Shown in pieces: positions 1 through 64,000 of a DNA stretch of 64,000 bases. Under the pieces are notes generated by a model. It saw nothing but the letters and a program-made list of their open reading frames with translations. It was not told the DNA's origin and made no database searches. The translations under genes and the position numbers were made by a program. Positions within the stretch are counted from its first letter, which is position 1. Each line of letters starts with the position of its first letter. The stretch is from Balneola sp. (GTDB lineage: Bacteria > Bacteroidota > Rhodothermia > Balneolales > Balneolaceae): NCBI GenBank assembly GCA_002696035.1, contig NZQV01000026.1, positions 372,001 to 436,000 of the forward strand. Direction: 5' to 3'.

Positions 1-2356
<2,356 letters not shown>

Positions 2357-2368
2357 AACAACTGACCT

Positions 2369-3703
2369 ATGAATGCTACTAAAATTTTCATCACTATCAC
2401 CATGCTGACCTGCCTGAGTGCTATGCAGGTATTGGCTCAGAATCCATTCATAAACGACCAATTCACCGCCGACCCTACCGCCCGGGTTTTTGAAGGAAAG
2501 ATGTACGTGTATCCTTCTCATGATGTGGACTGCGGCACCGACTGGTTTTGCATGAAGGACTACCATGTATTTTCCTCCGAGAACTTGGTGGACTGGACCG
2601 ACCACGGAGTGATCGTTGATCAGGAGGATGTTGAATGGGTGGACTCCAACGCAAACGCTATGTGGGCTCCGGATGCCATGGAAAGAAACGGCACGTATTA
2701 TTTCTACTTTCCGGCCATCGCGGATACCAATGCAGGATTTCGGGGAAGGAAGATCGGAGTAGCTACTTCAGAAACTCCCTATGGCCCCTTTACTCCTGAA
2801 CCCGAACCGATGGAGGGCGTCAACGGAATCGACCCAAATGCATTTATCGATGATGATGGTCAGGCTTATTTTTACTGGTCGGGTGGCGGAATATTTGGAG
2901 CGAAGCTAAACGACAATATGCTGGAAATTGAATCGGAAACCATTCGTCTTGATGAAGAACACCCACAATCTGGTTTACGCGAAGGCCCTTTTATGTTTGA
3001 ACGCGAGGGAATCTATTATTTGACCTATCCAAGAGTGATCGAAAACACCGAAGCGCTGGTATATGCCACAGGTGATAATCCGCTTGGACCGTTTGAATAC
3101 AAGGGTGTTTTCATGGATGAACACGAGTCCGGTTGCTGGACCAATCATCATTCCATTGTAAATTATGAAGGGCAGTGGTACCTGTTTTATCACCACAACG
3201 ATTACTCTCCGGATTTCGATAAGAACCGATCCATCCGTATCGACAGCCTGTTCTTTGATACAGACGGATCCATCAAAAAAGTAGAGCCAACCTTCCGGGG
3301 CGTGGGACTTACCGACGCTACTTCTGAGATCCAGATCGACCGCTACACTGATCTAAGCAGCAGCGGAGCATCCATCGCATTTCTAGATACAAGCGATACC
3401 TTCAAAGGATGGAAAACCGTGCTTTCCGAAGAAAATGCCTGGGTGCAATACAACACGGTAGATTTTGGAGAGCGTGAATTGGAACAGGTACAGGCGCGGG
3501 CAAAATCCGGTGATGGCGGAACGGTACTGTTGAAACTAAACAGCATCGACGGACCTGTGATCGCAGAAATTGAACTTCCCGGAAATGGCTCCTGGAGTAT
3601 TACAGAAACGATCCTGGGCTCCTTTGAACCCGGTGTGCAGGATATTTTTGTGGAACTGAAGGACGGTGGTTCGGTTGAGATCGACTGGATACGGTTCAAG
3701 TAA
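2369..3703 (+). CDS. Secreted GH43 arabinofuranosidase/xylosidase with C-terminal CBM6
   Basis: A signal peptide (residues 1-24, cleaved after VLAQ) precedes a five-bladed beta-propeller GH43 domain (about 25-305). Expected catalytic residues are Asp35 (base, TADPTARV), Asp155 (pKa modulator, GIDPNAF) and Glu205 (acid, REGPFMF). Residues about 325-444 form a CBM6-like beta-sandwich ending in the typical strand IDWIRFK. The GH43-CBM6 arrangement is known from arabinoxylan arabinofuranohydrolases and some xylosidases, so removal of arabinose from xylan is the best guess. The position between a CE1 esterase and a GH95 enzyme supports a debranching role. Confidence 0.88.
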   Translation: MNATKIFITITMLTCLSAMQVLAQNPFINDQFTADPTARVFEGKMYVYPSHDVDCGTDWFCMKDYHVFSSENLVDWTDHGVIVDQEDVEWVDSNANAMWAPDAMERNGTYYFYFPAIADTNAGFRGRKIGVATSETPYGPFTPEPEPMEGVNGIDPNAFIDDDGQAYFYWSGGGIFGAKLNDNMLEIESETIRLDEEHPQSGLREGPFMFEREGIYYLTYPRVIENTEALVYATGDNPLGPFEYKGVFMDEHESGCWTNHHSIVNYEGQWYLFYHHNDYSPDFDKNRSIRIDSLFFDTDGSIKKVEPTFRGVGLTDATSEIQIDRYTDLSSSGASIAFLDTSDTFKGWKTVLSEENAWVQYNTVDFGERELEQVQARAKSGDGGTVLLKLNSIDGPVIAEIELPGNGSWSITETILGSFEPGVQDIFVELKDGGSVEIDWIRFK

Positions 3704-3728
3704 AACTCTCAATGATCAGTAACGCATT

Positions 3729-6206
3729 ATGCATATAAGACCCATTTTATTCATTCTCGGTTTATCAGCGCTTTTTGGCTGTGTGGAGAAAGATCAGCAG
3801 CAGACTTCTTTGGATGAATTCATGAAGCTCTGGTATGATGAACCCGCCGTTATCTGGGAAGAAGCCCTGCCCGTGGGGAATGGCCGGCTGGGCGCTATGG
3901 TGTATGGCGATCCTCACCTTGAAACCATTCAGCTGAATGAAGAAACCGTGTGGGCCGGAGAGCCGGGTAACAATATCATGGCGGATATTAAAGAGTACTT
4001 TCCCGAGATCAGACGCCTGATCTTTGAAGGCAAACACACGCAAGCTCAACAACTTGCCAGTGCCTATTTGCCGTGGGATACCGACCTGGATGCGAACTAT
4101 GGGATGAGCTACCAAACGGTAGGAAACCTTGAAATTTCCTTCTTCGATACTTCCGAGGTCGTTAACTACTACCGCGATCTGGACATAGCCAATGCTGTTG
4201 CAAGCGTTGAGTATCAACAAAATGGCGTACGCTATAACCGCGAGATCATCTCTTCTTTTGAGGATGATGTCATTGCCATTGAGATGACAGCCGATCAACC
4301 CGGCGCTTTGTCCTTTGAACTCGGAATGAACTCTCCCCACGAAAAACAGAACCTTTCTGTCGACGAAAATACGCTCCATTTTTCAGGGACTTCCTCAGAC
4401 ATGGAAAACAAGACCGGGAAAGTCCAATTCTCAACCCTCATCAAACCGAAATTGGAAGGGGGAGAGCTGACTTCAACGGACAGTTCTCTGGTGATCCGAA
4501 ATGCCGATCAGGTCACGATCTATGTTTCCATCGGAACGAACTTTAAGCATTATGATGACATCAGCGGCGATGCAGAGCAGGTGGCCGCGACATTCCTAAA
4601 TGAAGCATGGGACAAAGACTACGACTCCATCAAAAAAGCACATATCGAAGCCTACAGGAAGTACTACGACCGCGTGCAGCTGGATCTGGGAGTCACCGAA
4701 TCAACCCAAAAAACCACGGATGTTCGTCTTGAAGAATTCAAAGGCGGAAATGACCCGCAACTGGCCGCCCTCTACTTTCAGTTTGGCCGGTATCTGCTGA
4801 TCTCAAGTTCGCAGCCCGGAACACAGCCTGCGAATCTTCAGGGCATCTGGAATAAAGATCTGTTTCCTGCGTGGGACAGTAAATACACCATCAACATCAA
4901 TGCTGAAATGAACTACTGGCCGGCCGAGGTCACCAATCTTTCCGAAATGCATGAACCGCTATTCGATCTCATCAAAGATATTTCTGAAACGGGAGAAGAG
5001 CCTGCCCGTGAAATTTATGGAGCCCGCGGCTGGGTGGCTCATCACAATACCGATATCTGGAGAATTACAGGTGTAGTTGATGGAGCGTTCTATGGATTAT
5101 GGCCCAGTGGCGGAGCCTGGCTGACCCAGCATCTGTGGTATCATTATGTATATACCGGTGATCAGGAGTTTTTGGAGGAAGTCTATCCGATCCTTAAAGG
5201 AGCTTCTTTGTTTTATAAGGATATTTTGATGGAAGAACCGGGGCATGGATGGCTGGTCATTTGTCCGTCCAAATCTCCGGAAAATGCCCATCGGGAGGGA
5301 ACCACCATTGCGTGTGGAACCACGATGGACAATCAGCTGGTCTTTGATGTGTTTTCGAATGTGATGAAAGCATCTGAAATATTAGGAAAAGACGAAATGT
5401 ACGCCGATAGTTTGGCCGAACTTAGATCACAACTTGCGCCGATGCAAATTGGCAGCTGGGGACAGCTTCAGGAATGGATGTACGACTGGGATCGTCCGGA
5501 CGATATCCACCGACATGTTTCGCATTTGTATGGGGTGATGCCATCGAATCATATTTCAGCGAATCGCACACCAGAGCTTTTCTCTGCAGCAAAAACTTCA
5601 CTGAACGCTCGCGGGGATGAATCTACAGGCTGGTCCATGGGCTGGAAGATCAATTTATGGGCTCGTTTTCTGGATGGAAATCGTGCATACAAACTCATTC
5701 AGGATCAGCTTTCACCTTCCATTCAGCCCGATGGAAGTCAGGTCGGCGGAACGTACCCCAACTTATTTGATGCCCATCCGCCCTTCCAGATCGATGGAAA
5801 TTTCGGGTACACCTCGGGAGTGGCAGAAATGCTGATGCAAAGTCATGACGGCGCCGTTCATTTATTACCCGCTCTGCCGGATGTCTGGGAAACCGGTTCG
5901 GTAAAAGGACTGAAAGCCCGCGGTGGTTTTGAAGTAGATCTGAGCTGGGAAAATGGAGTTTTAACGCGAGCTGAGATCCGGTCGGAGTTAGGCGGGAATC
6001 TTCGAATTCGTTCGCACGTGCCTTTAGAAGGTGATAGAATAACTGAGGCGGAAGGTGAAAACGAGAATCCGTTTTTCGCCACACCGGATATCAAGCAGCC
6101 TTTAATTCATTTGGAAAACGGCGGTGAGGAGCCATCACTACACAAAACGTATGTATATGACATTCCAACAAGAAAAGGGCAAATTGTGATCGTTCATTCC
6201 AAATAG
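3729..6206 (+). CDS. GH95 alpha-L-fucosidase / alpha-L-galactosidase lipoprotein
   Basis: The protein begins with a lipoprotein signal (lipobox LFGC, Cys18), so it is probably anchored to a membrane. Full-length GH95 architecture follows: an N-terminal beta-domain starting [20 protein letters not shown], then an (alpha/alpha)6 barrel. Family active-site segments are visible: NINAEMNYW (around Asn389/Asn391), the general-acid segment CPSKSPEN (Glu518) and IDGNFGYT (Asp689). GH95 inverting enzymes cleave alpha-1,2-L-fucose. In Bacteroides glucuronoarabinoxylan loci a GH95 member removes L-galactose instead. With xylan-directed neighbours and no endo-xyloglucanase here, L-galactosidase is attractive but unproven. 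Confidence 0.88.
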
Positions 6207-6228
6207 CGTTAAAAATTTAAATGAGATT

Positions 6229-8991
6229 ATGAATTTGTCAAAAAGCAGATCAAAGTTGAAAAGTTACCTGATCCCTGTAGCAGGATTTCTAATGCTGATG
6301 ATGCTATCATCATGCAGTCCCGATGTGGAACTTCGCGAACGTATTTCCATCAATGACGGGTGGAAGTTTATGAAGTATGAGTCGGCCGAAGATGCAGACT
6401 CATTGATCTATGATGTACGTCCACCCCTGGAAGAATACAACGATGCCCAAGCCGCAGATACCGAGCCCGAAGATGCCGTTCGGGTAGAAGCCGAAACATT
6501 GGTGCTGAAGCCGTGGATCATGCCGACCGGAAATGATTTCATCAAGAACCCTGAAGACCGATATGAGCGTCCGGAAGGAAATCCCGGAAGTGACTTTCCT
6601 TTTGTGCAGCATGATTTTGATGACAGTTCCTGGGAAGATGTAACCTTACCGCATGACTGGGCCATCGAAGGACCATTTTTTGAAGGGGATGATGCCGAAG
6701 TTACCGGAGGAATGGGACGGCTACCGAGTCCGGGAGTAGCGTGGTATCGTAAGGATCTGGATATCCCGGCTTCTGATTCCACCAAATCCATTTTCCTCGA
6801 TATAGACGGAGCGATGTCGTATTCCATGGTCTGGGTAAATGGGAATTTAGTGGGCGGCTGGCCATTTGGCTACGCGTCTTATCGCCTGGACTTGACGCCA
6901 TATTTGAATTACGGTGGGGAAAATCAGATCGCTATTCGTTTGGATAATCCGCCGGAGTCATCGCGCTGGTATCCCGGTGGGGGATTGTATCGGAATGTGT
7001 GGCTCACTAAAACAAATCCGGTGCATGTTGGGCAGTGGGGAACTTATGTGACCACGCCCGAAGTGTCGGAAGAATCGGCGAATATCAATTTAGAAGTTAC
7101 CATCGATAATGATTCAGAGCGTGATCAAACGGCCGTCGCAGAGACTCAGATCTTTGAACTTGATGAAGAAGGGAACCGGATGAACCGGGTGGTTGCTGTT
7201 TTTGATCCGATGGAAACGCAGGTTTCAGCAAAGGGAAGTGCAAAAGTGGAAGGTTCATTGGTGCTTGAAGGTCCCAAACTTTGGGGACCGGCGCCAACCC
7301 AAACTCCAAATATGTATGAAGCTGTTACAACCGTCAAAGTGAACGGCGTACCGGTAGACAGATATGAAACCGAATTTGGTATTCGTACCATCGAAATGGA
7401 TCCGGAGCGTGGGGTGATCGTAAACGGAGAACACATTCATTTGAAAGGAGTGAATTTGCATCATGATCTGGGAGCGCTTGGGGCAGCTTTCAACACAAGA
7501 GCAGCTGAGCGACAACTGGAGGTCATGCAGGAAATGGGCGTGAATGCCATCCGAACCGCACATAATCCGCCAGCCACAGAACAACTGGAACTGGCCGATC
7601 GCATGGGCTTGCTCGTGATCGATGAAAGTTTTGATGTTTGGGAGCGACGAAAAGCCCCGTACGATTTCCACCTCATTTTTCCCGACTGGCACGAACAGGA
7701 TCTGCGGGCATTGGTTCGTCGCGATAAAAATCATCCCTCCATTATGTTGTGGAGTACCGGGAATGAAGTGGGTGAGCAATACACTGGTCAGGCTGGAGCT
7801 GATTTAGCTTTGAAGCTACAAAACATAATGAAAGACGAAGACCCAACGCGACTCACAACGGCTTCCATGAACTTCGCTAAACCGCCGATGGAATTTCCCG
7901 ACCCGATCGAAGTGATCAGCTTGAATTATCAAGGTGAAGGAATTCGGGATGAAGGAGAATATGCGCACCTGAGAAGTCAGGGGATAACCACTCCACCGCT
8001 ATATCCATCTTTCAAAGAAACCTATCCAAATAAAGTAATTGTGAGCAGTGAAAATGCAGCAGCCGTAAGTAGTCGGGGCACGTATTTGTTTCCTGTGGTT
8101 GATGCGATAAGTTCGCCCATTAGTCCCGGCAAAGGCGGCGATCCGGAAACGGGGTATGTGAGTTCCTACGAATTATATACGGCTGATTTCGGCTCTTCCG
8201 CAGATAAGGTATTGCGCTCTTTGGATCAGCATCCATATGTGGCTGGGGGCTTTATCTGGTCGGGCTGGGATTACTTGGGTGAGCCGACTCCATACTATTC
8301 TTCCCGCAGTTCATACTTCGGAACCGTGGATCTGGCCGGATTCAAAAAAGACCGCTTCTACATTTATCAGGCGCACTGGCGACCTGAGCTTCCGATGGCT
8401 CATATCTTCCCGCATTGGAATTGGTCAGGACGTGAAGGCGAAGTAACACCTGTTCACGTAGCTACTTCCGGCGATGAAGCTGAACTGTTTCTGAATGGGG
8501 AATCTCTCGGAAGAAAACAAAAAGGGGAATTTGAATATCGCCTCCGCTGGGATGATGTGATCTATGAACCCGGTGAACTTCGGGTAGTGGCTTACAAAGA
8601 TGGTGAAGAGTGGGCTGATGATGTCGTCCAAACCACCGGCGAAGCTGCAACTCTTGAGGCCAACGCAGATAGAAATGAAATTGCGGCCGATGGCAAAGAC
8701 TTGTCATTCATCACTGTGAAAGTACAAGATTCCGAAGGACGCATGGTTCCAACAGCCATGAATGAGATCAAATTTTCGATAGAAGGTCCAGGCGAGATCG
8801 TGGCCACGGATAATGGTGCTCAAATGGATTTCACTCCATTCCCGTCTCATGAGCGGAAAGCGTTTAATGGATTGGCACTGGTTATTGTACGTGGAGTGAA
8901 AGGCAAAGCGGGCTCCATTACGGTAACCGCAGAATCAGAAGGGCTGGAAAATGTTTCTGTTCAGCTGGAAACATCAAATGTGATTGAATAG
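6229..8991 (+). CDS. GH2 beta-galactosidase-like lipoprotein
   Basis: This 920-residue lipoprotein (lipobox LSSC, Cys29) has the usual GH2 order. A sugar-binding jelly roll lies at about 120-262, an Ig-like domain at 265-385 and a TIM barrel at 386-700 with acid/base Glu513 (STGNEVGE) and nucleophile Glu608 (VSSENAAA). A DUF4982-like region follows at about 735-800 and a C-terminal Ig-like domain at about 810-915. The N-terminal PWIMPTGNDF motif marks a GH2 subgroup frequent in Bacteroidota. Such enzymes remove beta-linked galactose, and some relatives act on glucuronides or arabinosides, so the sugar is uncertain. The gene lies 22 bases after GH95 and 40 before the next CE1 gene. Confidence 0.88.
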   Translation: MNLSKSRSKLKSYLIPVAGFLMLMMLSSCSPDVELRERISINDGWKFMKYESAEDADSLIYDVRPPLEEYNDAQAADTEPEDAVRVEAETLVLKPWIMPTGNDFIKNPEDRYERPEGNPGSDFPFVQHDFDDSSWEDVTLPHDWAIEGPFFEGDDAEVTGGMGRLPSPGVAWYRKDLDIPASDSTKSIFLDIDGAMSYSMVWVNGNLVGGWPFGYASYRLDLTPYLNYGGENQIAIRLDNPPESSRWYPGGGLYRNVWLTKTNPVHVGQWGTYVTTPEVSEESANINLEVTIDNDSERDQTAVAETQIFELDEEGNRMNRVVAVFDPMETQVSAKGSAKVEGSLVLEGPKLWGPAPTQTPNMYEAVTTVKVNGVPVDRYETEFGIRTIEMDPERGVIVNGEHIHLKGVNLHHDLGALGAAFNTRAAERQLEVMQEMGVNAIRTAHNPPATEQLELADRMGLLVIDESFDVWERRKAPYDFHLIFPDWHEQDLRALVRRDKNHPSIMLWSTGNEVGEQYTGQAGADLALKLQNIMKDEDPTRLTTASMNFAKPPMEFPDPIEVISLNYQGEGIRDEGEYAHLRSQGITTPPLYPSFKETYPNKVIVSSENAAAVSSRGTYLFPVVDAISSPISPGKGGDPETGYVSSYELYTADFGSSADKVLRSLDQHPYVAGGFIWSGWDYLGEPTPYYSSRSSYFGTVDLAGFKKDRFYIYQAHWRPELPMAHIFPHWNWSGREGEVTPVHVATSGDEAELFLNGESLGRKQKGEFEYRLRWDDVIYEPGELRVVAYKDGEEWADDVVQTTGEAATLEANADRNEIAADGKDLSFITVKVQDSEGRMVPTAMNEIKFSIEGPGEIVATDNGAQMDFTPFPSHERKAFNGLALVIVRGVKGKAGSITVTAESEGLENVSVQLETSNVIE

Positions 8992-9031
8992 GTAACATGT
9001 ACTTAGAACTCTAAAATCAAAGATCAGAATT

Positions 9032-10192
9032 ATGAAAAAGCACATCTCATTATGGACCATTTTGTTAGTGGTTTCTACATCACTTTCCATGGCTCAGAAC
9101 ACAGAGTACAAGCCATCGAGCGCAAATCAGGCCGGCAAGGAATACCCGATGGTGAATGAAAAGGGACAAGTGAAAGCGAAGATCTTTGCCCCTGACGCAA
9201 ATTATGTACAGCTGGATATCGGGGCTGTGAAGTACGACCTGGAGAAAGATGAAGAAGGCTACTGGGTCGGAGAATCAGCTCCACAGGATGAAGGATTTCA
9301 TTACTACCAATTGAATATTGACGGAGCTTCGGTTCCTGATCCCGGTAGTAAATATTTCTACGGTGCAGGCCGCTGGGGAAGCGGTGTGGAAGTTCCGGCG
9401 CACGACCAGGAGATCTATGCGCTGAAAGATGTGCCTCACGGAACGGTAAGTGAACATGTTTTTTATTCTGAGATCAGCGAAAGCTTCAAGCGTACTTTCG
9501 TTTATACGCCCCCGGGATATGAAACCAATACCGACCAAAGCTACCCGGTATTGTATCTGCAACATGGTGGTGGCGAAAACGAAACGGGATGGTCTAATCA
9601 GGGCAAGGCAAACCTGATCATGGATAACCTGATCGCCGCCGGGGAAAGTGAGCCATTCATTATTGTGATGAGTGATGGCAACTGGGCATTCCGTCCGCCT
9701 GCAAATAATGATGACGATGCGGAAGAGGATGATGCTCCAAGAGAATGGCCGCCTAGAGGATGGGCAGACGGATTCATGAATACCCTGATACAGGAAATTA
9801 TCCCGATGATCGATTCCAACTACCGAACTATTGCCGATCAGGATCATCGCGCTATGGCCGGACTTTCAATGGGCGGCATGCAAACACGAGTCATAACCCT
9901 GCAAAACTCTGATGTATTCTCTCACGTCGGTATGTTTAGCGGCGGAAGCATCAGTCCGAAGGACGTTGAGAATAATCCTGACTTCAAAGAAAATATAGAT
10001 CTGCTGTTCGTGAGCTACGGAAGTAAAGAATTAGACGGCAACGGTAGATTTGGTGATCCCAGGGCAAACACAAACAAGCTTGGTGAAATGGGAATGAATA
10101 CGCACTTTTATGTATCACCTGAAACCGCTCATGAATGGCAAAGCTGGAGACGAAGTCTGTATGAATTTGCCCCGCTTTTATTCAGGAATTAA
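9032..10192 (+). CDS. Secreted CE1 esterase with N-terminal E-set/CBM48-like domain
   Basis: A signal peptide (1-22, SMAQ) is followed by a CBM48/E-set beta-sandwich (about 38-122) and an esterase-D-type hydrolase domain (about 130-386). Ser279 in GLSMGG is the nucleophile, and a histidine near the end (ETAHEW) completes the likely triad. It closely resembles the second half of the double-headed esterase at 440-2356, indicating paralogy. Between the GNWAF strand and the ADGFMN helix it carries a very acidic, then proline-rich insertion (about residues 223-244) that the paralogue lacks. The expected function is feruloyl or acetyl ester removal from xylan side chains. Confidence 0.88.
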   Translation: MKKHISLWTILLVVSTSLSMAQNTEYKPSSANQAGKEYPMVNEKGQVKAKIFAPDANYVQLDIGAVKYDLEKDEEGYWVGESAPQDEGFHYYQLNIDGASVPDPGSKYFYGAGRWGSGVEVPAHDQEIYALKDVPHGTVSEHVFYSEISESFKRTFVYTPPGYETNTDQSYPVLYLQHGGGENETGWSNQGKANLIMDNLIAAGESEPFIIVMSDGNWAFRPPANNDDDAEEDDAPREWPPRGWADGFMNTLIQEIIPMIDSNYRTIADQDHRAMAGLSMGGMQTRVITLQNSDVFSHVGMFSGGSISPKDVENNPDFKENIDLLFVSYGSKELDGNGRFGDPRANTNKLGEMGMNTHFYVSPETAHEWQSWRRSLYEFAPLLFRN

Positions 10193-10224
10193 ATACCAAT
10201 AAGCATTGATAAATCAATCACAAG

Positions 10225-11835
10225 ATGATGAGAACCAAAACCCTTCTTACTCTTTTACTTTTTTGTATTCCCGGCATTTCAATGGCGCAGGATCATCAAC
10301 CCGGAGAAAATCCCATTTTCAGAGATCGGTTTACTGCCGATCCGGCTACTATGGTCTACAACGATACGATGTATCTGTATGTAGGGCATGACGAAGCCAC
10401 CGGAGATCAGATGTTCAACATCAACGAGTGGCTGGTCTATTCATCCACCGATATGAAAAACTGGACCGAGCACGGAGCCGCCATGCAAGCGCTGGATTTC
10501 GATTGGTCGCAGGGAAATGCCTGGGCATCGCAAGTGATCGAGAAAGATGGGAAGTTCTGGTTCTATCCCACCACCATCGATGTAAACACAGAAGGGGATG
10601 CGATCGGAGTGGCGGTTTCTGACTCTCCAACGGGTCCGTTTAAAGACGCTATCGGTGGTCCACTGGTGGTGGATTCCATGACACCCACTCCCGAAGATCC
10701 TCACGACTGGGACGACATCGATCCTACGGCTTTTACCGATGATGACGGAACTACCTGGATTTCCTGGGGCAACAATCATCTGTATCTTGCTAAACTTAAA
10801 GACAACATGACGGAAATTGATGGGCAAATTCAGGAATTATATCTACCGAATTTTACCGAAGGTCCCTGGCTGCATAAACGGGAAGAGACCTATTATCTGA
10901 GTTATGCGTGTTTTGCTCATCAGAATATGTGGGAGAAACTCTGTTATGCCACCGCTTCTGATATCACCGGACCGTGGAGCTATCAGGGAATCATCATGGA
11001 CCGCAATGAAAGAAGCTATACCATCCATCCGGCCATCACAGAATTCAAAGATCAGTGGTATTTATTCTATCACACCGGACAGTTGAATATTGGCGATCTG
11101 ACCGGAGACATCGGTCGCCGCGCAGTTTCCGCTGAATATCTTTTCTACAATGAAGATGGCACCATAAAGCCGCTTGAGAAAACCAAAAAAGGCGTTAGTG
11201 AGCCGCCAAATCCTCCTGAAGAATATCAGGGACCGGTGTTTAATCTTGAAGGTCCTCTGGTTGATGTGCCTACCGATCTGGAGATCACCCAGAATGATGA
11301 AAGTCGGGAAGTATGGCCGGGTTCTCCCGTTATCACGACCCATACTGAACCCTATAACGAATTCACCGAACCCCATAGCTTTAACAGTGCGGAAGGCGTT
11401 TCCAGCCTTGGGCAGACTATTAAAGTCACGGATGATTTTACCCTTGATCGCATCACCCTTTATGCCGGCGACGGATTTGGGACGATCGAGGAAAACCCGG
11501 TAACACTGGCTCTGTATGACCTGGGAACCGAGGAAGTGGATTCAACCTATGCAGCCGGCGAAAACCTGCTGGGTAGTGAAGACGGACTTCGCATCAATTA
11601 CAAACCGCAAGGGTTGGGATTTCTCTCTATGGATCTGCCCGAAGATCGTCAGCCGGAATTAAAAGCCGGTCATACCTACGTAATTGAGTTGAAGGGAGTA
11701 GCAGGAACAGCGTCTGTATTCTGGCGAAGCTCTGATGATGATAGTTATAGCGAAGGAGCCGCCTATCTGGGGCGCTCGCTAATGAAACAGAATGGGCAAA
11801 GCAGAGATTTCGGAGTAGCTCTTTACGGAAATTGA
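10225..11835 (+). CDS. Secreted GH43 glycosidase with an unassigned C-terminal beta-rich domain
   Basis: A signal peptide ends at ISMAQ (residue 22). The GH43 propeller (about 28-335) resembles that of the gene at 2369, with Asp39 (TADPATMV), Asp166 (DIDPTAF) and Glu212 (FTEGPWL) as catalytic residues. Instead of CBM6, residues about 345-536 form a beta-rich module with alternating strands such as SSLGQTIKV and TLDRITLYAG, ending in DFGVALYGN. This looks like an accessory binding domain, but I do not recognise a CAZy family. The likely substrate is arabinose- or xylose-substituted xylan. Two in-frame ATGs (10225 and 10228) are both possible starts. Confidence 0.83.
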   Translation: MMRTKTLLTLLLFCIPGISMAQDHQPGENPIFRDRFTADPATMVYNDTMYLYVGHDEATGDQMFNINEWLVYSSTDMKNWTEHGAAMQALDFDWSQGNAWASQVIEKDGKFWFYPTTIDVNTEGDAIGVAVSDSPTGPFKDAIGGPLVVDSMTPTPEDPHDWDDIDPTAFTDDDGTTWISWGNNHLYLAKLKDNMTEIDGQIQELYLPNFTEGPWLHKREETYYLSYACFAHQNMWEKLCYATASDITGPWSYQGIIMDRNERSYTIHPAITEFKDQWYLFYHTGQLNIGDLTGDIGRRAVSAEYLFYNEDGTIKPLEKTKKGVSEPPNPPEEYQGPVFNLEGPLVDVPTDLEITQNDESREVWPGSPVITTHTEPYNEFTEPHSFNSAEGVSSLGQTIKVTDDFTLDRITLYAGDGFGTIEENPVTLALYDLGTEEVDSTYAAGENLLGSEDGLRINYKPQGLGFLSMDLPEDRQPELKAGHTYVIELKGVAGTASVFWRSSDDDSYSEGAAYLGRSLMKQNGQSRDFGVALYGN

Positions 11836-11889
11836 GGGTTTGACTCTTTTTGAAGTCACAACACAATTAGCAGGAATACAAAATCATAA

Positions 11890-13521
11890 ATGACACCGAA
11901 TAAAGAAATAGCCATGATCTTATTTAACAAACCAACCGTAAGTAAAAACTGGAACAAAGTGGCTGGGATTATTTATATGGCGGCATTTTTGTTCGTTGTC
12001 CAGGCCTGTGAACAACAAAAGGATCCGGAAATGGGCGCCACCAATCCCATCATTTGGGCCGATGTGCCGGATTGGTCAATTCTTCGGGTAGGCGATACCT
12101 ATTACATGAGCAGCACCACCATGCATATGAGTCCCGGCGTGCCCATCATGAAATCCAAAGATCTGGCTAACTGGAAATTGGTCAATTACGCCTACGATAC
12201 GCTGGTCGATAACGATGCCATGAACATGGAGAATGGTGAAAGCACCTACGGACGTGGTTCCTGGGCCAGCTCCCTGCGTTATCATGAAGGCACGTATTAT
12301 GTATCAACCTTTTCTGCCACCAGTGGGAAAACACACATCTATACCACCAAAGACATCGAAAACGGACCGTGGGAAGCGCACAGTTTTTCACCTTCGCTGC
12401 ACGACAATACCCTCATTTTTGAAGATGATAAGATCTACCTGGTTTGGGGAGCAGGTGAAATTCGGATCGTAGAATTGAAGCAGGATCTATCCGGTGTTGT
12501 GGAAGGAACCGAGCAAGTGCTGATCGAAAATGCGACCGCGCCCACGGGCGATAATATCATGCTGCCGGCGGAAGGCTCGCAGATGTACAAAGCAAAAGGG
12601 AAGTACTACCTGTTCAATATTTCCTGGCCACAAGATGGCATGAGAACCGTCATCATTCACCGGGCCGATTCTTTATTCGGTTCGTATGAAGGCCGCGTAG
12701 GACTCGAAGATCGTGGAATAGCACAGGGCAGTTTGATCGAAACTCCGGAAGGAGAGTGGTATTCATTTTTATTCCGGGATTACGGTTCGGTGGGGCGGAT
12801 CCCATATCTGGCTCCCGTTACCTGGGAAGATGGCTGGCCGGTCATTGGCGTGGATGGCGTGGTGCCCGATACACTTTGGTCGCTCCCGAAAAAAGAGGGT
12901 TTAATTCCCGGCATTGTAAATTCAGATGATTTTTCAAGGGAAGAAGGCGATCCGGATTTACCCCTGGTTTGGCAGTGGAATCATAATCCGGTAGATGAAT
13001 ACTGGTCGGTGTCGGATCGGCCGGGTTATCTGCGAATCACCAATCACCGGGTTGGAGATACTTTTGTGTATACGCAGAATACGCTGACCCAAAGAACAAT
13101 CGGACCCAAATCCACCGGTGAAATTGCGATTGATGTGAGCAATATGAAAAACGGAGACGTGGCCGGACTCGGAGCCCTTCAGTTCAATTACGGCTACATC
13201 GGGGTGAAGATGGAAGAGGGCGAAAAGTCAGTCGTTATGGTCAGCGGAAATCCGGATGACGGCGAAGTAGTGGAAGAACAAGTTCCTTTAGAACAAGAGG
13301 TAGTGTATCTGAAAGCTGCGCTGGATTTTGAAGAGCTCAAAGACGAGGGGCAGTTTTATTACAGTTTGGATGGAGAAGAATGGAACGCTCTGGGATCAGA
13401 AATTCAGATGTCCTACACTCTCCCGCATTTCATGGGCTATCGGTTTGCGCTGTTCAATTATGCAACCGAATCCACCGGCGGCTATGTAGATTTTGATTAC
13501 TTCAACATCAGTGCGGAATAA
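11890..13521 (+). CDS. GH43 (subfamily-12-like) beta-xylosidase/arabinofuranosidase lipoprotein
   Basis: The N-terminus has a hydrophobic stretch and lipobox VQAC (Cys40), so it is probably a lipoprotein. An alternative start at 11914 would shorten the unusual leader by 8 residues. The propeller begins NPIIWADVPDWSILRVGD, typical of the subfamily that splits beta-xylosides and arabinofuranosides. Expected catalytic residues are Asp61, Asp172 (LHDNTLIF) and Glu228 (PAEGSQ). A C-terminal concanavalin-like beta-sandwich (about 345-543) is the usual partner domain. This is the third GH43 in the operon and is clearly distinct from the other two. A 203-base gap with inverted repeats follows it. Confidence 0.85.
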   Translation: MTPNKEIAMILFNKPTVSKNWNKVAGIIYMAAFLFVVQACEQQKDPEMGATNPIIWADVPDWSILRVGDTYYMSSTTMHMSPGVPIMKSKDLANWKLVNYAYDTLVDNDAMNMENGESTYGRGSWASSLRYHEGTYYVSTFSATSGKTHIYTTKDIENGPWEAHSFSPSLHDNTLIFEDDKIYLVWGAGEIRIVELKQDLSGVVEGTEQVLIENATAPTGDNIMLPAEGSQMYKAKGKYYLFNISWPQDGMRTVIIHRADSLFGSYEGRVGLEDRGIAQGSLIETPEGEWYSFLFRDYGSVGRIPYLAPVTWEDGWPVIGVDGVVPDTLWSLPKKEGLIPGIVNSDDFSREEGDPDLPLVWQWNHNPVDEYWSVSDRPGYLRITNHRVGDTFVYTQNTLTQRTIGPKSTGEIAIDVSNMKNGDVAGLGALQFNYGYIGVKMEEGEKSVVMVSGNPDDGEVVEEQVPLEQEVVYLKAALDFEELKDEGQFYYSLDGEEWNALGSEIQMSYTLPHFMGYRFALFNYATESTGGYVDFDYFNISAE

Positions 13522-13569
13522 CGTGTTTACCAGTTGCAAAAATAGAATGGAGCAACTTCTGAGGGAAGT

Positions 13570-13602
13570 AACCTCGCAGCGTCCAAAGGTCCTGCGAGCG
13601 TT
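13570..13602 (+). repeat. 33-bp REP-like repeat, copy A
   Basis: The unit begins AACCTCGCAGCGTCC and ends CCTGCGAGCGTT. It matches, in reverse complement, the copy at 22866-22898, and its own partner at 13626-13658 at 24 of 33 positions in reverse complement. All four copies in the window are exactly 33 bp and share the AACCT start and AGCGTT-like end. Confidence 0.75.
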
Positions 13603-13625
13603 ACGGGATTCTCGCCGAAAAGCCG

Positions 13626-13658
13626 AACGCTACGAGGACCTGCGGATGCTCGTAGGTT
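13626..13658 (-). repeat. 33-bp REP-like repeat, copy B
   Basis: Read on the minus strand it starts AACCTACGAGCATCC and ends CCTCGTAGCGTT. It is inverted relative to copy A 23 bases upstream, so transcripts could fold copies A and B into a long imperfect hairpin. Confidence 0.72.
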
Positions 13659-13724
13659 CTCCAGTTAATACTCGTGAGGAATAATTTCAACCCCAAAACC
13701 CCAAACTCTTGGACGGGCAGCCAT

Positions 13725-16142
13725 ATGAAACATCTATCACTTAGTGTACTTCTTACCGTACTGCTCTCTCTGTCAACACAAGCTCAAAATTATACTGAAA
13801 CAGATTCCGGTATTGAATTAACGGTGAATTCTGTCTACATAAACATACAGTTCTTTGACGCCTCAATGGTTCGGGTGGTAAAATATCCTGAAGGAGAAAC
13901 ATTCAACAAGCAGAGCTTGTCAGTAATTAAAGAAGCAGAAAGCACGGATTTTTCCGTATCGGAGGAGAACAACTCGGTCGTACTTAATAGCGGTAATCTC
14001 AAAGTAACGGTTGATCAGCAAACGGGTCAGGTTTCATTTTTTAATCTTGATGGTACTCCTTTACTCAAAGAAAAAGCCGGGGGCGTACATTTTGAAGATT
14101 TCAACGATGCCGGAGAACAGACCTATTCTATAACGCAATCTTTTACCCTAGATGAAGACGAAGCGGTATATGGGCTTGGTCAACTCTATCAGGGAAATAT
14201 GTCGCAACGGGGTGTGGAAGTCAGCATGGTTCAAAACAACACCGAAGATTTCACGTCCTACATGCATTCCATAAAAGGATATGGACTGTTCTGGGATAAT
14301 TATTCTCCTACCATTTTCAAAGATACTCAGAGCGAAACCTCATTCATTTCAGAAGTAGGAGAAGGGGTTGACTACTATTTCATGTACGGAGGCAATGCAG
14401 ATGGTGTGGTCGGTAAAATGCGTGAGCTCACCGGCCAGGCTCCTATGTTTCCGCTATGGACTTTTGGTTACTGGCAAAGCCGGGAGCGCTATAGAACGCA
14501 GGATCAAACTGTAGGCGTGGTTCAACAATATCGTGATTTGGGAGTTCCCCTCGATGGTATCATTCAAGACTGGCAGTATTGGGGCAATAACTATCTGTGG
14601 AATGCGATGGAGTTTTTGAATGTGGATTTTTACGATCCCGAAAAAATGGTGGATGACATTCACGATCTAAACGCTCATATCATTATTTCGATCTGGTCAT
14701 CATTCGGACCGGAGACCAAGCAATACAAGGAACTGAGCGAGAAAGGCATGTTGATGGATTTTTCCACCTGGCCGCAATCCGGTTCCCAAAAATGGCCACC
14801 GAGAATGGATTATCCTTCCGGTGTGCAGGTGTATGATGCCTATCACCCCGAGGCCCGCGACATCTACTGGAAATATCTGAAAAACGGACTGTATTCAGTG
14901 GGCATAGATGGCTGGTGGATGGATTCTACCGAACCGGATCACCTTGATCAGAAAGAGGAAGATTTAGATAATCAGACCTATCTGGGGTCTTTCAGGAAAG
15001 TCCGAAATGCCTATCCGTTGATGACAGTAGGCGGAGTGTACAAACATCAGCGTGAGCTTACTTCTGATAAGCGGGTGTTCATTTTAACAAGATCTGCCTT
15101 TGCCGGACAGCAACGCTATGGCGCCCAAACATGGTCTGGTGATATCGTTGCTTCCTGGGATGCGCTTCACGCACAAATAGCGGCCGGACTGAATTTCTCC
15201 CTCACCGGAATTCCCTACTGGAACAGCGATATCGGTGGTTTCTTTTTGTGGGATTACCCGAATCCGCTTGATGATCCTGAATACCGTGAATTGTATGTGA
15301 GGTGGTTACAATTCGGAGCGCTAACCCCAATGATGCGTTCGCACGGAACCAATGCCCCAAGGGAAATTTACCAGTTTGGTGAACCGGGAGACCCCGAATA
15401 CGATGCCATCGAAAAGTTCATCAATCTCAGATATCGACTGCTGCCGTATATGTATTCCACTTCCTGGCAGGTCACCAATAATCACTCCACCATGATGCGT
15501 GCCTTGATGATGGACTTTGCCGACGATAAAAACGTGCATGATCTCAATGATGAATATATGTTCGGGAAGTCGATTTTGGTAGCTCCGGTTACTTCTCCCA
15601 TGTATTTCAAAGAAGAAGTTCAGGGAACAGATACGGTGAATGTGCGGGATCTTTCGACCATTAAATCGGAAGAAGTGTATCTGCCGGCCGGCACCGAATG
15701 GTATGATTTCTGGACAGGGGAAAAGCATGCAGGAGGAATAACCATCGAGAAAGACACTCCGCTTGATATTATGCCGCTTTATCTGAAAGCCGGATCTATT
15801 CTGCCTATTGGGCCTGATGTTCAGTATGCTGAAGAAAAGGAATGGGATGAACTTGAAGTCAGGATCTACACGGGCGAAGACGGTGAATTCGTGCTCTACG
15901 AAGACGAATTTGATAATTACAATTATGAGGAAGGGAAATATTCCACCATCGTCTTTAACTGGGATGATTCCGAACAGAAACTGACGATTGATGAAAGAGA
16001 AGGTTCTTTCCCCGGAATGATTGAAGAACGAACTTTCAATATTGTATTAGTGGATTCGGAAAGCGGAACAGGAATGGAGTATGCCACTGAGTATGATAGA
16101 TCAGTCATGTACAAAGGAAGTAAAGCGATTGTCACTTTTTAA
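13725..16142 (+). CDS. Secreted GH31 alpha-xylosidase-like glycosidase
   Basis: I start the gene at 13725, because the protein then begins with a clean signal peptide (MKHLSLSVLLTVLLSLSTQA). The open frame extends 17 codons further upstream, into the intergenic spacer, without such a signal. The 805-residue protein is a typical GH31: an N-terminal beta-sandwich, a TIM barrel with nucleophile Asp400 (DGWWMDSTEPD) and acid/base Asp473 (WSGDIVAS), and C-terminal beta-domains. The WWMDSTE nucleophile context is usual in alpha-xylosidases. It could remove alpha-linked xylose from arabinose side chains of complex arabinoxylan, or act on xyloglucan fragments. Confidence 0.87.
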   Translation: MKHLSLSVLLTVLLSLSTQAQNYTETDSGIELTVNSVYINIQFFDASMVRVVKYPEGETFNKQSLSVIKEAESTDFSVSEENNSVVLNSGNLKVTVDQQTGQVSFFNLDGTPLLKEKAGGVHFEDFNDAGEQTYSITQSFTLDEDEAVYGLGQLYQGNMSQRGVEVSMVQNNTEDFTSYMHSIKGYGLFWDNYSPTIFKDTQSETSFISEVGEGVDYYFMYGGNADGVVGKMRELTGQAPMFPLWTFGYWQSRERYRTQDQTVGVVQQYRDLGVPLDGIIQDWQYWGNNYLWNAMEFLNVDFYDPEKMVDDIHDLNAHIIISIWSSFGPETKQYKELSEKGMLMDFSTWPQSGSQKWPPRMDYPSGVQVYDAYHPEARDIYWKYLKNGLYSVGIDGWWMDSTEPDHLDQKEEDLDNQTYLGSFRKVRNAYPLMTVGGVYKHQRELTSDKRVFILTRSAFAGQQRYGAQTWSGDIVASWDALHAQIAAGLNFSLTGIPYWNSDIGGFFLWDYPNPLDDPEYRELYVRWLQFGALTPMMRSHGTNAPREIYQFGEPGDPEYDAIEKFINLRYRLLPYMYSTSWQVTNNHSTMMRALMMDFADDKNVHDLNDEYMFGKSILVAPVTSPMYFKEEVQGTDTVNVRDLSTIKSEEVYLPAGTEWYDFWTGEKHAGGITIEKDTPLDIMPLYLKAGSILPIGPDVQYAEEKEWDELEVRIYTGEDGEFVLYEDEFDNYNYEEGKYSTIVFNWDDSEQKLTIDEREGSFPGMIEERTFNIVLVDSESGTGMEYATEYDRSVMYKGSKAIVTF

Positions 16143-16161
16143 AATAGTTAGCCAAAAGAAT

Positions 16162-18108
16162 ATGAAGTTTATAGTAAAGTATTTTATAGCGTTATTGACC
16201 ATCACCGCTGGGATTGGGATTCCAACTGCTGTCCTTGCACAACAGGTTCAGGTTCAATCCCCCAATAATAATATTAGTGTAGAACTGCTTTGCGACGGCG
16301 AATGTACAACAGGAAACTGGTATTTGTCGGTAAGTAAAGCGGATGCGGAAGAAACCGTCCTGATTCCCCGCATTGATCTGGGGCTCATCCGCAGTAATCA
16401 GGATTTCACCAATGATCTGACCTTTCTAAAAGCCGGTGAGCAGACAACCATTACCGATGAATACACGGCGGTTCATGGAAAAAGCAAGGAACGGAAAAAC
16501 ACAGCGCATGAAGTAGTCGCACAGTTTGAGAACGCTGATAAAGCCAGGATCAACCTCAACATAAGAGCCTACAACGATGGCTTAGCTTTTCGGTATGAAT
16601 TTCCTGAACGATCCGGTTCCTACAAAGTGATGGATGAGCTGACCGCCTACCACATTCCCGACAGCACCAAGCGCTGGCTGCAGCCCTGGAATCCGGCCAA
16701 TGAACGTATTTATGATGAAATGCTGGATGGCTCGGTGCAGCGCGATTGGGGAATTCCGGCGCTGTTCAACACCAAAGACACGGACTTCTGGTATCTGATT
16801 CATGAAGGAGACCTCGGCCGTGATTACGCCGGGACCAAGCTTCGCAACGAAAATGATGGCAATGTGTATAAACTGGCCTTCCCTGATTCCGGAGATGCAC
16901 GCGGAACCGGTATTCCCGAGCCGGAGATCGAACTTCCCTGGAAATCACCCTGGCGTATCGTCATTGTTGGTGATCTGGAAACTATCGTAGAATCAACCCT
17001 GGTGCAGGATGTTTCGGAGCCTTCCAAAATTGAAAATACAGACTGGATCAAACCGGGCATTGCCTCCTGGAATTACTGGTCGCACAACCATGGCACAAAG
17101 GATTATCAGGTCGTTAAAAAGTTTGCCGATCTGGCCGCAGAAATGGGCTGGCCCTATACCCTGCTGGACTGGGAGTGGGATGCCATGAGCAATGGTGGCG
17201 ACCTGGAAGATGCCGCTGCATATATCGATTCACTGGGCGTAAAACCGTGGATTTGGTACAATTCCGGAGGAGATCATAACTGGGTTCCGGCTACGCCCAA
17301 AGACCGGATGCTGACGCATGAAAATCGCGTAGAAACATTCAACAAAATTAAAGAAATGGGATTTGTTGGGGTGAAAGTGGATTTCTTTGAAAGCGAGAAA
17401 CAGCACATGATCAATTATTATCTCGACATTCTGGAAGATGCCGCAGATTTTGAGATCATGGTAAACTTTCATGGCTCTATTGTTCCACGGGGATGGGCAA
17501 GAACCTATCCCAATTTTATGAGTACAGAAGCTGTGCGCGGCGCTGAGTGGTATAATAATACGCCCGAACTTACGACGACGGCTCCGCCGCATAACACCAC
17601 ACTTCCATTTACGCGAAATGTGGTCGGACCGATGGATTATACGCCGGTGACCTTCACCAATTCCCAAAATCCGCACATCACTTCATACGGACATGAACTT
17701 GCGCTGAGCGTGGTATTTGAATCGGCCATCCAGCATTTTGCCGATCGCCCCGAAGGCTATTACCGGTTGCCGGATGCTCCGCGTTCATTTCTGAAGGATG
17801 TGCCGGTGGCCTGGGATGAGACGTGTTTTGTAGATGGATATCCTGGAAAACTGGCAGTGCTTGCCCGCAAGAAAGGCGAAAACTGGTATGTGGGCGGCAT
17901 TCATTCCGACAGCAGGGATATAAATTACACCCTGAATTTTGACTTTTTACCTGAAGGTCAGGAATACAAACTCACCCTTATTTCCGACGGCGAACACGAT
18001 ACCGCATTCAATACCCGCTATCTAGTAGTAGATCAAAGCAGCACCGTGGATTTCTTCCTGCTGCGGCGAGGAGGATTTGCGGCAAAACTGGAATTATACA
18101 ATGATTAA
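16162..18108 (+). CDS. Secreted GH97 alpha-galactosidase-like glycosidase
   Basis: The start at 16162 gives a signal peptide ending AVLAQ. The longer open frame overlaps the GH31 gene and adds 27 residues without a signal, so it is rejected. The 648-residue protein has the GH97 order: an N-terminal beta-super-sandwich (about 30-275), a catalytic barrel starting IASWNYWSHN (about 295-555) and a C-terminal beta domain. Asp407 in VKVDFF aligns by motif with the nucleophile of retaining GH97 alpha-galactosidases. A conserved Glu456 lies in MSTEAVRG. Retaining alpha-galactosidase is therefore more likely than an inverting SusB-type glucosidase, though this is inference from motif context. Confidence 0.85.
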   Translation: MKFIVKYFIALLTITAGIGIPTAVLAQQVQVQSPNNNISVELLCDGECTTGNWYLSVSKADAEETVLIPRIDLGLIRSNQDFTNDLTFLKAGEQTTITDEYTAVHGKSKERKNTAHEVVAQFENADKARINLNIRAYNDGLAFRYEFPERSGSYKVMDELTAYHIPDSTKRWLQPWNPANERIYDEMLDGSVQRDWGIPALFNTKDTDFWYLIHEGDLGRDYAGTKLRNENDGNVYKLAFPDSGDARGTGIPEPEIELPWKSPWRIVIVGDLETIVESTLVQDVSEPSKIENTDWIKPGIASWNYWSHNHGTKDYQVVKKFADLAAEMGWPYTLLDWEWDAMSNGGDLEDAAAYIDSLGVKPWIWYNSGGDHNWVPATPKDRMLTHENRVETFNKIKEMGFVGVKVDFFESEKQHMINYYLDILEDAADFEIMVNFHGSIVPRGWARTYPNFMSTEAVRGAEWYNNTPELTTTAPPHNTTLPFTRNVVGPMDYTPVTFTNSQNPHITSYGHELALSVVFESAIQHFADRPEGYYRLPDAPRSFLKDVPVAWDETCFVDGYPGKLAVLARKKGENWYVGGIHSDSRDINYTLNFDFLPEGQEYKLTLISDGEHDTAFNTRYLVVDQSSTVDFFLLRRGGFAAKLELYND

Positions 18109-18124
18109 AAACAAACCGAGCAAC

Positions 18125-20746
18125 ATGAGTATCACCCCAAAAACCCTAAAGAAAACACTGAGCCTGCTGGCTTTGGTACTGTTTGGATTTCAGGCAACCG
18201 CCCAGGAATATCCATTTCAAAATCCCGAATTGAGTTCTGAAGAACGGGCGGAAGATCTGATTTCACGTCTAACGCTTGTAGAAAAAGCATCGTTGCTGCA
18301 GGATCAGTCACCGGCTATACCGCGCCTCGGAATCCCGAAATTTAACTGGTGGAGTGAAGCGCTGCACGGCTATGCCAATAACGATAGCGTAACGGTGTTT
18401 CCTCAAAACATCGGCATGGCGGCTTCCTTTGATGATGAGTTAGTGTACGAGATCTTTACTGCTACTTCCGATGAAGCGCGGGCCAAATACAATCAGGCGA
18501 GAATGAGGGGCGAGGAAAACCGGCGCTTTTTAAGTCTTTCCGTGTGGACGCCCAACGTGAATATTTTCCGGGATCCGAGGTGGGGGCGTGGACAGGAAAC
18601 CTATGGCGAAGATCCTTACCTGATGACCCAAATGGGCGTGAATGTGGTAAAGGGATTACAAGGTCCGGAAGATGAGAAGTATCTGAAACTACTGGCTGGC
18701 GCAAAACATTATGCGGTGCATTCGGGGCCCGAATGGAGTCGCCATTCCATCAATCTGACTGATGTTGATCCTCGTCAGTTGTACGAAACGTATCTGCCTG
18801 CTTTCAAAGCGTTAGTTCAGGATGCGGATGTTCGACAGGTCATGTGTGCCTACAACCGCCTGGATGACAATCCACTTTGCGGAAGTGAGCGCATGCTGGA
18901 TGAAATACTACGGGAAGCCTGGGATTTTGAATACCTGGTAGTGGCCGATTGCGGAGCGGTTCACGATTTTTATACCACACACGATGTTTCCACAGACCCG
19001 GTTCATGCCGCTGCAAGAGCCATTAGGGCCGGAACCGATCTGGAATGCGACTGGGCCAATTACACGTACAAAACCCTTCCAGAAGCCGTTGACCGACAGC
19101 TGATTCGTGAGCAGGATATTGATCAGGCGCTGAAGCGGGTTCTGGTCGGACGATTTGACCTGGGAGATTTTGATGATGACTCTATGGTGAAATGGGCACA
19201 AATTCCGCCTTCCATCCTCAACAACGACGAGCACCGGGCGCTGGCGCTGGAAATGGCCCGCAAATCCATGACGCTGCTTCAGAATAAGAACGATGTACTC
19301 CCGCTCAGTAAAGACATTGATAAAGTTGCCGTACTTGGTTCCAATGCAGACAATGAAGTCATGCTATGGGGAAATTACAACGGAACACCCGTCAGGACCA
19401 TCACTATTCTGGACGGGATCAAATCCAAGCTTTCCGAAGATCAGATCTATTATAGTCAGGCCATTGATCTTGTGGAAGACAAAGTGCTCGAAAGTTATTT
19501 CGAGGGGCTTTCTTTTGAGGGAGAAAAAGGATTTAAAGCCACCTACTGGAATACACCCGACTGGAGCGGTGAGCCGGCGAATACGGTACGGGTAGTGAAT
19601 CCTATGAAACTTACCGTAGCAGGTCAGCATCAGTTTGCGCCCGGTGTAGCCCTTGATGGTTTCTCAGCCAAATACGAAGGTAAATATACGGCCGAAGAAG
19701 ACGGCAACCTGGTTTTCCGTTTTGGGGCGACAGGTTTCTTTGAGTTGTTCGTGAATGGGGAATCACTTCAACAATATACAAATTGGAGAACGTTGCCATC
19801 CCGTGCAACCTATTCGGTTGAAGCCGGTGAAACCTATGACATCGAAATTCACTTCGCGCAACGAGAAAACTGGCAGGCCAATCTGGAGTTCAACTTCGGG
19901 AAAGAGCTGGATGTTACCTACGATCAGATCATTGAAAATCTCGAGGGCATCGAAACAGTCATTTATGTAGGCGGACTTTCAACCTTGCTTGAAGGCGAGG
20001 AAATGCCGGTAAATTATCCCGGATTTAAAGGCGGCGACCGAACCAATATCGAACTCCCGGCGGTTCAACGAGAATTCCTGAAAGCGTTGAAGGCAGCCGG
20101 CAAGACGGTGATCTATGTGAATAATTCCGGTTCAGCTATTGCGCTCACTCCCGAAACAGAATCTGCGGATGCTATTTTGCAAGCTTGGTATGGGGGAGAG
20201 TCGGGCGGACAGGCTGTGGCCGATGTGTTGTTCGGGGATTACAATCCCGGCGGAAAGCTTCCGGTTACTTTCTACAAACACTCCGATCAGCTGCCGGATA
20301 TCGAAGATTATTCCATGGAAGGCCGCACTTATCGCTACCTGGAATCCGAAGAAGCCCTGTTTCCGTTTGGATTTGGGTTGAGCTACACCACGTTTGATAT
20401 CGGGGAAGCCGAAGCCAGCAAAACCTCCATCACCCCGGATGAAACGGTATGGTTCACTATCCCTGTCACCAACACCGGAGATAGGACCGGAACTGAGATC
20501 GTTCAAGTGTATGTCCGAAAAGTGAACGACGTTGACGGGCCCATCAAAACGCTGAAAGGATTCAAGCGGGTAGAGTTAAATCCCGGTAAAAGTGCAGATG
20601 CCGTTATCGAGCTGCCTCCAAGTTCCTTTGAGTTTTACGATTGGGAGCAGAGAGGAATGGCTATCACCCCGGGCGAATATGAAGTTTTATATGGGAATAG
20701 CTCGGCCTCAGAGGACCTAAAGAAGATAACAGTCGAAATTAAATAG
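18125..20746 (+). CDS. GH3 beta-xylosidase-like enzyme with inserted PA14 domain
   Basis: I prefer the start at 18125, giving a signal peptide ending ATAQ. Starts at 18077 or 18101 overlap the end of GH97 and add a charged leader. The 873-residue protein has a GH3 N-terminal barrel with nucleophile Asp275 (VVADCGAV). A GH3 C-terminal domain follows, interrupted by a PA14 insertion (about 469-588), then a fibronectin-III-like domain (about 768-858). The EALHG segment (WWSEALHGYA) is typical of beta-xylosidases and related GH3 enzymes. It would trim xylose or glucose from oligosaccharides outside the cytoplasm. Confidence 0.87.
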   Translation: MSITPKTLKKTLSLLALVLFGFQATAQEYPFQNPELSSEERAEDLISRLTLVEKASLLQDQSPAIPRLGIPKFNWWSEALHGYANNDSVTVFPQNIGMAASFDDELVYEIFTATSDEARAKYNQARMRGEENRRFLSLSVWTPNVNIFRDPRWGRGQETYGEDPYLMTQMGVNVVKGLQGPEDEKYLKLLAGAKHYAVHSGPEWSRHSINLTDVDPRQLYETYLPAFKALVQDADVRQVMCAYNRLDDNPLCGSERMLDEILREAWDFEYLVVADCGAVHDFYTTHDVSTDPVHAAARAIRAGTDLECDWANYTYKTLPEAVDRQLIREQDIDQALKRVLVGRFDLGDFDDDSMVKWAQIPPSILNNDEHRALALEMARKSMTLLQNKNDVLPLSKDIDKVAVLGSNADNEVMLWGNYNGTPVRTITILDGIKSKLSEDQIYYSQAIDLVEDKVLESYFEGLSFEGEKGFKATYWNTPDWSGEPANTVRVVNPMKLTVAGQHQFAPGVALDGFSAKYEGKYTAEEDGNLVFRFGATGFFELFVNGESLQQYTNWRTLPSRATYSVEAGETYDIEIHFAQRENWQANLEFNFGKELDVTYDQIIENLEGIETVIYVGGLSTLLEGEEMPVNYPGFKGGDRTNIELPAVQREFLKALKAAGKTVIYVNNSGSAIALTPETESADAILQAWYGGESGGQAVADVLFGDYNPGGKLPVTFYKHSDQLPDIEDYSMEGRTYRYLESEEALFPFGFGLSYTTFDIGEAEASKTSITPDETVWFTIPVTNTGDRTGTEIVQVYVRKVNDVDGPIKTLKGFKRVELNPGKSADAVIELPPSSFEFYDWEQRGMAITPGEYEVLYGNSSASEDLKKITVEIK

Positions 20747-20760
20747 CTGGCGTCAAGCAT

Positions 20761-21660
20761 ATGAAAAAAACATCTCTTTTTATACTACTACTATTTTGTA
20801 GCACGGTGAATGCACAAGAGGTTATAGACCTTTATCCTGATGGAGTACCAAATGCTAAAGTTACCGGCACTGATCAATCCCCGCATAATGGTCTGGTTCG
20901 ACAAGTATTAAATCCAACGCTGGAGGTTTATCGGCCTTCCGGTGAAGACGTATCTAAGGCTGCGGTGATCGTCGTTCCCGGCGGCGGATACAGTGTGTTG
21001 GTATATAACGGGGAAGGCGTGAACACCGCCAAGGAATTTGCCCGAAATGGCGTTACGGCCTTTGTGTTAAAATATCGGCTGCCTCATGATACATTGCAGA
21101 CCAATAAAACCATTGCTCCCCTTCAGGATGCCCAGCAAGCCATCAAAACGGTTCGGGAGAATGCGGAGAAATGGAATATTTCCCCTGATGAAATTGGAAT
21201 TATGGGATTTTCTGCCGGCGGACATCTCGCCTCAACCGCAGCTACTCATTTTAAGGAGTCAGTTATTCAGAATGAAAATTCCACCAGCCTGCGGCCTGAT
21301 TTCCAAATATTGGTATATCCGGTGATCAGTATGCAAGATTCTCTGACACATGCAGATTCAAAACGAAAGTTGTTGGGAGAATCCCCGTCAAAAGAGATGG
21401 TAGACAAATATTCCAACGAACTTCAGATTACGGAAAACACACCTCTGGCATATATTACTCATGCTGGAGACGATGATTTGGTAGTCGTTGAAAACAGCCT
21501 GCGTTATTATAAGCAATTGCTGAAACATCAGGTGCCGGCCGAGCTTCATTTATATCCGGAAGGGGGACATGGCTTTATTTTCCGGCAGCCTATAGATGAA
21601 TGGATGCATCCGTTATTCCGCTGGCTTAGTAATTCAGGATTTATCAATGTAAGTGAGTGA
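20761..21660 (+). CDS. Secreted alpha/beta hydrolase, acetyl-xylan-esterase-like
   Basis: A signal peptide (ends VNAQ) precedes a compact alpha/beta hydrolase of the BD-FAE/acetylxylan-esterase type. Visible features are the oxyanion segment VVPGGGYS (about 71-79), nucleophile Ser151 in GFSAGGH, an acidic residue in THAGDDDLV and His in PEGGHGF. Related proteins are often labelled 'endo-1,4-beta-xylanase B', but they are esterases. It probably removes acetyl groups from xylan or oligosaccharides. It is closely spaced (14 bases) after GH3. Confidence 0.8.
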   Translation: MKKTSLFILLLFCSTVNAQEVIDLYPDGVPNAKVTGTDQSPHNGLVRQVLNPTLEVYRPSGEDVSKAAVIVVPGGGYSVLVYNGEGVNTAKEFARNGVTAFVLKYRLPHDTLQTNKTIAPLQDAQQAIKTVRENAEKWNISPDEIGIMGFSAGGHLASTAATHFKESVIQNENSTSLRPDFQILVYPVISMQDSLTHADSKRKLLGESPSKEMVDKYSNELQITENTPLAYITHAGDDDLVVVENSLRYYKQLLKHQVPAELHLYPEGGHGFIFRQPIDEWMHPLFRWLSNSGFINVSE

Positions 21661-21728
21661 TCACTGGTCGTTTAATTCAACATGCACTTTATAAACTAAA
21701 GTCCTTAACATCTTAAACTCTCTGTAAA

Positions 21729-22850
21729 ATGTATATGAAAAGAATATTTTCCCTGGCGGTAATAGCTTTGCTAACCGCCAACATGGCTATGGCCCAGTGG
21801 GGCGGACCGGTATTTGAATCCCCCGTAGTACACGATGACAACACTACAACTTTTAGCTACTACGCTCCGGATGCCGACTCAGTAAAACTCAGCGGACAGT
21901 TTATGGACGGACTGGCTGATCTCACTAAGAACGAAGAAGGACTTTGGTCCGTAACCGTTGGCCCCATAGAACCGGATATGTATCCCTACAATTTTATCGT
22001 GAATGGGGTGAGTGTGGCGGATCCCAAAAACAGCCTTAAGTTTCCGAATGAGGGGTTTCAGGCCAGCATCGTGGAAGTGACGGGCGATGAACCGCTTGTG
22101 CATACTATTCAGGATGTTCCTCATGGCACGGTTTCCTATCATCTTTATACTTCGCCGGAGCTGGGTGAACGTCCGCTGGTGATGTATACCCCTCCGGGAT
22201 ATGAAGATAATCCGGACAAAGAATATCCGATCTTGTATTTGCTGCACGGCACCACCGATACCGAAGAAACCTGGACGAAAGTAGGTCGTGCAAACATCAT
22301 CCTTGATAACCTGATCGCGGAAGGAAAAGCCAAAGAGATGATCATTGCCATGCCTTATGGACGGGCCTATCCGGTGATCAGTAAATCATCCGGAAGTCTG
22401 CGAGAGTGGGAAAACCTGCAGGAATTCAAAAAGGATTTCATGAATAACCTAATGCCTTATGTAGAAGGAAATTACCGGGTGAAAAAGGATGCTGAATCCC
22501 GGGCCATTGCCGGTTTTTCAGGTGGAGGCGGAACCAGCCTGTATTTTGGCTTAAACAATCAGGATCTGTTTAGCTGGGTGATCGGATTTGCTCCGGGCAT
22601 GCGGGTCAATGAGATCGGCCGAAATAATGCCGGCGCTTTTGAAGATCCGGAAGCTACCAACGAAAACCTGAATTTGTTCTGGATTGCAGTGGGAGAGCAG
22701 GATTTCACCAAACGAGCTATCGATCCATATATGGAAATACTGGACGAAAAAGGAATTGAATACGAGTCCTTTATCTCCGGCGGCGGCCACACCTGGATGA
22801 ATTGTAAGTTATATCTGTCGATGGTGGCCAAACGACTTTTTCAGAACTGA
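21729..22850 (+). CDS. Secreted CE1 esterase with N-terminal E-set/CBM48-like domain (third paralogue)
   Basis: A signal peptide ends AMAQ (residue 23). An E-set/CBM48-like domain (about 28-120) and an esterase-D domain (about 132-373) follow. The nucleophile is Ser264 in GFSGGG, a variant of the GLSMGG seen in the two other CE1 proteins. His in GGGHTWMN fits the catalytic histidine. A second ATG two codons downstream may be the true start. This is the last gene of the plus-strand debranching run. Confidence 0.86.
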   Translation: MYMKRIFSLAVIALLTANMAMAQWGGPVFESPVVHDDNTTTFSYYAPDADSVKLSGQFMDGLADLTKNEEGLWSVTVGPIEPDMYPYNFIVNGVSVADPKNSLKFPNEGFQASIVEVTGDEPLVHTIQDVPHGTVSYHLYTSPELGERPLVMYTPPGYEDNPDKEYPILYLLHGTTDTEETWTKVGRANIILDNLIAEGKAKEMIIAMPYGRAYPVISKSSGSLREWENLQEFKKDFMNNLMPYVEGNYRVKKDAESRAIAGFSGGGGTSLYFGLNNQDLFSWVIGFAPGMRVNEIGRNNAGAFEDPEATNENLNLFWIAVGEQDFTKRAIDPYMEILDEKGIEYESFISGGGHTWMNCKLYLSMVAKRLFQN

Positions 22851-22865
22851 TATAGACCATTTTGC

Positions 22866-22898
22866 AACGTTCACAGGTCTTGAGGACGCTGCGAGGTT
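22866..22898 (-). repeat. 33-bp REP-like repeat, copy A'
   Basis: On the minus strand it begins AACCTCGCAGCGTCC, identical over 15 bases to copy A at 13570, then diverges slightly and ends GAACGTT. It faces copy B' at 22925. Confidence 0.75.
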
Positions 22899-22924
22899 GC
22901 TATTGAATTCAACTTGGGATACAG

Positions 22925-22957
22925 AACCTGCGAGCGTCCCCTAAATCTCGCAGCGTT
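22925..22957 (+). repeat. 33-bp REP-like repeat, copy B'
   Basis: It begins AACCTGCGAGCGTCC and ends CTCGCAGCGTT. Relative to copies A and A' the triplets CGC and GCG are exchanged in both arms, as in copy B at 13626. It matches the reverse complement of copy A' at about 22 of 33 positions. Confidence 0.72.
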
Positions 22958-23077
22958 TGGTCCAAAGCCTCTATCCTAAAAAAACAAGGGAGAGCTTCTA
23001 TCAACGGAAAACAGCGGGAGTAACCAAATATCATTGGAAGCCGGAGCTTGGGAACGAGGACAAGAAGAAAATGAGAT

Positions 23078-26000
23078 CTATTTGAGTCCGCTGTTCTCAA
23101 TGCGGAAATAATCAAAAGAAACATCAAAGGGAGCATCGGGTTTGTTGGTGGATGAATCGAACCAGAAGGTACTGGTCATGCCCTGCGTGATGATTCCGTC
23201 ATTCACGATTAATCCGGCCTGAATATCTTTCAGAAGAACATCGGCCGTGCCTAATTTATCGAAAGTTTCACCATCCGTTGAATAATAGGCTGTGTACAGA
23301 CTGCCTCTCTTCTCGAGTTTGAGAAGCAGATCATTATCGCCGATCACTTCTTCAGAAAGTTCAAAACGAGCAGCAGATGTGGCAATATCATTTTCCTCAA
23401 CCAGTAGATCAATAGTGCCGGGCTGCACGCCCTGCTGTCGGGTGGTTTTGATGACCGCGCGGAACATCAGTTTCACAAAATTAGCATCATTCTGATAGGC
23501 GATGATTCCCGCATTTTCGGGTTGAGTCGGGGTGCGTGATGCCACCAGTTTGGTTTCGATCGTCCAGTCAGTATTGGCACTTTGCAGGAGAATATTTTTT
23601 GCGTTATTGCTCTTTTCGGAAACATCGCCGGGCTCACTGGTAATGGTTAATGCCCCGGATGTTGCGGACAGACTGTGATTGCTTTCATTCTCGCGAATCC
23701 AGTTCCATTGAGAACCAAGTTTGCCGTTAAATTCATCACTGGAAGACTCCACATCAAAATTCACGTAATAGGTGTTCTTCTGATTGGTGTTGTGATCCAC
23801 AAAGTTGATGACGGCGGTTCCGGGAATTCCTCCTGCCTGTTCAACTTCAACCGCAATTTTCGCATCGACTGCAGTGGCTTGTACTTGCGGTACTTTAGCA
23901 CCTTTTTTGAGCAGGTAGCTGTACGCTTTTGTGTCCGCACTGAATCCCTTGATTTCGCTTCCATTCACGGTAATAGACTTTGGCGTGAGGTCCGGCATCA
24001 CTTTGATCACATAGCTGTCCGAAATCGTATTTCCACCATACCTAACCGAAGCCGTGATGGATGCAACGCCCGGATTATGGGTACTTACTTTTCCGGATTT
24101 ATTGACCGTTGCTACTTGTGGATTGTTGCTTTTGAATTTAACATCCGCTTCACTCAAATTAATAAAGCGATCATTGCTTAGGCTGGCGGTCACGCTACTT
24201 GGGGTGGATTTTCCGGGATTCATTACGAGGTTTTCCGCCTCTGCAACCACAGTTTTCAGTACTGGTTTATACTTGCCGTGCATCTCGGCCTCTACTTCTC
24301 CATGAATGCTGCGGGAGGATGGTCCGATCTCAAACACATAGGTTCCCTGATCGAAAGTGATCTGCTCATTTTCAGCATCCCAAAACCAGAGGTCGGAACC
24401 GTCAATTTCTATAGACACGGTTTTGGTTTGTCCGGCCGGAATGGTCACCCGTTTAAAACCTTTCAGTCGTTTAATGGGGCGCTCGAGAGAAGCCGGGCTG
24501 TCAGGAGTTTTTACGTATACCTGCACAATTTCATCACCGTCAACTTCGCCGGTATTGGTTACATCCGTAGAAACCGTAAAGCTTCCATTCGGGGTGATGG
24601 TCTCCCGGTCTATTTCAAAATTGTCGTATTCAAAAGTGGTATAGGAAAGTCCATAGCCGAATTCATAAGAAACATCTCCATCATAATACCAGTAGGTCCT
24701 GCCATTATTTTCGGGGCCTTTTCGAAGATGGTAATCGTTGAAATCGGGCAAGTCATTCACTGATTTGTACCAGGTAAGCGGTGTTTTTCCGCCCGGATTT
24801 ACTTCCCCAAAAAGGATCTTAGCCATCGCAATGCCTTGAGCCTGACCGTTATAACCGGTAAATATCATTCCGGGGATATTGGGATCGTTTTTGAAGCCTT
24901 CCACTTCCACCATTCCCATCGTCTGCATCACTACAATGGTATTGGGATTGACTTCAGCTACTGCTTTGATCAATTCTTCCTGATTTCCTGGCAGTTTTAG
25001 TGAAAAACGATCGGATTCTTCGCGACCGGTGCTTTGGTCGGTGCCCACAAACAGGATGGCGACATCCGCAGATTTGGCAACGTCGAGCGTGGCTTTATCG
25101 GTGGCTGGAGTTTCAGGCTCGCGGAACACAAAATACAGGTCGCGCGGACCGGTTATGCCCAGGGTATTCACTTTCAGAGGAAAGGTGTCAGAACGACCGA
25201 AAAAGTTGCCTTCCTTATCGGTTTCCACGGTGGTTCCGGCGATGATATTTCCGGTAGGAGCATCAACCCGAATTTCCACGGAACCGCCATTGGTAGCAAT
25301 ATTGAAATCGATGATGAGAGAATCGAGATTGGTCATATTTACACCGGAATAGGCAACCCAGTCACCGTCTTTGATTCCACGGATCATAGTGCGCCCAAAA
25401 CGGGAAGCGGTGATCAGTCCATCGGCGGCATCCACATAATTGGTTGCATCATATTCGGTGATCGCACCATTGGTATCTACCGTTCTAAATCCGGTAGGCG
25501 TGAAAAAATCATTTCGGCTTTCGGTATTTCCACCTTCCGCATGAACCACCTCGATATCAAATCCATGATCATCAATAAACTGTCTGATTCCGTCCAGTGG
25601 CGTGCTTTGCAGAGAGTCTTCCACCGGACCCGAATAATCGCCCAGCTCAATTTTATCGGCATGTGGACCAAGTACCGCAATTTTTTGGATGTTTTTTGGG
25701 TTGAAGGGGAGCACCTTTTCACCCGTGGTAGTGCTCTTTTCATTCTTGAGCAAGACCGGTGTTTTGGTGGCAATCTCCATTGCTAACTCATTATGCGAAG
25801 GGTCGTTAATTACATTCGGTTTAATTCCGGAATAAGGCACTTTGGGAGCAGGATCAAATTCCCCCAGTTTCATGCGGATGGTAAACATATTGATCAGCGC
25901 CCGGTCGATATCCGCTTCGGTGATCAGTCCCTGTTTGAGGGCTTTGATCGCGTTTGACTGATATTCGCCTCCGCAGTCGGTATCCACACCGGTTTTTAAT

Positions 26001-26881
26001 CCCATGGCAGTGGCTTCCACGCCATCTTCGGCATAATGATGTCCACTATACATATCGCCGATGGCACCGCAATCTCCTGTTACATATCCGTCCATTCCGT
26101 AGGTTCTGCGGGCAAGAGTGTCGATCAGAAATTCACTTGCAGAAACCGGTGTTCCGTTTACCGCATTGTAAGCGGTCATGATGGAAGGCAGATCATCCTC
26201 AGTGATGAGCTGACGATACGGTTTCAGATAATATTCTCGCATGTCCCGTGCATCCAGCTCTGAGCTTCCGGTGTGACGATTGAATTCGGTATTGTTGGCA
26301 ATGTAGTGCTTCGCGGTGGGCACGGTTTTGTAATAATGCGGATCATCGCCCATCAACCCGCGAATAAAACCACTGGAAATTTCTGAAGTCAGGAATGGGT
26401 CTTCTGAAAAGGATTCAGCCGTTCTTCCCCAGCGAGGATCACGAGTCGGTTCAACCACCGGCGACCAATACGTGAGCGTAAAAATACGTTCGTGGTTAAA
26501 GCCCCGGGCTTCATCTGAAACTACTTTTGTTTCTCGTTGCACCAGATAGGGATCCCAGGTGGAGCCGATAGCTACACTATTCGGGAAGGAGGTGGCGGTC
26601 ATTCCGGCGTTATCATTCCGTCCCATAATCCCATGTAAAGCCTCACCCCAAACATCATATTTATTCACGCCCAGGCGTGGGATTGGCGGCATGGTATTCC
26701 CAAGCTGGGTTTGTTTCTCTTCAAGTGTCATCCGTGAAACGAGATCAGCTGCGCGCTCTTCAAAAGAATAGGTGGTGTTCAGATAAATGGGTTTATCTGT
26801 GACCTGTTGATTTGATAGGAATGACAAAGCAACTGTGGCCCCAAAAATGATAGTAGCGACTCCGATGTATTTTGTTTTCAT
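23078..26881 (-). CDS. Large multidomain GH3 beta-glycosidase (GH3 with CBM6 insertion, Fn3, Big2 and concanavalin-like tail)
   Basis: This 1267-residue protein is far longer than a usual GH3 (about 750-900). After an N-terminal hydrophobic signal, the GH3 barrel occupies about 35-350 with nucleophile Asp270 (YVTGDCGAIGD). The GH3 C-domain (about 365-745) is interrupted by a CBM6-like insertion (about 468-590). A fibronectin-III-like domain follows (about 760-855), then a Big2 Ig-like domain (about 878-960), a cadherin-like repeat (about 966-1042) and a concanavalin-like beta-sandwich (about 1047-1266) like that of GH43 xylosidases. It has no T9SS tail. Beta-xylosidase or beta-glucosidase activity against polymer-bound ends is likely. 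It is transcribed divergently from the xylanase at 27579. Confidence 0.85.
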   Translation of the reverse strand: MKTKYIGVATIIFGATVALSFLSNQQVTDKPIYLNTTYSFEERAADLVSRMTLEEKQTQLGNTMPPIPRLGVNKYDVWGEALHGIMGRNDNAGMTATSFPNSVAIGSTWDPYLVQRETKVVSDEARGFNHERIFTLTYWSPVVEPTRDPRWGRTAESFSEDPFLTSEISSGFIRGLMGDDPHYYKTVPTAKHYIANNTEFNRHTGSSELDARDMREYYLKPYRQLITEDDLPSIMTAYNAVNGTPVSASEFLIDTLARRTYGMDGYVTGDCGAIGDMYSGHHYAEDGVEATAMGLKTGVDTDCGGEYQSNAIKALKQGLITEADIDRALINMFTIRMKLGEFDPAPKVPYSGIKPNVINDPSHNELAMEIATKTPVLLKNEKSTTTGEKVLPFNPKNIQKIAVLGPHADKIELGDYSGPVEDSLQSTPLDGIRQFIDDHGFDIEVVHAEGGNTESRNDFFTPTGFRTVDTNGAITEYDATNYVDAADGLITASRFGRTMIRGIKDGDWVAYSGVNMTNLDSLIIDFNIATNGGSVEIRVDAPTGNIIAGTTVETDKEGNFFGRSDTFPLKVNTLGITGPRDLYFVFREPETPATDKATLDVAKSADVAILFVGTDQSTGREESDRFSLKLPGNQEELIKAVAEVNPNTIVVMQTMGMVEVEGFKNDPNIPGMIFTGYNGQAQGIAMAKILFGEVNPGGKTPLTWYKSVNDLPDFNDYHLRKGPENNGRTYWYYDGDVSYEFGYGLSYTTFEYDNFEIDRETITPNGSFTVSTDVTNTGEVDGDEIVQVYVKTPDSPASLERPIKRLKGFKRVTIPAGQTKTVSIEIDGSDLWFWDAENEQITFDQGTYVFEIGPSSRSIHGEVEAEMHGKYKPVLKTVVAEAENLVMNPGKSTPSSVTASLSNDRFINLSEADVKFKSNNPQVATVNKSGKVSTHNPGVASITASVRYGGNTISDSYVIKVMPDLTPKSITVNGSEIKGFSADTKAYSYLLKKGAKVPQVQATAVDAKIAVEVEQAGGIPGTAVINFVDHNTNQKNTYYVNFDVESSSDEFNGKLGSQWNWIRENESNHSLSATSGALTITSEPGDVSEKSNNAKNILLQSANTDWTIETKLVASRTPTQPENAGIIAYQNDANFVKLMFRAVIKTTRQQGVQPGTIDLLVEENDIATSAARFELSEEVIGDNDLLLKLEKRGSLYTAYYSTDGETFDKLGTADVLLKDIQAGLIVNDGIITQGMTSTFWFDSSTNKPDAPFDVSFDYFRIENSGLK

Positions 26882-27083
26882 GTTGTATTCCCGGATAAAT
26901 GAGTAGTTGAGATTATGAGCTTTAAGTTGAGTTGTAATGCCTGCAGACCAGAATGCTTATGAAAGCCGGTTGCAACTTCAAATAGAGAAAAAAGTATTTG
27001 GGTTAAAACGTGATGTATCTGTGAAGTCGGCAACGCAAGAAAAATCCAATAGTAAAGATCGATCCCGAGCTGAATTATTTTAT

Positions 27084-27107
27084 AAATGTAATTATTACAC
27101 TTAAAAT
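27084..27107. promoter_or_regulatory. Putative operator, TGTAA-N3-TTACA type (copy 1)
   Basis: The element AAATGTAATTATTACACTTA contains a perfect TGTAA-N3-TTACA inverted repeat. It recurs with two substitutions at 27231 and, more loosely, at 42351 upstream of a Na+/solute symporter. It differs from the LacI-type palindromes in the window, so a different regulator family is likely. Confidence 0.5.
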
Positions 27108-27200
27108 TACAAACTATAGGTTTACAAATGAGTGATCTCTTTAATATTCAGGAATAAGTATTTCCTAAGATCCTGTTATTGATTGGTTAATGGAAAATAA

Positions 27201-27210
27201 GAAGCGCTTC
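27201..27210. promoter_or_regulatory. LacI-type operator candidate GAAGCGCTTC
   Basis: A perfect 10-bp palindrome with the central CG step typical of LacI-family operators. It lies about 370 bases upstream of the GH10 start and is related to GGAAGCGGTTCC at 30344 and 33277 and to AAGCGCTT at 42601. Confidence 0.45.
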
Positions 27211-27230
27211 CGAAAATGTTTGTTTTTAAC

Positions 27231-27254
27231 AAATGTAATTTATACACTTAAAAT
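27231..27254. promoter_or_regulatory. Putative operator, TGTA-N5-TACA type (copy 2)
   Basis: This copy of the 27084 element differs at only two central positions over 24 bases and lies 147 bp downstream of it. Such a spacing near 14 helical turns could allow looping by one regulator. Confidence 0.5.
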
Positions 27255-27578
27255 AGAAAGCTACTAAGCACCCCCAATATTTGAGTCAGAAATATCAATT
27301 ACAGCAGTTTTTAAGCGAATGCATTTTATTTATTTGGGCAATAATTTTGTGCTTAGCTAAGCGAGAAATAAAAGTGAGATGCTTTCTAACGGAGTTATTA
27401 TTTGATTCTCGACAACTTAGCCGTTCTTATCCCATTTTTTAAAGTATGAAGTAAAACAGACAGCCGGTTTACAACGATCTAACTGCTGTAATTCAGAATA
27501 TTACCAAACCCTAAACCCTAACTATTCAAATCAATTATTTGATAACATTAAATACCAACTTTTAGCAAGGATGATCAT

Positions 27579-30062
27579 ATGAACAAAACTATTACAAGAA
27601 AATACAGAAGGACTAAACTCGGCTTTACGCTGAGTGTAATGTTGTTGATGATAACGGCCTTTGCACAAAATGCTTTTGCACAGGGGCAGGTGGTCGTAAA
27701 TACAAACGGAAGCTTTGAGAATTCTGATATAACCGTATCCGGAGACACTGCAAGTGTGGAAGGCTGGCAATTCTTTGTACTCGATGATGGAGCTGCCGGC
27801 ACTTATGCCATTGTGGATAGCGTCACTAAAGATGGCAACAGAGCCTTGGCAATTTCTGCAACAAGCACAGGCCCTGAAGATTACAGTCTGGGCGCTGTAA
27901 ACGAAGGTATTCCGGTAACGCCGGGTGTAAACTACACCGTAACTTTATGGGCGAAGGCCTCTGAAGCCGGAGCTACAGCAAATTTCACCGTTCACAACCC
28001 GAATAATAACTACACCGAACTCGGAAGGGTGGGAAATGCAAATGTGTCATTAACAACCGAATGGCAGGAATATAGCTTTACCTTTACCGGACCTGCAGGC
28101 ACCGACACCGTTCGTGCACCAATGCATTTTAGCTTTGAAGCCAACGTAGGGAAAACGGTATATCTTGACAGTGTTCGGGTTACACATCCCAAAATACTTG
28201 GAGAACCTTTAATTGTAGAAGCTGAATCAGGTGATGTGGGTTCTGAATGGGCTACCGAAACCGATGAAGGAGACGGAAGCACCTATGTGACCATAACTTC
28301 AGATACCGAAGCTACAAGCGGAACAGCAAACAGCCCGGGAGAAAACCGCACGATCTCCTACGAACTAACTTTCCCTGATACAGGTAGTTATGACTTGTTC
28401 GCAAGAGTATATGTAGGCTCCGCAACTTTTGATGATGACAGCTGGTTTATTCCGGTCGGCTTTGGGGAAAAGCACCCCGACAGCACGTCGCACTGGCAGG
28501 TAAGCAACGGATTGGCATCAGCTGGTTTTAATATGCCCAGTGATGTGGTACGCAATGCCGGTGGTGTTGGAGAGGGAACATGGAAATGGGTGAACCTTTC
28601 CAAAAATGGATATCAAGGTGCACCTGCTGATACGTTCATGGTCAATGATCCAGATAGTTTGACACGTATTTTTGAAGTTGGAGCACGAGAAAATGGTTTC
28701 AGAATTGACAAGATCGCGTTCGGACTTTCCAGCTATTACTATACGGTTGAAAACCTGAACAATGGCGAGGCAGGATCTGCAGAACCCCCTGTTCCTCCGG
28801 TAGAACCTCAGGACCCGATAGCTCAGGGCAAGGCTAAATGGTTAGGTAATATTTACAGTTCAAATCAGATAGAAAACTTTACCAGCTACTGGAATCAGGT
28901 AACGGCAGAAAATGCTGGTAAATGGGGCAGTGTGGAAGGCACGCGAGATGAAATGAACTGGGGCCCATTAGATGAGGCTTACAACCTTGCCAAGGATAAT
29001 GGGTTTCCATACCGTTTTCACATTCTGATCTGGGGAGGACAGCAGCCGGGTTGGATCAATGATCTGAGCACCGAAGAGCAGCTTGAAGAGATCGAAGAAT
29101 GGATGGACCTCGTTGCAGAACGATATCCGGATATGGAATACGTGGAAGTAGTAAATGAAGGCTCCAACGGACATCAGCTGCCTGACGGCCAAAGTGGCGA
29201 CGCCAACTATATTGAAGCGTTAGGTGGAACCGGTGATACCGGCCACGACTGGATCATTACTGCGTTTGAAATGGCCCGCGAACGATTTCCGAATGCCAAG
29301 CTGATGATCAATGATTACAACATTGTGAGTAGCAATACCTGGGGCACCCCAAACGCACGGAATTACAAGAACATTATTGATGATCTTGTGGAGCGTGATC
29401 TAATTGATGTGATCGGCGTTCAGGCCCATGCATTTTCAACAGTTGGATCACAATCTCAAATCAGAGCAGTACTTGATCTGTTGGCTGAAACCGGATTACC
29501 TATTCAGGCTACAGAGATGGACATTGACGGAGATCCCAATGCTGTAACCACTGCAACTTCTGATGCGGAACAGCTTGGTAACATCCAGCGCATTTTCCCA
29601 GTGTTCTGGGAGCACCCTGCGGTTGAAGGTGTTACGATGTGGGGATGGCGTCCGGGGTTATGGCGACAAGACCAGGATGCATTTCTGGTACGCAGTAGCG
29701 GCGAAGAACGTCCGGCCCTGGAGTGGTTACGTGCTTATGTGGATACGGCAAGTGTGGAATTCAGTGTCTCAAATGAAGAACTGATAACTAATACGCCGGA
29801 GCAATTTGAGCTCAGCCACAACTATCCAAACCCGTTCAACCCGACTACACAAATAAGTTACAACCTGCCAAGAAATGCAGAAGTTAGCTTGCGCGTGTAT
29901 GATATTACCGGTCGGTTGATCCAGACGCTGGTAAATACCCGCCAGTCAGCAGGTTCACACACGGTGAGCTTCAATGCATCTAACCTGTCATCCGGAGTAT
30001 ATTTCTACAGAATGGAAGCAGGAACATTTACTGACGTGAAACAAATGATGTTAATTAAATAG
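27579..30062 (+). CDS. T9SS-secreted GH10 endo-xylanase with two N-terminal binding modules
   Basis: The 827-residue protein has a signal peptide (1-35), a CBM4/9-like module (about 36-204) and a second beta-sandwich of CBM6/35-like character (about 208-395). The GH10 barrel (about 411-730) follows and a T9SS sorting domain (about 745-827, [10 protein letters not shown] and ending MMLIK) closes the protein. The acid/base is Glu527 (VVNEGSNG) and the nucleophile Glu646 (QATEMDIDG). It should cleave beta-1,4-xylan at the cell surface or in the medium. Its GH10 and tail are nearly duplicated in the gene at 33460. A strong terminator follows at 30108. Confidence 0.9.
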   Translation: MNKTITRKYRRTKLGFTLSVMLLMITAFAQNAFAQGQVVVNTNGSFENSDITVSGDTASVEGWQFFVLDDGAAGTYAIVDSVTKDGNRALAISATSTGPEDYSLGAVNEGIPVTPGVNYTVTLWAKASEAGATANFTVHNPNNNYTELGRVGNANVSLTTEWQEYSFTFTGPAGTDTVRAPMHFSFEANVGKTVYLDSVRVTHPKILGEPLIVEAESGDVGSEWATETDEGDGSTYVTITSDTEATSGTANSPGENRTISYELTFPDTGSYDLFARVYVGSATFDDDSWFIPVGFGEKHPDSTSHWQVSNGLASAGFNMPSDVVRNAGGVGEGTWKWVNLSKNGYQGAPADTFMVNDPDSLTRIFEVGARENGFRIDKIAFGLSSYYYTVENLNNGEAGSAEPPVPPVEPQDPIAQGKAKWLGNIYSSNQIENFTSYWNQVTAENAGKWGSVEGTRDEMNWGPLDEAYNLAKDNGFPYRFHILIWGGQQPGWINDLSTEEQLEEIEEWMDLVAERYPDMEYVEVVNEGSNGHQLPDGQSGDANYIEALGGTGDTGHDWIITAFEMARERFPNAKLMINDYNIVSSNTWGTPNARNYKNIIDDLVERDLIDVIGVQAHAFSTVGSQSQIRAVLDLLAETGLPIQATEMDIDGDPNAVTTATSDAEQLGNIQRIFPVFWEHPAVEGVTMWGWRPGLWRQDQDAFLVRSSGEERPALEWLRAYVDTASVEFSVSNEELITNTPEQFELSHNYPNPFNPTTQISYNLPRNAEVSLRVYDITGRLIQTLVNTRQSAGSHTVSFNASNLSSGVYFYRMEAGTFTDVKQMMLIK
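28809..30062 (+). repeat. Paralogous segment 1: GH10 catalytic plus sorting domain
   Basis: This stretch and 35068-36309 are highly similar at the DNA level as well as in protein, for example the shared TGGTTAGGTAATATTTACAG early in the barrel. The upstream modules of the two genes are not similar, so the similarity has a sharp boundary at the start of the GH10 domain. Confidence 0.7.
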
Positions 30063-30107
30063 GACGTTTTACATTCAGGGTTTTACCTGAAGCGAAATCC
30101 GTTTAAT

Positions 30108-30145
30108 AAAAGCCTGGTGAGCGATTGCTCACCAGGCTTTTTTTT
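30108..30145 (+). terminator. Rho-independent terminator after GH10
   Basis: A perfect 14-bp stem (AAAGCCTGGTGAGC with its complement) around a GATT loop is followed by a run of eight T. It lies about 45 bases after the GH10 stop codon. Confidence 0.92.
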
Positions 30146-30288
30146 GAGCAAAAAATACAGATCCAATTAAAAAAACTGAGAGCGGTTCCTTTTTAAGAAG
30201 GGATATTTTGAATGATGTTTATTTAACTATTATTAACAGATAATTTTTCATCATTGGGAAAAATAAGTTACATTATTTGCGCAATTAG

Positions 30289-30305
30289 TGAGCAAAATTA
30301 CCTCA
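30289..30305. promoter_or_regulatory. Degenerate LacI-type operator (TGAGCAA half-site intact)
   Basis: TGAGCAAAATTACCTCA keeps the left arm and spacing of the TGAGCAA-N3-TTGCTCA palindrome found upstream of the LacI gene (56154) and the TonB receptor (42511). The right arm matches at 5 of 7. TTTGCGCAAT lies immediately upstream at 30276-30285. Confidence 0.5.
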
Positions 30306-30343
30306 TTTCAGAACATTAAATGCAAATTATTGCACAGATACAT

Positions 30344-30355
30344 GGAAGCGGTTCC
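30344..30355. promoter_or_regulatory. Putative operator GGAAGCGGTTCC
   Basis: Symmetric GGAA/TTCC arms surround GCGG. An identical 12-mer occurs at 33277 in the duplicated promoter, and a perfectly palindromic relative at 27201. It is consistent with binding by a LacI-family protein. Confidence 0.5.
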
Positions 30356-30495
30356 CGTTAAATTTTTGATTTAAGAATAATTACAACAGAACCATTCAGG
30401 AATAAGCTGAAGTTGAGCTAAAAGAATTCATAAATCTTTGAGCAACGATTTTGCAACTATAAACTCAACCACAATAATTATTAGAAGTATAAAAT

Positions 30496-33060
30496 ATGAA
30501 ACAAGTAACGATACCATTTAAAAGTGTAAGAGCTTTTGGCCGGTCGCTGATCGCAGTAGCAGCTATGCTGTTGTTGGTTAGTACCACGCTAAATGCTCAG
30601 GTAAATACAAACTGGGATTTTTCAGAGTCTACCATTGGTGAGTCCTCGACTGCCGACTGGTGGATCTTAGGAGGAGACTATGCCGATCACGAATTTATTG
30701 AAGATCCGGATGACGCCTCTAACATATTATTGCAAACTACCCTAACCGAAATTGACAGTGCGGCAAATGCTTGGGATGTTCAGGTCGCAAGTGTAAATAC
30801 GGTATTAGACTCCGGTGCAACCTACGTAATCTCGGGTCGGCTTAAATATATAAGTTCAACAGACGCTGCTACAGCAACCATTAACTTTACTTCAGGGGAT
30901 GTTGGCATTCACCAATATGGTGCATCTATCAACAACGATGAGTGGACTGTTTTTACCCTAGATACAGTAAGAACAGAATCTGAGGTTACAGCAAATGTAG
31001 GGTTTCATCTTTCGAATTCTTCTCTTGAAAATGGAGATGTATTCCACACCGATTATATAAAGATTGAAAAAGTGGAAGAGGTAGTAGAAGAACCTACTGA
31101 AGAGAAAAACTTCGTAAATGATAACAGTGACTTTCAGGACGTAACTCTCGGTGCAACTACCGGAATTGAAAACTGGTGGATGCTTGGAGGCGATTTTGCA
31201 GATTTTGAATTTGTGGAAGATCCCGATGATGCATCTAATGTCCTTCATAAAACAACCATCACGGATATTGACGGTGCAGCCGAAGTATATACCGTGCAGT
31301 TGGCTAGTATTAATAATGAACTGGAAGCAGGAGGCACGTATGTAATGTCCGGACGGATCAAATATGTAAGCTCCACCGATGCAGCATCTGCTACTCTAAA
31401 CTTCGTATCAGGAATTTCAGGTATTAATCTCTACGGACAATCGGTCAATAATGAAGAATGGACGGTCTTTGAGTTTGATACTCTTACCACAGATACTGCT
31501 GTTACAGCAGCGCCCGGATTTCATTTAAGTGACTCTAATCTGGAAAATGGCGACGTTTATTATGTGGACTACATCCGAATTGAAAAAATTGGAGAATCAG
31601 ACACTGATGAGCCGGCTGAAATTACAGCAATTGCAGACGCAAGAACGTACCAAGACAGTTCTTTAGTGATCAGCGGAATTGCCTCTACTCCAAACTATGG
31701 CTTTAATAATGGTCAGTGGTTCCTTCAGGATGAAACAGGAGGTATCAATGTGATCTTCTTTGGTGAGGGTGACATAGAAGTTGAGCCCGGCGACGAGCAT
31801 ATTCTCTATGGAACAATTTCATCATATGAAGGACAGGTTCAGATCGATGTTGATTCCGCAGAAGTGGTTTCAACCGGAAATGACGTTCTTGTCTATGAAA
31901 TTGGATTGGATGAGTTTCTCAATGTTGAGAGCGATTATCAGGGACAGTATGTAGCACTTACAGATACAGCTACTTACTTATCCGAGATTAGCGACTGGCC
32001 TGTTGAAGACTTCGATGGCTGGAGTGGTTCAGGAACAAATGTATACTTCCAGGTAGCAGAAGATACCATAACCTATCGTATCGACCGTGATGAGGCTTTC
32101 TTTGACGGAACTGCTGAGCCTGCTGATGGAGAACAATTCTTGCTGTCAGGTATTTTATCAAGATTCAATGAAGAGGCCCAGTTCTATGGCGGATTCTTTG
32201 AGGATGACATTCTAACTCCAGCTCCGGCACCAACACCACTTCCAGTACCTGAGCCTCCTTATGCTGTGGGAGACACGTTGAATTACAATGGTAGTTTAAC
32301 ACTGAGTGATGTTGGAGCAACAGCACCTGTAGCTTGGACTATTTCGCTTGCTGAAGGTTCTTCGGCTGAAGTAGTTGGTGATGCAGCTGATGAAGACGGA
32401 AAAGCACTGGCAGTAACAGTTGCTTGGTCTGGTACTACCAATTGGTACGAAAACGAAGCTGTAAATGAGCCTATTAATGTTGTTGAAGGCGAAACTTACG
32501 AAGCTTCAGTTTGGCTGAAAGCGGATGAAGAAGGCCGTTCTGGTCGTTTTTATGCGGGCATGCCTGCTTCAGGTAGCTATGAGCGAGCCAGAGGATTTTC
32601 GACTCCTGTATCTGAATTAACAACTGAATGGCAGCGTGTGGCTTTCACATTCACTGCTACGGAAGCTCAGGCCACCAACGGCATGAGAGTAGGTGTGGAA
32701 ACGAATGCCGAAGTAAATGATGGAGGCGTTATTTATATAGATGATATCGTTCTTCAGAAAGTTGAAGGCACAAGTAATGAAGTTGGTGATCAGCCACTTT
32801 CTTTCAAATTGGATCAGAACTATCCAAACCCTTTCAACCCAACAACCAATATTTCATACGCTATTCCTGAAGCAACTCAGGTAACGTTGGAAGTATTCAA
32901 TATGCTTGGCCAAAAAGTGAAAACCTTGGTTAACGAGCGACAGGTTGCTGGTAGTAAGATGGTCAGCTTTGATGCAAGCAGCTTGGCATCCGGTGTTTAT
33001 ATTTACCGACTACAAGCTGGTAGTTTCGTTAAAAGTCAACGCATGACGCTGATTAAATAA
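30496..33060 (+). CDS. T9SS-secreted multi-module carbohydrate-binding protein without a catalytic domain
   Basis: The 854-residue protein has a signal peptide (1-35), then two homologous beta-sandwich modules of CBM4/9-like pattern (about 36-198 and 206-372). An OB-fold-like domain (about 375-565, with QDETGGINVIF) comes next, then a third CBM4/9-like module (about 588-757) and a T9SS sorting domain (about 770-854). No glycosidase, esterase or lyase motif is visible. It is therefore probably a surface-displayed or released xylan-binding protein. The first 30 residues are almost identical to those of the GH10 at 33460, and the third module is closely related to that enzyme's third module. It sits between two secreted xylanases. 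I infer a role in capturing xylan or keeping enzymes near it. Confidence 0.8.
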   Translation: MKQVTIPFKSVRAFGRSLIAVAAMLLLVSTTLNAQVNTNWDFSESTIGESSTADWWILGGDYADHEFIEDPDDASNILLQTTLTEIDSAANAWDVQVASVNTVLDSGATYVISGRLKYISSTDAATATINFTSGDVGIHQYGASINNDEWTVFTLDTVRTESEVTANVGFHLSNSSLENGDVFHTDYIKIEKVEEVVEEPTEEKNFVNDNSDFQDVTLGATTGIENWWMLGGDFADFEFVEDPDDASNVLHKTTITDIDGAAEVYTVQLASINNELEAGGTYVMSGRIKYVSSTDAASATLNFVSGISGINLYGQSVNNEEWTVFEFDTLTTDTAVTAAPGFHLSDSNLENGDVYYVDYIRIEKIGESDTDEPAEITAIADARTYQDSSLVISGIASTPNYGFNNGQWFLQDETGGINVIFFGEGDIEVEPGDEHILYGTISSYEGQVQIDVDSAEVVSTGNDVLVYEIGLDEFLNVESDYQGQYVALTDTATYLSEISDWPVEDFDGWSGSGTNVYFQVAEDTITYRIDRDEAFFDGTAEPADGEQFLLSGILSRFNEEAQFYGGFFEDDILTPAPAPTPLPVPEPPYAVGDTLNYNGSLTLSDVGATAPVAWTISLAEGSSAEVVGDAADEDGKALAVTVAWSGTTNWYENEAVNEPINVVEGETYEASVWLKADEEGRSGRFYAGMPASGSYERARGFSTPVSELTTEWQRVAFTFTATEAQATNGMRVGVETNAEVNDGGVIYIDDIVLQKVEGTSNEVGDQPLSFKLDQNYPNPFNPTTNISYAIPEATQVTLEVFNMLGQKVKTLVNERQVAGSKMVSFDASSLASGVYIYRLQAGSFVKSQRMTLIK
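32246..32770 (+). repeat. Paralogous segment 2: CBM module copy
   Basis: DNA encoding the third binding module here closely matches 34526-35040 in the next gene, starting from the shared CCTGAGCCTCCTTATGC. The proteins share long identical stretches, for example WQRVAFTF. It is evidence of module shuffling within the locus. Confidence 0.65.
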
Positions 33061-33090
33061 GTTTAAAAAACGATTCTTTAGTTTTTTAAT

Positions 33091-33127
33091 AGGCGGGTCT
33101 GCATTATTGCAGGCCCGCCTTTTTTTT
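33091..33127 (+). terminator. Rho-independent terminator after the multi-CBM gene
   Basis: A GC-rich stem (AGGCGGGTCTGCA paired with TGCAGGCCCGCCT) with a short AT loop is followed by eight T. It lies 31 bases after the stop codon. Confidence 0.92.
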
Positions 33128-33221
33128 GTTTTATACTGAGCACATTTTTTGCTCAGCAAACGAAATCAGGCAAAATTTTTTTAAGAGACAGAAAAATGAG
33201 TTACATTATTTGCGCAGTTGT

Positions 33222-33238
33222 TGGGCAAAATTATCTCA
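33222..33238. promoter_or_regulatory. Degenerate LacI-type operator
   Basis: TGGGCAAAATTATCTCA aligns with TGAGCAAAATTACCTCA at 30289 and with the palindrome TGAGCAA-N3-TTGCTCA. TTTGCGCAGT lies immediately upstream at 33209-33218. Confidence 0.45.
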
Positions 33239-33276
33239 TATAGTTTTAGATCACTGATATTATTGCGCGGATTTTT

Positions 33277-33288
33277 GGAAGCGGTTCC
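33277..33288. promoter_or_regulatory. Putative operator GGAAGCGGTTCC (second copy)
   Basis: Identical to the 12-mer at 30344-30355 and at a comparable distance from the start codon (172 versus 141 bases). Confidence 0.5.
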
Positions 33289-33459
33289 TGAAATATTTTT
33301 CCAGAGGACATGGAATTATTGAAAATGGACAACCCATCTATAAAATTGTCACAGGGTTTTCAAAATAAAGCGTCAATAATAAATCATGATCGGCGAAATT
33401 TTTTTGAGCAACGATTTTGCAACTATAAACTTAATCACAATTCTTTAGGAGACTGACAG

Positions 33460-36309
33460 ATGAAACAAGTAACGATACCATTTAAAAGTGTAAGAGCTTT
33501 TGGCCAGTCGCTGATCGCAGTAGCAATGCTGTTGTTGGTTAGTACTACGCTAAATGCTCAGGTAAATACCAATGGAGATTTTGAAGATGGAACAACCGGT
33601 TGGACATTCGAGGGAGAATCGAATGCCACTATTGAGGTTGCAGAAGATCCTGATGATGCAAGCAATAATGTTTTGCAGGTTACATTAACGGATACTGCAG
33701 GACTTGATGCATGGTCTGTTCAGGCATTTCAAACTTCCAATCTAACCGCTGGAACGGAATATACCTTCTCATTTCGAGCACGTGCTTCCGAAGATGCTAC
33801 TATACAATTTGATGGTGGCAGCGGCGCTCAATTATGGGGACAGTCAATATCAACAGATTGGACAACTTTTGAAGCCGGTCCCGTTTCTTTTGAAAATGAT
33901 ACCACGCTTCAATATGCTATACACTTCGCTCACGAAAATAATGGTGAGAACGTCGTTTTATATGTAGATGACGTAGCTGTGGAAGCTGCAGAAGAGGAAG
34001 TGGAAGAACCTTCAACCCCTGAAGACTTTGTAAATACAAACGGAGATTTCTCTGAATCAGATTTAGGACCAACAACCGGTACCACAGGATGGTTCTTCAA
34101 TGGAGCTGATGCCCTCGCCGATTTTGAGATCGTTGAAGATACTGCCGATGCTCTCAACAAATTGCTCAAAGTGACGCTGACGGATATTGATGGATCAGCA
34201 AATCCATGGAATATTCAGGCCGGAAGTGCAAATATTTCATTCGAAGCAGAAACACAGTACGCTATTACAGCACGTATGCAATATAATAGTTCTACCGGCG
34301 CTTCATCAGGCCTCATGAGTCTTGATGCTGGATCCGCATATGGTGGGCCACGCTACGAGGTTTCTATCCCGGAAGGCGAATGGACGACCGTTGCTTTAGA
34401 TACAACAATGACCGATACGGCTTTTACTGCCAATGTGGGACTTCACATGGGATTCCCCGCACACGCCAATGGCGATAGCATCTATATCGACTATATTAAA
34501 GTTGAAGAAATTGAAGTAAGTCCATACCCTGAGCCTCCTTATGCAGTTGGCGATACGGTAAATTACAACGGTAGTTTAACGTATAGCGAGCTTGGTGATG
34601 CAGAACCTGAAGCCTGGACCATTTCTTTGTCAGACGGTTCTTCTGCAGAAGTGGTGGATGATGCAGCAGACGGAGATGCAAAAGCTCTGGCAGTAACGGT
34701 GTCATGGTCAGGAACTACAGAATGGTACAACAATGAAGCCGTTAATAACCCGATAAATGTTGTTCAAGGCGAAACTTATGAAGCTTCGGCTTGGGTTAAA
34801 GCAGATCAGGATGGTCGAATTGCCCGAGTGTATGCCAGCATGCCGGAATCAGGTGGATATGCACGTGCAAGAGGCTGGGATTCCCCACAAACAACCCTTA
34901 CTACTGAATGGCAACGTGTTGCATTTACTTTTGTGGCAAGTGCAACTCAGGCAGAAAATGGTATGAGATTGGGTGCCGAATTCAACGCTGAGACGAATGA
35001 CGGTGCGGTTATATATCTTGATGACTTTGTACTTAAGAAAACAGCAGATGCGCCTACCGGTCCTGATATGGACCCAATAGCGCAGGGTAAGAACAAATGG
35101 TTAGGTAATATTTACAGTTCTCCTCAGGTCCAGGATTTTACTAGCTACTGGAACCAGGTAACAGCTGAGAATGCTGGTAAATGGGGTAGCGTAGAAGGTA
35201 CCCGTGATGAAATGAACTGGTCCGGTTTAGATGCTGCTTATGATCTTGCCAAGGACAATGGCTTCCCATTCCGTTTCCATATTCTGATCTGGGGTGGGCA
35301 GCAGCCTAGCTGGATCAATGACTTGAGCACTGAAGAGCAGCTCGAAGAGATCGAAGAATGGATGGATGCAGTAGCCGAACGTTATCCAGACATGGAATAC
35401 GTTGAGGTGGTTAACGAAGGATCAAACGGACACCAGCTGCCGGACGGCCAAAGTGGAGATGCTAATTACATTGAAGCATTGGGCGGAACCGGAGATACCG
35501 GCCATGATTGGATCATTACCGCTTTTGAAATGGCTAGGGATCGTTTCCCAAATGCCAAATTGATGATCAACGATTACGGTATTGTTGGAAACAGAGCTGC
35601 AACCACGAATTATCTTGCCATTATTGAAGACCTGCAAGAACGTGATCTAATTGATGTGATAGGCGTACAGTCTCACGCATTCTCTATTGTACCCTCTCTG
35701 CCATCTGAGATTGAGAGAACTTTGGATATGCTGGGCGAGACCGGACTTCCTATTCAAGCAACTGAAATGGATATAGACGGTGATCCGGAAGGAACAGACG
35801 CAGAGTCAGATTCAGTGCAGCTTGCAAGATATCAGCGCATCTTCCCGATCTTCTGGGAGCATCCTTCAGTAGAAGGTGTTACTCTGTGGGGCTGGAGAAC
35901 AGGCCTGTGGCGAGATGATCAGGAAGCCTACATCATTCGTGATAATGGCGAAGAACGTCCGGCATTAGAATGGCTGCGAGCCTATGTGGATACGGCGAAT
36001 GTGGAATACGGTGTTTCTACAGAAGAGCTGTTGACCAACACTCCCGAGCAATTTAAGCTCAACCACAACTACCCGAACCCATTCAACCCAACTACACAGA
36101 TCAGCTACAACCTGCCGAGAAGTGCAGATGTAAATCTGCGGGTGTATGATATAACCGGGCGATTGGTTCAAACATTGGTAAATAATCGTCAAAATGCAGG
36201 ATCCCATACGGTAACTTTTAATGCAGCGAGTCTGTCATCAGGAGTCTATTTCTACAGAATAGAAGCGGGATCGTTTACCGATGTAAAACAGATGATGCTT
36301 ATTAAATAG
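33460..36309 (+). CDS. T9SS-secreted GH10 endo-xylanase with three N-terminal CBM modules (mosaic gene)
   Basis: The 949-residue protein has a signal peptide (1-34) nearly identical to that of the multi-CBM protein upstream. Three CBM4/9-like modules follow (about 36-175, 188-350 and 358-540), then a GH10 barrel (about 545-855) and a T9SS tail (about 870-949). The acid/base is Glu653 (VVNEGSNG) and the nucleophile Glu769 (QATEMDIDG). The first module differs from both neighbours and the second resembles the repeated module of 30496. The third matches the last module of 30496, and the GH10 plus tail match 27579. It appears to be assembled from parts of its two neighbours. It should cleave xylan outside the cell. 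Confidence 0.9.
34526..35040 (+). repeat. Paralogous segment 2: second CBM module copy
   Basis: Counterpart of 32246-32770. Here the module is followed directly by the GH10 barrel, whereas in the other gene it is followed by the sorting domain. Confidence 0.65.
35068..36309 (+). repeat. Paralogous segment 1: second GH10 plus sorting domain copy
   Basis: Counterpart of 28809-30062. Both active-site glutamate segments and the sorting domain are retained. Confidence 0.7.
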
Positions 36310-36349
36310 CAGATTTTGTTTAGATTTATAGCAATTGAAAATTAAGTTG

Positions 36350-36388
36350 ATAGCCCGCTTTACAAGATAAAGCGGGCTATTTTTTTTA
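36350..36388 (+). terminator. Rho-independent terminator after the second GH10
   Basis: The stem ATAGCCCGCTTTA pairs with TAAAGCGGGCTAT and is followed by eight T. It separates the xylanase from the galactose operon, whose first start codon is about 95 bases further on. Confidence 0.92.
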
Positions 36389-36483
36389 TACTTATCAAGA
36401 CTGATAAATCAATTTTAGAAACATAGATGCTAAGAAAAAGCAAGGAATAGTTAATACATAATGGGATGTAGAGCAGAAGTTTC

Positions 36484-37680
36484 ATGAAAGAATATACCGG
36501 AGCCGATCTGACACAGATTGTAATTGATGAATTTAAATCTCGGTTCAAAAAAGAACTTGTTCTTGTTGCATCTCCCGGACGGGTAAACCTGATGGGCGAC
36601 CATACCGATTATAACGACGGGTTTGTGCTGCCGGCGGCCATTGATAAGAAAATAGTGCTGGGGATATCTCCAAATGGGATGGATAAAGTTCGTGCTTTCT
36701 CCATAGATATGAATGAGTCGGTACAGCTGCAGGTGGCTCATCCTAAACAAAGCAAAATGCAATGGGCGAATTACCTGAAAGGTGTTATTTGTGAGTTGAA
36801 GGAAAAAGGCTATTCGCTTGGTGGATTTGATGTCGTATTCAGCGGAGATATTCCCATTGGTGCGGGCCTTTCTTCTTCCGCTGCTTTGGAAGGGGCATTG
36901 CTCATCGGCCTAACACAAATATTTGATCTCAATTTAAACAGATCAGAAATGGCCAGAATTGGTCAGCTGACGGAGCATAACCATGTAGGAGTTCAATGCG
37001 GTATCATGGATCAGTTTGTAAATTTGCACGGGGTTGAAAGTTCTGCGCTCAAGCTGGATTGCAGGTCACTGGAGTTTGAGCAAGTTCCATTTGAACGAGA
37101 TGACATAAAGGTTGTGCTGTGCAATTCTAAGGTGAGCCATAACCTGGCGGATTCTGAATACAATGTCCGCCGGGCTCAGTGTGAACAGGGAGTAGAGGTA
37201 TTAAAGAAATATGATGCTGGTATCCAGAATCTCAGAGATGTTTCCAGAGAACTATTGGAGGATCATAAGAGTGAGCTAAATGAACTTATCTTCCGGCGCT
37301 GTAAATTTGTGCTCGATGAAAACGAACGTGTTCATGCCGCATGCAAATACCTGGCTGAAGATGATCTGGAAGCGTTCGGGAAATGTATGTTTGATTCACA
37401 TGAAGGACTGAGTAAGGAATATGAAGTCAGCTGCAGGGAGCTGGATGTGCTGGTGGAGATCGCTAAAGAACAAAGCGGAGTATATGGCGCCCGTATGATG
37501 GGGGGAGGTTTTGGCGGCTGTACCATCAGTCTTGTTCAGGAAGAACACGTGGAAGCTTTTCAAAAAGAAATAGCAAAAGAATATCGAAATAGTACGGGCA
37601 TAGAAATAGAAATGTATATTACCCAAATAGCCTCCGGGGCTAAAATTATTCAGGATTCACTCACTCCAAAATTGAAATAA
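36484..37680 (+). CDS. galK: Galactokinase
   Basis: Phosphorylates alpha-D-galactose to galactose-1-phosphate in the Leloir pathway. The 398-residue GHMP kinase shows the galactokinase signature [13 protein letters not shown] (about 32-44). The ATP-binding loop [12 protein letters not shown] (about 127-137), catalytic Asp176 (CGIMDQ) and the C-terminal GGGFGGC motif are also present. It starts an apparent operon with galT (7-base gap) and a Na+/galactose symporter. galE and galM are not in the window. Galactose would come from the GH2, GH97 and perhaps GH95 enzymes upstream. Confidence 0.95.
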
Positions 37681-37687
37681 ACTGAAA

Positions 37688-38728
37688 ATGGGACTTGATC
37701 TTACTACTCATCCTCATCGCAGATTAAACCTGTTAACCGGCGAATGGATACAGGTTTCACCGCATCGCACAAAACGTCCGTGGCAGGGACGGGAGGAGAA
37801 TATTGAAGAGGAGCAGAAACCGGAATACGATCCGGGTTGTTATCTGTGTCCTGGAAATGAGCGGGCGGGAGAGGCGCAAAACCCGGAGTACGAATCTACC
37901 TTTTCCTTTATAAATGATTTCAGTGCTCTATTGCCCGATACATCACCCGAAGAGATCAGTCATGAAGATCTTCTGGTTTCAAAAGGGGAGCGCGGTCTCT
38001 GTAAAGTGATCTGCTTTTCACCTCGGCACGATCTTACCCTTCCTGAAATGGAGCTTGCTCAGGTTGAGCAGGTGGTAGATCTATGGGTGAAGGAATACGA
38101 AGAGCTTGGTGCCAATGATTTCATAAATTACGTACAGATCTTTGAGAATAAGGGAGAGATCATGGGGTGCAGTAATCCCCATCCGCATGGACAGATATGG
38201 GCTCAGGAAACCATCCCCGAAGAACCTGCCAAAGAGTTAAAGCAGTTTGAAGCGTATCACAAAAAGCATGGGAGAACACTGCTATCCGATTATCTGGATC
38301 TGGAACTTGAGCAGAAGGAAAGGGTAGTTGCAGAGAATGATCACTTTGCGATAGTGGTGCCGTTCTGGGCTTTTTGGCCGTTCGAAACCATGATCGTAAG
38401 CAAGCGACCTTTTGGAAAGCTTACCGATATGAATACATATGAGAAGAAGGCATTTGCTGAGATCATTCAAAAGATCACTATCAAATATGACAACTTGTTT
38501 GAGATCTCTTTTCCCTATTCTGCAGGACTGCATCCGGCTCCAACCGACGGGAAAGAGCATCCCGAATGGCATTTTCATATGCATTTCTATCCGCCTTTGT
38601 TGCGGTCGGCTACCGTCAAAAAATTCCGGGTAGGGTATGAGATGCTGGCAAATCCACAGCGGGATGTAACGGCTGAATACAGTGCCTCTCTTTTAAAGGA
38701 GTTACCGGAAACACACTATAAAAAATAA
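37688..38728 (+). CDS. galT: Galactose-1-phosphate uridylyltransferase
   Basis: Exchanges UMP between UDP-glucose and galactose-1-phosphate. The 346-residue protein carries the metal-binding CYLCPGN motif (about 57-63). It also has the HIT-like active-site triad segment NPHPHGQ with nucleophilic His167 (His166 in E. coli GalT) and Gln169. A C-terminal [11 protein letters not shown] stretch matches the second metal/uridylate site. It lies between galK and the symporter gene with very short spacers, as expected for one transcript. Confidence 0.95.
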
Positions 38729-38752
38729 AATAAATCGACAGGAAGGTTTAGA

Positions 38753-40384
38753 ATGACTGGAATAGATATTGCTGTATTTGTTGGATATTGTTTACTCATT
38801 ATTGGGATCGGGCTTTGGGTTTCGCGGGATAAAGAAGGCCATCAAAAAAATGCCGAAGATTATTTTCTGGCCGGTAAATCTCTTCCCTGGTGGGCCATTG
38901 GAGCCTCTCTGATCGCAGCCAATATCTCTGCCGAACAAATTATCGGGATGTCCGGCTCTGGTTTTGCGGTAGGACTCGCCATTGCGTCCTATGAGTGGAT
39001 GGCAGCTGTAACGCTGATCATCGTCGGCAAATACCTGCTGCCTATTTTTATAGAAAAGAAACTGTATACCATTCCGGAATTTATTGAGCATCGGTTCAAT
39101 ACAACCCTTAAAACTATTTTAGCAGTTTTCTGGATCGCCCTGTTTGTATTTGTGAACCTGACAACGGTGATCTTTTTGGGAGCTAAAGCCCTTGATACAA
39201 TCATGGGAACCGGAGATGGAAGCCTGTTGATCTATGCCCTGATCGGGCTGGCGCTTATTGCTGCAGCCTATTCTCTTTATGGGGGACTTTCCGCCGTTGC
39301 CTGGACCGATGTATTGCAGGTGGGGTTGCTTATTTTGGGAGGATTTGTAACTACGTTTGTGGCCCTGAATAACATCACTCCTGAAGGCGGCGTTTTGAAT
39401 GGTTTTGCGCATTTATATGATGTGGCGGGAGATAAGTTTAATATGATCCTGGATCGTGATAATCCGGAATTCAAGAATCTTCCCGGCATTGCCGTTTTGA
39501 TCGGAGGTTTGTGGGTAGCCAACTTATACTACTGGGGATTCAATCAGTATATCATCCAGCGGACACTGGCGGCGAAGTCGCTAAAGGAAGCCCAAAAGGG
39601 AATTATTTTTGCGGCTTTTCTGAAACTGATCATTCCATTGATCGTTGTTATTCCGGGTATCATCGTGTATGTATTGTACTTTCAGCCGGAAGGGACTGCG
39701 CACATTCCCGGCGTTTTCGATGTTTTCACCAATCCCGATGGCAGTATAGAGTACGACAATGCTTATCCGTGGCTGATCAGCGTATTCCTTTCGCCTGGTT
39801 TTAAGGGGCTGGTGGTTGCTGCACTTGCTGCCGCCATTGTGTCTTCCCTGGCTTCGATGCTAAATTCGGTGGCTACCATTTTTACGATGGATATTTACCG
39901 CCCGTACTTCAATCAAAATGCCACCGACAAACAAACAGTAAACACAGGACGCATCACTGCGGCAGTAGCACTTATTATTTCGGTGTTATTGGCCCCGCAG
40001 CTGGAAAATGTCCCGCAGGTATTTCAGTATATACAAGAATACACTGGATTGGTGAGTCCCGGAATTCTGGCGGTCTTTATGATGGGATTATTTTGGAAAA
40101 AAACTACCACCAAAGGCGCTATCTATGGAGTGCTCAGTTCAATTGTGATCGCGCTGCTTCTTAAAGTTCCGGCGTTGGGGCTGCCGTTTCTCGATCAGAT
40201 GTATTACACCCTCATTCTTACCATTGTGATCATTGCCGGAGTAAGCCTTACTACGAATCCACAAGACGAAGACCCCAAGGCCATTCATACCACGGCGGAG
40301 ATGTTTAAGACCGGTTCTGCTTTTAATATAGGAGCGTATGTTATTCTGGTTTTGGTCGCAGTATTATATGCTGTTTTCTGGTAG
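38753..40384 (+). CDS. Sodium/galactose symporter (SSS family, SglT-like)
   Basis: This 543-residue inner-membrane protein of the solute:sodium symporter family resembles Vibrio SglT closely along its whole length. Shared segments include EDYFLAGKSLPWWA, ANISAEQ with Gln62 (sugar-contacting Gln69 in vSGLT) and Glu81 in ASYEWM (Glu88). WGFNQYIIQRTLAAKS and the TGLVSPGILAVF helix are also shared. About 14 transmembrane helices are expected. A clear ribosome binding site (AGGAAGG) precedes the ATG. Coupling with galK and galT indicates galactose, possibly also glucose, uptake. It lacks part of the C-terminal helix extension of vSGLT. Confidence 0.92.
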   Translation: MTGIDIAVFVGYCLLIIGIGLWVSRDKEGHQKNAEDYFLAGKSLPWWAIGASLIAANISAEQIIGMSGSGFAVGLAIASYEWMAAVTLIIVGKYLLPIFIEKKLYTIPEFIEHRFNTTLKTILAVFWIALFVFVNLTTVIFLGAKALDTIMGTGDGSLLIYALIGLALIAAAYSLYGGLSAVAWTDVLQVGLLILGGFVTTFVALNNITPEGGVLNGFAHLYDVAGDKFNMILDRDNPEFKNLPGIAVLIGGLWVANLYYWGFNQYIIQRTLAAKSLKEAQKGIIFAAFLKLIIPLIVVIPGIIVYVLYFQPEGTAHIPGVFDVFTNPDGSIEYDNAYPWLISVFLSPGFKGLVVAALAAAIVSSLASMLNSVATIFTMDIYRPYFNQNATDKQTVNTGRITAAVALIISVLLAPQLENVPQVFQYIQEYTGLVSPGILAVFMMGLFWKKTTTKGAIYGVLSSIVIALLLKVPALGLPFLDQMYYTLILTIVIIAGVSLTTNPQDEDPKAIHTTAEMFKTGSAFNIGAYVILVLVAVLYAVFW

Positions 40385-40470
40385 GTGGATTTCAGGAGAT
40401 AGGTGTGGAAGATTTAATAACTCGAAGAACATTCAGCTCGGAATGAAGCGGTCAATATCATTGAAAAAAG

Positions 40471-40499
40471 AAAACCCGGACATATGGTCCGGGTTTTTA
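40471..40499. terminator. Bidirectional terminator between convergent symporter genes
   Basis: AAAACCCGGAC and GTCCGGGTTTTT form a stem around ATAT with T-runs on both strands. It serves the galactose operon on the plus strand and the minus-strand symporter gene. Confidence 0.88.
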
Positions 40500-40526
40500 T
40501 TTACGCTTAATAAATAAACAGCTTCT

Positions 40527-42278
40527 CTAAGAAAAGTAGATGTAAATAAATCCTATGACAGCTACAAGTAAGACTGATAACGCGGTATCAACCCAGGTAT
40601 AACTTTCGCGGGATTTTCGTTTATCCTCTTCAGTTAGAGTTCCATAAGTGAGTCCTGATATTTTCTCGTAAGATGGAGGGGGTGTCATATAACTCACGGC
40701 AAACATCACAATAATACAAACGATGAAAATGATCATGCTGTAGTATTGGAAAAAGATGTTGTTCATGATCCATAAGAAAGTACCTGGCTCGTAAGCAAAA
40801 CCTTCAATAAGTGCTACGGGAGTGTCGATGGCAAGGCGGAAAACACCAAGCGCAAAACCAACAAATAGCGACCAAAGCGCACCTTCCTTATTCAGTCGTT
40901 TGTTAAATACGCCTAAAAAGAAGACCACAAAAATAGGAGGGGCCAGATAGGATTGAACGCCCTGCAGGTAATCATATAAACCGCGGCTACCTTGTATTAC
41001 AGGAATCCAGAGTAGGCCAATAATAACCATTATCACTGTAGCTAAACGTCCCATCATAACGAGGTGCTCTTCTGAAGACTCAGGCTTGAACTTTTTGTAG
41101 AAGTCCATGGTGAACAAAGTAGAAGAGGCATTAAAAACTCCGGCAAGGGAGCTCATCAGTGCAGCCAGCAATCCGGCCACTACAATCCCTCTAATTCCAA
41201 CGGGGAGAATGTGAGCTACCAGGAGCGGGAAGGCCGCCTGTGCATTTTGGGTATTCACTCCGCCTCCTTCGTTGATCAGCTCTTGCTGAAGGATAGCCAT
41301 TTGTCCTGATTCTGCCAGTGCATAAGCAATGATGCCCGGAATAATAAAGATGAATACAGGAAGCAATTTCAGAAATGCGGCAAAAATAGTTCCGCGACGT
41401 CCTTCGGTTTCGTTGGGAGCACCAAGTGCTCGCTGTACAATGTACTGATCAGTAGTCCAGTACCAAAGTCCTACAATGGGTGCTGCAAACAGCATCCCGA
41501 ACCAGGGATAATTAGTATTAAAATACCACGCCATGCGACCTTCTTCTACCACAGGAGCCCAGGTACTTTCCATGCCTTCAGGAACCATGGGTTTCCACAG
41601 GTCAAACATTTCTTCCCCGGCAATAGCATATAAACTGTCCCAGCCTCCGATAGCCTGCAAACCATAATAAAGGACAAGCACGGATCCGAATAACAGAACC
41701 AGTGTCTGCAAGGCTTCGGTGTAGGCAACAGCTCTTAATCCTCCAAGCACCGTATAAATACCCGTAAATACGATCACGAGTATTGAGCCGATCCAAAAAC
41801 TATTCATTCCCCAAAGGGAAACTTCGGGCATCAATACACTAAAAACGATTCCGCCGGCAAAAATTCCTACCGCAATTTTAGTAAGCACATAAGCAAGTAA
41901 AGAGATTCCTGAGAGCACTGTTCGGGCTAAAGGGGAAAAGCGCTTCTCTAAGAATTCCGGCATGGTAAAGACCTTAGAACGGATGAAAAAAGGCAACATC
42001 ACCCATCCCAAAACCAGTAGACACCAAGCGTGTAATTCATAGTGGGCCATGGCAACGCCATCGGTAGCACCAGAGCCTGCCAGCCCCACCAAATGTTCGG
42101 AACCAATATTCGAGGCAAAAATAGATGTACCTACGATCATCCAGCCTAAATGCCTGCCCGCCAAAAAGTAGTCGGTGGGGGTATCTGTTTTCTGTTTGAT
42201 GACCCACCAGGCCAGGCCGGCGATTATACAGAAATATCCGGCTATTACCAGCCAGTCAATGATTGCTAGAGTGCCCAT
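40527..42278 (-). CDS. Solute:sodium symporter, sugar-type (SSS family)
   Basis: A 583-residue polytopic membrane protein of the SSS family, distinct from the galactose symporter. It has the family segments TDYFLAGRHLGWM, ASNIGSEHLVGLAG, YWTTDQYIVQRALG and SSLAGVFNASSTLFTMD. It has a C-terminal helix after a short cytoplasmic linker. The sugar cannot be read from the sequence. The divergent TonB receptor and surrounding xylan genes suggest a xylose- or xylan-derived solute. Upstream at 42351 is a TGTA-N5-TACA element like those before the GH10 gene at 27579. Confidence 0.87.
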   Translation of the reverse strand: MGTLAIIDWLVIAGYFCIIAGLAWWVIKQKTDTPTDYFLAGRHLGWMIVGTSIFASNIGSEHLVGLAGSGATDGVAMAHYELHAWCLLVLGWVMLPFFIRSKVFTMPEFLEKRFSPLARTVLSGISLLAYVLTKIAVGIFAGGIVFSVLMPEVSLWGMNSFWIGSILVIVFTGIYTVLGGLRAVAYTEALQTLVLLFGSVLVLYYGLQAIGGWDSLYAIAGEEMFDLWKPMVPEGMESTWAPVVEEGRMAWYFNTNYPWFGMLFAAPIVGLWYWTTDQYIVQRALGAPNETEGRRGTIFAAFLKLLPVFIFIIPGIIAYALAESGQMAILQQELINEGGGVNTQNAQAAFPLLVAHILPVGIRGIVVAGLLAALMSSLAGVFNASSTLFTMDFYKKFKPESSEEHLVMMGRLATVIMVIIGLLWIPVIQGSRGLYDYLQGVQSYLAPPIFVVFFLGVFNKRLNKEGALWSLFVGFALGVFRLAIDTPVALIEGFAYEPGTFLWIMNNIFFQYYSMIIFIVCIIVMFAVSYMTPPPSYEKISGLTYGTLTEEDKRKSRESYTWVDTALSVLLVAVIGFIYIYFS

Positions 42279-42350
42279 AATTTTTTCTTTTTTGGATTAT
42301 AAGATTAAAAGGTTTCGCAAGTTTAGTTTTAATGATGGACGATAAAAAAT

Positions 42351-42370
42351 AAATGTAAAAAATACACTAA
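42351..42370. promoter_or_regulatory. Putative operator, TGTA-N5-TACA type (copy 3)
   Basis: AAATGTAAAAAATACACTAA matches the 27231 element at the outer bases, with an A-rich centre. It lies about 70 bases upstream of the minus-strand symporter start. Confidence 0.45.
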
Positions 42371-42510
42371 TTAATAACATGCTTAGAATTATTGATTTTG
42401 GAAAAGCACCTCGAAGGTATTTCTAATAAGGTTTTGAGTCTTTATAGTTGTATTTTTTGAGTCAAAAGAGATAAAAAGAGAGTTTTTTTTAAGGAAGAAA
42501 GAAATGAAAC

Positions 42511-42527
42511 TGAGCAAAAATTGCTCA
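42511..42527. promoter_or_regulatory. LacI-type operator TGAGCAA-N3-TTGCTCA upstream of TonB receptor
   Basis: A perfect 7-bp inverted repeat with a 3-base AAA spacer. A further half-site (TTGCTCAA) follows at 42543-42550. The same palindrome, with one mismatch, lies directly upstream of the LacI-family gene at 56154-56170. Confidence 0.68.
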
Positions 42528-42597
42528 AAACATTATAAAAAATTGCTCAAAAATTTTTTTATTAATTCCCTCCATTTTCTATATTGAACAAAATACT

Positions 42598-42611
42598 TGT
42601 AAGCGCTTTTA
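42598..42611. promoter_or_regulatory. LacI-type operator candidate with AAGCGCTT core
   Basis: TGTAAGCGCTTTTA has a perfect AAGCGCTT core with central CG. It lies 41 bases before the receptor start codon, near where a promoter-proximal operator would act. Confidence 0.5.
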
Positions 42612-42651
42612 GTTAAAAGTGCACTAACCAATTTATTTACGGAATAAAAGG

Positions 42652-45600
42652 ATGATGAAGATCAAAATTTTAGCACTGTTATTTGCTTCACTATTAATAC
42701 ACACTTCAACATTATTTGCCCAAGATGATTATGGCAGGGTTGAAGGAACAGTAATCGACGGTGTGACGGGAGAGTCGCTGATCGGCGTTAATGTCATGAT
42801 ACAGGGTACCAGTCTGGGTCAGGCAACGGATATAGACGGAGAATATGTCATTAGAAGAGTGCCAGCTGGAAACCAAATTCTTGTAGTTAGTTATGTAGGC
42901 TATGAGAGAATAGAGCAAGAGGTAGATATTGTAGCCGGTGACACTCTGGAGTTTAATGTAGAGATGGTTCCTTCAACGGTAGAAGGTCAGGAAGTGACTG
43001 TTACTACCCAGGCAGAAGGGCAGCGGCAGGCTATTAACCAACAGTTAAGTTCTCGTACCATTAAAAACGTGGTATCTGCTGAAAAAATTAGAGAATTACC
43101 GGATGCCGACGCCGCTACAGCGCTAAGTCGATTGCCGGGTATATCTTTGCAGGATGGCGATAAAGTGGTAATTCGCGGAGTTCAGGCGAAACAGAATGTT
43201 ATTATGGTAAACGGAGTTCGCCTTCCATCCACAGATGCCAATAACCGTTCTACCAGTCTCGGTTTTATTTCTTCTAATATGCTTTCCGGTATAGATGTAA
43301 CGAAGGCTTCAACACCTGAAATGGATGCGAGTGCAATTGGTGGTACGGTAAACCTAAGGCTTAAAGAAGCTGATGAAGGTTTTCACTCAGATTTTATGTT
43401 GCAAGGTGGGTATAACACGCAAGATCATACTGCTGCTAATTATCAGCTTTGGGGAAGTGCAAGTAATCGATTTTTTGACAATAAGTTAGGTGCATTCTTT
43501 CAGGTTAATGCCAGTAAAGTAAATGGTGGCGGAGATGTAGGTAGTGCCACATTTAACAGGGTGGGAAGATTTCAGACTACAAATAAAGTGTATGGTGAGG
43601 CTGTATATAGCCTGGACGAATTCACATATTCTGATCAGGTAAGTATTACAGACGAATATGGAGGAAGTTTGATATTGGACTTCAAACTACCGACCACAAA
43701 ATTTGTTCTTCAGAACACGATCGCCTTCCGGGAAAATGACTATGCAAGCCATCAGGATAGATTGCTATTGCAAAACACAGTCAGGAGATATAGAACCACA
43801 CGAGATATTAATAGTAATGTTCTGTTGATCAATGCACTTCAGGTTGAACAAGAGTTGGGGGAAACCACACTGGATTTTGGATTATCCCGATCGGTCTCAG
43901 AAAGACGAACTGATCTGAGCTGGGGTGGAAATGCAGATTTTAATTTCAAGAATCCTAATTTCAATCAGTCAAATCCATCAACACATCCTTTTTCTGCAAG
44001 TTATCAGAATGTTGAAAACAGATATTTCCTGACTCCATATGATGTTTTTGATATTGAGTTAAATAGTGATGATCCTGAAGTAGCTGCAATTTCAGAGCTG
44101 GGTGAAACAACAGATACTGACTTTGATGAAAAGGTATATACCGGATTTTTGAACTATACGATCCCGGTAACATTTTCCGATAATATTTCAGGTGAATTTA
44201 AAACCGGTGGTCAAATTGCTCATACTTATAGGTGGAATGATCGCACACGATACTACGCTCGATTGAGTGAGCCTACCAATAATGACGGTGCCGCAGAGTA
44301 TATGGAAAGCATTGGCGCTGATCCCAATGTAAGATTGCAATATATAGATTGGTGGGACAGAGACTATTTAGATAATAGAGGCCAGTATTTCTTGGGTGGT
44401 AGTTACGATATGCGTACTGCAATTGATGTAGAGAAAATGGATCAGTATTTCAGGTTATCAAGAGAAGGGTGGTCGCCCGGGCTACATAATATAGACTCCT
44501 GGAGAGATGACTATGAAGGAACTGAAACCGTTACCGCAGGTTACTTCCAGGCAGATTTTAACTTTGGAGAAAAGCTGTCCGTTCTAACCGGTGCACGTTA
44601 TGAGCACTACAATATGGACTTTGATGCTAACTTTGTATACGTAACGCATTGGGTTGATGGCCTGGGTAAAAACCTTGATACCCTGAACTCTGCCCAAAGA
44701 GATCGTGGGCATTGGTTCCCTAACCTTCAGGTACAATATAAAGCTACCGATTGGTTCGATATGCGATTTGCTTATACAGAATCAATTTCACGACCGGATT
44801 ATAATCAGTTAATTCCTCGGACATACCTGGATGGAAGAAGTTATGGAGAGGCAGGGAATCCAAACTTAAAGCCAACAACCTCTCAAAACCTGGACCTGTA
44901 CTTTTCTTTCCATAGTAACAAAGTAGGTTTGTTTACCGTGGGTGCTTTCGGTAAGAAAATGGAAGATGTTTCCTATGGAATTAACCGATTCTATAATCAA
45001 CTTCCTGAAGGAACCTTCTTCCCCGATTCTGCAGACTATGCATGGCTGGAAGAGAACGAAAATATACGACCATTATACGGTACCTCTAACGTGAACACGA
45101 CTTTCAACAACCCAAATCCTGCCTATGTTGGAGGTTTGGAGTTTGACTGGCAAACGCATTTCTGGTACTTGCCACAGCCTTTTAATTCTTTAGTGCTGAA
45201 TGTGAACTATACCAGAATCTTTTCAGAAATGGACTACCCACAAGCCTTGGTAAAAGATTCGGTGGATAGCAGCGGACCTTTCCCAAGAGTGATTAACTAT
45301 CAGGTGGATACTGTTCGAACAGCACGTCTGATACAACAAGGTGAGCATGTGGTTAATGTCGCATTGGGTTATGACTATAAAGGTTTTTCAGCCAGGGTTT
45401 CTTACAGAATGCAAGGTAATGTGCTTACCGGGATTGGCGGCCGACCAGAAGACGATAATTTCACAGGAAACATTCATAACTGGGATTTAACCATCCGCCA
45501 AAAATTACCTGTGGAAGGCATGAGTTTATTCTTTAACGGGGTTAACCTTACTCACTCTCCTGTGAAAACATATCGTAAATTCAAAAGAGGAGATCCTAAT

Positions 45601-45678
45601 AACCCTGTGGAAAGAAACCTTGCTTCTATAGCTTATTATCCACGCAGATTCCAATTAGGAGTCAGGTATGGATTTTAA
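42652..45678 (+). CDS. TonB-dependent outer-membrane receptor with carboxypeptidase-regulatory-like N-terminal domain
   Basis: The 1008-residue protein has a signal peptide (ends TLFAQ) and a CarboxypepD-regulatory-like beta-sandwich (about 29-115, GRVEGTVIDGVTGESLIGV). A plug domain (about 125-235, with LPGISLQDGDKVVIRGV) and a 22-strand barrel follow, ending RRFQLGVRYGF. It should import oligosaccharides across the outer membrane using TonB energy. It is not followed by a SusD lipoprotein, and its plug resembles the stand-alone receptors common in Proteobacteria more than SusC. The start codon may be either of two adjacent ATGs (42652 or 42655). Confidence 0.9.
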   Translation: MMKIKILALLFASLLIHTSTLFAQDDYGRVEGTVIDGVTGESLIGVNVMIQGTSLGQATDIDGEYVIRRVPAGNQILVVSYVGYERIEQEVDIVAGDTLEFNVEMVPSTVEGQEVTVTTQAEGQRQAINQQLSSRTIKNVVSAEKIRELPDADAATALSRLPGISLQDGDKVVIRGVQAKQNVIMVNGVRLPSTDANNRSTSLGFISSNMLSGIDVTKASTPEMDASAIGGTVNLRLKEADEGFHSDFMLQGGYNTQDHTAANYQLWGSASNRFFDNKLGAFFQVNASKVNGGGDVGSATFNRVGRFQTTNKVYGEAVYSLDEFTYSDQVSITDEYGGSLILDFKLPTTKFVLQNTIAFRENDYASHQDRLLLQNTVRRYRTTRDINSNVLLINALQVEQELGETTLDFGLSRSVSERRTDLSWGGNADFNFKNPNFNQSNPSTHPFSASYQNVENRYFLTPYDVFDIELNSDDPEVAAISELGETTDTDFDEKVYTGFLNYTIPVTFSDNISGEFKTGGQIAHTYRWNDRTRYYARLSEPTNNDGAAEYMESIGADPNVRLQYIDWWDRDYLDNRGQYFLGGSYDMRTAIDVEKMDQYFRLSREGWSPGLHNIDSWRDDYEGTETVTAGYFQADFNFGEKLSVLTGARYEHYNMDFDANFVYVTHWVDGLGKNLDTLNSAQRDRGHWFPNLQVQYKATDWFDMRFAYTESISRPDYNQLIPRTYLDGRSYGEAGNPNLKPTTSQNLDLYFSFHSNKVGLFTVGAFGKKMEDVSYGINRFYNQLPEGTFFPDSADYAWLEENENIRPLYGTSNVNTTFNNPNPAYVGGLEFDWQTHFWYLPQPFNSLVLNVNYTRIFSEMDYPQALVKDSVDSSGPFPRVINYQVDTVRTARLIQQGEHVVNVALGYDYKGFSARVSYRMQGNVLTGIGGRPEDDNFTGNIHNWDLTIRQKLPVEGMSLFFNGVNLTHSPVKTYRKFKRGDPNNPVERNLASIAYYPRRFQLGVRYGF

Positions 45679-45720
45679 TACAACACGTACTTCAAATAAA
45701 CCAAAAACAAGGAGTTATAT

Positions 45721-47601
45721 ATGAAAAAGTTAACGCTACTATTAATATGCATCGTTGGGAGCTTTTCGCTTGCCCATGCACAAACTACTGATGATTACAT
45801 CACGGGACAACGTGGTGATACATTGGTGGTGAAAGATTTTGCAGCAATGGATAATTCACCCAACGCGCTGGCAGATCTTATTGAAATTGATACACTCGCA
45901 CCCCCAACTCGCGTTTATGAGCTATCCCAAGGTGGATATTACTTTCATAACCGTACTATAGCATCCAGTGGTGACCGGTCGCTTGATATTGCAGGGGCAG
46001 ATCATACTCCCCATGTAATGAGTACAAATGAAAGCAGACCAGCAACTATTGTTGGAATTCAGGTAGGAGATACTGACCTGAATGGTGGTTTCTTTAATTT
46101 CAACACTGACATAACCGTAAGAAACATTATTGGTGGAGCTCACTCAACAAGTGAAGCACAGGGTTGGACTTACTTTGATGCTAATGCATCAGGTAATACA
46201 CTTACCTTAGATAATGTGTACATGGAGCACACCAACTGGGTGTTCATACAATCTAATGACTGGCCAGACAACAGCATTAAAATTTCTAACAGCTATTTCG
46301 TTAACATGAATGGTAATGGTTGTAGAAGAAATGGTGGTGTATACGATAACGTAAGTAATCCTACAAAAGAGATGTGGGTAGAAAACTCCACTCACGTTAT
46401 GGGTGCTGGTATGATCTATAAGTTTAGAGGCTTCCCTGTAAACAAAGCAGTATTTAACCACAATACTTTTGTGAATATCTCCAATGCCCCAATTTCAACA
46501 ATGGGTTATCAGGTTGATATGGCTGTTACGAATAACCTGTTCGTGAATACGAATGTACAGGCTTACTACCCAGGTCTTGATGTTGGTGAAACCGACCAGG
46601 ATCTGTTGCCTACAGGTATTATAAATGTTGATTCACTGTCCGCAACTAATAACTCTGTTGCAGAAACCTACCTGCCAGAAGAGTATCAAAGTGCTGATGC
46701 CTCTGAATGGGCCGGAATGAGAAAAATTCTGGTTGACAGAAACGTAGCTTACTGGTCTCCTGCTCTGGATGATGTAGTTACACTGATGGAAGAAGCTAAT
46801 GCTACCTATTTAGATACAGTAGCAAATGGCCCAGCCAATGGTGAACTCATGAATTCTATGATTACCATGAATACCAGAACACAGGCTATGTTTGATGATG
46901 ATGATACCTGGCCATATCTAACCGAAGGTGATTGGTTGCAAACTGGGCTGGAAGATGCTGCCCCAGGTTTCACTGAGGACTTTGGTTTAATGGACGAATC
47001 TGCTGCTTTGGGTAACTTTAAAGAATGGACTGTAGGTTCAATGCCTGATGATAATGCAGCTGTTATGACAGACCTGAGAACAGAAGGAAATCCTGCATCC
47101 GGCGAAACATACGCTATTTCTGACTGGCCAATTCCTGTTGACCTGTCTTACTCAAACTCTGCTTACCTAACAGGTGGCTTAAATGGTTTCCCTGTAGGTG
47201 ATGTTAACTGGTTCCCAACTCAGAAAGCTCAATGGTTAGCTCAGCGAGATGCTGAATATGCTGAAATTGAAGATGCTAAGACTGAAGGTCGACCACTGGC
47301 TACCTCAATAGTCGAGAATACACCAGGTGTACCTACTTCTATTAAGTTGGAGCAAAACTATCCTAACCCATTCAACCCAACTACACAGATCAGCTTTGCG
47401 CTTCCACAAGCACAAGAGATCTCGTTGAAAGTGTATGACATGTTAGGACGTGAAGTTGCTACACTTGTAAACAATGAAATGGTTGCAGGTGGAGTTAACA
47501 ATGTAACCTTCGACGCTAGAAACTTAGCGAGTGGTGTTTACATGTATGTTCTCCGTGGAGAAAACTTCTCAGTTTCTAAGACAATGACTCTGATGAAATA
47601 G
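45721..47601 (+). CDS. T9SS-secreted beta-helix-like protein paired with the TonB receptor
   Basis: The 626-residue protein has a signal peptide (ends AHAQ) and a long region rich in short N-containing strands (VRNIIGG, LDNVYMEHTNW, ISNSYFVNMNG, VFNHNTFVNIS, AVTNNLFVNT) typical of right-handed parallel beta-helices (about 60-290). A less regular region of about 240 residues follows, then a T9SS sorting domain (about 545-626, [10 protein letters not shown]). I do not recognise a lyase active site. It has a strong ribosome binding site (AAGGAG) and follows the receptor by 42 bases with no terminator between, so the two are probably co-transcribed. It may bind or process the receptor's substrate at the surface; this is inference. 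Confidence 0.75.
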   Translation: MKKLTLLLICIVGSFSLAHAQTTDDYITGQRGDTLVVKDFAAMDNSPNALADLIEIDTLAPPTRVYELSQGGYYFHNRTIASSGDRSLDIAGADHTPHVMSTNESRPATIVGIQVGDTDLNGGFFNFNTDITVRNIIGGAHSTSEAQGWTYFDANASGNTLTLDNVYMEHTNWVFIQSNDWPDNSIKISNSYFVNMNGNGCRRNGGVYDNVSNPTKEMWVENSTHVMGAGMIYKFRGFPVNKAVFNHNTFVNISNAPISTMGYQVDMAVTNNLFVNTNVQAYYPGLDVGETDQDLLPTGIINVDSLSATNNSVAETYLPEEYQSADASEWAGMRKILVDRNVAYWSPALDDVVTLMEEANATYLDTVANGPANGELMNSMITMNTRTQAMFDDDDTWPYLTEGDWLQTGLEDAAPGFTEDFGLMDESAALGNFKEWTVGSMPDDNAAVMTDLRTEGNPASGETYAISDWPIPVDLSYSNSAYLTGGLNGFPVGDVNWFPTQKAQWLAQRDAEYAEIEDAKTEGRPLATSIVENTPGVPTSIKLEQNYPNPFNPTTQISFALPQAQEISLKVYDMLGREVATLVNNEMVAGGVNNVTFDARNLASGVYMYVLRGENFSVSKTMTLMK

Positions 47602-47627
47602 GAAGTCTATCCTTCTATGTAATTTCA

Positions 47628-47662
47628 AAAGCCTTGGTTATCTTAACCAAGGCTTTTTTTTA
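47628..47662 (+). terminator. Rho-independent terminator after the beta-helix-like gene
   Basis: AAAGCCTTGGTTA pairs with TAACCAAGGCTTT around a short loop and is followed by a T-run. The next gene starts only about 30 bases later, so read-through or a very compact promoter is needed. Confidence 0.9.
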
Positions 47663-47693
47663 ATGACTAATTTTTGAATCTGAAAGGAATTAA

Positions 47694-49421
47694 ATGAAAA
47701 TTATAGGAACACATATTGGTCTAATCCTTGTATTATTTCTACTCAGTAGTTGCCAAAAAGAAAAGGCAGAATATGCGGCGTTGATCGATGGGCAATATGA
47801 AATTTCGAAGCAGAAATTAACAGACTATCACCAGGATCTCTATTTTCAACAAAGATTTCCTGATTCAGAATATAATGGATACGATGAAGCTCTTGATGAG
47901 CTCATTATTCGAAAGCTCAAGCAGATCGAGTTTGTAAAAAACGACCTTCATAGAGATCAAGAGTTGATGTCTAATATCCAAAGGGTTATAAATGAAGAAC
48001 TTTTGGTGCTCTATTTTGATGAAAAATACCTGGGCCAATATATAAATGAAGAGGTCATACAGGATTACTACCAGGGTTTAGGCAGGGAAGTGACTTATCA
48101 ACAAATTGTACTGAGAAAAGACAATGCCGAAAATTTAGAAAGTTTAAAACAAAAAGCCTCAGAGATACAGCAAAAAGCTCAGAACACCGATGATTTTGCT
48201 AGTCTTGTAAGTCAATATTCTGAAGACCGGCGAACAGCTCAACGAGATGGCAGAATGCCCGTTATGACTTGGGACATGGGAACTGCTTCACCTCAAAATC
48301 AGGTGATCTTTAGAATGAGGGAAGGCAGCGTACAGGTTTTGGAATCTTCCAGCCGGATCTTGATAGTGAAAGTGAACAATGTGGAGGAAGTGGATTTACG
48401 TCCCTTAGAAGAGATTAAACCAGAAATAAAAAAGGAATTAAGAGAAGTATATTCTCCGAGGGCTTTCTCAGATTATGACAGGGACAAAGAAAACCTTTTG
48501 GATGAAAGTGAATACGAATGGAATACAGATGGTTTAAACAAGCTGGTTGAATGGGCCCGGATAGAAGGATTCTATCGGCAGGCTAAGTATAAGGAGATCA
48601 TTGAAGAGCATATTGCTGAGGGAAATAATTTTGAAATTCTGAAATATCAGAACGGTACTGTTGACCTTCAAAAGTATCTGTATCTACTCAATAATATTTT
48701 GCTCGTAGAGACATCAGCAAATCCTAAGCCAGGAGATTTTAAAAAGTTTATTGATGAAGCATTACGTACTGAATTAATAGTTGAGAATGCCAGGGAAATG
48801 GGCTTGGATGAAGACATCCTGTCGTTAAGTACCGATAGCCCGGTTATATTAGCTGAATTTGTACGACTCTATGATCAGGAATTTATTTTTTCCAGAATTC
48901 CAGAGGCTAATGAAGAGAACTATCAAAAGTTTTATGAGCTTACCAAAGATTCATTATTCTATCAACCAGATAAAGTGAATCTTAGGGTTAAGGTTTTTGA
49001 TACTGAAGAAGCCGCTCAGGAAGCGATGTCTGAAATAAATAGCGGAAAAGCATTTGAAGATGCATTCCATGCATGGTCTGTGAAAACATATATCATCAAC
49101 AAAAAAGGTGAAATCGAATCGTATCTAAGTCCGGAACCGAATTATTTAGGGGATGCAGGATTTAAACTTTCTGAAGGGGAAACCGCCGGTCCCGTAAGTT
49201 TTACTGAAGAGGGTGAAACCAAATTCGCTGTGATAAAGGCAAACAATGTTGAGAAAGAAAAAACACTTACATTGGACGAAGTTCACCCACCCCGTTTAAG
49301 ACGGATGTTTCGCAATTACTATTTCAACATATTTAGTAGTGAGGTTGCTGAGAAACTGAGAAATAATCATACTATTGTAATAAATGAACAAGCTTTAACA
49401 GAATTATCAGCTTCTAAGTAA
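47694..49421 (+). CDS. Parvulin-type peptidyl-prolyl isomerase lipoprotein with two rotamase-like domains
   Basis: The 575-residue protein begins with a lipoprotein signal (lipobox LSSC, Cys20). A SurA-like helical N-terminal region is followed by a parvulin-like domain (about 118-243), recognisable by the pattern DFASLVSQYSEDRRTA..DGRMP. A helical linker and a second, more degenerate rotamase-like domain (about 427-545, YLGDAGFKLSEGETAGPV) follow. It would act as a periplasmic foldase/chaperone. It shares an apparent operon with the membrane protein that starts 5 bases after its stop. What it folds is unknown. Location directly after a T9SS/TonB pair suggests export or assembly of those proteins. 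Confidence 0.8.
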   Translation: MKIIGTHIGLILVLFLLSSCQKEKAEYAALIDGQYEISKQKLTDYHQDLYFQQRFPDSEYNGYDEALDELIIRKLKQIEFVKNDLHRDQELMSNIQRVINEELLVLYFDEKYLGQYINEEVIQDYYQGLGREVTYQQIVLRKDNAENLESLKQKASEIQQKAQNTDDFASLVSQYSEDRRTAQRDGRMPVMTWDMGTASPQNQVIFRMREGSVQVLESSSRILIVKVNNVEEVDLRPLEEIKPEIKKELREVYSPRAFSDYDRDKENLLDESEYEWNTDGLNKLVEWARIEGFYRQAKYKEIIEEHIAEGNNFEILKYQNGTVDLQKYLYLLNNILLVETSANPKPGDFKKFIDEALRTELIVENAREMGLDEDILSLSTDSPVILAEFVRLYDQEFIFSRIPEANEENYQKFYELTKDSLFYQPDKVNLRVKVFDTEEAAQEAMSEINSGKAFEDAFHAWSVKTYIINKKGEIESYLSPEPNYLGDAGFKLSEGETAGPVSFTEEGETKFAVIKANNVEKEKTLTLDEVHPPRLRRMFRNYYFNIFSSEVAEKLRNNHTIVINEQALTELSASK

Positions 49422-49426
49422 TAGTA

Positions 49427-51751
49427 ATGAAGAAGTTAAATCAGGTTCTGCTGGTATTATTTTTCATATCAGTATCAGTTCTTAATTTTGAAATTCTTGC
49501 AACCCGGATATCTTCCGTAATTTTTGTAAATAGTTACGGATTTATCATCCTCTCTCTAGCAATAATGGGCCTCGCTGCCGGGGCCATTTATGATTATTAC
49601 ACAGGTAAAAAACACTCCAGAGAGAAGGACAACCATAAACTGTTCGCTCCTGTATTATACCATGCGTTGAGCTGCATTTTATTTGTATTGGTTGTTACAC
49701 AATTAGAAATGATCACCACTCCTTTAGTGTTTTTTGTGTTCCTCTTCCTGCCATTTTTTTTCGCAGGTATATTCTATTCCCAGGTTTTCACGATCTATTC
49801 GGCAGATAGCTTTAAGATCTACGCTGCCGACTTAACCGGAGCTGCTGCAGGCTCATTATTGCCCTTGGTCATTTTACCAAGTACAGGCCCAATTAATGGT
49901 ATCTTGGCTGCAAGTATTCTAATACTTGCAGGGGTTGGGTTTTTGATGCTTATCCCAAGATCAAGAAAATTAGCAGGATCAACTATTGTTATTGGGTTAT
50001 TGGTAGCCATATCCACAGCTATATTTATGCCTATAGATTTTATGGGTAAGATTCCGATAGGGGAATTCGAGGAAAAGGACTTTCACCATGTGTATGATGA
50101 CCCAACAATTCGGTCTGAAATAGTAGATTCCAGATGGAGTGTGTTTGGCCGATCGGATTTGGTAGAGCACAGCAATCAAGATAGAGTTAAGCATATTTTT
50201 ATTGATGGCGCCGCTGGTTCCCAAATGTATAAATTTGGGGGTAGTGTTGGAAACCTGGACCCTGTGTTAAGCAACATGCTCCTCCAGTTCACAAATTCTG
50301 TGCCTTTCCTTTTGTTAGAACCAAGCCAAAAAAATACAATGCTGGTAATTGGCCCGGGGGGAGGAAGGGAAGTCCTGACCGGTTTGATCTCTGGAATCGG
50401 TTCAATAACCGGAGTAGAAATAAACAGAGACTTTGTTGAGATCGTGGAAGACCAGGCAGATTACAATGGAGGGCTGTATACAAGGTTTCCGAATATTAAC
50501 ATTCAGGTAAAAGAAGGGCGACAGTACGTTAAAGAGACCAATATATCGTACGACTTGATAGTAATGGCCCTGCCTTCAACCCAACAGTTACAAAGCATAG
50601 AAAGCTATGCCTTGAGCGAAAACTATCTGCTTACAGTTGAAGCCCTCTCTGATTATCTGGATATACTTACACCAGAGGGACAGTTGATCTTTACTGTTCA
50701 CAATGACCTGGAAATGCAAAAGCTTATAACAACAACCATAAAAGCTTTTGAAGAAAGAGGGATAGACAGGCAACAAGTGTTAGATCACTTTATAGCTGTT
50801 GAACAAAGGTATTCGCCCACCCTTGTGATAAGCAAAAAGCCTTATTCCAGAGAAAAAATAAATCAGTATTTAAATTTTGCACAAACTTTACCCAGCCAGC
50901 TTCCGGCTATAACATATGTGCCATTTAATTGGGGAAATTTACCTCAGACACAGGGTAACAGATTATTGACCAATTTAAGAGACCAAAGCCTGCAATTGAA
51001 TACGATCATTGAAAACCAAGCTTTTAATATCGCTCCTGTTTTTGATGATAGCCCATATTTCTATAATCTTGAAAAAGGAATAACAGAGAATTTCTCGTTC
51101 TTACTAAAAATTGTTTTCGCTTTCAATTTATTGATCATTTTGGTTCCCTATCTGGTTGCAAGAAAGAGAGAAACTAAACAGAACCTGAAGAAACTAAGAA
51201 AGCTGCTTCTATTCTTTATCTGTTTAGGGGCTGGTTTTATCTTTCTGGAATTGGCGCTGTTTCAAAAATTGATTCTGTATCTTGGCTCTCCCACAATCTC
51301 CCTGTCCATATTATTATGTTCTATACTGGTTGGGATGGGATTAGGTAGCATAAGCGGGAATTTCTACGAAATAAAGGATGCGTATAAGAGGCTGTTATTT
51401 TTCTCAATTTTAGTTTTGGTGAGTGGAGCAGTGGCGGTTACGGTATATCCCATTATTCTGGAAAGCCTTTTAGGGCAAGACAGGGTTATAAGGGCTATTA
51501 TTACCTTTCTGCTAATCTTGCCCCTTGGCTTTGTTCTGGGTGTGCCTTTTCCTACCTCTATTCGTATTCTGGAAAGCCATCATCTCGATGAATATATCCC
51601 CTGGATGTATGGGGTAAACGGGGCAATGACCATTCTGGGCTCGGTGTTGACCATAGTTGTCTCCATGCTTTATGGATTTACTGTCGCTTTTATTGCCGGC
51701 CTTTCTTTTTATCTGGTAATTGTTGTTGTTCTACTACTTGATAAGGAATAA
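49427..51751 (+). CDS. Polytopic membrane protein with a degenerate spermidine-synthase-like domain
   Basis: The 774-residue protein has about six N-terminal transmembrane helices (8-200) and a Rossmann domain (about 210-530). About seven C-terminal helices (545-774) follow. The Rossmann domain has a nucleotide-cofactor loop (VIGPGGGRE, about 307-315) and an acidic strand end (TGVEIN). The segment where spermidine synthases carry their catalytic aspartates reads YDLIVMALPSTQ (about 375-386), so normal aminopropyl transfer is doubtful. A following ALSENYLLTVEAL motif marks a widespread uncharacterised membrane-fused family. The gene forms a two-gene unit with the parvulin lipoprotein. The function is unknown. 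Confidence 0.75.
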   Translation: MKKLNQVLLVLFFISVSVLNFEILATRISSVIFVNSYGFIILSLAIMGLAAGAIYDYYTGKKHSREKDNHKLFAPVLYHALSCILFVLVVTQLEMITTPLVFFVFLFLPFFFAGIFYSQVFTIYSADSFKIYAADLTGAAAGSLLPLVILPSTGPINGILAASILILAGVGFLMLIPRSRKLAGSTIVIGLLVAISTAIFMPIDFMGKIPIGEFEEKDFHHVYDDPTIRSEIVDSRWSVFGRSDLVEHSNQDRVKHIFIDGAAGSQMYKFGGSVGNLDPVLSNMLLQFTNSVPFLLLEPSQKNTMLVIGPGGGREVLTGLISGIGSITGVEINRDFVEIVEDQADYNGGLYTRFPNINIQVKEGRQYVKETNISYDLIVMALPSTQQLQSIESYALSENYLLTVEALSDYLDILTPEGQLIFTVHNDLEMQKLITTTIKAFEERGIDRQQVLDHFIAVEQRYSPTLVISKKPYSREKINQYLNFAQTLPSQLPAITYVPFNWGNLPQTQGNRLLTNLRDQSLQLNTIIENQAFNIAPVFDDSPYFYNLEKGITENFSFLLKIVFAFNLLIILVPYLVARKRETKQNLKKLRKLLLFFICLGAGFIFLELALFQKLILYLGSPTISLSILLCSILVGMGLGSISGNFYEIKDAYKRLLFFSILVLVSGAVAVTVYPIILESLLGQDRVIRAIITFLLILPLGFVLGVPFPTSIRILESHHLDEYIPWMYGVNGAMTILGSVLTIVVSMLYGFTVAFIAGLSFYLVIVVVLLLDKE

Positions 51752-51882
51752 TCCCGGCAGCAAATTCAAATATAGTCGGCAGGGTTTATTTATAAAGGTT
51801 GAGATGAAGCTTGTCTTCTGCAGATATAGATAGATGGCGGAATTAATTAAAGAATACAATCTCAAAATATTCAGGTAAAATA

Positions 51883-51911
51883 AAAAAGCCCTCCGCAAAG
51901 AGGGCTTTTTT
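51883..51911. terminator. Bidirectional terminator between membrane protein gene and xylA
   Basis: AAAAAGCCCTC and GAGGGCTTTTTT form a stem around CGCAAA, flanked by A and T runs that work on both strands. It lies between convergent genes. Confidence 0.9.
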
Positions 51912-51938
51912 GATACTGGAATTCTTAAAAGATGATCA

Positions 51939-53267
51939 TCAAATATTATTGTTGATGATGTTCTCAAACAATTCTTGTTTTCCGCTTCGCATTTTGGGCT
52001 CGCCATTCTTGAGGGCAATTTCCCGAAGGTCTTCTAGACTTAGTTTTCCTTCTTCAAACGCTTTACCATCTCCACTATCAAACGAAGAATAACGCTCGGT
52101 ACGAAGTTTCTTGTAGTCAGAATTGTTAAGCACTTTGTCGGCCACGATCAGGCTTCGTGCAAAAACATCCATGGCACCAATGTGTGCGTGGAAAATATCA
52201 TCCAGGTCGGTAGAGTTTCTGCGACGCTTGGCATCAAAATTAACTCCTCCGGTTTTGAAACCACCGGCTTCCAGGATGACCAGAAGAGCTTCTACTGTTT
52301 CAAAGATATTGTTAGGAAACTGGTCAGTATCCCAGCCGTTTTGGTAATCACCACGGTTGGCGTCGATGCTTCCGAGAAGATCATTATCGGCAGCTACCTG
52401 TAGTTCGTGCTGGAACGTATGACTTGCCAGGGTAGCGTGATTCACTTCAATGTTTAGCTTGAAATCTTTTTCCAGACCGTATTTCTTGAGGAAAGCCATG
52501 CAAGTAGCGGCATCAAAATCGTATTGATGTTTGGTTGGTTCCATTGGCTTAGGCTCAATCAAGAAGGTGCCTTCAAAGCCATTTTTGCGGCCATAATCTC
52601 GGGCAGCTTCAAGGAAGCGAGCCAGATGATCAACCTCACGGCCCATCTGTGTGTTAAGGAGACTCATGTATCCTTCACGTCCGCCCCAGAAAACATAGTT
52701 TTGTCCACCAAGTTCGATGGTTGCATCAATAGCGGCTTTAACTTGAGTAGAGGCATAAGCAAGTACATCAAAGTCAGGGTTCGTTGCAGCGCCATTCATA
52801 TAGCGTGGGTGCCCGAACAGGTTGGCAGTTCCCCAAAGCAATTTAACACCTGAAGCTTCTTGCTTCTGTTTGGCGTAATCGGTGATGGTTTGAAGACGTT
52901 TCTCGCTTTCCTGAATAGAATCAGCTAGGTCAACAACATCAACGTCATGAAAACAGTAAAAAGGAACACCTAATTTAGTGAAAAACTCAAAGGCTGCATC
53001 CATCTTGGTTTTTGCCGCAGCAATTGGGTCGCTATCAGTTCCCCATGGATAAGAATGTGTTGGTGCACCAAAGGGATCCTGTCCGCTATCGCAGAAGGTA
53101 TGCCAGTAGGCTACGGCAAACCTGAAGTGTTCCTTCATGGTCTTGCCTGCTACTTTTTTATTCTCATCATAATATTTAAAGGCAAACGGGTTGTCTGATT
53201 CAGGTCCTTCGTATTCAATTTTGTCAATATTCTTGAAATACTCGCGATCTCCAATTAGTGGTTTCAT
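51939..53267 (-). CDS. xylA: Xylose isomerase
   Basis: Converts D-xylose to D-xylulose. The 442-residue class II enzyme has catalytic His107 and Asp110 (CFHDVD, His101/Asp104 in E. coli). Metal-ligand regions are Glu238/Lys240 ([15 protein letters not shown]) and Glu274/His277 ([12 protein letters not shown]). The signature [14 protein letters not shown] is also present. It follows xylB by 32 bases on the same strand, forming the end of the minus-strand xylose segment. It is cytoplasmic with no signal peptide, and its length is normal for the family. Confidence 0.97.
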
Positions 53268-53299
53268 AAGGTATAGGGTTGTGTTGTAGATTAAATTTT

Positions 53300-54826
53300 T
53301 TAAATGACTTCCGGGGTAGCAACTGTCTTATTGGAAAGCTGCATCAGGTCATCAAGGTTTGCTTTCCACTTGCCATATAGGTCTTCGTATAGAGCTACCA
53401 TTTCCGGATCAGGTTCTATCACATCAATTTTCTCAAGATGTGCAAAAGCTTCTTCGGCAGATGAATAATATCCGCTTCCTAAAGCTGCTCCTCGGGCTGC
53501 ACCTGCTGCTCCGTCGGTATCGTATAACTCGAGTGTGGTATTGGTTACATTCGTGAAAATATTGCGGAAGGTCTTGCTTAAGAACAGGTTAGCGTGTCCT
53601 ACTCGTATTGCTTTAGCCGGCACGTCCATGTCTGCCAACATTTCGAATCCAAGATTCAGGGCATATACAATCCCCTCAAGACCGGCTCGTACAATATGTT
53701 TAGTAGCATGTTGATTGAAATCAATGTTCAATAATTGTGCTCCAAGTATCTTATTCTCCAGTACCCGTTCAGCTCCATTTCCAAAGGGGAAAAAGTGAAC
53801 ACCGCTTGCGCCAGGATCAGCCTGATCAGCAAGTTCGTTCATCAAGTCATAATCAAGGTTGGCTTTACCTGTATTCAGAATCTTTTTGAGCCAGCTGTAC
53901 AAAATTCCCGTTCCGTTATTAATAATGAGTACACCATTCCGGGACTGCTCATCATTATTATTGACGTGTAAAAAAGTATTGATCCGGGATTTCTGATCGA
54001 ACACATTTTTATCAGTTACGGCATAGATCACACCGGAAGTTCCCGCTGTAGCAGCGATCTCGCCGGGCTCAAGTACATTCAGTGAAAAAGCATTATTGGG
54101 TTGATCTCCCGCACGGTATGTAATTTTAACATCCTTATTGAGGCTAAGGGCATCAGCAATATCGGGGTGAATGGTAATGTCAGCTGCTATGGCAGGTACG
54201 GTGTCTGCTACAAAATCTGGAGAGATGCCATAATAATCGAGTAGCTTTTGGTTGACCTGTTTTTCCTGGAAATCCCAAAAAACGCCTTCACTAAGTCCTG
54301 TTTCTGTTGTGGTGATCTTGCCACTTAATTTCATGGCAATGAAGTCGCCGGGAAGCATGAATTTGTGGATCTTGCCAAAAGTTTTGGGTTCATTTTCTTT
54401 AACCCAGGCGAGTTTTGAAGCGGTAAAATTACCGGGAGAGTTCAGCATATGCTGCTGGCAATACTCTGGTCCCAATTGTTTATAAGCCTCATTCCCGATA
54501 TTAACGGCACGGCTGTCACACCAAATAATAGAAGGGCGAAGGACGTCTTGATTTTCATCCACTAAAACGAGCCCGTGCATTTGATAAGAAATGCCTATGC
54601 CTTCAATTTTCTTTGTGTCAACTTCGGGCTTTTGGGATAAGAGGGTGAATGCTTTTTGAAAATTGCTCCACCAATCATTGGGATTTTGTTCGGCCCATCC
54701 GGGTTGGGGGGCATCGATCCTCATCTCATTTTCGGGATAAGTGACAGATGCTACAACTTTACCTTTCTCGGGATCTAACAAACTGAGTTTTATGGACGAG
54801 CTTCCAAGGTCTATTCCCAAATACAT
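53300..54826 (-). CDS. xylB: Xylulokinase
   Basis: Phosphorylates D-xylulose to xylulose-5-phosphate for the pentose phosphate pathway. The 508-residue FGGY kinase begins [13 protein letters not shown] (phosphate-binding loop) and has the QMHGLVLVD substrate segment (about 82-90). Catalytic Asp241 lies in [11 protein letters not shown] (Asp233 in E. coli XylB). The C-terminal [14 protein letters not shown] helix contacts ADP. ACAGGAA provides a ribosome binding site. It precedes xylA and follows the LacI gene with a 298-base spacer containing operator half-sites. Confidence 0.96.
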
Positions 54827-55124
54827 GCCGTTCCTGTAATTTATTTAAACTATTAGTGACGCCACCGGTATGCCACGGAATTATTTAATCTCATGAAAGT
54901 GCAAATTTGTGCATTATAGCACTAAAATTTGCCTAACCGGAGAGGCACACAGAAAAGCAATGAACGGATGACTTTAAAGCTTAATTTATTATCTATAAAG
55001 CCGAAATAGAACATTACTTAGGATGGCATAGTATATCCAAATAGTGAAAAAAAAGAAACCAAATTGAGCAAAAAAGTTACGGGTTTGCGTAAAATTTGCT
55101 CAATATAAAAATAGGCTGTTTTTT
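54827..55124 (-). promoter_or_regulatory. xylBA promoter region with split LacI-type half-sites
   Basis: 298 bp between lacI-family and xylB genes. At 55065-55072 TGAGCAAA and at 55095-55102 TTTGCTCA form an inverted pair 22 bases apart, with TTTGCG between them. The arms are those of the TGAGCAA-N3-TTGCTCA operator, but the spacing is too wide for one dimer site. The region may hold two weak sites. The rest is AT-rich with no coding potential. Confidence 0.55.
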
Positions 55125-56135
55125 CTAAGAAGAACGTAAACTGGATTGGCGTTCTTCAAGGGTGACAGGCACCATACTTACAATTCCCTGATGCTCGGTT
55201 GGCTTTTTCATTCTTGTAAGCAGGGTGTCTATTGTGTTCTCTGCTAAACGGGCAAAATCGGTTTTTATCGAAGAAAGGCGAGGATAGTGGTTCTCACACA
55301 TGGGTAAATTATCGTAACCTACCAATGCAATGTCATCGGGGAAGGTGTACCCTGCTTCGCGGGCTGTTTCCATGAAGCCAAGGGCCATAGCATCGTTAGC
55401 TGTGAATATTGCCTGTGGTTTACTCTCAAGAGTTTCAAAGTCGGCAAAAGCTTCTTTACCGGCTTCCAGGGTATAATCCCCTTTAAAGTCCCAGACCAGA
55501 TCCGCATCACTATTTTGTTTGATGAAATCCATAAAGCCATTCGTTCTAAACCGAGCTTCCGGCATTTCATGAGGCCCTTCAATAATTCCCAGTTTTCGGT
55601 ATCCCTGTTCATACAGATGCCGTGCAGCCAAAACGGCTCCCTGATAGGCGTCAAATGTGACGGTATCCAGCACGGAATTGTCAATATTGGAGCAAGAGAT
55701 CACCGGGAAATCTTTGGGCGTGGCATGTAAAATATGAAGGTATTGCTCTTCTTTTAATTCAGGAACAAATATCACAGCAGCAGCAAAACCTAAAGTGCGA
55801 AGTTTTTCGATCAGGGAGCTGACAGAGTCAATATCGTGAGTAACACTAAAAAGGCTGACATTTACTTCTTTTGTTGTAGCAGCCTGGGTAAAGCCATGGA
55901 AGAAAGAGGCGTAAAATTCTCCGGGATGAAACTGGGTGATGAGCGCAATATTCGGGGGCTGATCCTTGGGTAGTTTCCGACCGTTGGTGGGAAGAGGGTA
56001 TCCCAGTTTATGCGCGGCAGCTAATATCTTTCTTCTGTTTTTTTCTGATATACGCCCTTCGCCCCGAATGGCCCTCGAAATGGTGGAAACCGAGAAGTTA
56101 GTGGCTTCCGAAATATCTTTAAGTGTTACTTTCAT
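55125..56135 (-). CDS. LacI-family transcriptional regulator of xylan/xylose genes
   Basis: The 336-residue protein has a LacI helix-turn-helix (TLKDISEATNFSVSTISRAIR, about 3-23), hinge region and periplasmic-binding-protein-like sensor domain (about 60-330). It lies between manD and xylBA. A near-perfect TGAGCAA-N3-TTGCTC palindrome sits 19 bases upstream of its start, suggesting autoregulation. The same palindrome precedes the TonB receptor gene. The inducer is probably a xylo- or aldouronic oligosaccharide or monosaccharide, which the sequence does not show. Confidence 0.93.
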   Translation of the reverse strand: MKVTLKDISEATNFSVSTISRAIRGEGRISEKNRRKILAAAHKLGYPLPTNGRKLPKDQPPNIALITQFHPGEFYASFFHGFTQAATTKEVNVSLFSVTHDIDSVSSLIEKLRTLGFAAAVIFVPELKEEQYLHILHATPKDFPVISCSNIDNSVLDTVTFDAYQGAVLAARHLYEQGYRKLGIIEGPHEMPEARFRTNGFMDFIKQNSDADLVWDFKGDYTLEAGKEAFADFETLESKPQAIFTANDAMALGFMETAREAGYTFPDDIALVGYDNLPMCENHYPRLSSIKTDFARLAENTIDTLLTRMKKPTEHQGIVSMVPVTLEERQSSLRSS

Positions 56136-56153
56136 ACAACAATTTAGTGTCTA

Positions 56154-56170
56154 TGAGCAAATTTTGCTCT
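56154..56170. promoter_or_regulatory. LacI-type operator upstream of the regulator gene
   Basis: TGAGCAAATTTTGCTCT: inverted arms TGAGCAA and TTGCTCT, one mismatch at the last base, 3-base spacer. It lies directly before the regulator start codon. Confidence 0.68.
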
Positions 56171-56280
56171 TTTCTGTGATAAAGTAAAGTAAATTAAAAT
56201 AAGGCTAATTTTTATTATTTGACAAACGGCGTGTGACCAGTGGTTTAGCACTGATTACACGTTTTTGCTGAGTGAGTGAG

Positions 56281-56290
56281 TTTGCGCAAA
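56281..56290. promoter_or_regulatory. LacI-type operator candidate TTTGCGCAAA
   Basis: A perfect 10-bp palindrome with central CG in the 164-bp gap between manD and the regulator gene. Related TTTGCGCA segments flank the degenerate operators at 30276 and 33209. Confidence 0.5.
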
Positions 56291-56299
56291 TTCAATTCT

Positions 56300-57511
56300 T
56301 TACCAGTTAAACATGGTGCCATCTTCCTTTCTGTTTACGGGTAAATAAGCCCGTTCATATGGATATTTGGCTGCTTCGTCTTCGTTAATGTCAACGCCAA
56401 GGCCGGGTGCATCCCCGGGGTACATGAATCCATCCTCAAAAGTATACGATCTCGAAAAAACCTCTTCCGTGATTTCATGATGAGGCATATGCTCCTGAAT
56501 GCCAAAATTGTTTATAGAAAGATCAAAATGAAGGGCAGATGCCATGGTAACCGGAGAAAGGTCTGTGGCTCCATGAAACCCGGTTCGCACATGATAGATC
56601 TCTGCGAAGTTGGCGATCTTTTTCATATGTGAAATGCCCCCTCCCCGCACAATAGATGTCCGGATATAGTCGATCAATTGACTGGATATCAATTCCTGCA
56701 TATCCCAGATGGAATTGAAGACTTCGCCAACGGCTAAAGGCGTTGTAGTGTGTTGCCGGATCAGTTTAAAGCTTTCCTGAAGCTCGGCCGGAGTACAATC
56801 TTCCAGCCAAAACAAGTGATAAGGCTCTACTTCTTTACCTAATCGCCCGGCTTCTATTGGGGTGAGCCGGTGATGACAATCATGCAATAAGTGTGGTTCA
56901 TCCCCAAATTCATCTCTTAAAGTCTTAAACAAAGTTGGAAGATAATTCAGATACTTTTCAGTTGACCATTGGTCTTCTTTAGGTAAGCCTTTTTCAGCCG
57001 GCTCGTAGCGGCCTTTATCTTTGGGAACGCCGTAAGTTTTATCTATACCCGGAATGCCACTTTGGGCACGAACCGCTTTATAACCCATTTCTAGGTGGCG
57101 CCCAACTTCCTCAACCGTATCGCTAAGGTCTTTGCCATTAGCATGCGCATACACCATGATCTTATCGCGGGATTTTCCTCCCAGCAAATTATAAACAGGG
57201 GTATTCAGCATCTTGCCTTTGATGTCCCATAATGCCATATCTACCGCTGCAATGGCGGACATGGTGACAGGCCCTCTGCGCCAATAGGCTCCTTTATAGA
57301 GGTATTGCCAGATATCTTCAATTTGAGATGGATCCCGACCGATGAGGCACGGAATAACGTGCTCTTCCAAATAAGAAGACACGGCTTTCTCGCGACCATT
57401 TAGTGTGGCATCACCCAGGCCGTACACACCCTCATCAGTCATAATTTTAAGTGTTACAAAATTACGACCGGGACTGCACACAATTACTTTTGCGGATTTA
57501 ATTTTGGCCAT
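56300..57511 (-). CDS. manD: D-mannonate dehydratase, enolase superfamily (ManD type)
   Basis: Dehydrates D-mannonate to 2-keto-3-deoxygluconate in hexuronate catabolism. The 403-residue enolase-superfamily protein has metal ligands Asp211, Glu237 and Glu263 (LLHDCHH, WLEDC, AVGEVFN). It also has His213, Tyr160 and Arg148, one position offset from the residues described for the Novosphingobium ManD. This agreement favours true ManD over distant RspA-like homologues. It lies 20 bases downstream of a GH10 gene and would handle glucuronate released by GH67. UxaC and 2-keto-3-deoxygluconate kinase/aldolase are not in the window. Confidence 0.93.
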
Positions 57512-57531
57512 GAAGACAAAGAGGGTTGGTT

Positions 57532-58743
57532 CTATTGATTGTTAGCAAGTTCAATAAGTGCATCAAATGCCGGCTTGGGATCTTTATTCCGGTCGAACAA
57601 CAACGGATAATTGGTTTGTTCGAAGGGCAGGTAGTTCAGCCAGCTTCCATCATCTGAGACACCCCAGAATGTTACGCGGGTAAGGATGTCGCTGTGATCA
57701 AGATAAATTTCAAAAAGATCGCTATATACTTCAGTCAGTTTTTGCTGAACTTCTTCAGGGAGGCCGTCTTTGTAAATATCCTGTCGGTTATTTCTATCAA
57801 ACTGATATACAGAAGCTGGCAGAACATTCAGATCCAGTTCAGTGATCATGACATCGATACCAAGATCCGAAAATTCAGTAATAGACTTCCCGATCTGTTC
57901 GTAATCAGGCATATTGTTGATGCTGAAATGACTTTGAGATCCAACACCGTGAATAGGCACACCGTCAGCGATCATTTTTTCAAGATGCTCGTGAATTCCA
58001 GCTCTTTTTTCAGGATTTTCCATGTGGTAATCGTTGTAATACAGCTGAGCATCCGGATCGGCTTCGTGTGCATACTCAAACGCCTTGGCGATGAAATCTT
58101 CCCCAATAATATTATACCACTTAGATTCCCTGAAACTTCCATCGGTATTGAAGGCTTCGTTTACAACATCATAGCCCATGATCTTACCTTTATAGCGGCC
58201 CACAATAGTGTGAATGTGATCACGCATTCGCTCAAGTAAAGCTTCACGACTTAATTCGTTTCCTTCTTCATCTTCAAAAACCCAGTCTGGGGTCTGGTTG
58301 TGCCAAACTAAGGTATGAGCTACGATCTTTTTATCGTTTGCCTCGGCAATTTCAACCAAACGATCGGCTGCTTCAAAGTCGTAAACACCGGGTTCGGGGT
58401 GAATTTCTTCCCATTTCATCACATTCTCCGGGGTGATCACATTAAAATGCTTCAACCCAACTTTGAGGCCTTTAGGATCAGGAAAGATCTGCTGCTCCAT
58501 AAAATAGCCGCGGCGGTCTGTTCGTAGTGTGTCGCGAAGGGCTTCAGGAGTTGCAGACAAGATCTGAGCTCGATTCAATGCCGTTCCTATAAGGAAAGCA
58601 TCCTCATAGGCTTCATGTAGAGAGGGGGTGTCATCTTGCTGGGTCTGCGTAGAGGAGCAGCCAAACTGAAACCCGAACAGAACTATTAACGAGAAAACAA
58701 TAGCAGTTTCTCTGTAAGGAAAAAGTGTTCCTGTGATGTTCAT
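57532..58743 (-). CDS. GH10 xylanase lipoprotein (first)
   Basis: The 403-residue protein has a lipoprotein-type N-terminus (lipobox QFGC, Cys29) and a single GH10 barrel with no accessory module. The acid/base is Glu196 (DVVNEAFN) and the nucleophile Glu302 ([10 protein letters not shown]). The WHNQTPDW and [10 protein letters not shown] motifs are also family-typical. It would trim xylo-oligosaccharides at a membrane surface or in the periplasm. It lies between the GPH symporter and manD genes. A close paralogue is at 60284. Confidence 0.93.
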
Positions 58744-58785
58744 GATTAAACAACCTTTAAATAATGTTTTTGATTAATTGCTGGT

Positions 58786-60192
58786 TTAGACTGTTGGGGA
58801 AGGTTCATCCAGTTCGCCTCGGCGAGCTTCCAGTTCAACTTCGATCTGTTCCATTTTTTCACCATCAAGGGGATAAAGAACCATAAGTAATGCCCCGCAT
58901 ATACCTGCAATGGCACTGATGATTCCTGCCAAAAAGATAATTCCGTAGAGGGATTCTTCTGTTTGAACCTGATTGGGCTGAAAATCAAAATAAGCGAGCA
59001 TCCAGCCGGTGAGTGCTCCTCCAATAGCTACTCCCATCTTAAGAGCAAATAAAGAAGCGGCCATAATTAAACCCGTGGCCCGGCGTCCAAACTTCCATTC
59101 GCCAAAGTCTGCTGTGTCGGTATAAATAGCCCACTGAAGTACAGAAACGGGACCAAAGAAGAATCCTGAAATGATGTTACTGATATAGATCAACTCGTCC
59201 TGAGATTGGTCCAGAAAGAAAAAGGGCAGACAGAAACCAGCACTCAATGCCAGCGACCAAACGTACGTCTTCTTTTTATCGAAGATGGAGGCGATGTACT
59301 TGGTTAGCAGTGCGCCGGCCAGGGTAGCGAGAGCGCCACTTGTCAAAAAGGATGATTTACTCGAGCCAATACCAATAGCCTCAAAAAATGAAACAGTATG
59401 TTCTGCTAAATAATAATCGACCAGGTACGGTGAAGAACCACCCTTAATTACCACATACATCAGCTGGAATACAGTAGCACCTGCAATCAGTACCCAGGGT
59501 TTATTTGCCAAAAGATCCTTCCAGTCTGTAGACAGATCGATCTTTTCTTCTTTGGTAGGCAGCACACGCTCTTTGGTGGTGAAAAATGTGAAAAGGAATA
59601 ACCCGGCGGCTACCACTCCATAAAGTCCCATGGTCCACATCCAACCAATTTGCTCGTTGCCGTTTCCAAAGAATTCCACAAACTGTTCGGTTAGCCCGGT
59701 TACCACTAAAAGACCTAAATAAGCGGCTACAAAACGGTAGGAAGAAACTCCGGTGCGCTCTATGGAATTTGGAGTAATGACACCCATTAACGCAGCATAC
59801 GGCACATTGATGGCCGTATAAACAGCCATCATCATGGTATAGGTGATGTAGGCATATACAATTTTACCGGTATCACTAAAGTCGGGCGTAATGAACATGA
59901 AGAAGCCGATCACCCCAAAAGGAATGGCGAGCCAAAGCAAGTAAGGCCGGAATTTACCATACTTGGTCATGGTGCGATCAGAAATGAATCCCATTATGGG
60001 ATCTGTTACAGCATCAAAGATTCGCGTTACCAAAAACATAGTACCGGCTACCGCTGCAGATATCCCAAATATATCGGTATAGAAAAACAGCAGGTAGTTA
60101 ACAAAGGTTTGGAAAAATAGATTGGAAGCGCCATCCCCAGCACTGTACCCAACTTTTTCTAATAAGCTAATTTTGGCTCTTTCTTTCTTCAT
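58786..60192 (-). CDS. GPH-family sugar:cation symporter (xyloside/hexuronide type)
   Basis: A 468-residue major-facilitator protein of the glycoside-pentoside-hexuronide family with 12 expected helices. Characteristic segments are GYSAGDGASNLFFQ, the cation-site helix FDAVTDPIMGFISDRT and GKFRPYLLW. Adjacent GH10 and GH67 genes indicate uptake of xylo-oligosaccharides or glucuronate-containing products. The actual solute is unproven. No SusCD or ABC system is present nearby. Confidence 0.9.
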   Translation of the reverse strand: MKKERAKISLLEKVGYSAGDGASNLFFQTFVNYLLFFYTDIFGISAAVAGTMFLVTRIFDAVTDPIMGFISDRTMTKYGKFRPYLLWLAIPFGVIGFFMFITPDFSDTGKIVYAYITYTMMMAVYTAINVPYAALMGVITPNSIERTGVSSYRFVAAYLGLLVVTGLTEQFVEFFGNGNEQIGWMWTMGLYGVVAAGLFLFTFFTTKERVLPTKEEKIDLSTDWKDLLANKPWVLIAGATVFQLMYVVIKGGSSPYLVDYYLAEHTVSFFEAIGIGSSKSSFLTSGALATLAGALLTKYIASIFDKKKTYVWSLALSAGFCLPFFFLDQSQDELIYISNIISGFFFGPVSVLQWAIYTDTADFGEWKFGRRATGLIMAASLFALKMGVAIGGALTGWMLAYFDFQPNQVQTEESLYGIIFLAGIISAIAGICGALLMVLYPLDGEKMEQIEVELEARRGELDEPSPTV

Positions 60193-60283
60193 TGAATTCT
60201 TATTAAGGGTTTATTCAAATGGTTGGTTAGTGCAATCTGTGAAATTTCCAGGCCTTTGTTTTATGATGAAGACCTGAGCAAAC

Positions 60284-61420
60284 TTAATTGCTGCTTTGTT
60301 CTTTTTTTAGCTCGATGATGGCATCAACTGCGGGTTTAGGCTCACCTTCTCGATCAATAATGAGGGTATAGTTGGTTCGCCCAGGTATAGGCCAGTTGTT
60401 TTTCCAGGAGTCGGAGTCGCGGACACCCCAGAATGTAACACGATTGATCTTATCGCTGTGATTCAGGAAAATGCGGAAAAAGTTGGCGTATTGCGCGGTT
60501 TGCTGCTGAACAACGGAGTCTGGCAGGCCTTCTGTGTAAGGGTTAAGTACAGAATCAGATTCCGTATCCGACATTGCGCTGATATCTGCACCCTGATAGT
60601 TATTGGCTGACGGGAGTACATCCATATCCAATTCGGTGATGGCAACTACTCCTAATTCGCCAAAACGCGTAATGCTGTCTTCAAGCTCTTTATCGGTAGG
60701 GTGATCAAGTGAATAATGTCCTTGCATCCCAATTCCAGTAAAGTAAATACCCTGATCCTGAACGGATTTCATCAAACGATAGGCGCCTTCTCTTTTGGTG
60801 GAATCATTCAGAGAGTAATCATTGTAATATAATTCAGCTTCGGGATCTACCTCGTGTGCATATTCAAAAGCCTTGGCTACAAAATCTTCTCCAATGATCT
60901 GATGCCATTTAGACTGACGCATGCTGCCATCCCTGTCGTTGATGGCTTCATTAACCACATCCCAGCCATCAACTTTACCTTTATACCTGCCAACTACTGT
61001 CTCGATATGTTCTTTCATACGGGCAAGTAATTCTTCCCTCGAAAGCGGGTCTCCATTTTCATCTTCAAATACCCAGTCCGGAGTCTGGCTGTGCCATACC
61101 AGGGTATGACCAATGATGTACATATCATTAGCTTCTCCAAACTCTACAAACTTGTCGGCTTCCTCAAAATTATAGACACCGGGTTCGGGATGCAGGTTTT
61201 CCCACTTCATGATATTTTCAGGGGTAATGGAGTTGAAGTGCTTTTTAACTAAGTCTGAACCGACCTCGTCTCGTTCGTTGTATTGGCTGGGATTCAGTGC
61301 TGCCCCGATATAAAAATCATCCTCAAAAACTTCTTTTAAGGTAGGGTTCTCGCTTGTTTTTTCTGATACACACCCGGACAGTAATAGGGCGGTTAGCATT
61401 CCAAAAAGTAAAGTTCGCAT
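60284..61420 (-). CDS. GH10 xylanase lipoprotein (second)
   Basis: The 378-residue lipoprotein (lipobox LSGC, Cys17) has one GH10 barrel. The acid/base is Glu158 (DVVNEAIN) and the nucleophile Glu263 (AITELDMDVL). It is closely related to the gene at 57532, with shared [16 protein letters not shown], but the substrate loops differ, for example NYQGADISAM before the last barrel strands. The pair may split long and short, or plain and glucuronate-bearing, oligosaccharides. A TGAGCAAA half-site lies in the spacer just after its stop (60275-60282). Confidence 0.93.
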   Translation of the reverse strand: MRTLLFGMLTALLLSGCVSEKTSENPTLKEVFEDDFYIGAALNPSQYNERDEVGSDLVKKHFNSITPENIMKWENLHPEPGVYNFEEADKFVEFGEANDMYIIGHTLVWHSQTPDWVFEDENGDPLSREELLARMKEHIETVVGRYKGKVDGWDVVNEAINDRDGSMRQSKWHQIIGEDFVAKAFEYAHEVDPEAELYYNDYSLNDSTKREGAYRLMKSVQDQGIYFTGIGMQGHYSLDHPTDKELEDSITRFGELGVVAITELDMDVLPSANNYQGADISAMSDTESDSVLNPYTEGLPDSVVQQQTAQYANFFRIFLNHSDKINRVTFWGVRDSDSWKNNWPIPGRTNYTLIIDREGEPKPAVDAIIELKKEQSSN

Positions 61421-61458
61421 ATAATTGATGGTTATATTTGTGAGTGATTAAGGTAAAA

Positions 61459-63627
61459 TTAATAATATCGCGGAGCCGGTATATACCGAGTTTTTTCGAG
61501 CTCTTTATAGTACTCGAGATCATGCTCCGGTTTTTCATATTGTTCAGGAATGGGCTTGTCGGATAAACTCTGGAAATACAGTACACACGAGTTTCTCCAG
61601 ATCACAGCATCCTTTTCCTGAATACTAAGCAGTGCCTTCACTTTTTCAAAGCGCTCCTTATCTATAAGTCCTTCAATGGAATTCCATTCATCTTGCATCC
61701 AGCGTACCGTTTCTACGCCTTTATAATATTTGTGAACCAGTTCATTCCATAGCGTACGACCGGAATCCATTTCGTAATCCCAGGATACATTGTGGAACCA
61801 GAGAAGGTAATCTTCCGGAGTAGTTTCAGGATCACTGAACTGCGTTTCAAGAGGCTCGTTGTATTGCTCGATGGCATTTGAGCCTGTTTCAGTGCGGTCA
61901 AAACCAATTCCGTCTTCGTCCGCTTTGTGATAGTAAACGGCGGTCCAGTCGGGGCGGGGGAGGTCGGAGGTCCACGGCGCTGGGCCGTAATGATGTCCTT
62001 GCGCATACAAGTGAGTTAGGCCCAATGGTGAACGGTAATTTACGCCTGCTTCACGCGATTCCTGCATGATCTCCTTCACCGGTTCTACAAAATCAGGGTT
62101 ATTGGTGAAGGTCATTTTGAGCCATTCTTCAGCAATTTCTTCGGAACTCAGGCTGTGATTCCAGGCCAGTCGCCCAAAAGCATACCAGCTCGACTGCACA
62201 AAAGGATGTCCGGTCCAGTTTCGGTCGGTACCCAGGTTTACAACGCCAGCAATTCCTGTGTGTTCATAATCAAAAACTTCACCGGAAATAACGTTGGCTA
62301 CGGTTGAGCCTTCCCCCTTGGCATAAGTATCAAGGTTCAGGGCTTCTGTAAACAGCGGTCCCTGATAGGCGAGGTGCGTATTGAATCCAAAATATTCCTG
62401 GGTGATCTGAAGTTCCAGCATAGTGTTGGTATTTGGAAGAGCTCCAAAAAGTGGAGAAAAAGGCTCGCGGGGCTGGAAGTCGATCGGGCCGTTTTTGACT
62501 TGAAGTAAAACATTGTCGTTGAAATCACCGTCCTGAGGTACAAATTCATCATAAGCCTCCCGAAAGCGATCGTACTGTTCTGGGCTGTATACAAAAGCAC
62601 GCCAGATCAATAATCCGCCATGGGGTTCAACGGCTTCGGCCAGCATATTAGCGCCCTCAGCATGGGTTCGGTTGTACTTAAAAGGACCGGGTTCGCCTTC
62701 AGAATCAGCCTTCACCAAAAACCCGCCGAAGTCAGGAATGCGGTCATAAATTTCAGAAGCTTTGTCGGCCCACCATTTTCGAACGTCAGGATCTAGTGGG
62801 TCCGCAGTTTCAAGGTTCCCGACTTCCATGGGCGATTGAAAATTCACCGAGATATATACTTGAATTCCATATGGACGGAAAATATCAGCGAGTACTGCGA
62901 TCTTTTCAATAAAATCATCTTGTAGAATTCGAGGGTCGGCATTCACGTTATTCAAAACAGTGCCGTTGATTCCCATGGAAGAATTCAGGCGGGCATAATC
63001 GGTATACCGGGGATCGCGATAATCAGGCAGCGTGCCCCAGTCCCAGAGAGAAAGTCCGGCATAGCCTCGTTCTACAAGACGATTCAGGTTATCCCAATGG
63101 TTAAGAATTCTGTTCTCTATCTTTGGAGCTTCAGCAACTTCAAGGCTGCTGATATCTTTATGGGTTTGCAGATTCCTTAAAAATGCGAAGGTGCCATAAA
63201 GCACTCCGATGTCTGTCTTACCTGTTACTACCGTTACATTCTTGCCATCAACTTGAAGAGACTTGATCACATAGCCTTCTTGATTGATCTTCTGTAAAAG
63301 CGGTTCCAATTCATTACCAAAAAAAGAAGACAACTCGTCCGCTGTTCCCACTAATAATGAGCCATCCTGAATCGCAGAGTTGAAATGAACATCAGCAGCA
63401 AGTAAGCCGCCAAGTCCTTTTTCTAACTCACTTTTAATAGCCTGAAGTGTTGGAGAGGTTCCTTTTATATAAACGGACTGAATATGGCTTCGGTAAGATT
63501 CCAGTAACTGTTCATTGGAAACTTTTTCGTACCTAAGCCAGGCGCGGTAACCGTCCTCAGCAAAAAGAGCAAACGGGGATAGCCAGAATAGGAGCAGTAG
63601 AAGATAGGTTAGTGAAGTTCGTTTCAT
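61459..63627 (-). CDS. GH67 alpha-glucuronidase
   Basis: Removes (4-O-methyl-)glucuronic acid from the non-reducing end of xylo-oligosaccharides. I start at 63627, giving a signal peptide ([20 protein letters not shown]), rather than 27 bases upstream inside the preceding gene. Expected catalytic residues are Glu310 (KADSEGEPG), Asp383 ([11 protein letters not shown]) and Glu411 (QITQEYFG). Their spacing matches Cellvibrio GH67 Glu292/Asp365/Glu393. The 722-residue length fits the family. Secretion to the periplasm is predicted. It starts 1 base after the SDR stop codon. Confidence 0.95.
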
Positions 63628-63628
63628 A

Positions 63629-64000
63629 TTAAAATCCAATTGAGTTTCCGCCATCTACAGGCAGGTTTACGCCGGTAACGAATTTGGCGGCATCGGATGC
63701 AAGGTATACGGCCGCATAAGCTACATCTTCAGGTTGCCCCAGTTTATTCATAGGAGTTCTTTTTAGCACACGATCGCGTCGGTCGTTATCTGCATCAAAT
63801 GCCTTGCGGAGCATGGGCGAGTCGATGAAACCCGGTGCGATGGCATTCACCCGTATTCCTTTTCCGGAGAGGTCAACGGCGAGAGAGCGAGTCATCCCCA
63901 AAACCCCTGTTTTTGAAGTGGTATAAGCCGTTACATCAGTGATGCCATAAATGGCCGCCATGGAAGTAATGTTAATGATGGATCCGGACTTGCGTGTAAG
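63629..64000 (-). CDS. Short-chain dehydrogenase/reductase, C-terminal part (5' end outside window)
   Basis: The frame runs off the right edge of the window. The visible 123 residues include [11 protein letters not shown] (catalytic Ser region), AYTTSK (catalytic Tyr and Lys), the [13 protein letters not shown] segment and the [20 protein letters not shown]-terminus typical of classical SDRs. It abuts GH67 with 1 base between. In a glucuronate operon with manD and no long-chain UxuB, an SDR-type fructuronate (mannonate) oxidoreductase is plausible, as in Bacillus. Alternatives are a sugar-1-dehydrogenase or gluconate 5-dehydrogenase. Confidence 0.85.

Follow-up and report, generated by a model that had tools for sequence, protein, structure and literature searches.

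A central question raised by this locus is whether a double-parvulin lipoprotein and the membrane protein encoded directly after it form a system of their own or belong to something larger, and what a domain with the fold of spermidine synthase (SpeE) may be doing within a bundle of membrane helices. The window (the whole stretch of 64,000 nucleotides that was analysed) holds the two open reading frames, of 575 amino acids (47694-49421) and 774 amino acids (49427-51751), and these coordinates agree with the two-gene placement and the 5-base spacing given in the initial annotation. Terminator-like hairpins bracket the pair on both sides (Table 1). Such hairpins show no excess in the region (7, versus a mean of 6.7 in shuffles), and the longest stems among them are those of the two that bracket the pair.

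Table 1. Features of the parvulin/membrane-protein locus, in positions of the window
Feature	Position	Strand	Basis or remark
T9SS-sorted GH10 xylanase	27579..30062	+	
TonB-dependent receptor of the cassette, 1008 aa	42652..45678	+	Matches to TIGR01782 and CarbopepD_reg_2
T9SS-sorted surface protein, 626 aa	45721..47601	+	C-terminal sorting domain
Terminator-like hairpin between surface-protein and parvulin genes	47627..47657	+	Consensus match only; 14-pair stem, T tract
Double-parvulin lipoprotein, presumed periplasmic chaperone, without the usual active-site histidine pair	47694..49421	+	
N-terminal seven membrane helices of MFS/spermidine-synthase-fold protein, residues 1-202	49427..50032	+	AlphaFold2 model; MFS fold
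Spermidine-synthase-fold domain, residues 203-552, predicted periplasmic	50033..51082	+	Retains GPGGG, VEIN and EGR; PST(Q/E/A)Q in place of the catalytic Asp segment
Seven membrane helices of the C-terminal part (residues 553-774) with the stop codon	51083..51751	+	Model; weak match to membrane part of PRK03612
Terminator-like hairpin between membrane-protein gene and convergent gene 51939-53267	51882..51911	-	Consensus match only; 13-pair stem

The order TonB-dependent receptor, T9SS-sorted surface protein, double-parvulin lipoprotein and MFS/SpeE-fold protein is repeated in records that span several phyla. The linkage is thus kept far beyond this genome, which rules out that it is unique to it, and we conclude with high confidence that these two genes make up the latter half of a conserved set of four in a xylan locus. 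The surface-protein gene lies directly upstream of all 17 full-length parvulin genes with a readable upstream side, so that chance neighbourhood is rejected for these two, and the receptor gene lies directly upstream of the surface-protein gene at all 14 parvulin places with enough contig. The pair is therefore not the self-contained system that had been proposed: the parvulin belongs first to the receptor and surface protein, and 3 of 394 genomes of the phylum have it but lack a close membrane protein. Within those 394 genomes, 9 carry the parvulin family, and the close membrane family (more than 800 bits, a line set afterwards at a clear gap) is confined to 6 of these; the parvulin is present in 6 of 6 genomes with a close membrane protein versus 3 of 388 without one (P = 1.7 × 10−11, Fisher test, with genomes that are not independent of one another).

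The membrane protein could nevertheless be a mere neighbour, part of the xylan locus and functionally untied to the parvulin, an explanation that we regard as quite unlikely. It would account for the separation of the two genes in G035 and G429 (on separate contigs in the latter), for the membrane protein of G425, where the parvulin has no match, and for the genomes with the parvulin only. The distances between family members are also consistent with it: their correlation is 0.74 between parvulin and surface protein (11 genomes), 0.69 between parvulin and membrane protein (12 genomes) and only 0.28 between membrane and surface proteins. Five parvulin places (L094, L095, L096, L103 and L105) have no close membrane protein alongside, so this protein is not essential to the set. 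Against a mere neighbour stand the carriers themselves: in the 394 genomes and nine more there are 15, of which 14 have both genes, 12 have the membrane protein within the cassette (counting G070, where the contigs break) and 7 have the two genes directly adjacent, with a 4-base overlap in two. Ten loci were found by an alignment scan with the membrane protein alone, two of them in genomes already sampled; a single-protein scan of named genomes gave no match.

Glycoside hydrolases of families GH10, GH67, GH43 and GH3 are encoded in the window, and across records the cassette often adjoins GH10 or GH9 genes. Homologues of the GH10 xylanase (BLAST matches over most of the length) flank the cassette in L046, L053, L094, L095, L096 and L105, and flank the membrane protein in L051. 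SusC/SusD polysaccharide utilisation loci of Bacteroidota combine a TonB receptor, a surface partner and glycoside hydrolases, and the cassette shares all three. It differs in that its receptor is nearer to TIGR01782 (349.4 bits, versus 60.6 with SusC/RagA), its surface partner is T9SS-sorted (Por_Secre_tail in 9 of 9 members), and parvulin and MFS/SpeE genes are added. A Pfam search of the surface-protein gene gave no SusD match; outside the sorting domain the protein has neither a Pfam match nor a PDB relative by sequence, and from its appearance only we suspect a beta-helix. The Balneola genome encodes a T9SS sortase (1077.7 bits). A role in modifying or exporting surface proteins, as first suggested, fits, given partner genes for a TonB receptor and a T9SS-sorted protein; the neighbourhoods, however, indicate xylan uptake and not T9SS export generally.

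The lipoprotein carries a lipobox-like LSSC and two parvulin domains (Rotamase, E = 3.5e-11, best at residues 143-227; Rotamase_2, E = 1.8e-17, best at 407-531), and its matches to Rotamase, Rotamase_2 and Rotamase_3 all exceed the Pfam cut-offs. Catalysis by parvulins depends on a pair of active-site histidines. In an alignment to SurA, the first of these in domain 1 is glutamine in 9 of 9 members and the second is histidine in 2 of 9; domain 2 lacks a histidine at the positions judged by eye, and L048 has one a residue off. The protein resembles the SurA/PrsA chaperones in its parvulin domains and envelope location, and matches both PrsA and SurA in the PDB, but it is set apart from them by the absence of the usual histidine pair and by being tied to one gene set. 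We infer that it acts as a periplasmic chaperone without proline isomerisation.

The AlphaFold2 model of the membrane protein shows seven helices, a SpeE-fold domain and seven more helices; of the 'about six and seven' helices counted originally, the seven on one side stands and the six becomes seven. Structure comparison of the model recovers the SpeE of T. thermophilus (1uir; Z = 17.2, r.m.s.d. 4.6, 242 aligned residues; for the domain alone, Z = 15.8, r.m.s.d. 3.9 over 221), and the helices have the MFS fold (SV2A, 9okg, Z = 29.4, 3.0 Å over 343; FLVCR1, 8ubx, Z = 23.2; AmpG, 9j9z, Z = 19.1). The solved structures nearest to the domain are aminopropyltransferases, with METTL13 and other methyltransferases lower in both structure lists; this ranking does not decide between the two activities. 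Because pLDDT falls below 50 at residues 211-270 and 333-351 and in the active-site loop (384-399), the ligand pocket cannot be read from the model, and a domain-only model was no better in that loop.

The SpeE-fold domain is strongly predicted, with good confidence, to face the periplasm, positioned between the two halves of the MFS-like helix bundle. This placement follows from the helix count, the positive charges and the scarcity of cysteines. Seven helices precede the domain in the model. Lysines and arginines number 16-23 on the N-terminal side versus 5-10 on the domain side in 11 of 11 rows of the close set, and 14-32 versus 4-8 in 14 of 14 rows of a wider set (22 distinct sequences over both sets, counting from the domain only the 20 membrane-proximal residues at each end). 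Cysteines make up 1 of 4,959 domain residues versus 41 of 6,361 in the membrane parts in the wider set, and 9 of 3,852 versus 52 of 4,735 in the close set, in which 4 of 11 members have one to three in the domain.

The motifs reported for this protein were all confirmed, with GPGGG at residues 309-313, MALPSTQ at 380-386 and the ALSENY-TVEA motif, ALSENYLLTVEA, at 395-406. The description of the domain as degenerate was not: it is altered rather than decayed. On the cofactor side, GxGGG, E331, E363 and R365 are kept in all 11 close relatives, and P383, S384, T385, Q387, Q389, E398, N399, T403, E405, H454, D540 and D541 are likewise invariant. Residue 312, the acidic position of GxG(D/E)G, is glycine in 11 of 11, and PST(E/Q/A)Q, also in 11 of 11, aligns opposite the DSTDP segment of 2e5w; the aspartates of such segments are the catalytic residues of SpeE. 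Profile matches are weak (PRK03612, 26.6 bits against a cut-off of 472; TIGR00417, 16.8 against 249.55), the best Pfam match has E = 0.84 and no MFS model is matched at E 1. The 'fused MFS/spermidine synthase' model NF037959 is matched by 1 of 11 members (E = 0.0024) and by the window protein not at all at E 1; the family shares membrane helices plus a SpeE domain with NF037959 and PRK03612, to judge from model names and matched stretches, but its matches stay under the cut-offs and its catalytic segment is unlike that of SpeE. That the protein is an ordinary polyamine aminopropyltransferase with an attached membrane part is thus extremely improbable, despite the SpeE fold, the weak speE matches of all 11 relatives and a Balneola genome with no other speE over the cut-off. 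We reject it, in line with the original view, on the missing acidic and catalytic residues, the scores and the predicted periplasmic side of the domain. Nothing in the analysis points toward a polyamine function.

The closest characterised analogue that we found, likened by layout and motif, is the fungal N-terminal histidine methyltransferase (NHMT; AN4663), described as an export-pathway enzyme for secreted LPMOs, which are plant-polysaccharide enzymes, with seven membrane helices and a SpeE-annotated domain without the acidic residue of GxG(D/E)G (PMC10349129). According to the same source, that residue serves decarboxylated SAM in spermidine synthases, and its loss separates NHMT from them (PMC10349129). 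Both proteins join a seven-helix bundle to a SpeE-type domain that has lost this residue; they differ in having one helix bundle versus two around the domain, and isoleucine versus glycine as the replacement. LPMO_10 (PF03067) had no match in any of the 15 carrier genomes, so NHMT-type LPMO_10 substrates are absent there and an LPMO is rejected as the substrate.

The best reading of the membrane protein is an extracytoplasmic SAM-type enzyme, with methyl transfer its probable chemistry. The reading that we favour, tentatively and at somewhat less than an even chance, is that the pair serves maturation within a xylan-uptake cassette, in which the periplasmic membrane enzyme modifies an exported partner and the lipoprotein acts as chaperone. 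The receptor and surface protein would work together in binding and importing xylo-oligosaccharides, by analogy with SusC and SusD; either or both would be escorted through the periplasm by the lipoprotein, with no isomerisation of prolines; the MFS part might, as a guess, pass S-adenosylmethionine or a close adenosyl donor outward; and the enzyme would then act on an exported partner, with methylation of the T9SS-sorted protein or of its glycan as the likeliest modification, in a manner comparable to the action of NHMT on LPMOs. A more specific form of this idea, in which the MFS half exports SAM to the fused SpeE-fold domain, T9SS-sorted or outer-membrane proteins are modified before they reach the surface and a dedicated non-isomerase parvulin presents the client, appears rather unlikely to us. 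The open-licence literature on periplasmic SAM and methyltransferases yielded no such transporter-fed extracytoplasmic methyltransferase in bacteria, and nothing was found in open-licence literature that ties a spermidine synthase to polysaccharide utilization and TonB-dependent receptors.

The same MFS fold, matched with high Z, could instead mark a permease for periplasmic xylo-oligosaccharides, in which the SpeE-fold domain would be a non-catalytic, substrate-binding lid. We hold this to be unlikely, yet deserving of real weight: a TonB receptor requires an inner-membrane partner, the gene sits among xylan genes and the residues for aminopropyl transfer are missing. However, two sodium:solute symporters and an MFS_2 sugar transporter are already encoded at the locus, the cofactor-side residues and a dozen other polar ones are invariant in the 11 close relatives, and some members of the wider family are found in other settings, following T9SS cargo genes (L083 and L084) or next to a metal-type P-type ATPase (L031). 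At L084, a distant relative, four T9SS-sorted genes with 4-base overlaps directly precede the membrane-protein gene. T9SS cargo is frequent in the carrier genomes, and some neighbourhoods are therefore due to chance.

The target of a membrane methyltransferase could also be a glycan and not a protein, with O-methylation of lipid-linked or surface glycans or of imported xylan fragments, perhaps together with an SGNH/TPR protein. A membrane-anchored SGNH/GDSL gene does occur inside the cassette in G103, G225 and G422 and directly after it in G424, with TPR repeats in three of the four, but none was seen in the window or in the remaining mapped cassettes, and we judge this explanation improbable.

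On the favoured reading of a periplasmic modifying enzyme, a vague 'spermidine synthase-like membrane protein' becomes a testable claim about a family with an apparently extracytoplasmic enzyme domain and, by its gene order, a link to surface proteins that serve the uptake of plant polysaccharides. The domain apparently sits away from the cytoplasm, where its presumed cofactor is produced, and we know of no SAM in the periplasm. If the domain uses SAM, the arrival of a charged cytoplasmic cofactor outside becomes a direct question. The cassette is also a possible marker of xylan uptake in T9SS bacteria with a receptor unlike SusC, and one of its carriers, Gracilimonas mengyeensis DSM 21985, is cultured.

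As the initial annotation described, the two genes, 5 bases apart, encode a 575-amino-acid lipoprotein with two parvulin domains and a 774-amino-acid membrane protein with a spermidine-synthase-like domain. The membrane protein has a best Pfam match of only E = 0.84 and matches NCBIfam only weakly, to speE-type models. Both genes follow a TonB-dependent receptor and a T9SS-sorted surface protein, and the four lie at a large xylan locus in which a family scan identified GH10, GH67, GH43, GH3, GH31, GH95 and GH2 enzymes together with esterases and sugar transporters. From their appearance in sequence, we take three downstream genes to encode a putative xylose isomerase, xylulokinase and LacI-type regulator. 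The genome as a whole (G000, 97% complete) has no spermidine synthase above the TIGR00417 cut-off.

Coordinates of features in the window and at related loci (L, locus; G, genome; C, contig of G000)
Feature	Location	Position	Strand
TonB-dependent receptor	window	42652..45678	
Surface protein	window	45721..47601	
Parvulin lipoprotein	window	47694-49421	+
Membrane protein	window	49427-51751	+
Putative xylose isomerase	window	51939	
Putative xylulokinase	window	53300	
Putative LacI-type regulator	window	55125	
Second surface protein	L102 (G000, C21)	6397-8313	
Membrane-protein paralogue	L027 (G000, C13)	12851-14779	
Membrane-protein paralogue	L033 (G008)	5743-8189	
Parvulin remnant	L030 (G035)	6427-6873	
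Radical SAM/SPASM gene	L105 (second cassette, G427)	5573-6628	
SGNH/GDSL-domain protein	L073	6619-8586	
SGNH/GDSL-domain protein	L074	7695-9665	
SGNH/GDSL-domain protein	L048	3806-5737	
SGNH/GDSL-domain protein	L050	12410-14347	
GH9 gene	L047	12494	
GH9 gene	L048	8173	
GH9 gene	L055	9978	
GH9 gene	L074	2832	
GH9 gene	L030	9548	
Region with four tandem genes and distant membrane-protein relative	L083	7387-16999	
Region with four tandem genes and distant membrane-protein relative	L084	65-10255	

The four genes form a conserved, ordered set. Profiles for each protein, made from the window and from loci found by an alignment scan with the membrane protein, were applied to 22 loci picked for holding a parvulin or membrane-protein gene. 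The surface-protein gene is immediately upstream of the parvulin in each of the 17 places where the parvulin is full-length and its upstream side can be read (a count that leaves out the L097 parvulin, at a contig end, and the L030 remnant, which lacks a preceding surface-protein gene), and the receptor immediately precedes the surface-protein gene in 14 of 14 places with sufficient contig. The complete set occurs in order at L046, L049, L050, L052, L054 and L055, of which L046 and L054 were taken as repeats of G021 and G003 and contribute no further genome; L048 shows three of the four genes, its contig starting partway through the set. Records from the alignment scan include a Rhodothermia MAG, Balneolaceae ANBcel3, Gracilimonas mengyeensis and MAGs titled KSB1, Ignavibacteriae, Melioribacter, Bacteroidota/Bacteroidetes (two), Neomarinimicrobiota and Calditrichaeota; as the records are mostly MAGs, any single one could reflect a mis-binned contig. 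A second full-length surface protein in G000 (51.6% identical) lies in 16 kb from which the other three genes are absent.

Among 15 genomes that carry a close membrane protein, its gene is directly 3' of the parvulin in seven (G000, G003, G021, G423, G424, G426 and G428), separated from it by an SGNH-type gene in three (G103, G225 and G422, where a short membrane-protein fragment is present as well) and by GH9 and GH10 genes in one (G427). G422 also gives a second, weak parvulin match of 146 bits. It precedes the receptor in G070, where the surface-protein gene is the last before the contig end and the parvulin is at the end of a different contig; is intact in G035, where it follows a 148-amino-acid, C-terminal parvulin remnant and a complete set lies some 20 kb away; is on a separate contig in G429; and occurs in G425 with no parvulin match in the genome. 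Sets at L094, L095, L096, L103 and L105 have no adjoining membrane-protein gene. At L105, the usual slot after the parvulin holds a radical SAM/SPASM gene, and another modifying enzyme in that position would fit a role in modification. SGNH/GDSL-domain proteins of about 650 amino acids, three of the four with TPR repeats, are within or just after the cassette in four genomes, and a GH9 gene directly follows the membrane-protein gene at five loci.

Co-occurrence was counted in 394 genomes drawn evenly from the phylum; no more than two or three top candidates per genome were scored, so that second copies may have been missed. The membrane-protein profile (E 1e-80) matched 17 genomes, six of them above 800 bits (the next scored 590), and the parvulin profile (E 1e-30) matched nine. 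All six are within the nine (Fisher P = 1.7e-11, which is optimistic because three of the six are from one family and two from another, and the 800-bit line was set afterwards). The other three parvulin genomes are G028, which has a 27% identical relative at a separate place, G064 and G217. With G035 and eight genomes from the alignment scan added, 14 of 15 carriers have the parvulin. Pairwise parvulin distances correlate with those of the membrane protein (r = 0.69, 12 genomes, species relatedness not controlled for), compared with just 0.28 for membrane and surface proteins (11 genomes).

Sequence and predicted model both assign the enzyme domain to the SpeE fold. E331 and E363 align with SpeE acids that we take to be cofactor contacts; both are retained in 11/11 close members, and in 11/14 and 5/14 members, respectively, of a wider set (21–60% identical to the window protein). 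R365, E398, T403, H454, D540, P543 and F545 are invariant in 14/14 of the wider set. An acidic residue is reported to set spermidine synthases apart from the fungal methyltransferase NHMT (PMC10349129). At that position all 11 close members have glycine, and the segment aligned with DSTDP of 2e5w reads PST(E/Q/A)Q in each. The domain had been called degenerate; with these residues retained in both sets, the site is instead specialised rather than decayed. The active-site loop is of poor quality in models of the whole protein and of the domain alone.

The model places seven helices ahead of the domain and seven behind. Lysine and arginine are richer on the N-terminus side in every row (16–23 versus 5–10, 11/11 close; 14–32 versus 4–8, 14/14 wider; 22 distinct sequences, three recurring between sets), counted with the helix ends of the window model and only 20 residues at each end of the domain. 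Domain cysteines are scarce relative to membrane parts, at 1/4959 versus 41/6361 residues in the wider set (P = 1.3e-9) and 9/3852 versus 52/4735 in the close set (P = 8e-7), in which four of 11 members have one to three. For comparison, each of six window proteins presumed to be cytoplasmic has 2 to 10 cysteines; there are none in the receptor and two GH10 enzymes, one each in GH67 and the parvulin, and two in the surface protein. These three partly independent lines agree in placing the domain outside the cytoplasm, a location that is well predicted. The fold is also well predicted. In a structure search, the modelled helix bundle matches MFS transporters (Z = 29.4, 23.2 and 19.1, well over the tool's stated noise level), although a Pfam scan found no MFS model match. 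An MFS protein with two additional helices flanking a central insert would be expected to hold that insert outside, consistent with the other lines.

The parvulin domains match PrsA and SurA (PDB). The first SurA histidine is glutamine in domain 1 of 9/9 members and the second is retained in 2/9; by eye, neither is present in domain 2, with one histidine a residue off in L048. We read the parvulin as a probable chaperone. We infer that the membrane protein may use SAM for methyl transfer to a client, and that the set may serve import. The least secure step is how SAM would be supplied outside the cytoplasm, for which the MFS part offers a hypothetical outward route to the domain.

The surface protein has a sorting domain in 9/9 members, and G000 has a T9SS sortase. 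At L083 and L084, distant membrane-protein relatives are directly 3' of a tandem array of four genes with 4-base overlaps, all four bearing sorting domains in L084 by family scan and in L083 by BLAST only; gldA/F/G-like genes (under cut-offs) lie farther on in L084, on the opposite strand. Of 13 mapped relatives at about 25% identity, four (L036, L038, L040 and L043) lie no more than about 2.5 kb from a T9SS-sorted gene, a proximity that carries little weight given how common T9SS-sorted genes are in the genomes concerned: G000 has 54 profile matches, mostly to the sorting domain alone among the matches listed. A 35% identical membrane-protein paralogue in G000 reaches a contig end near genes that look like metal efflux genes; a similar paralogue at L031 has a P-type ATPase gene after it whose product carries HMA and YHS domains, and in G008 the paralogue is in two pieces, with an internal stop codon.
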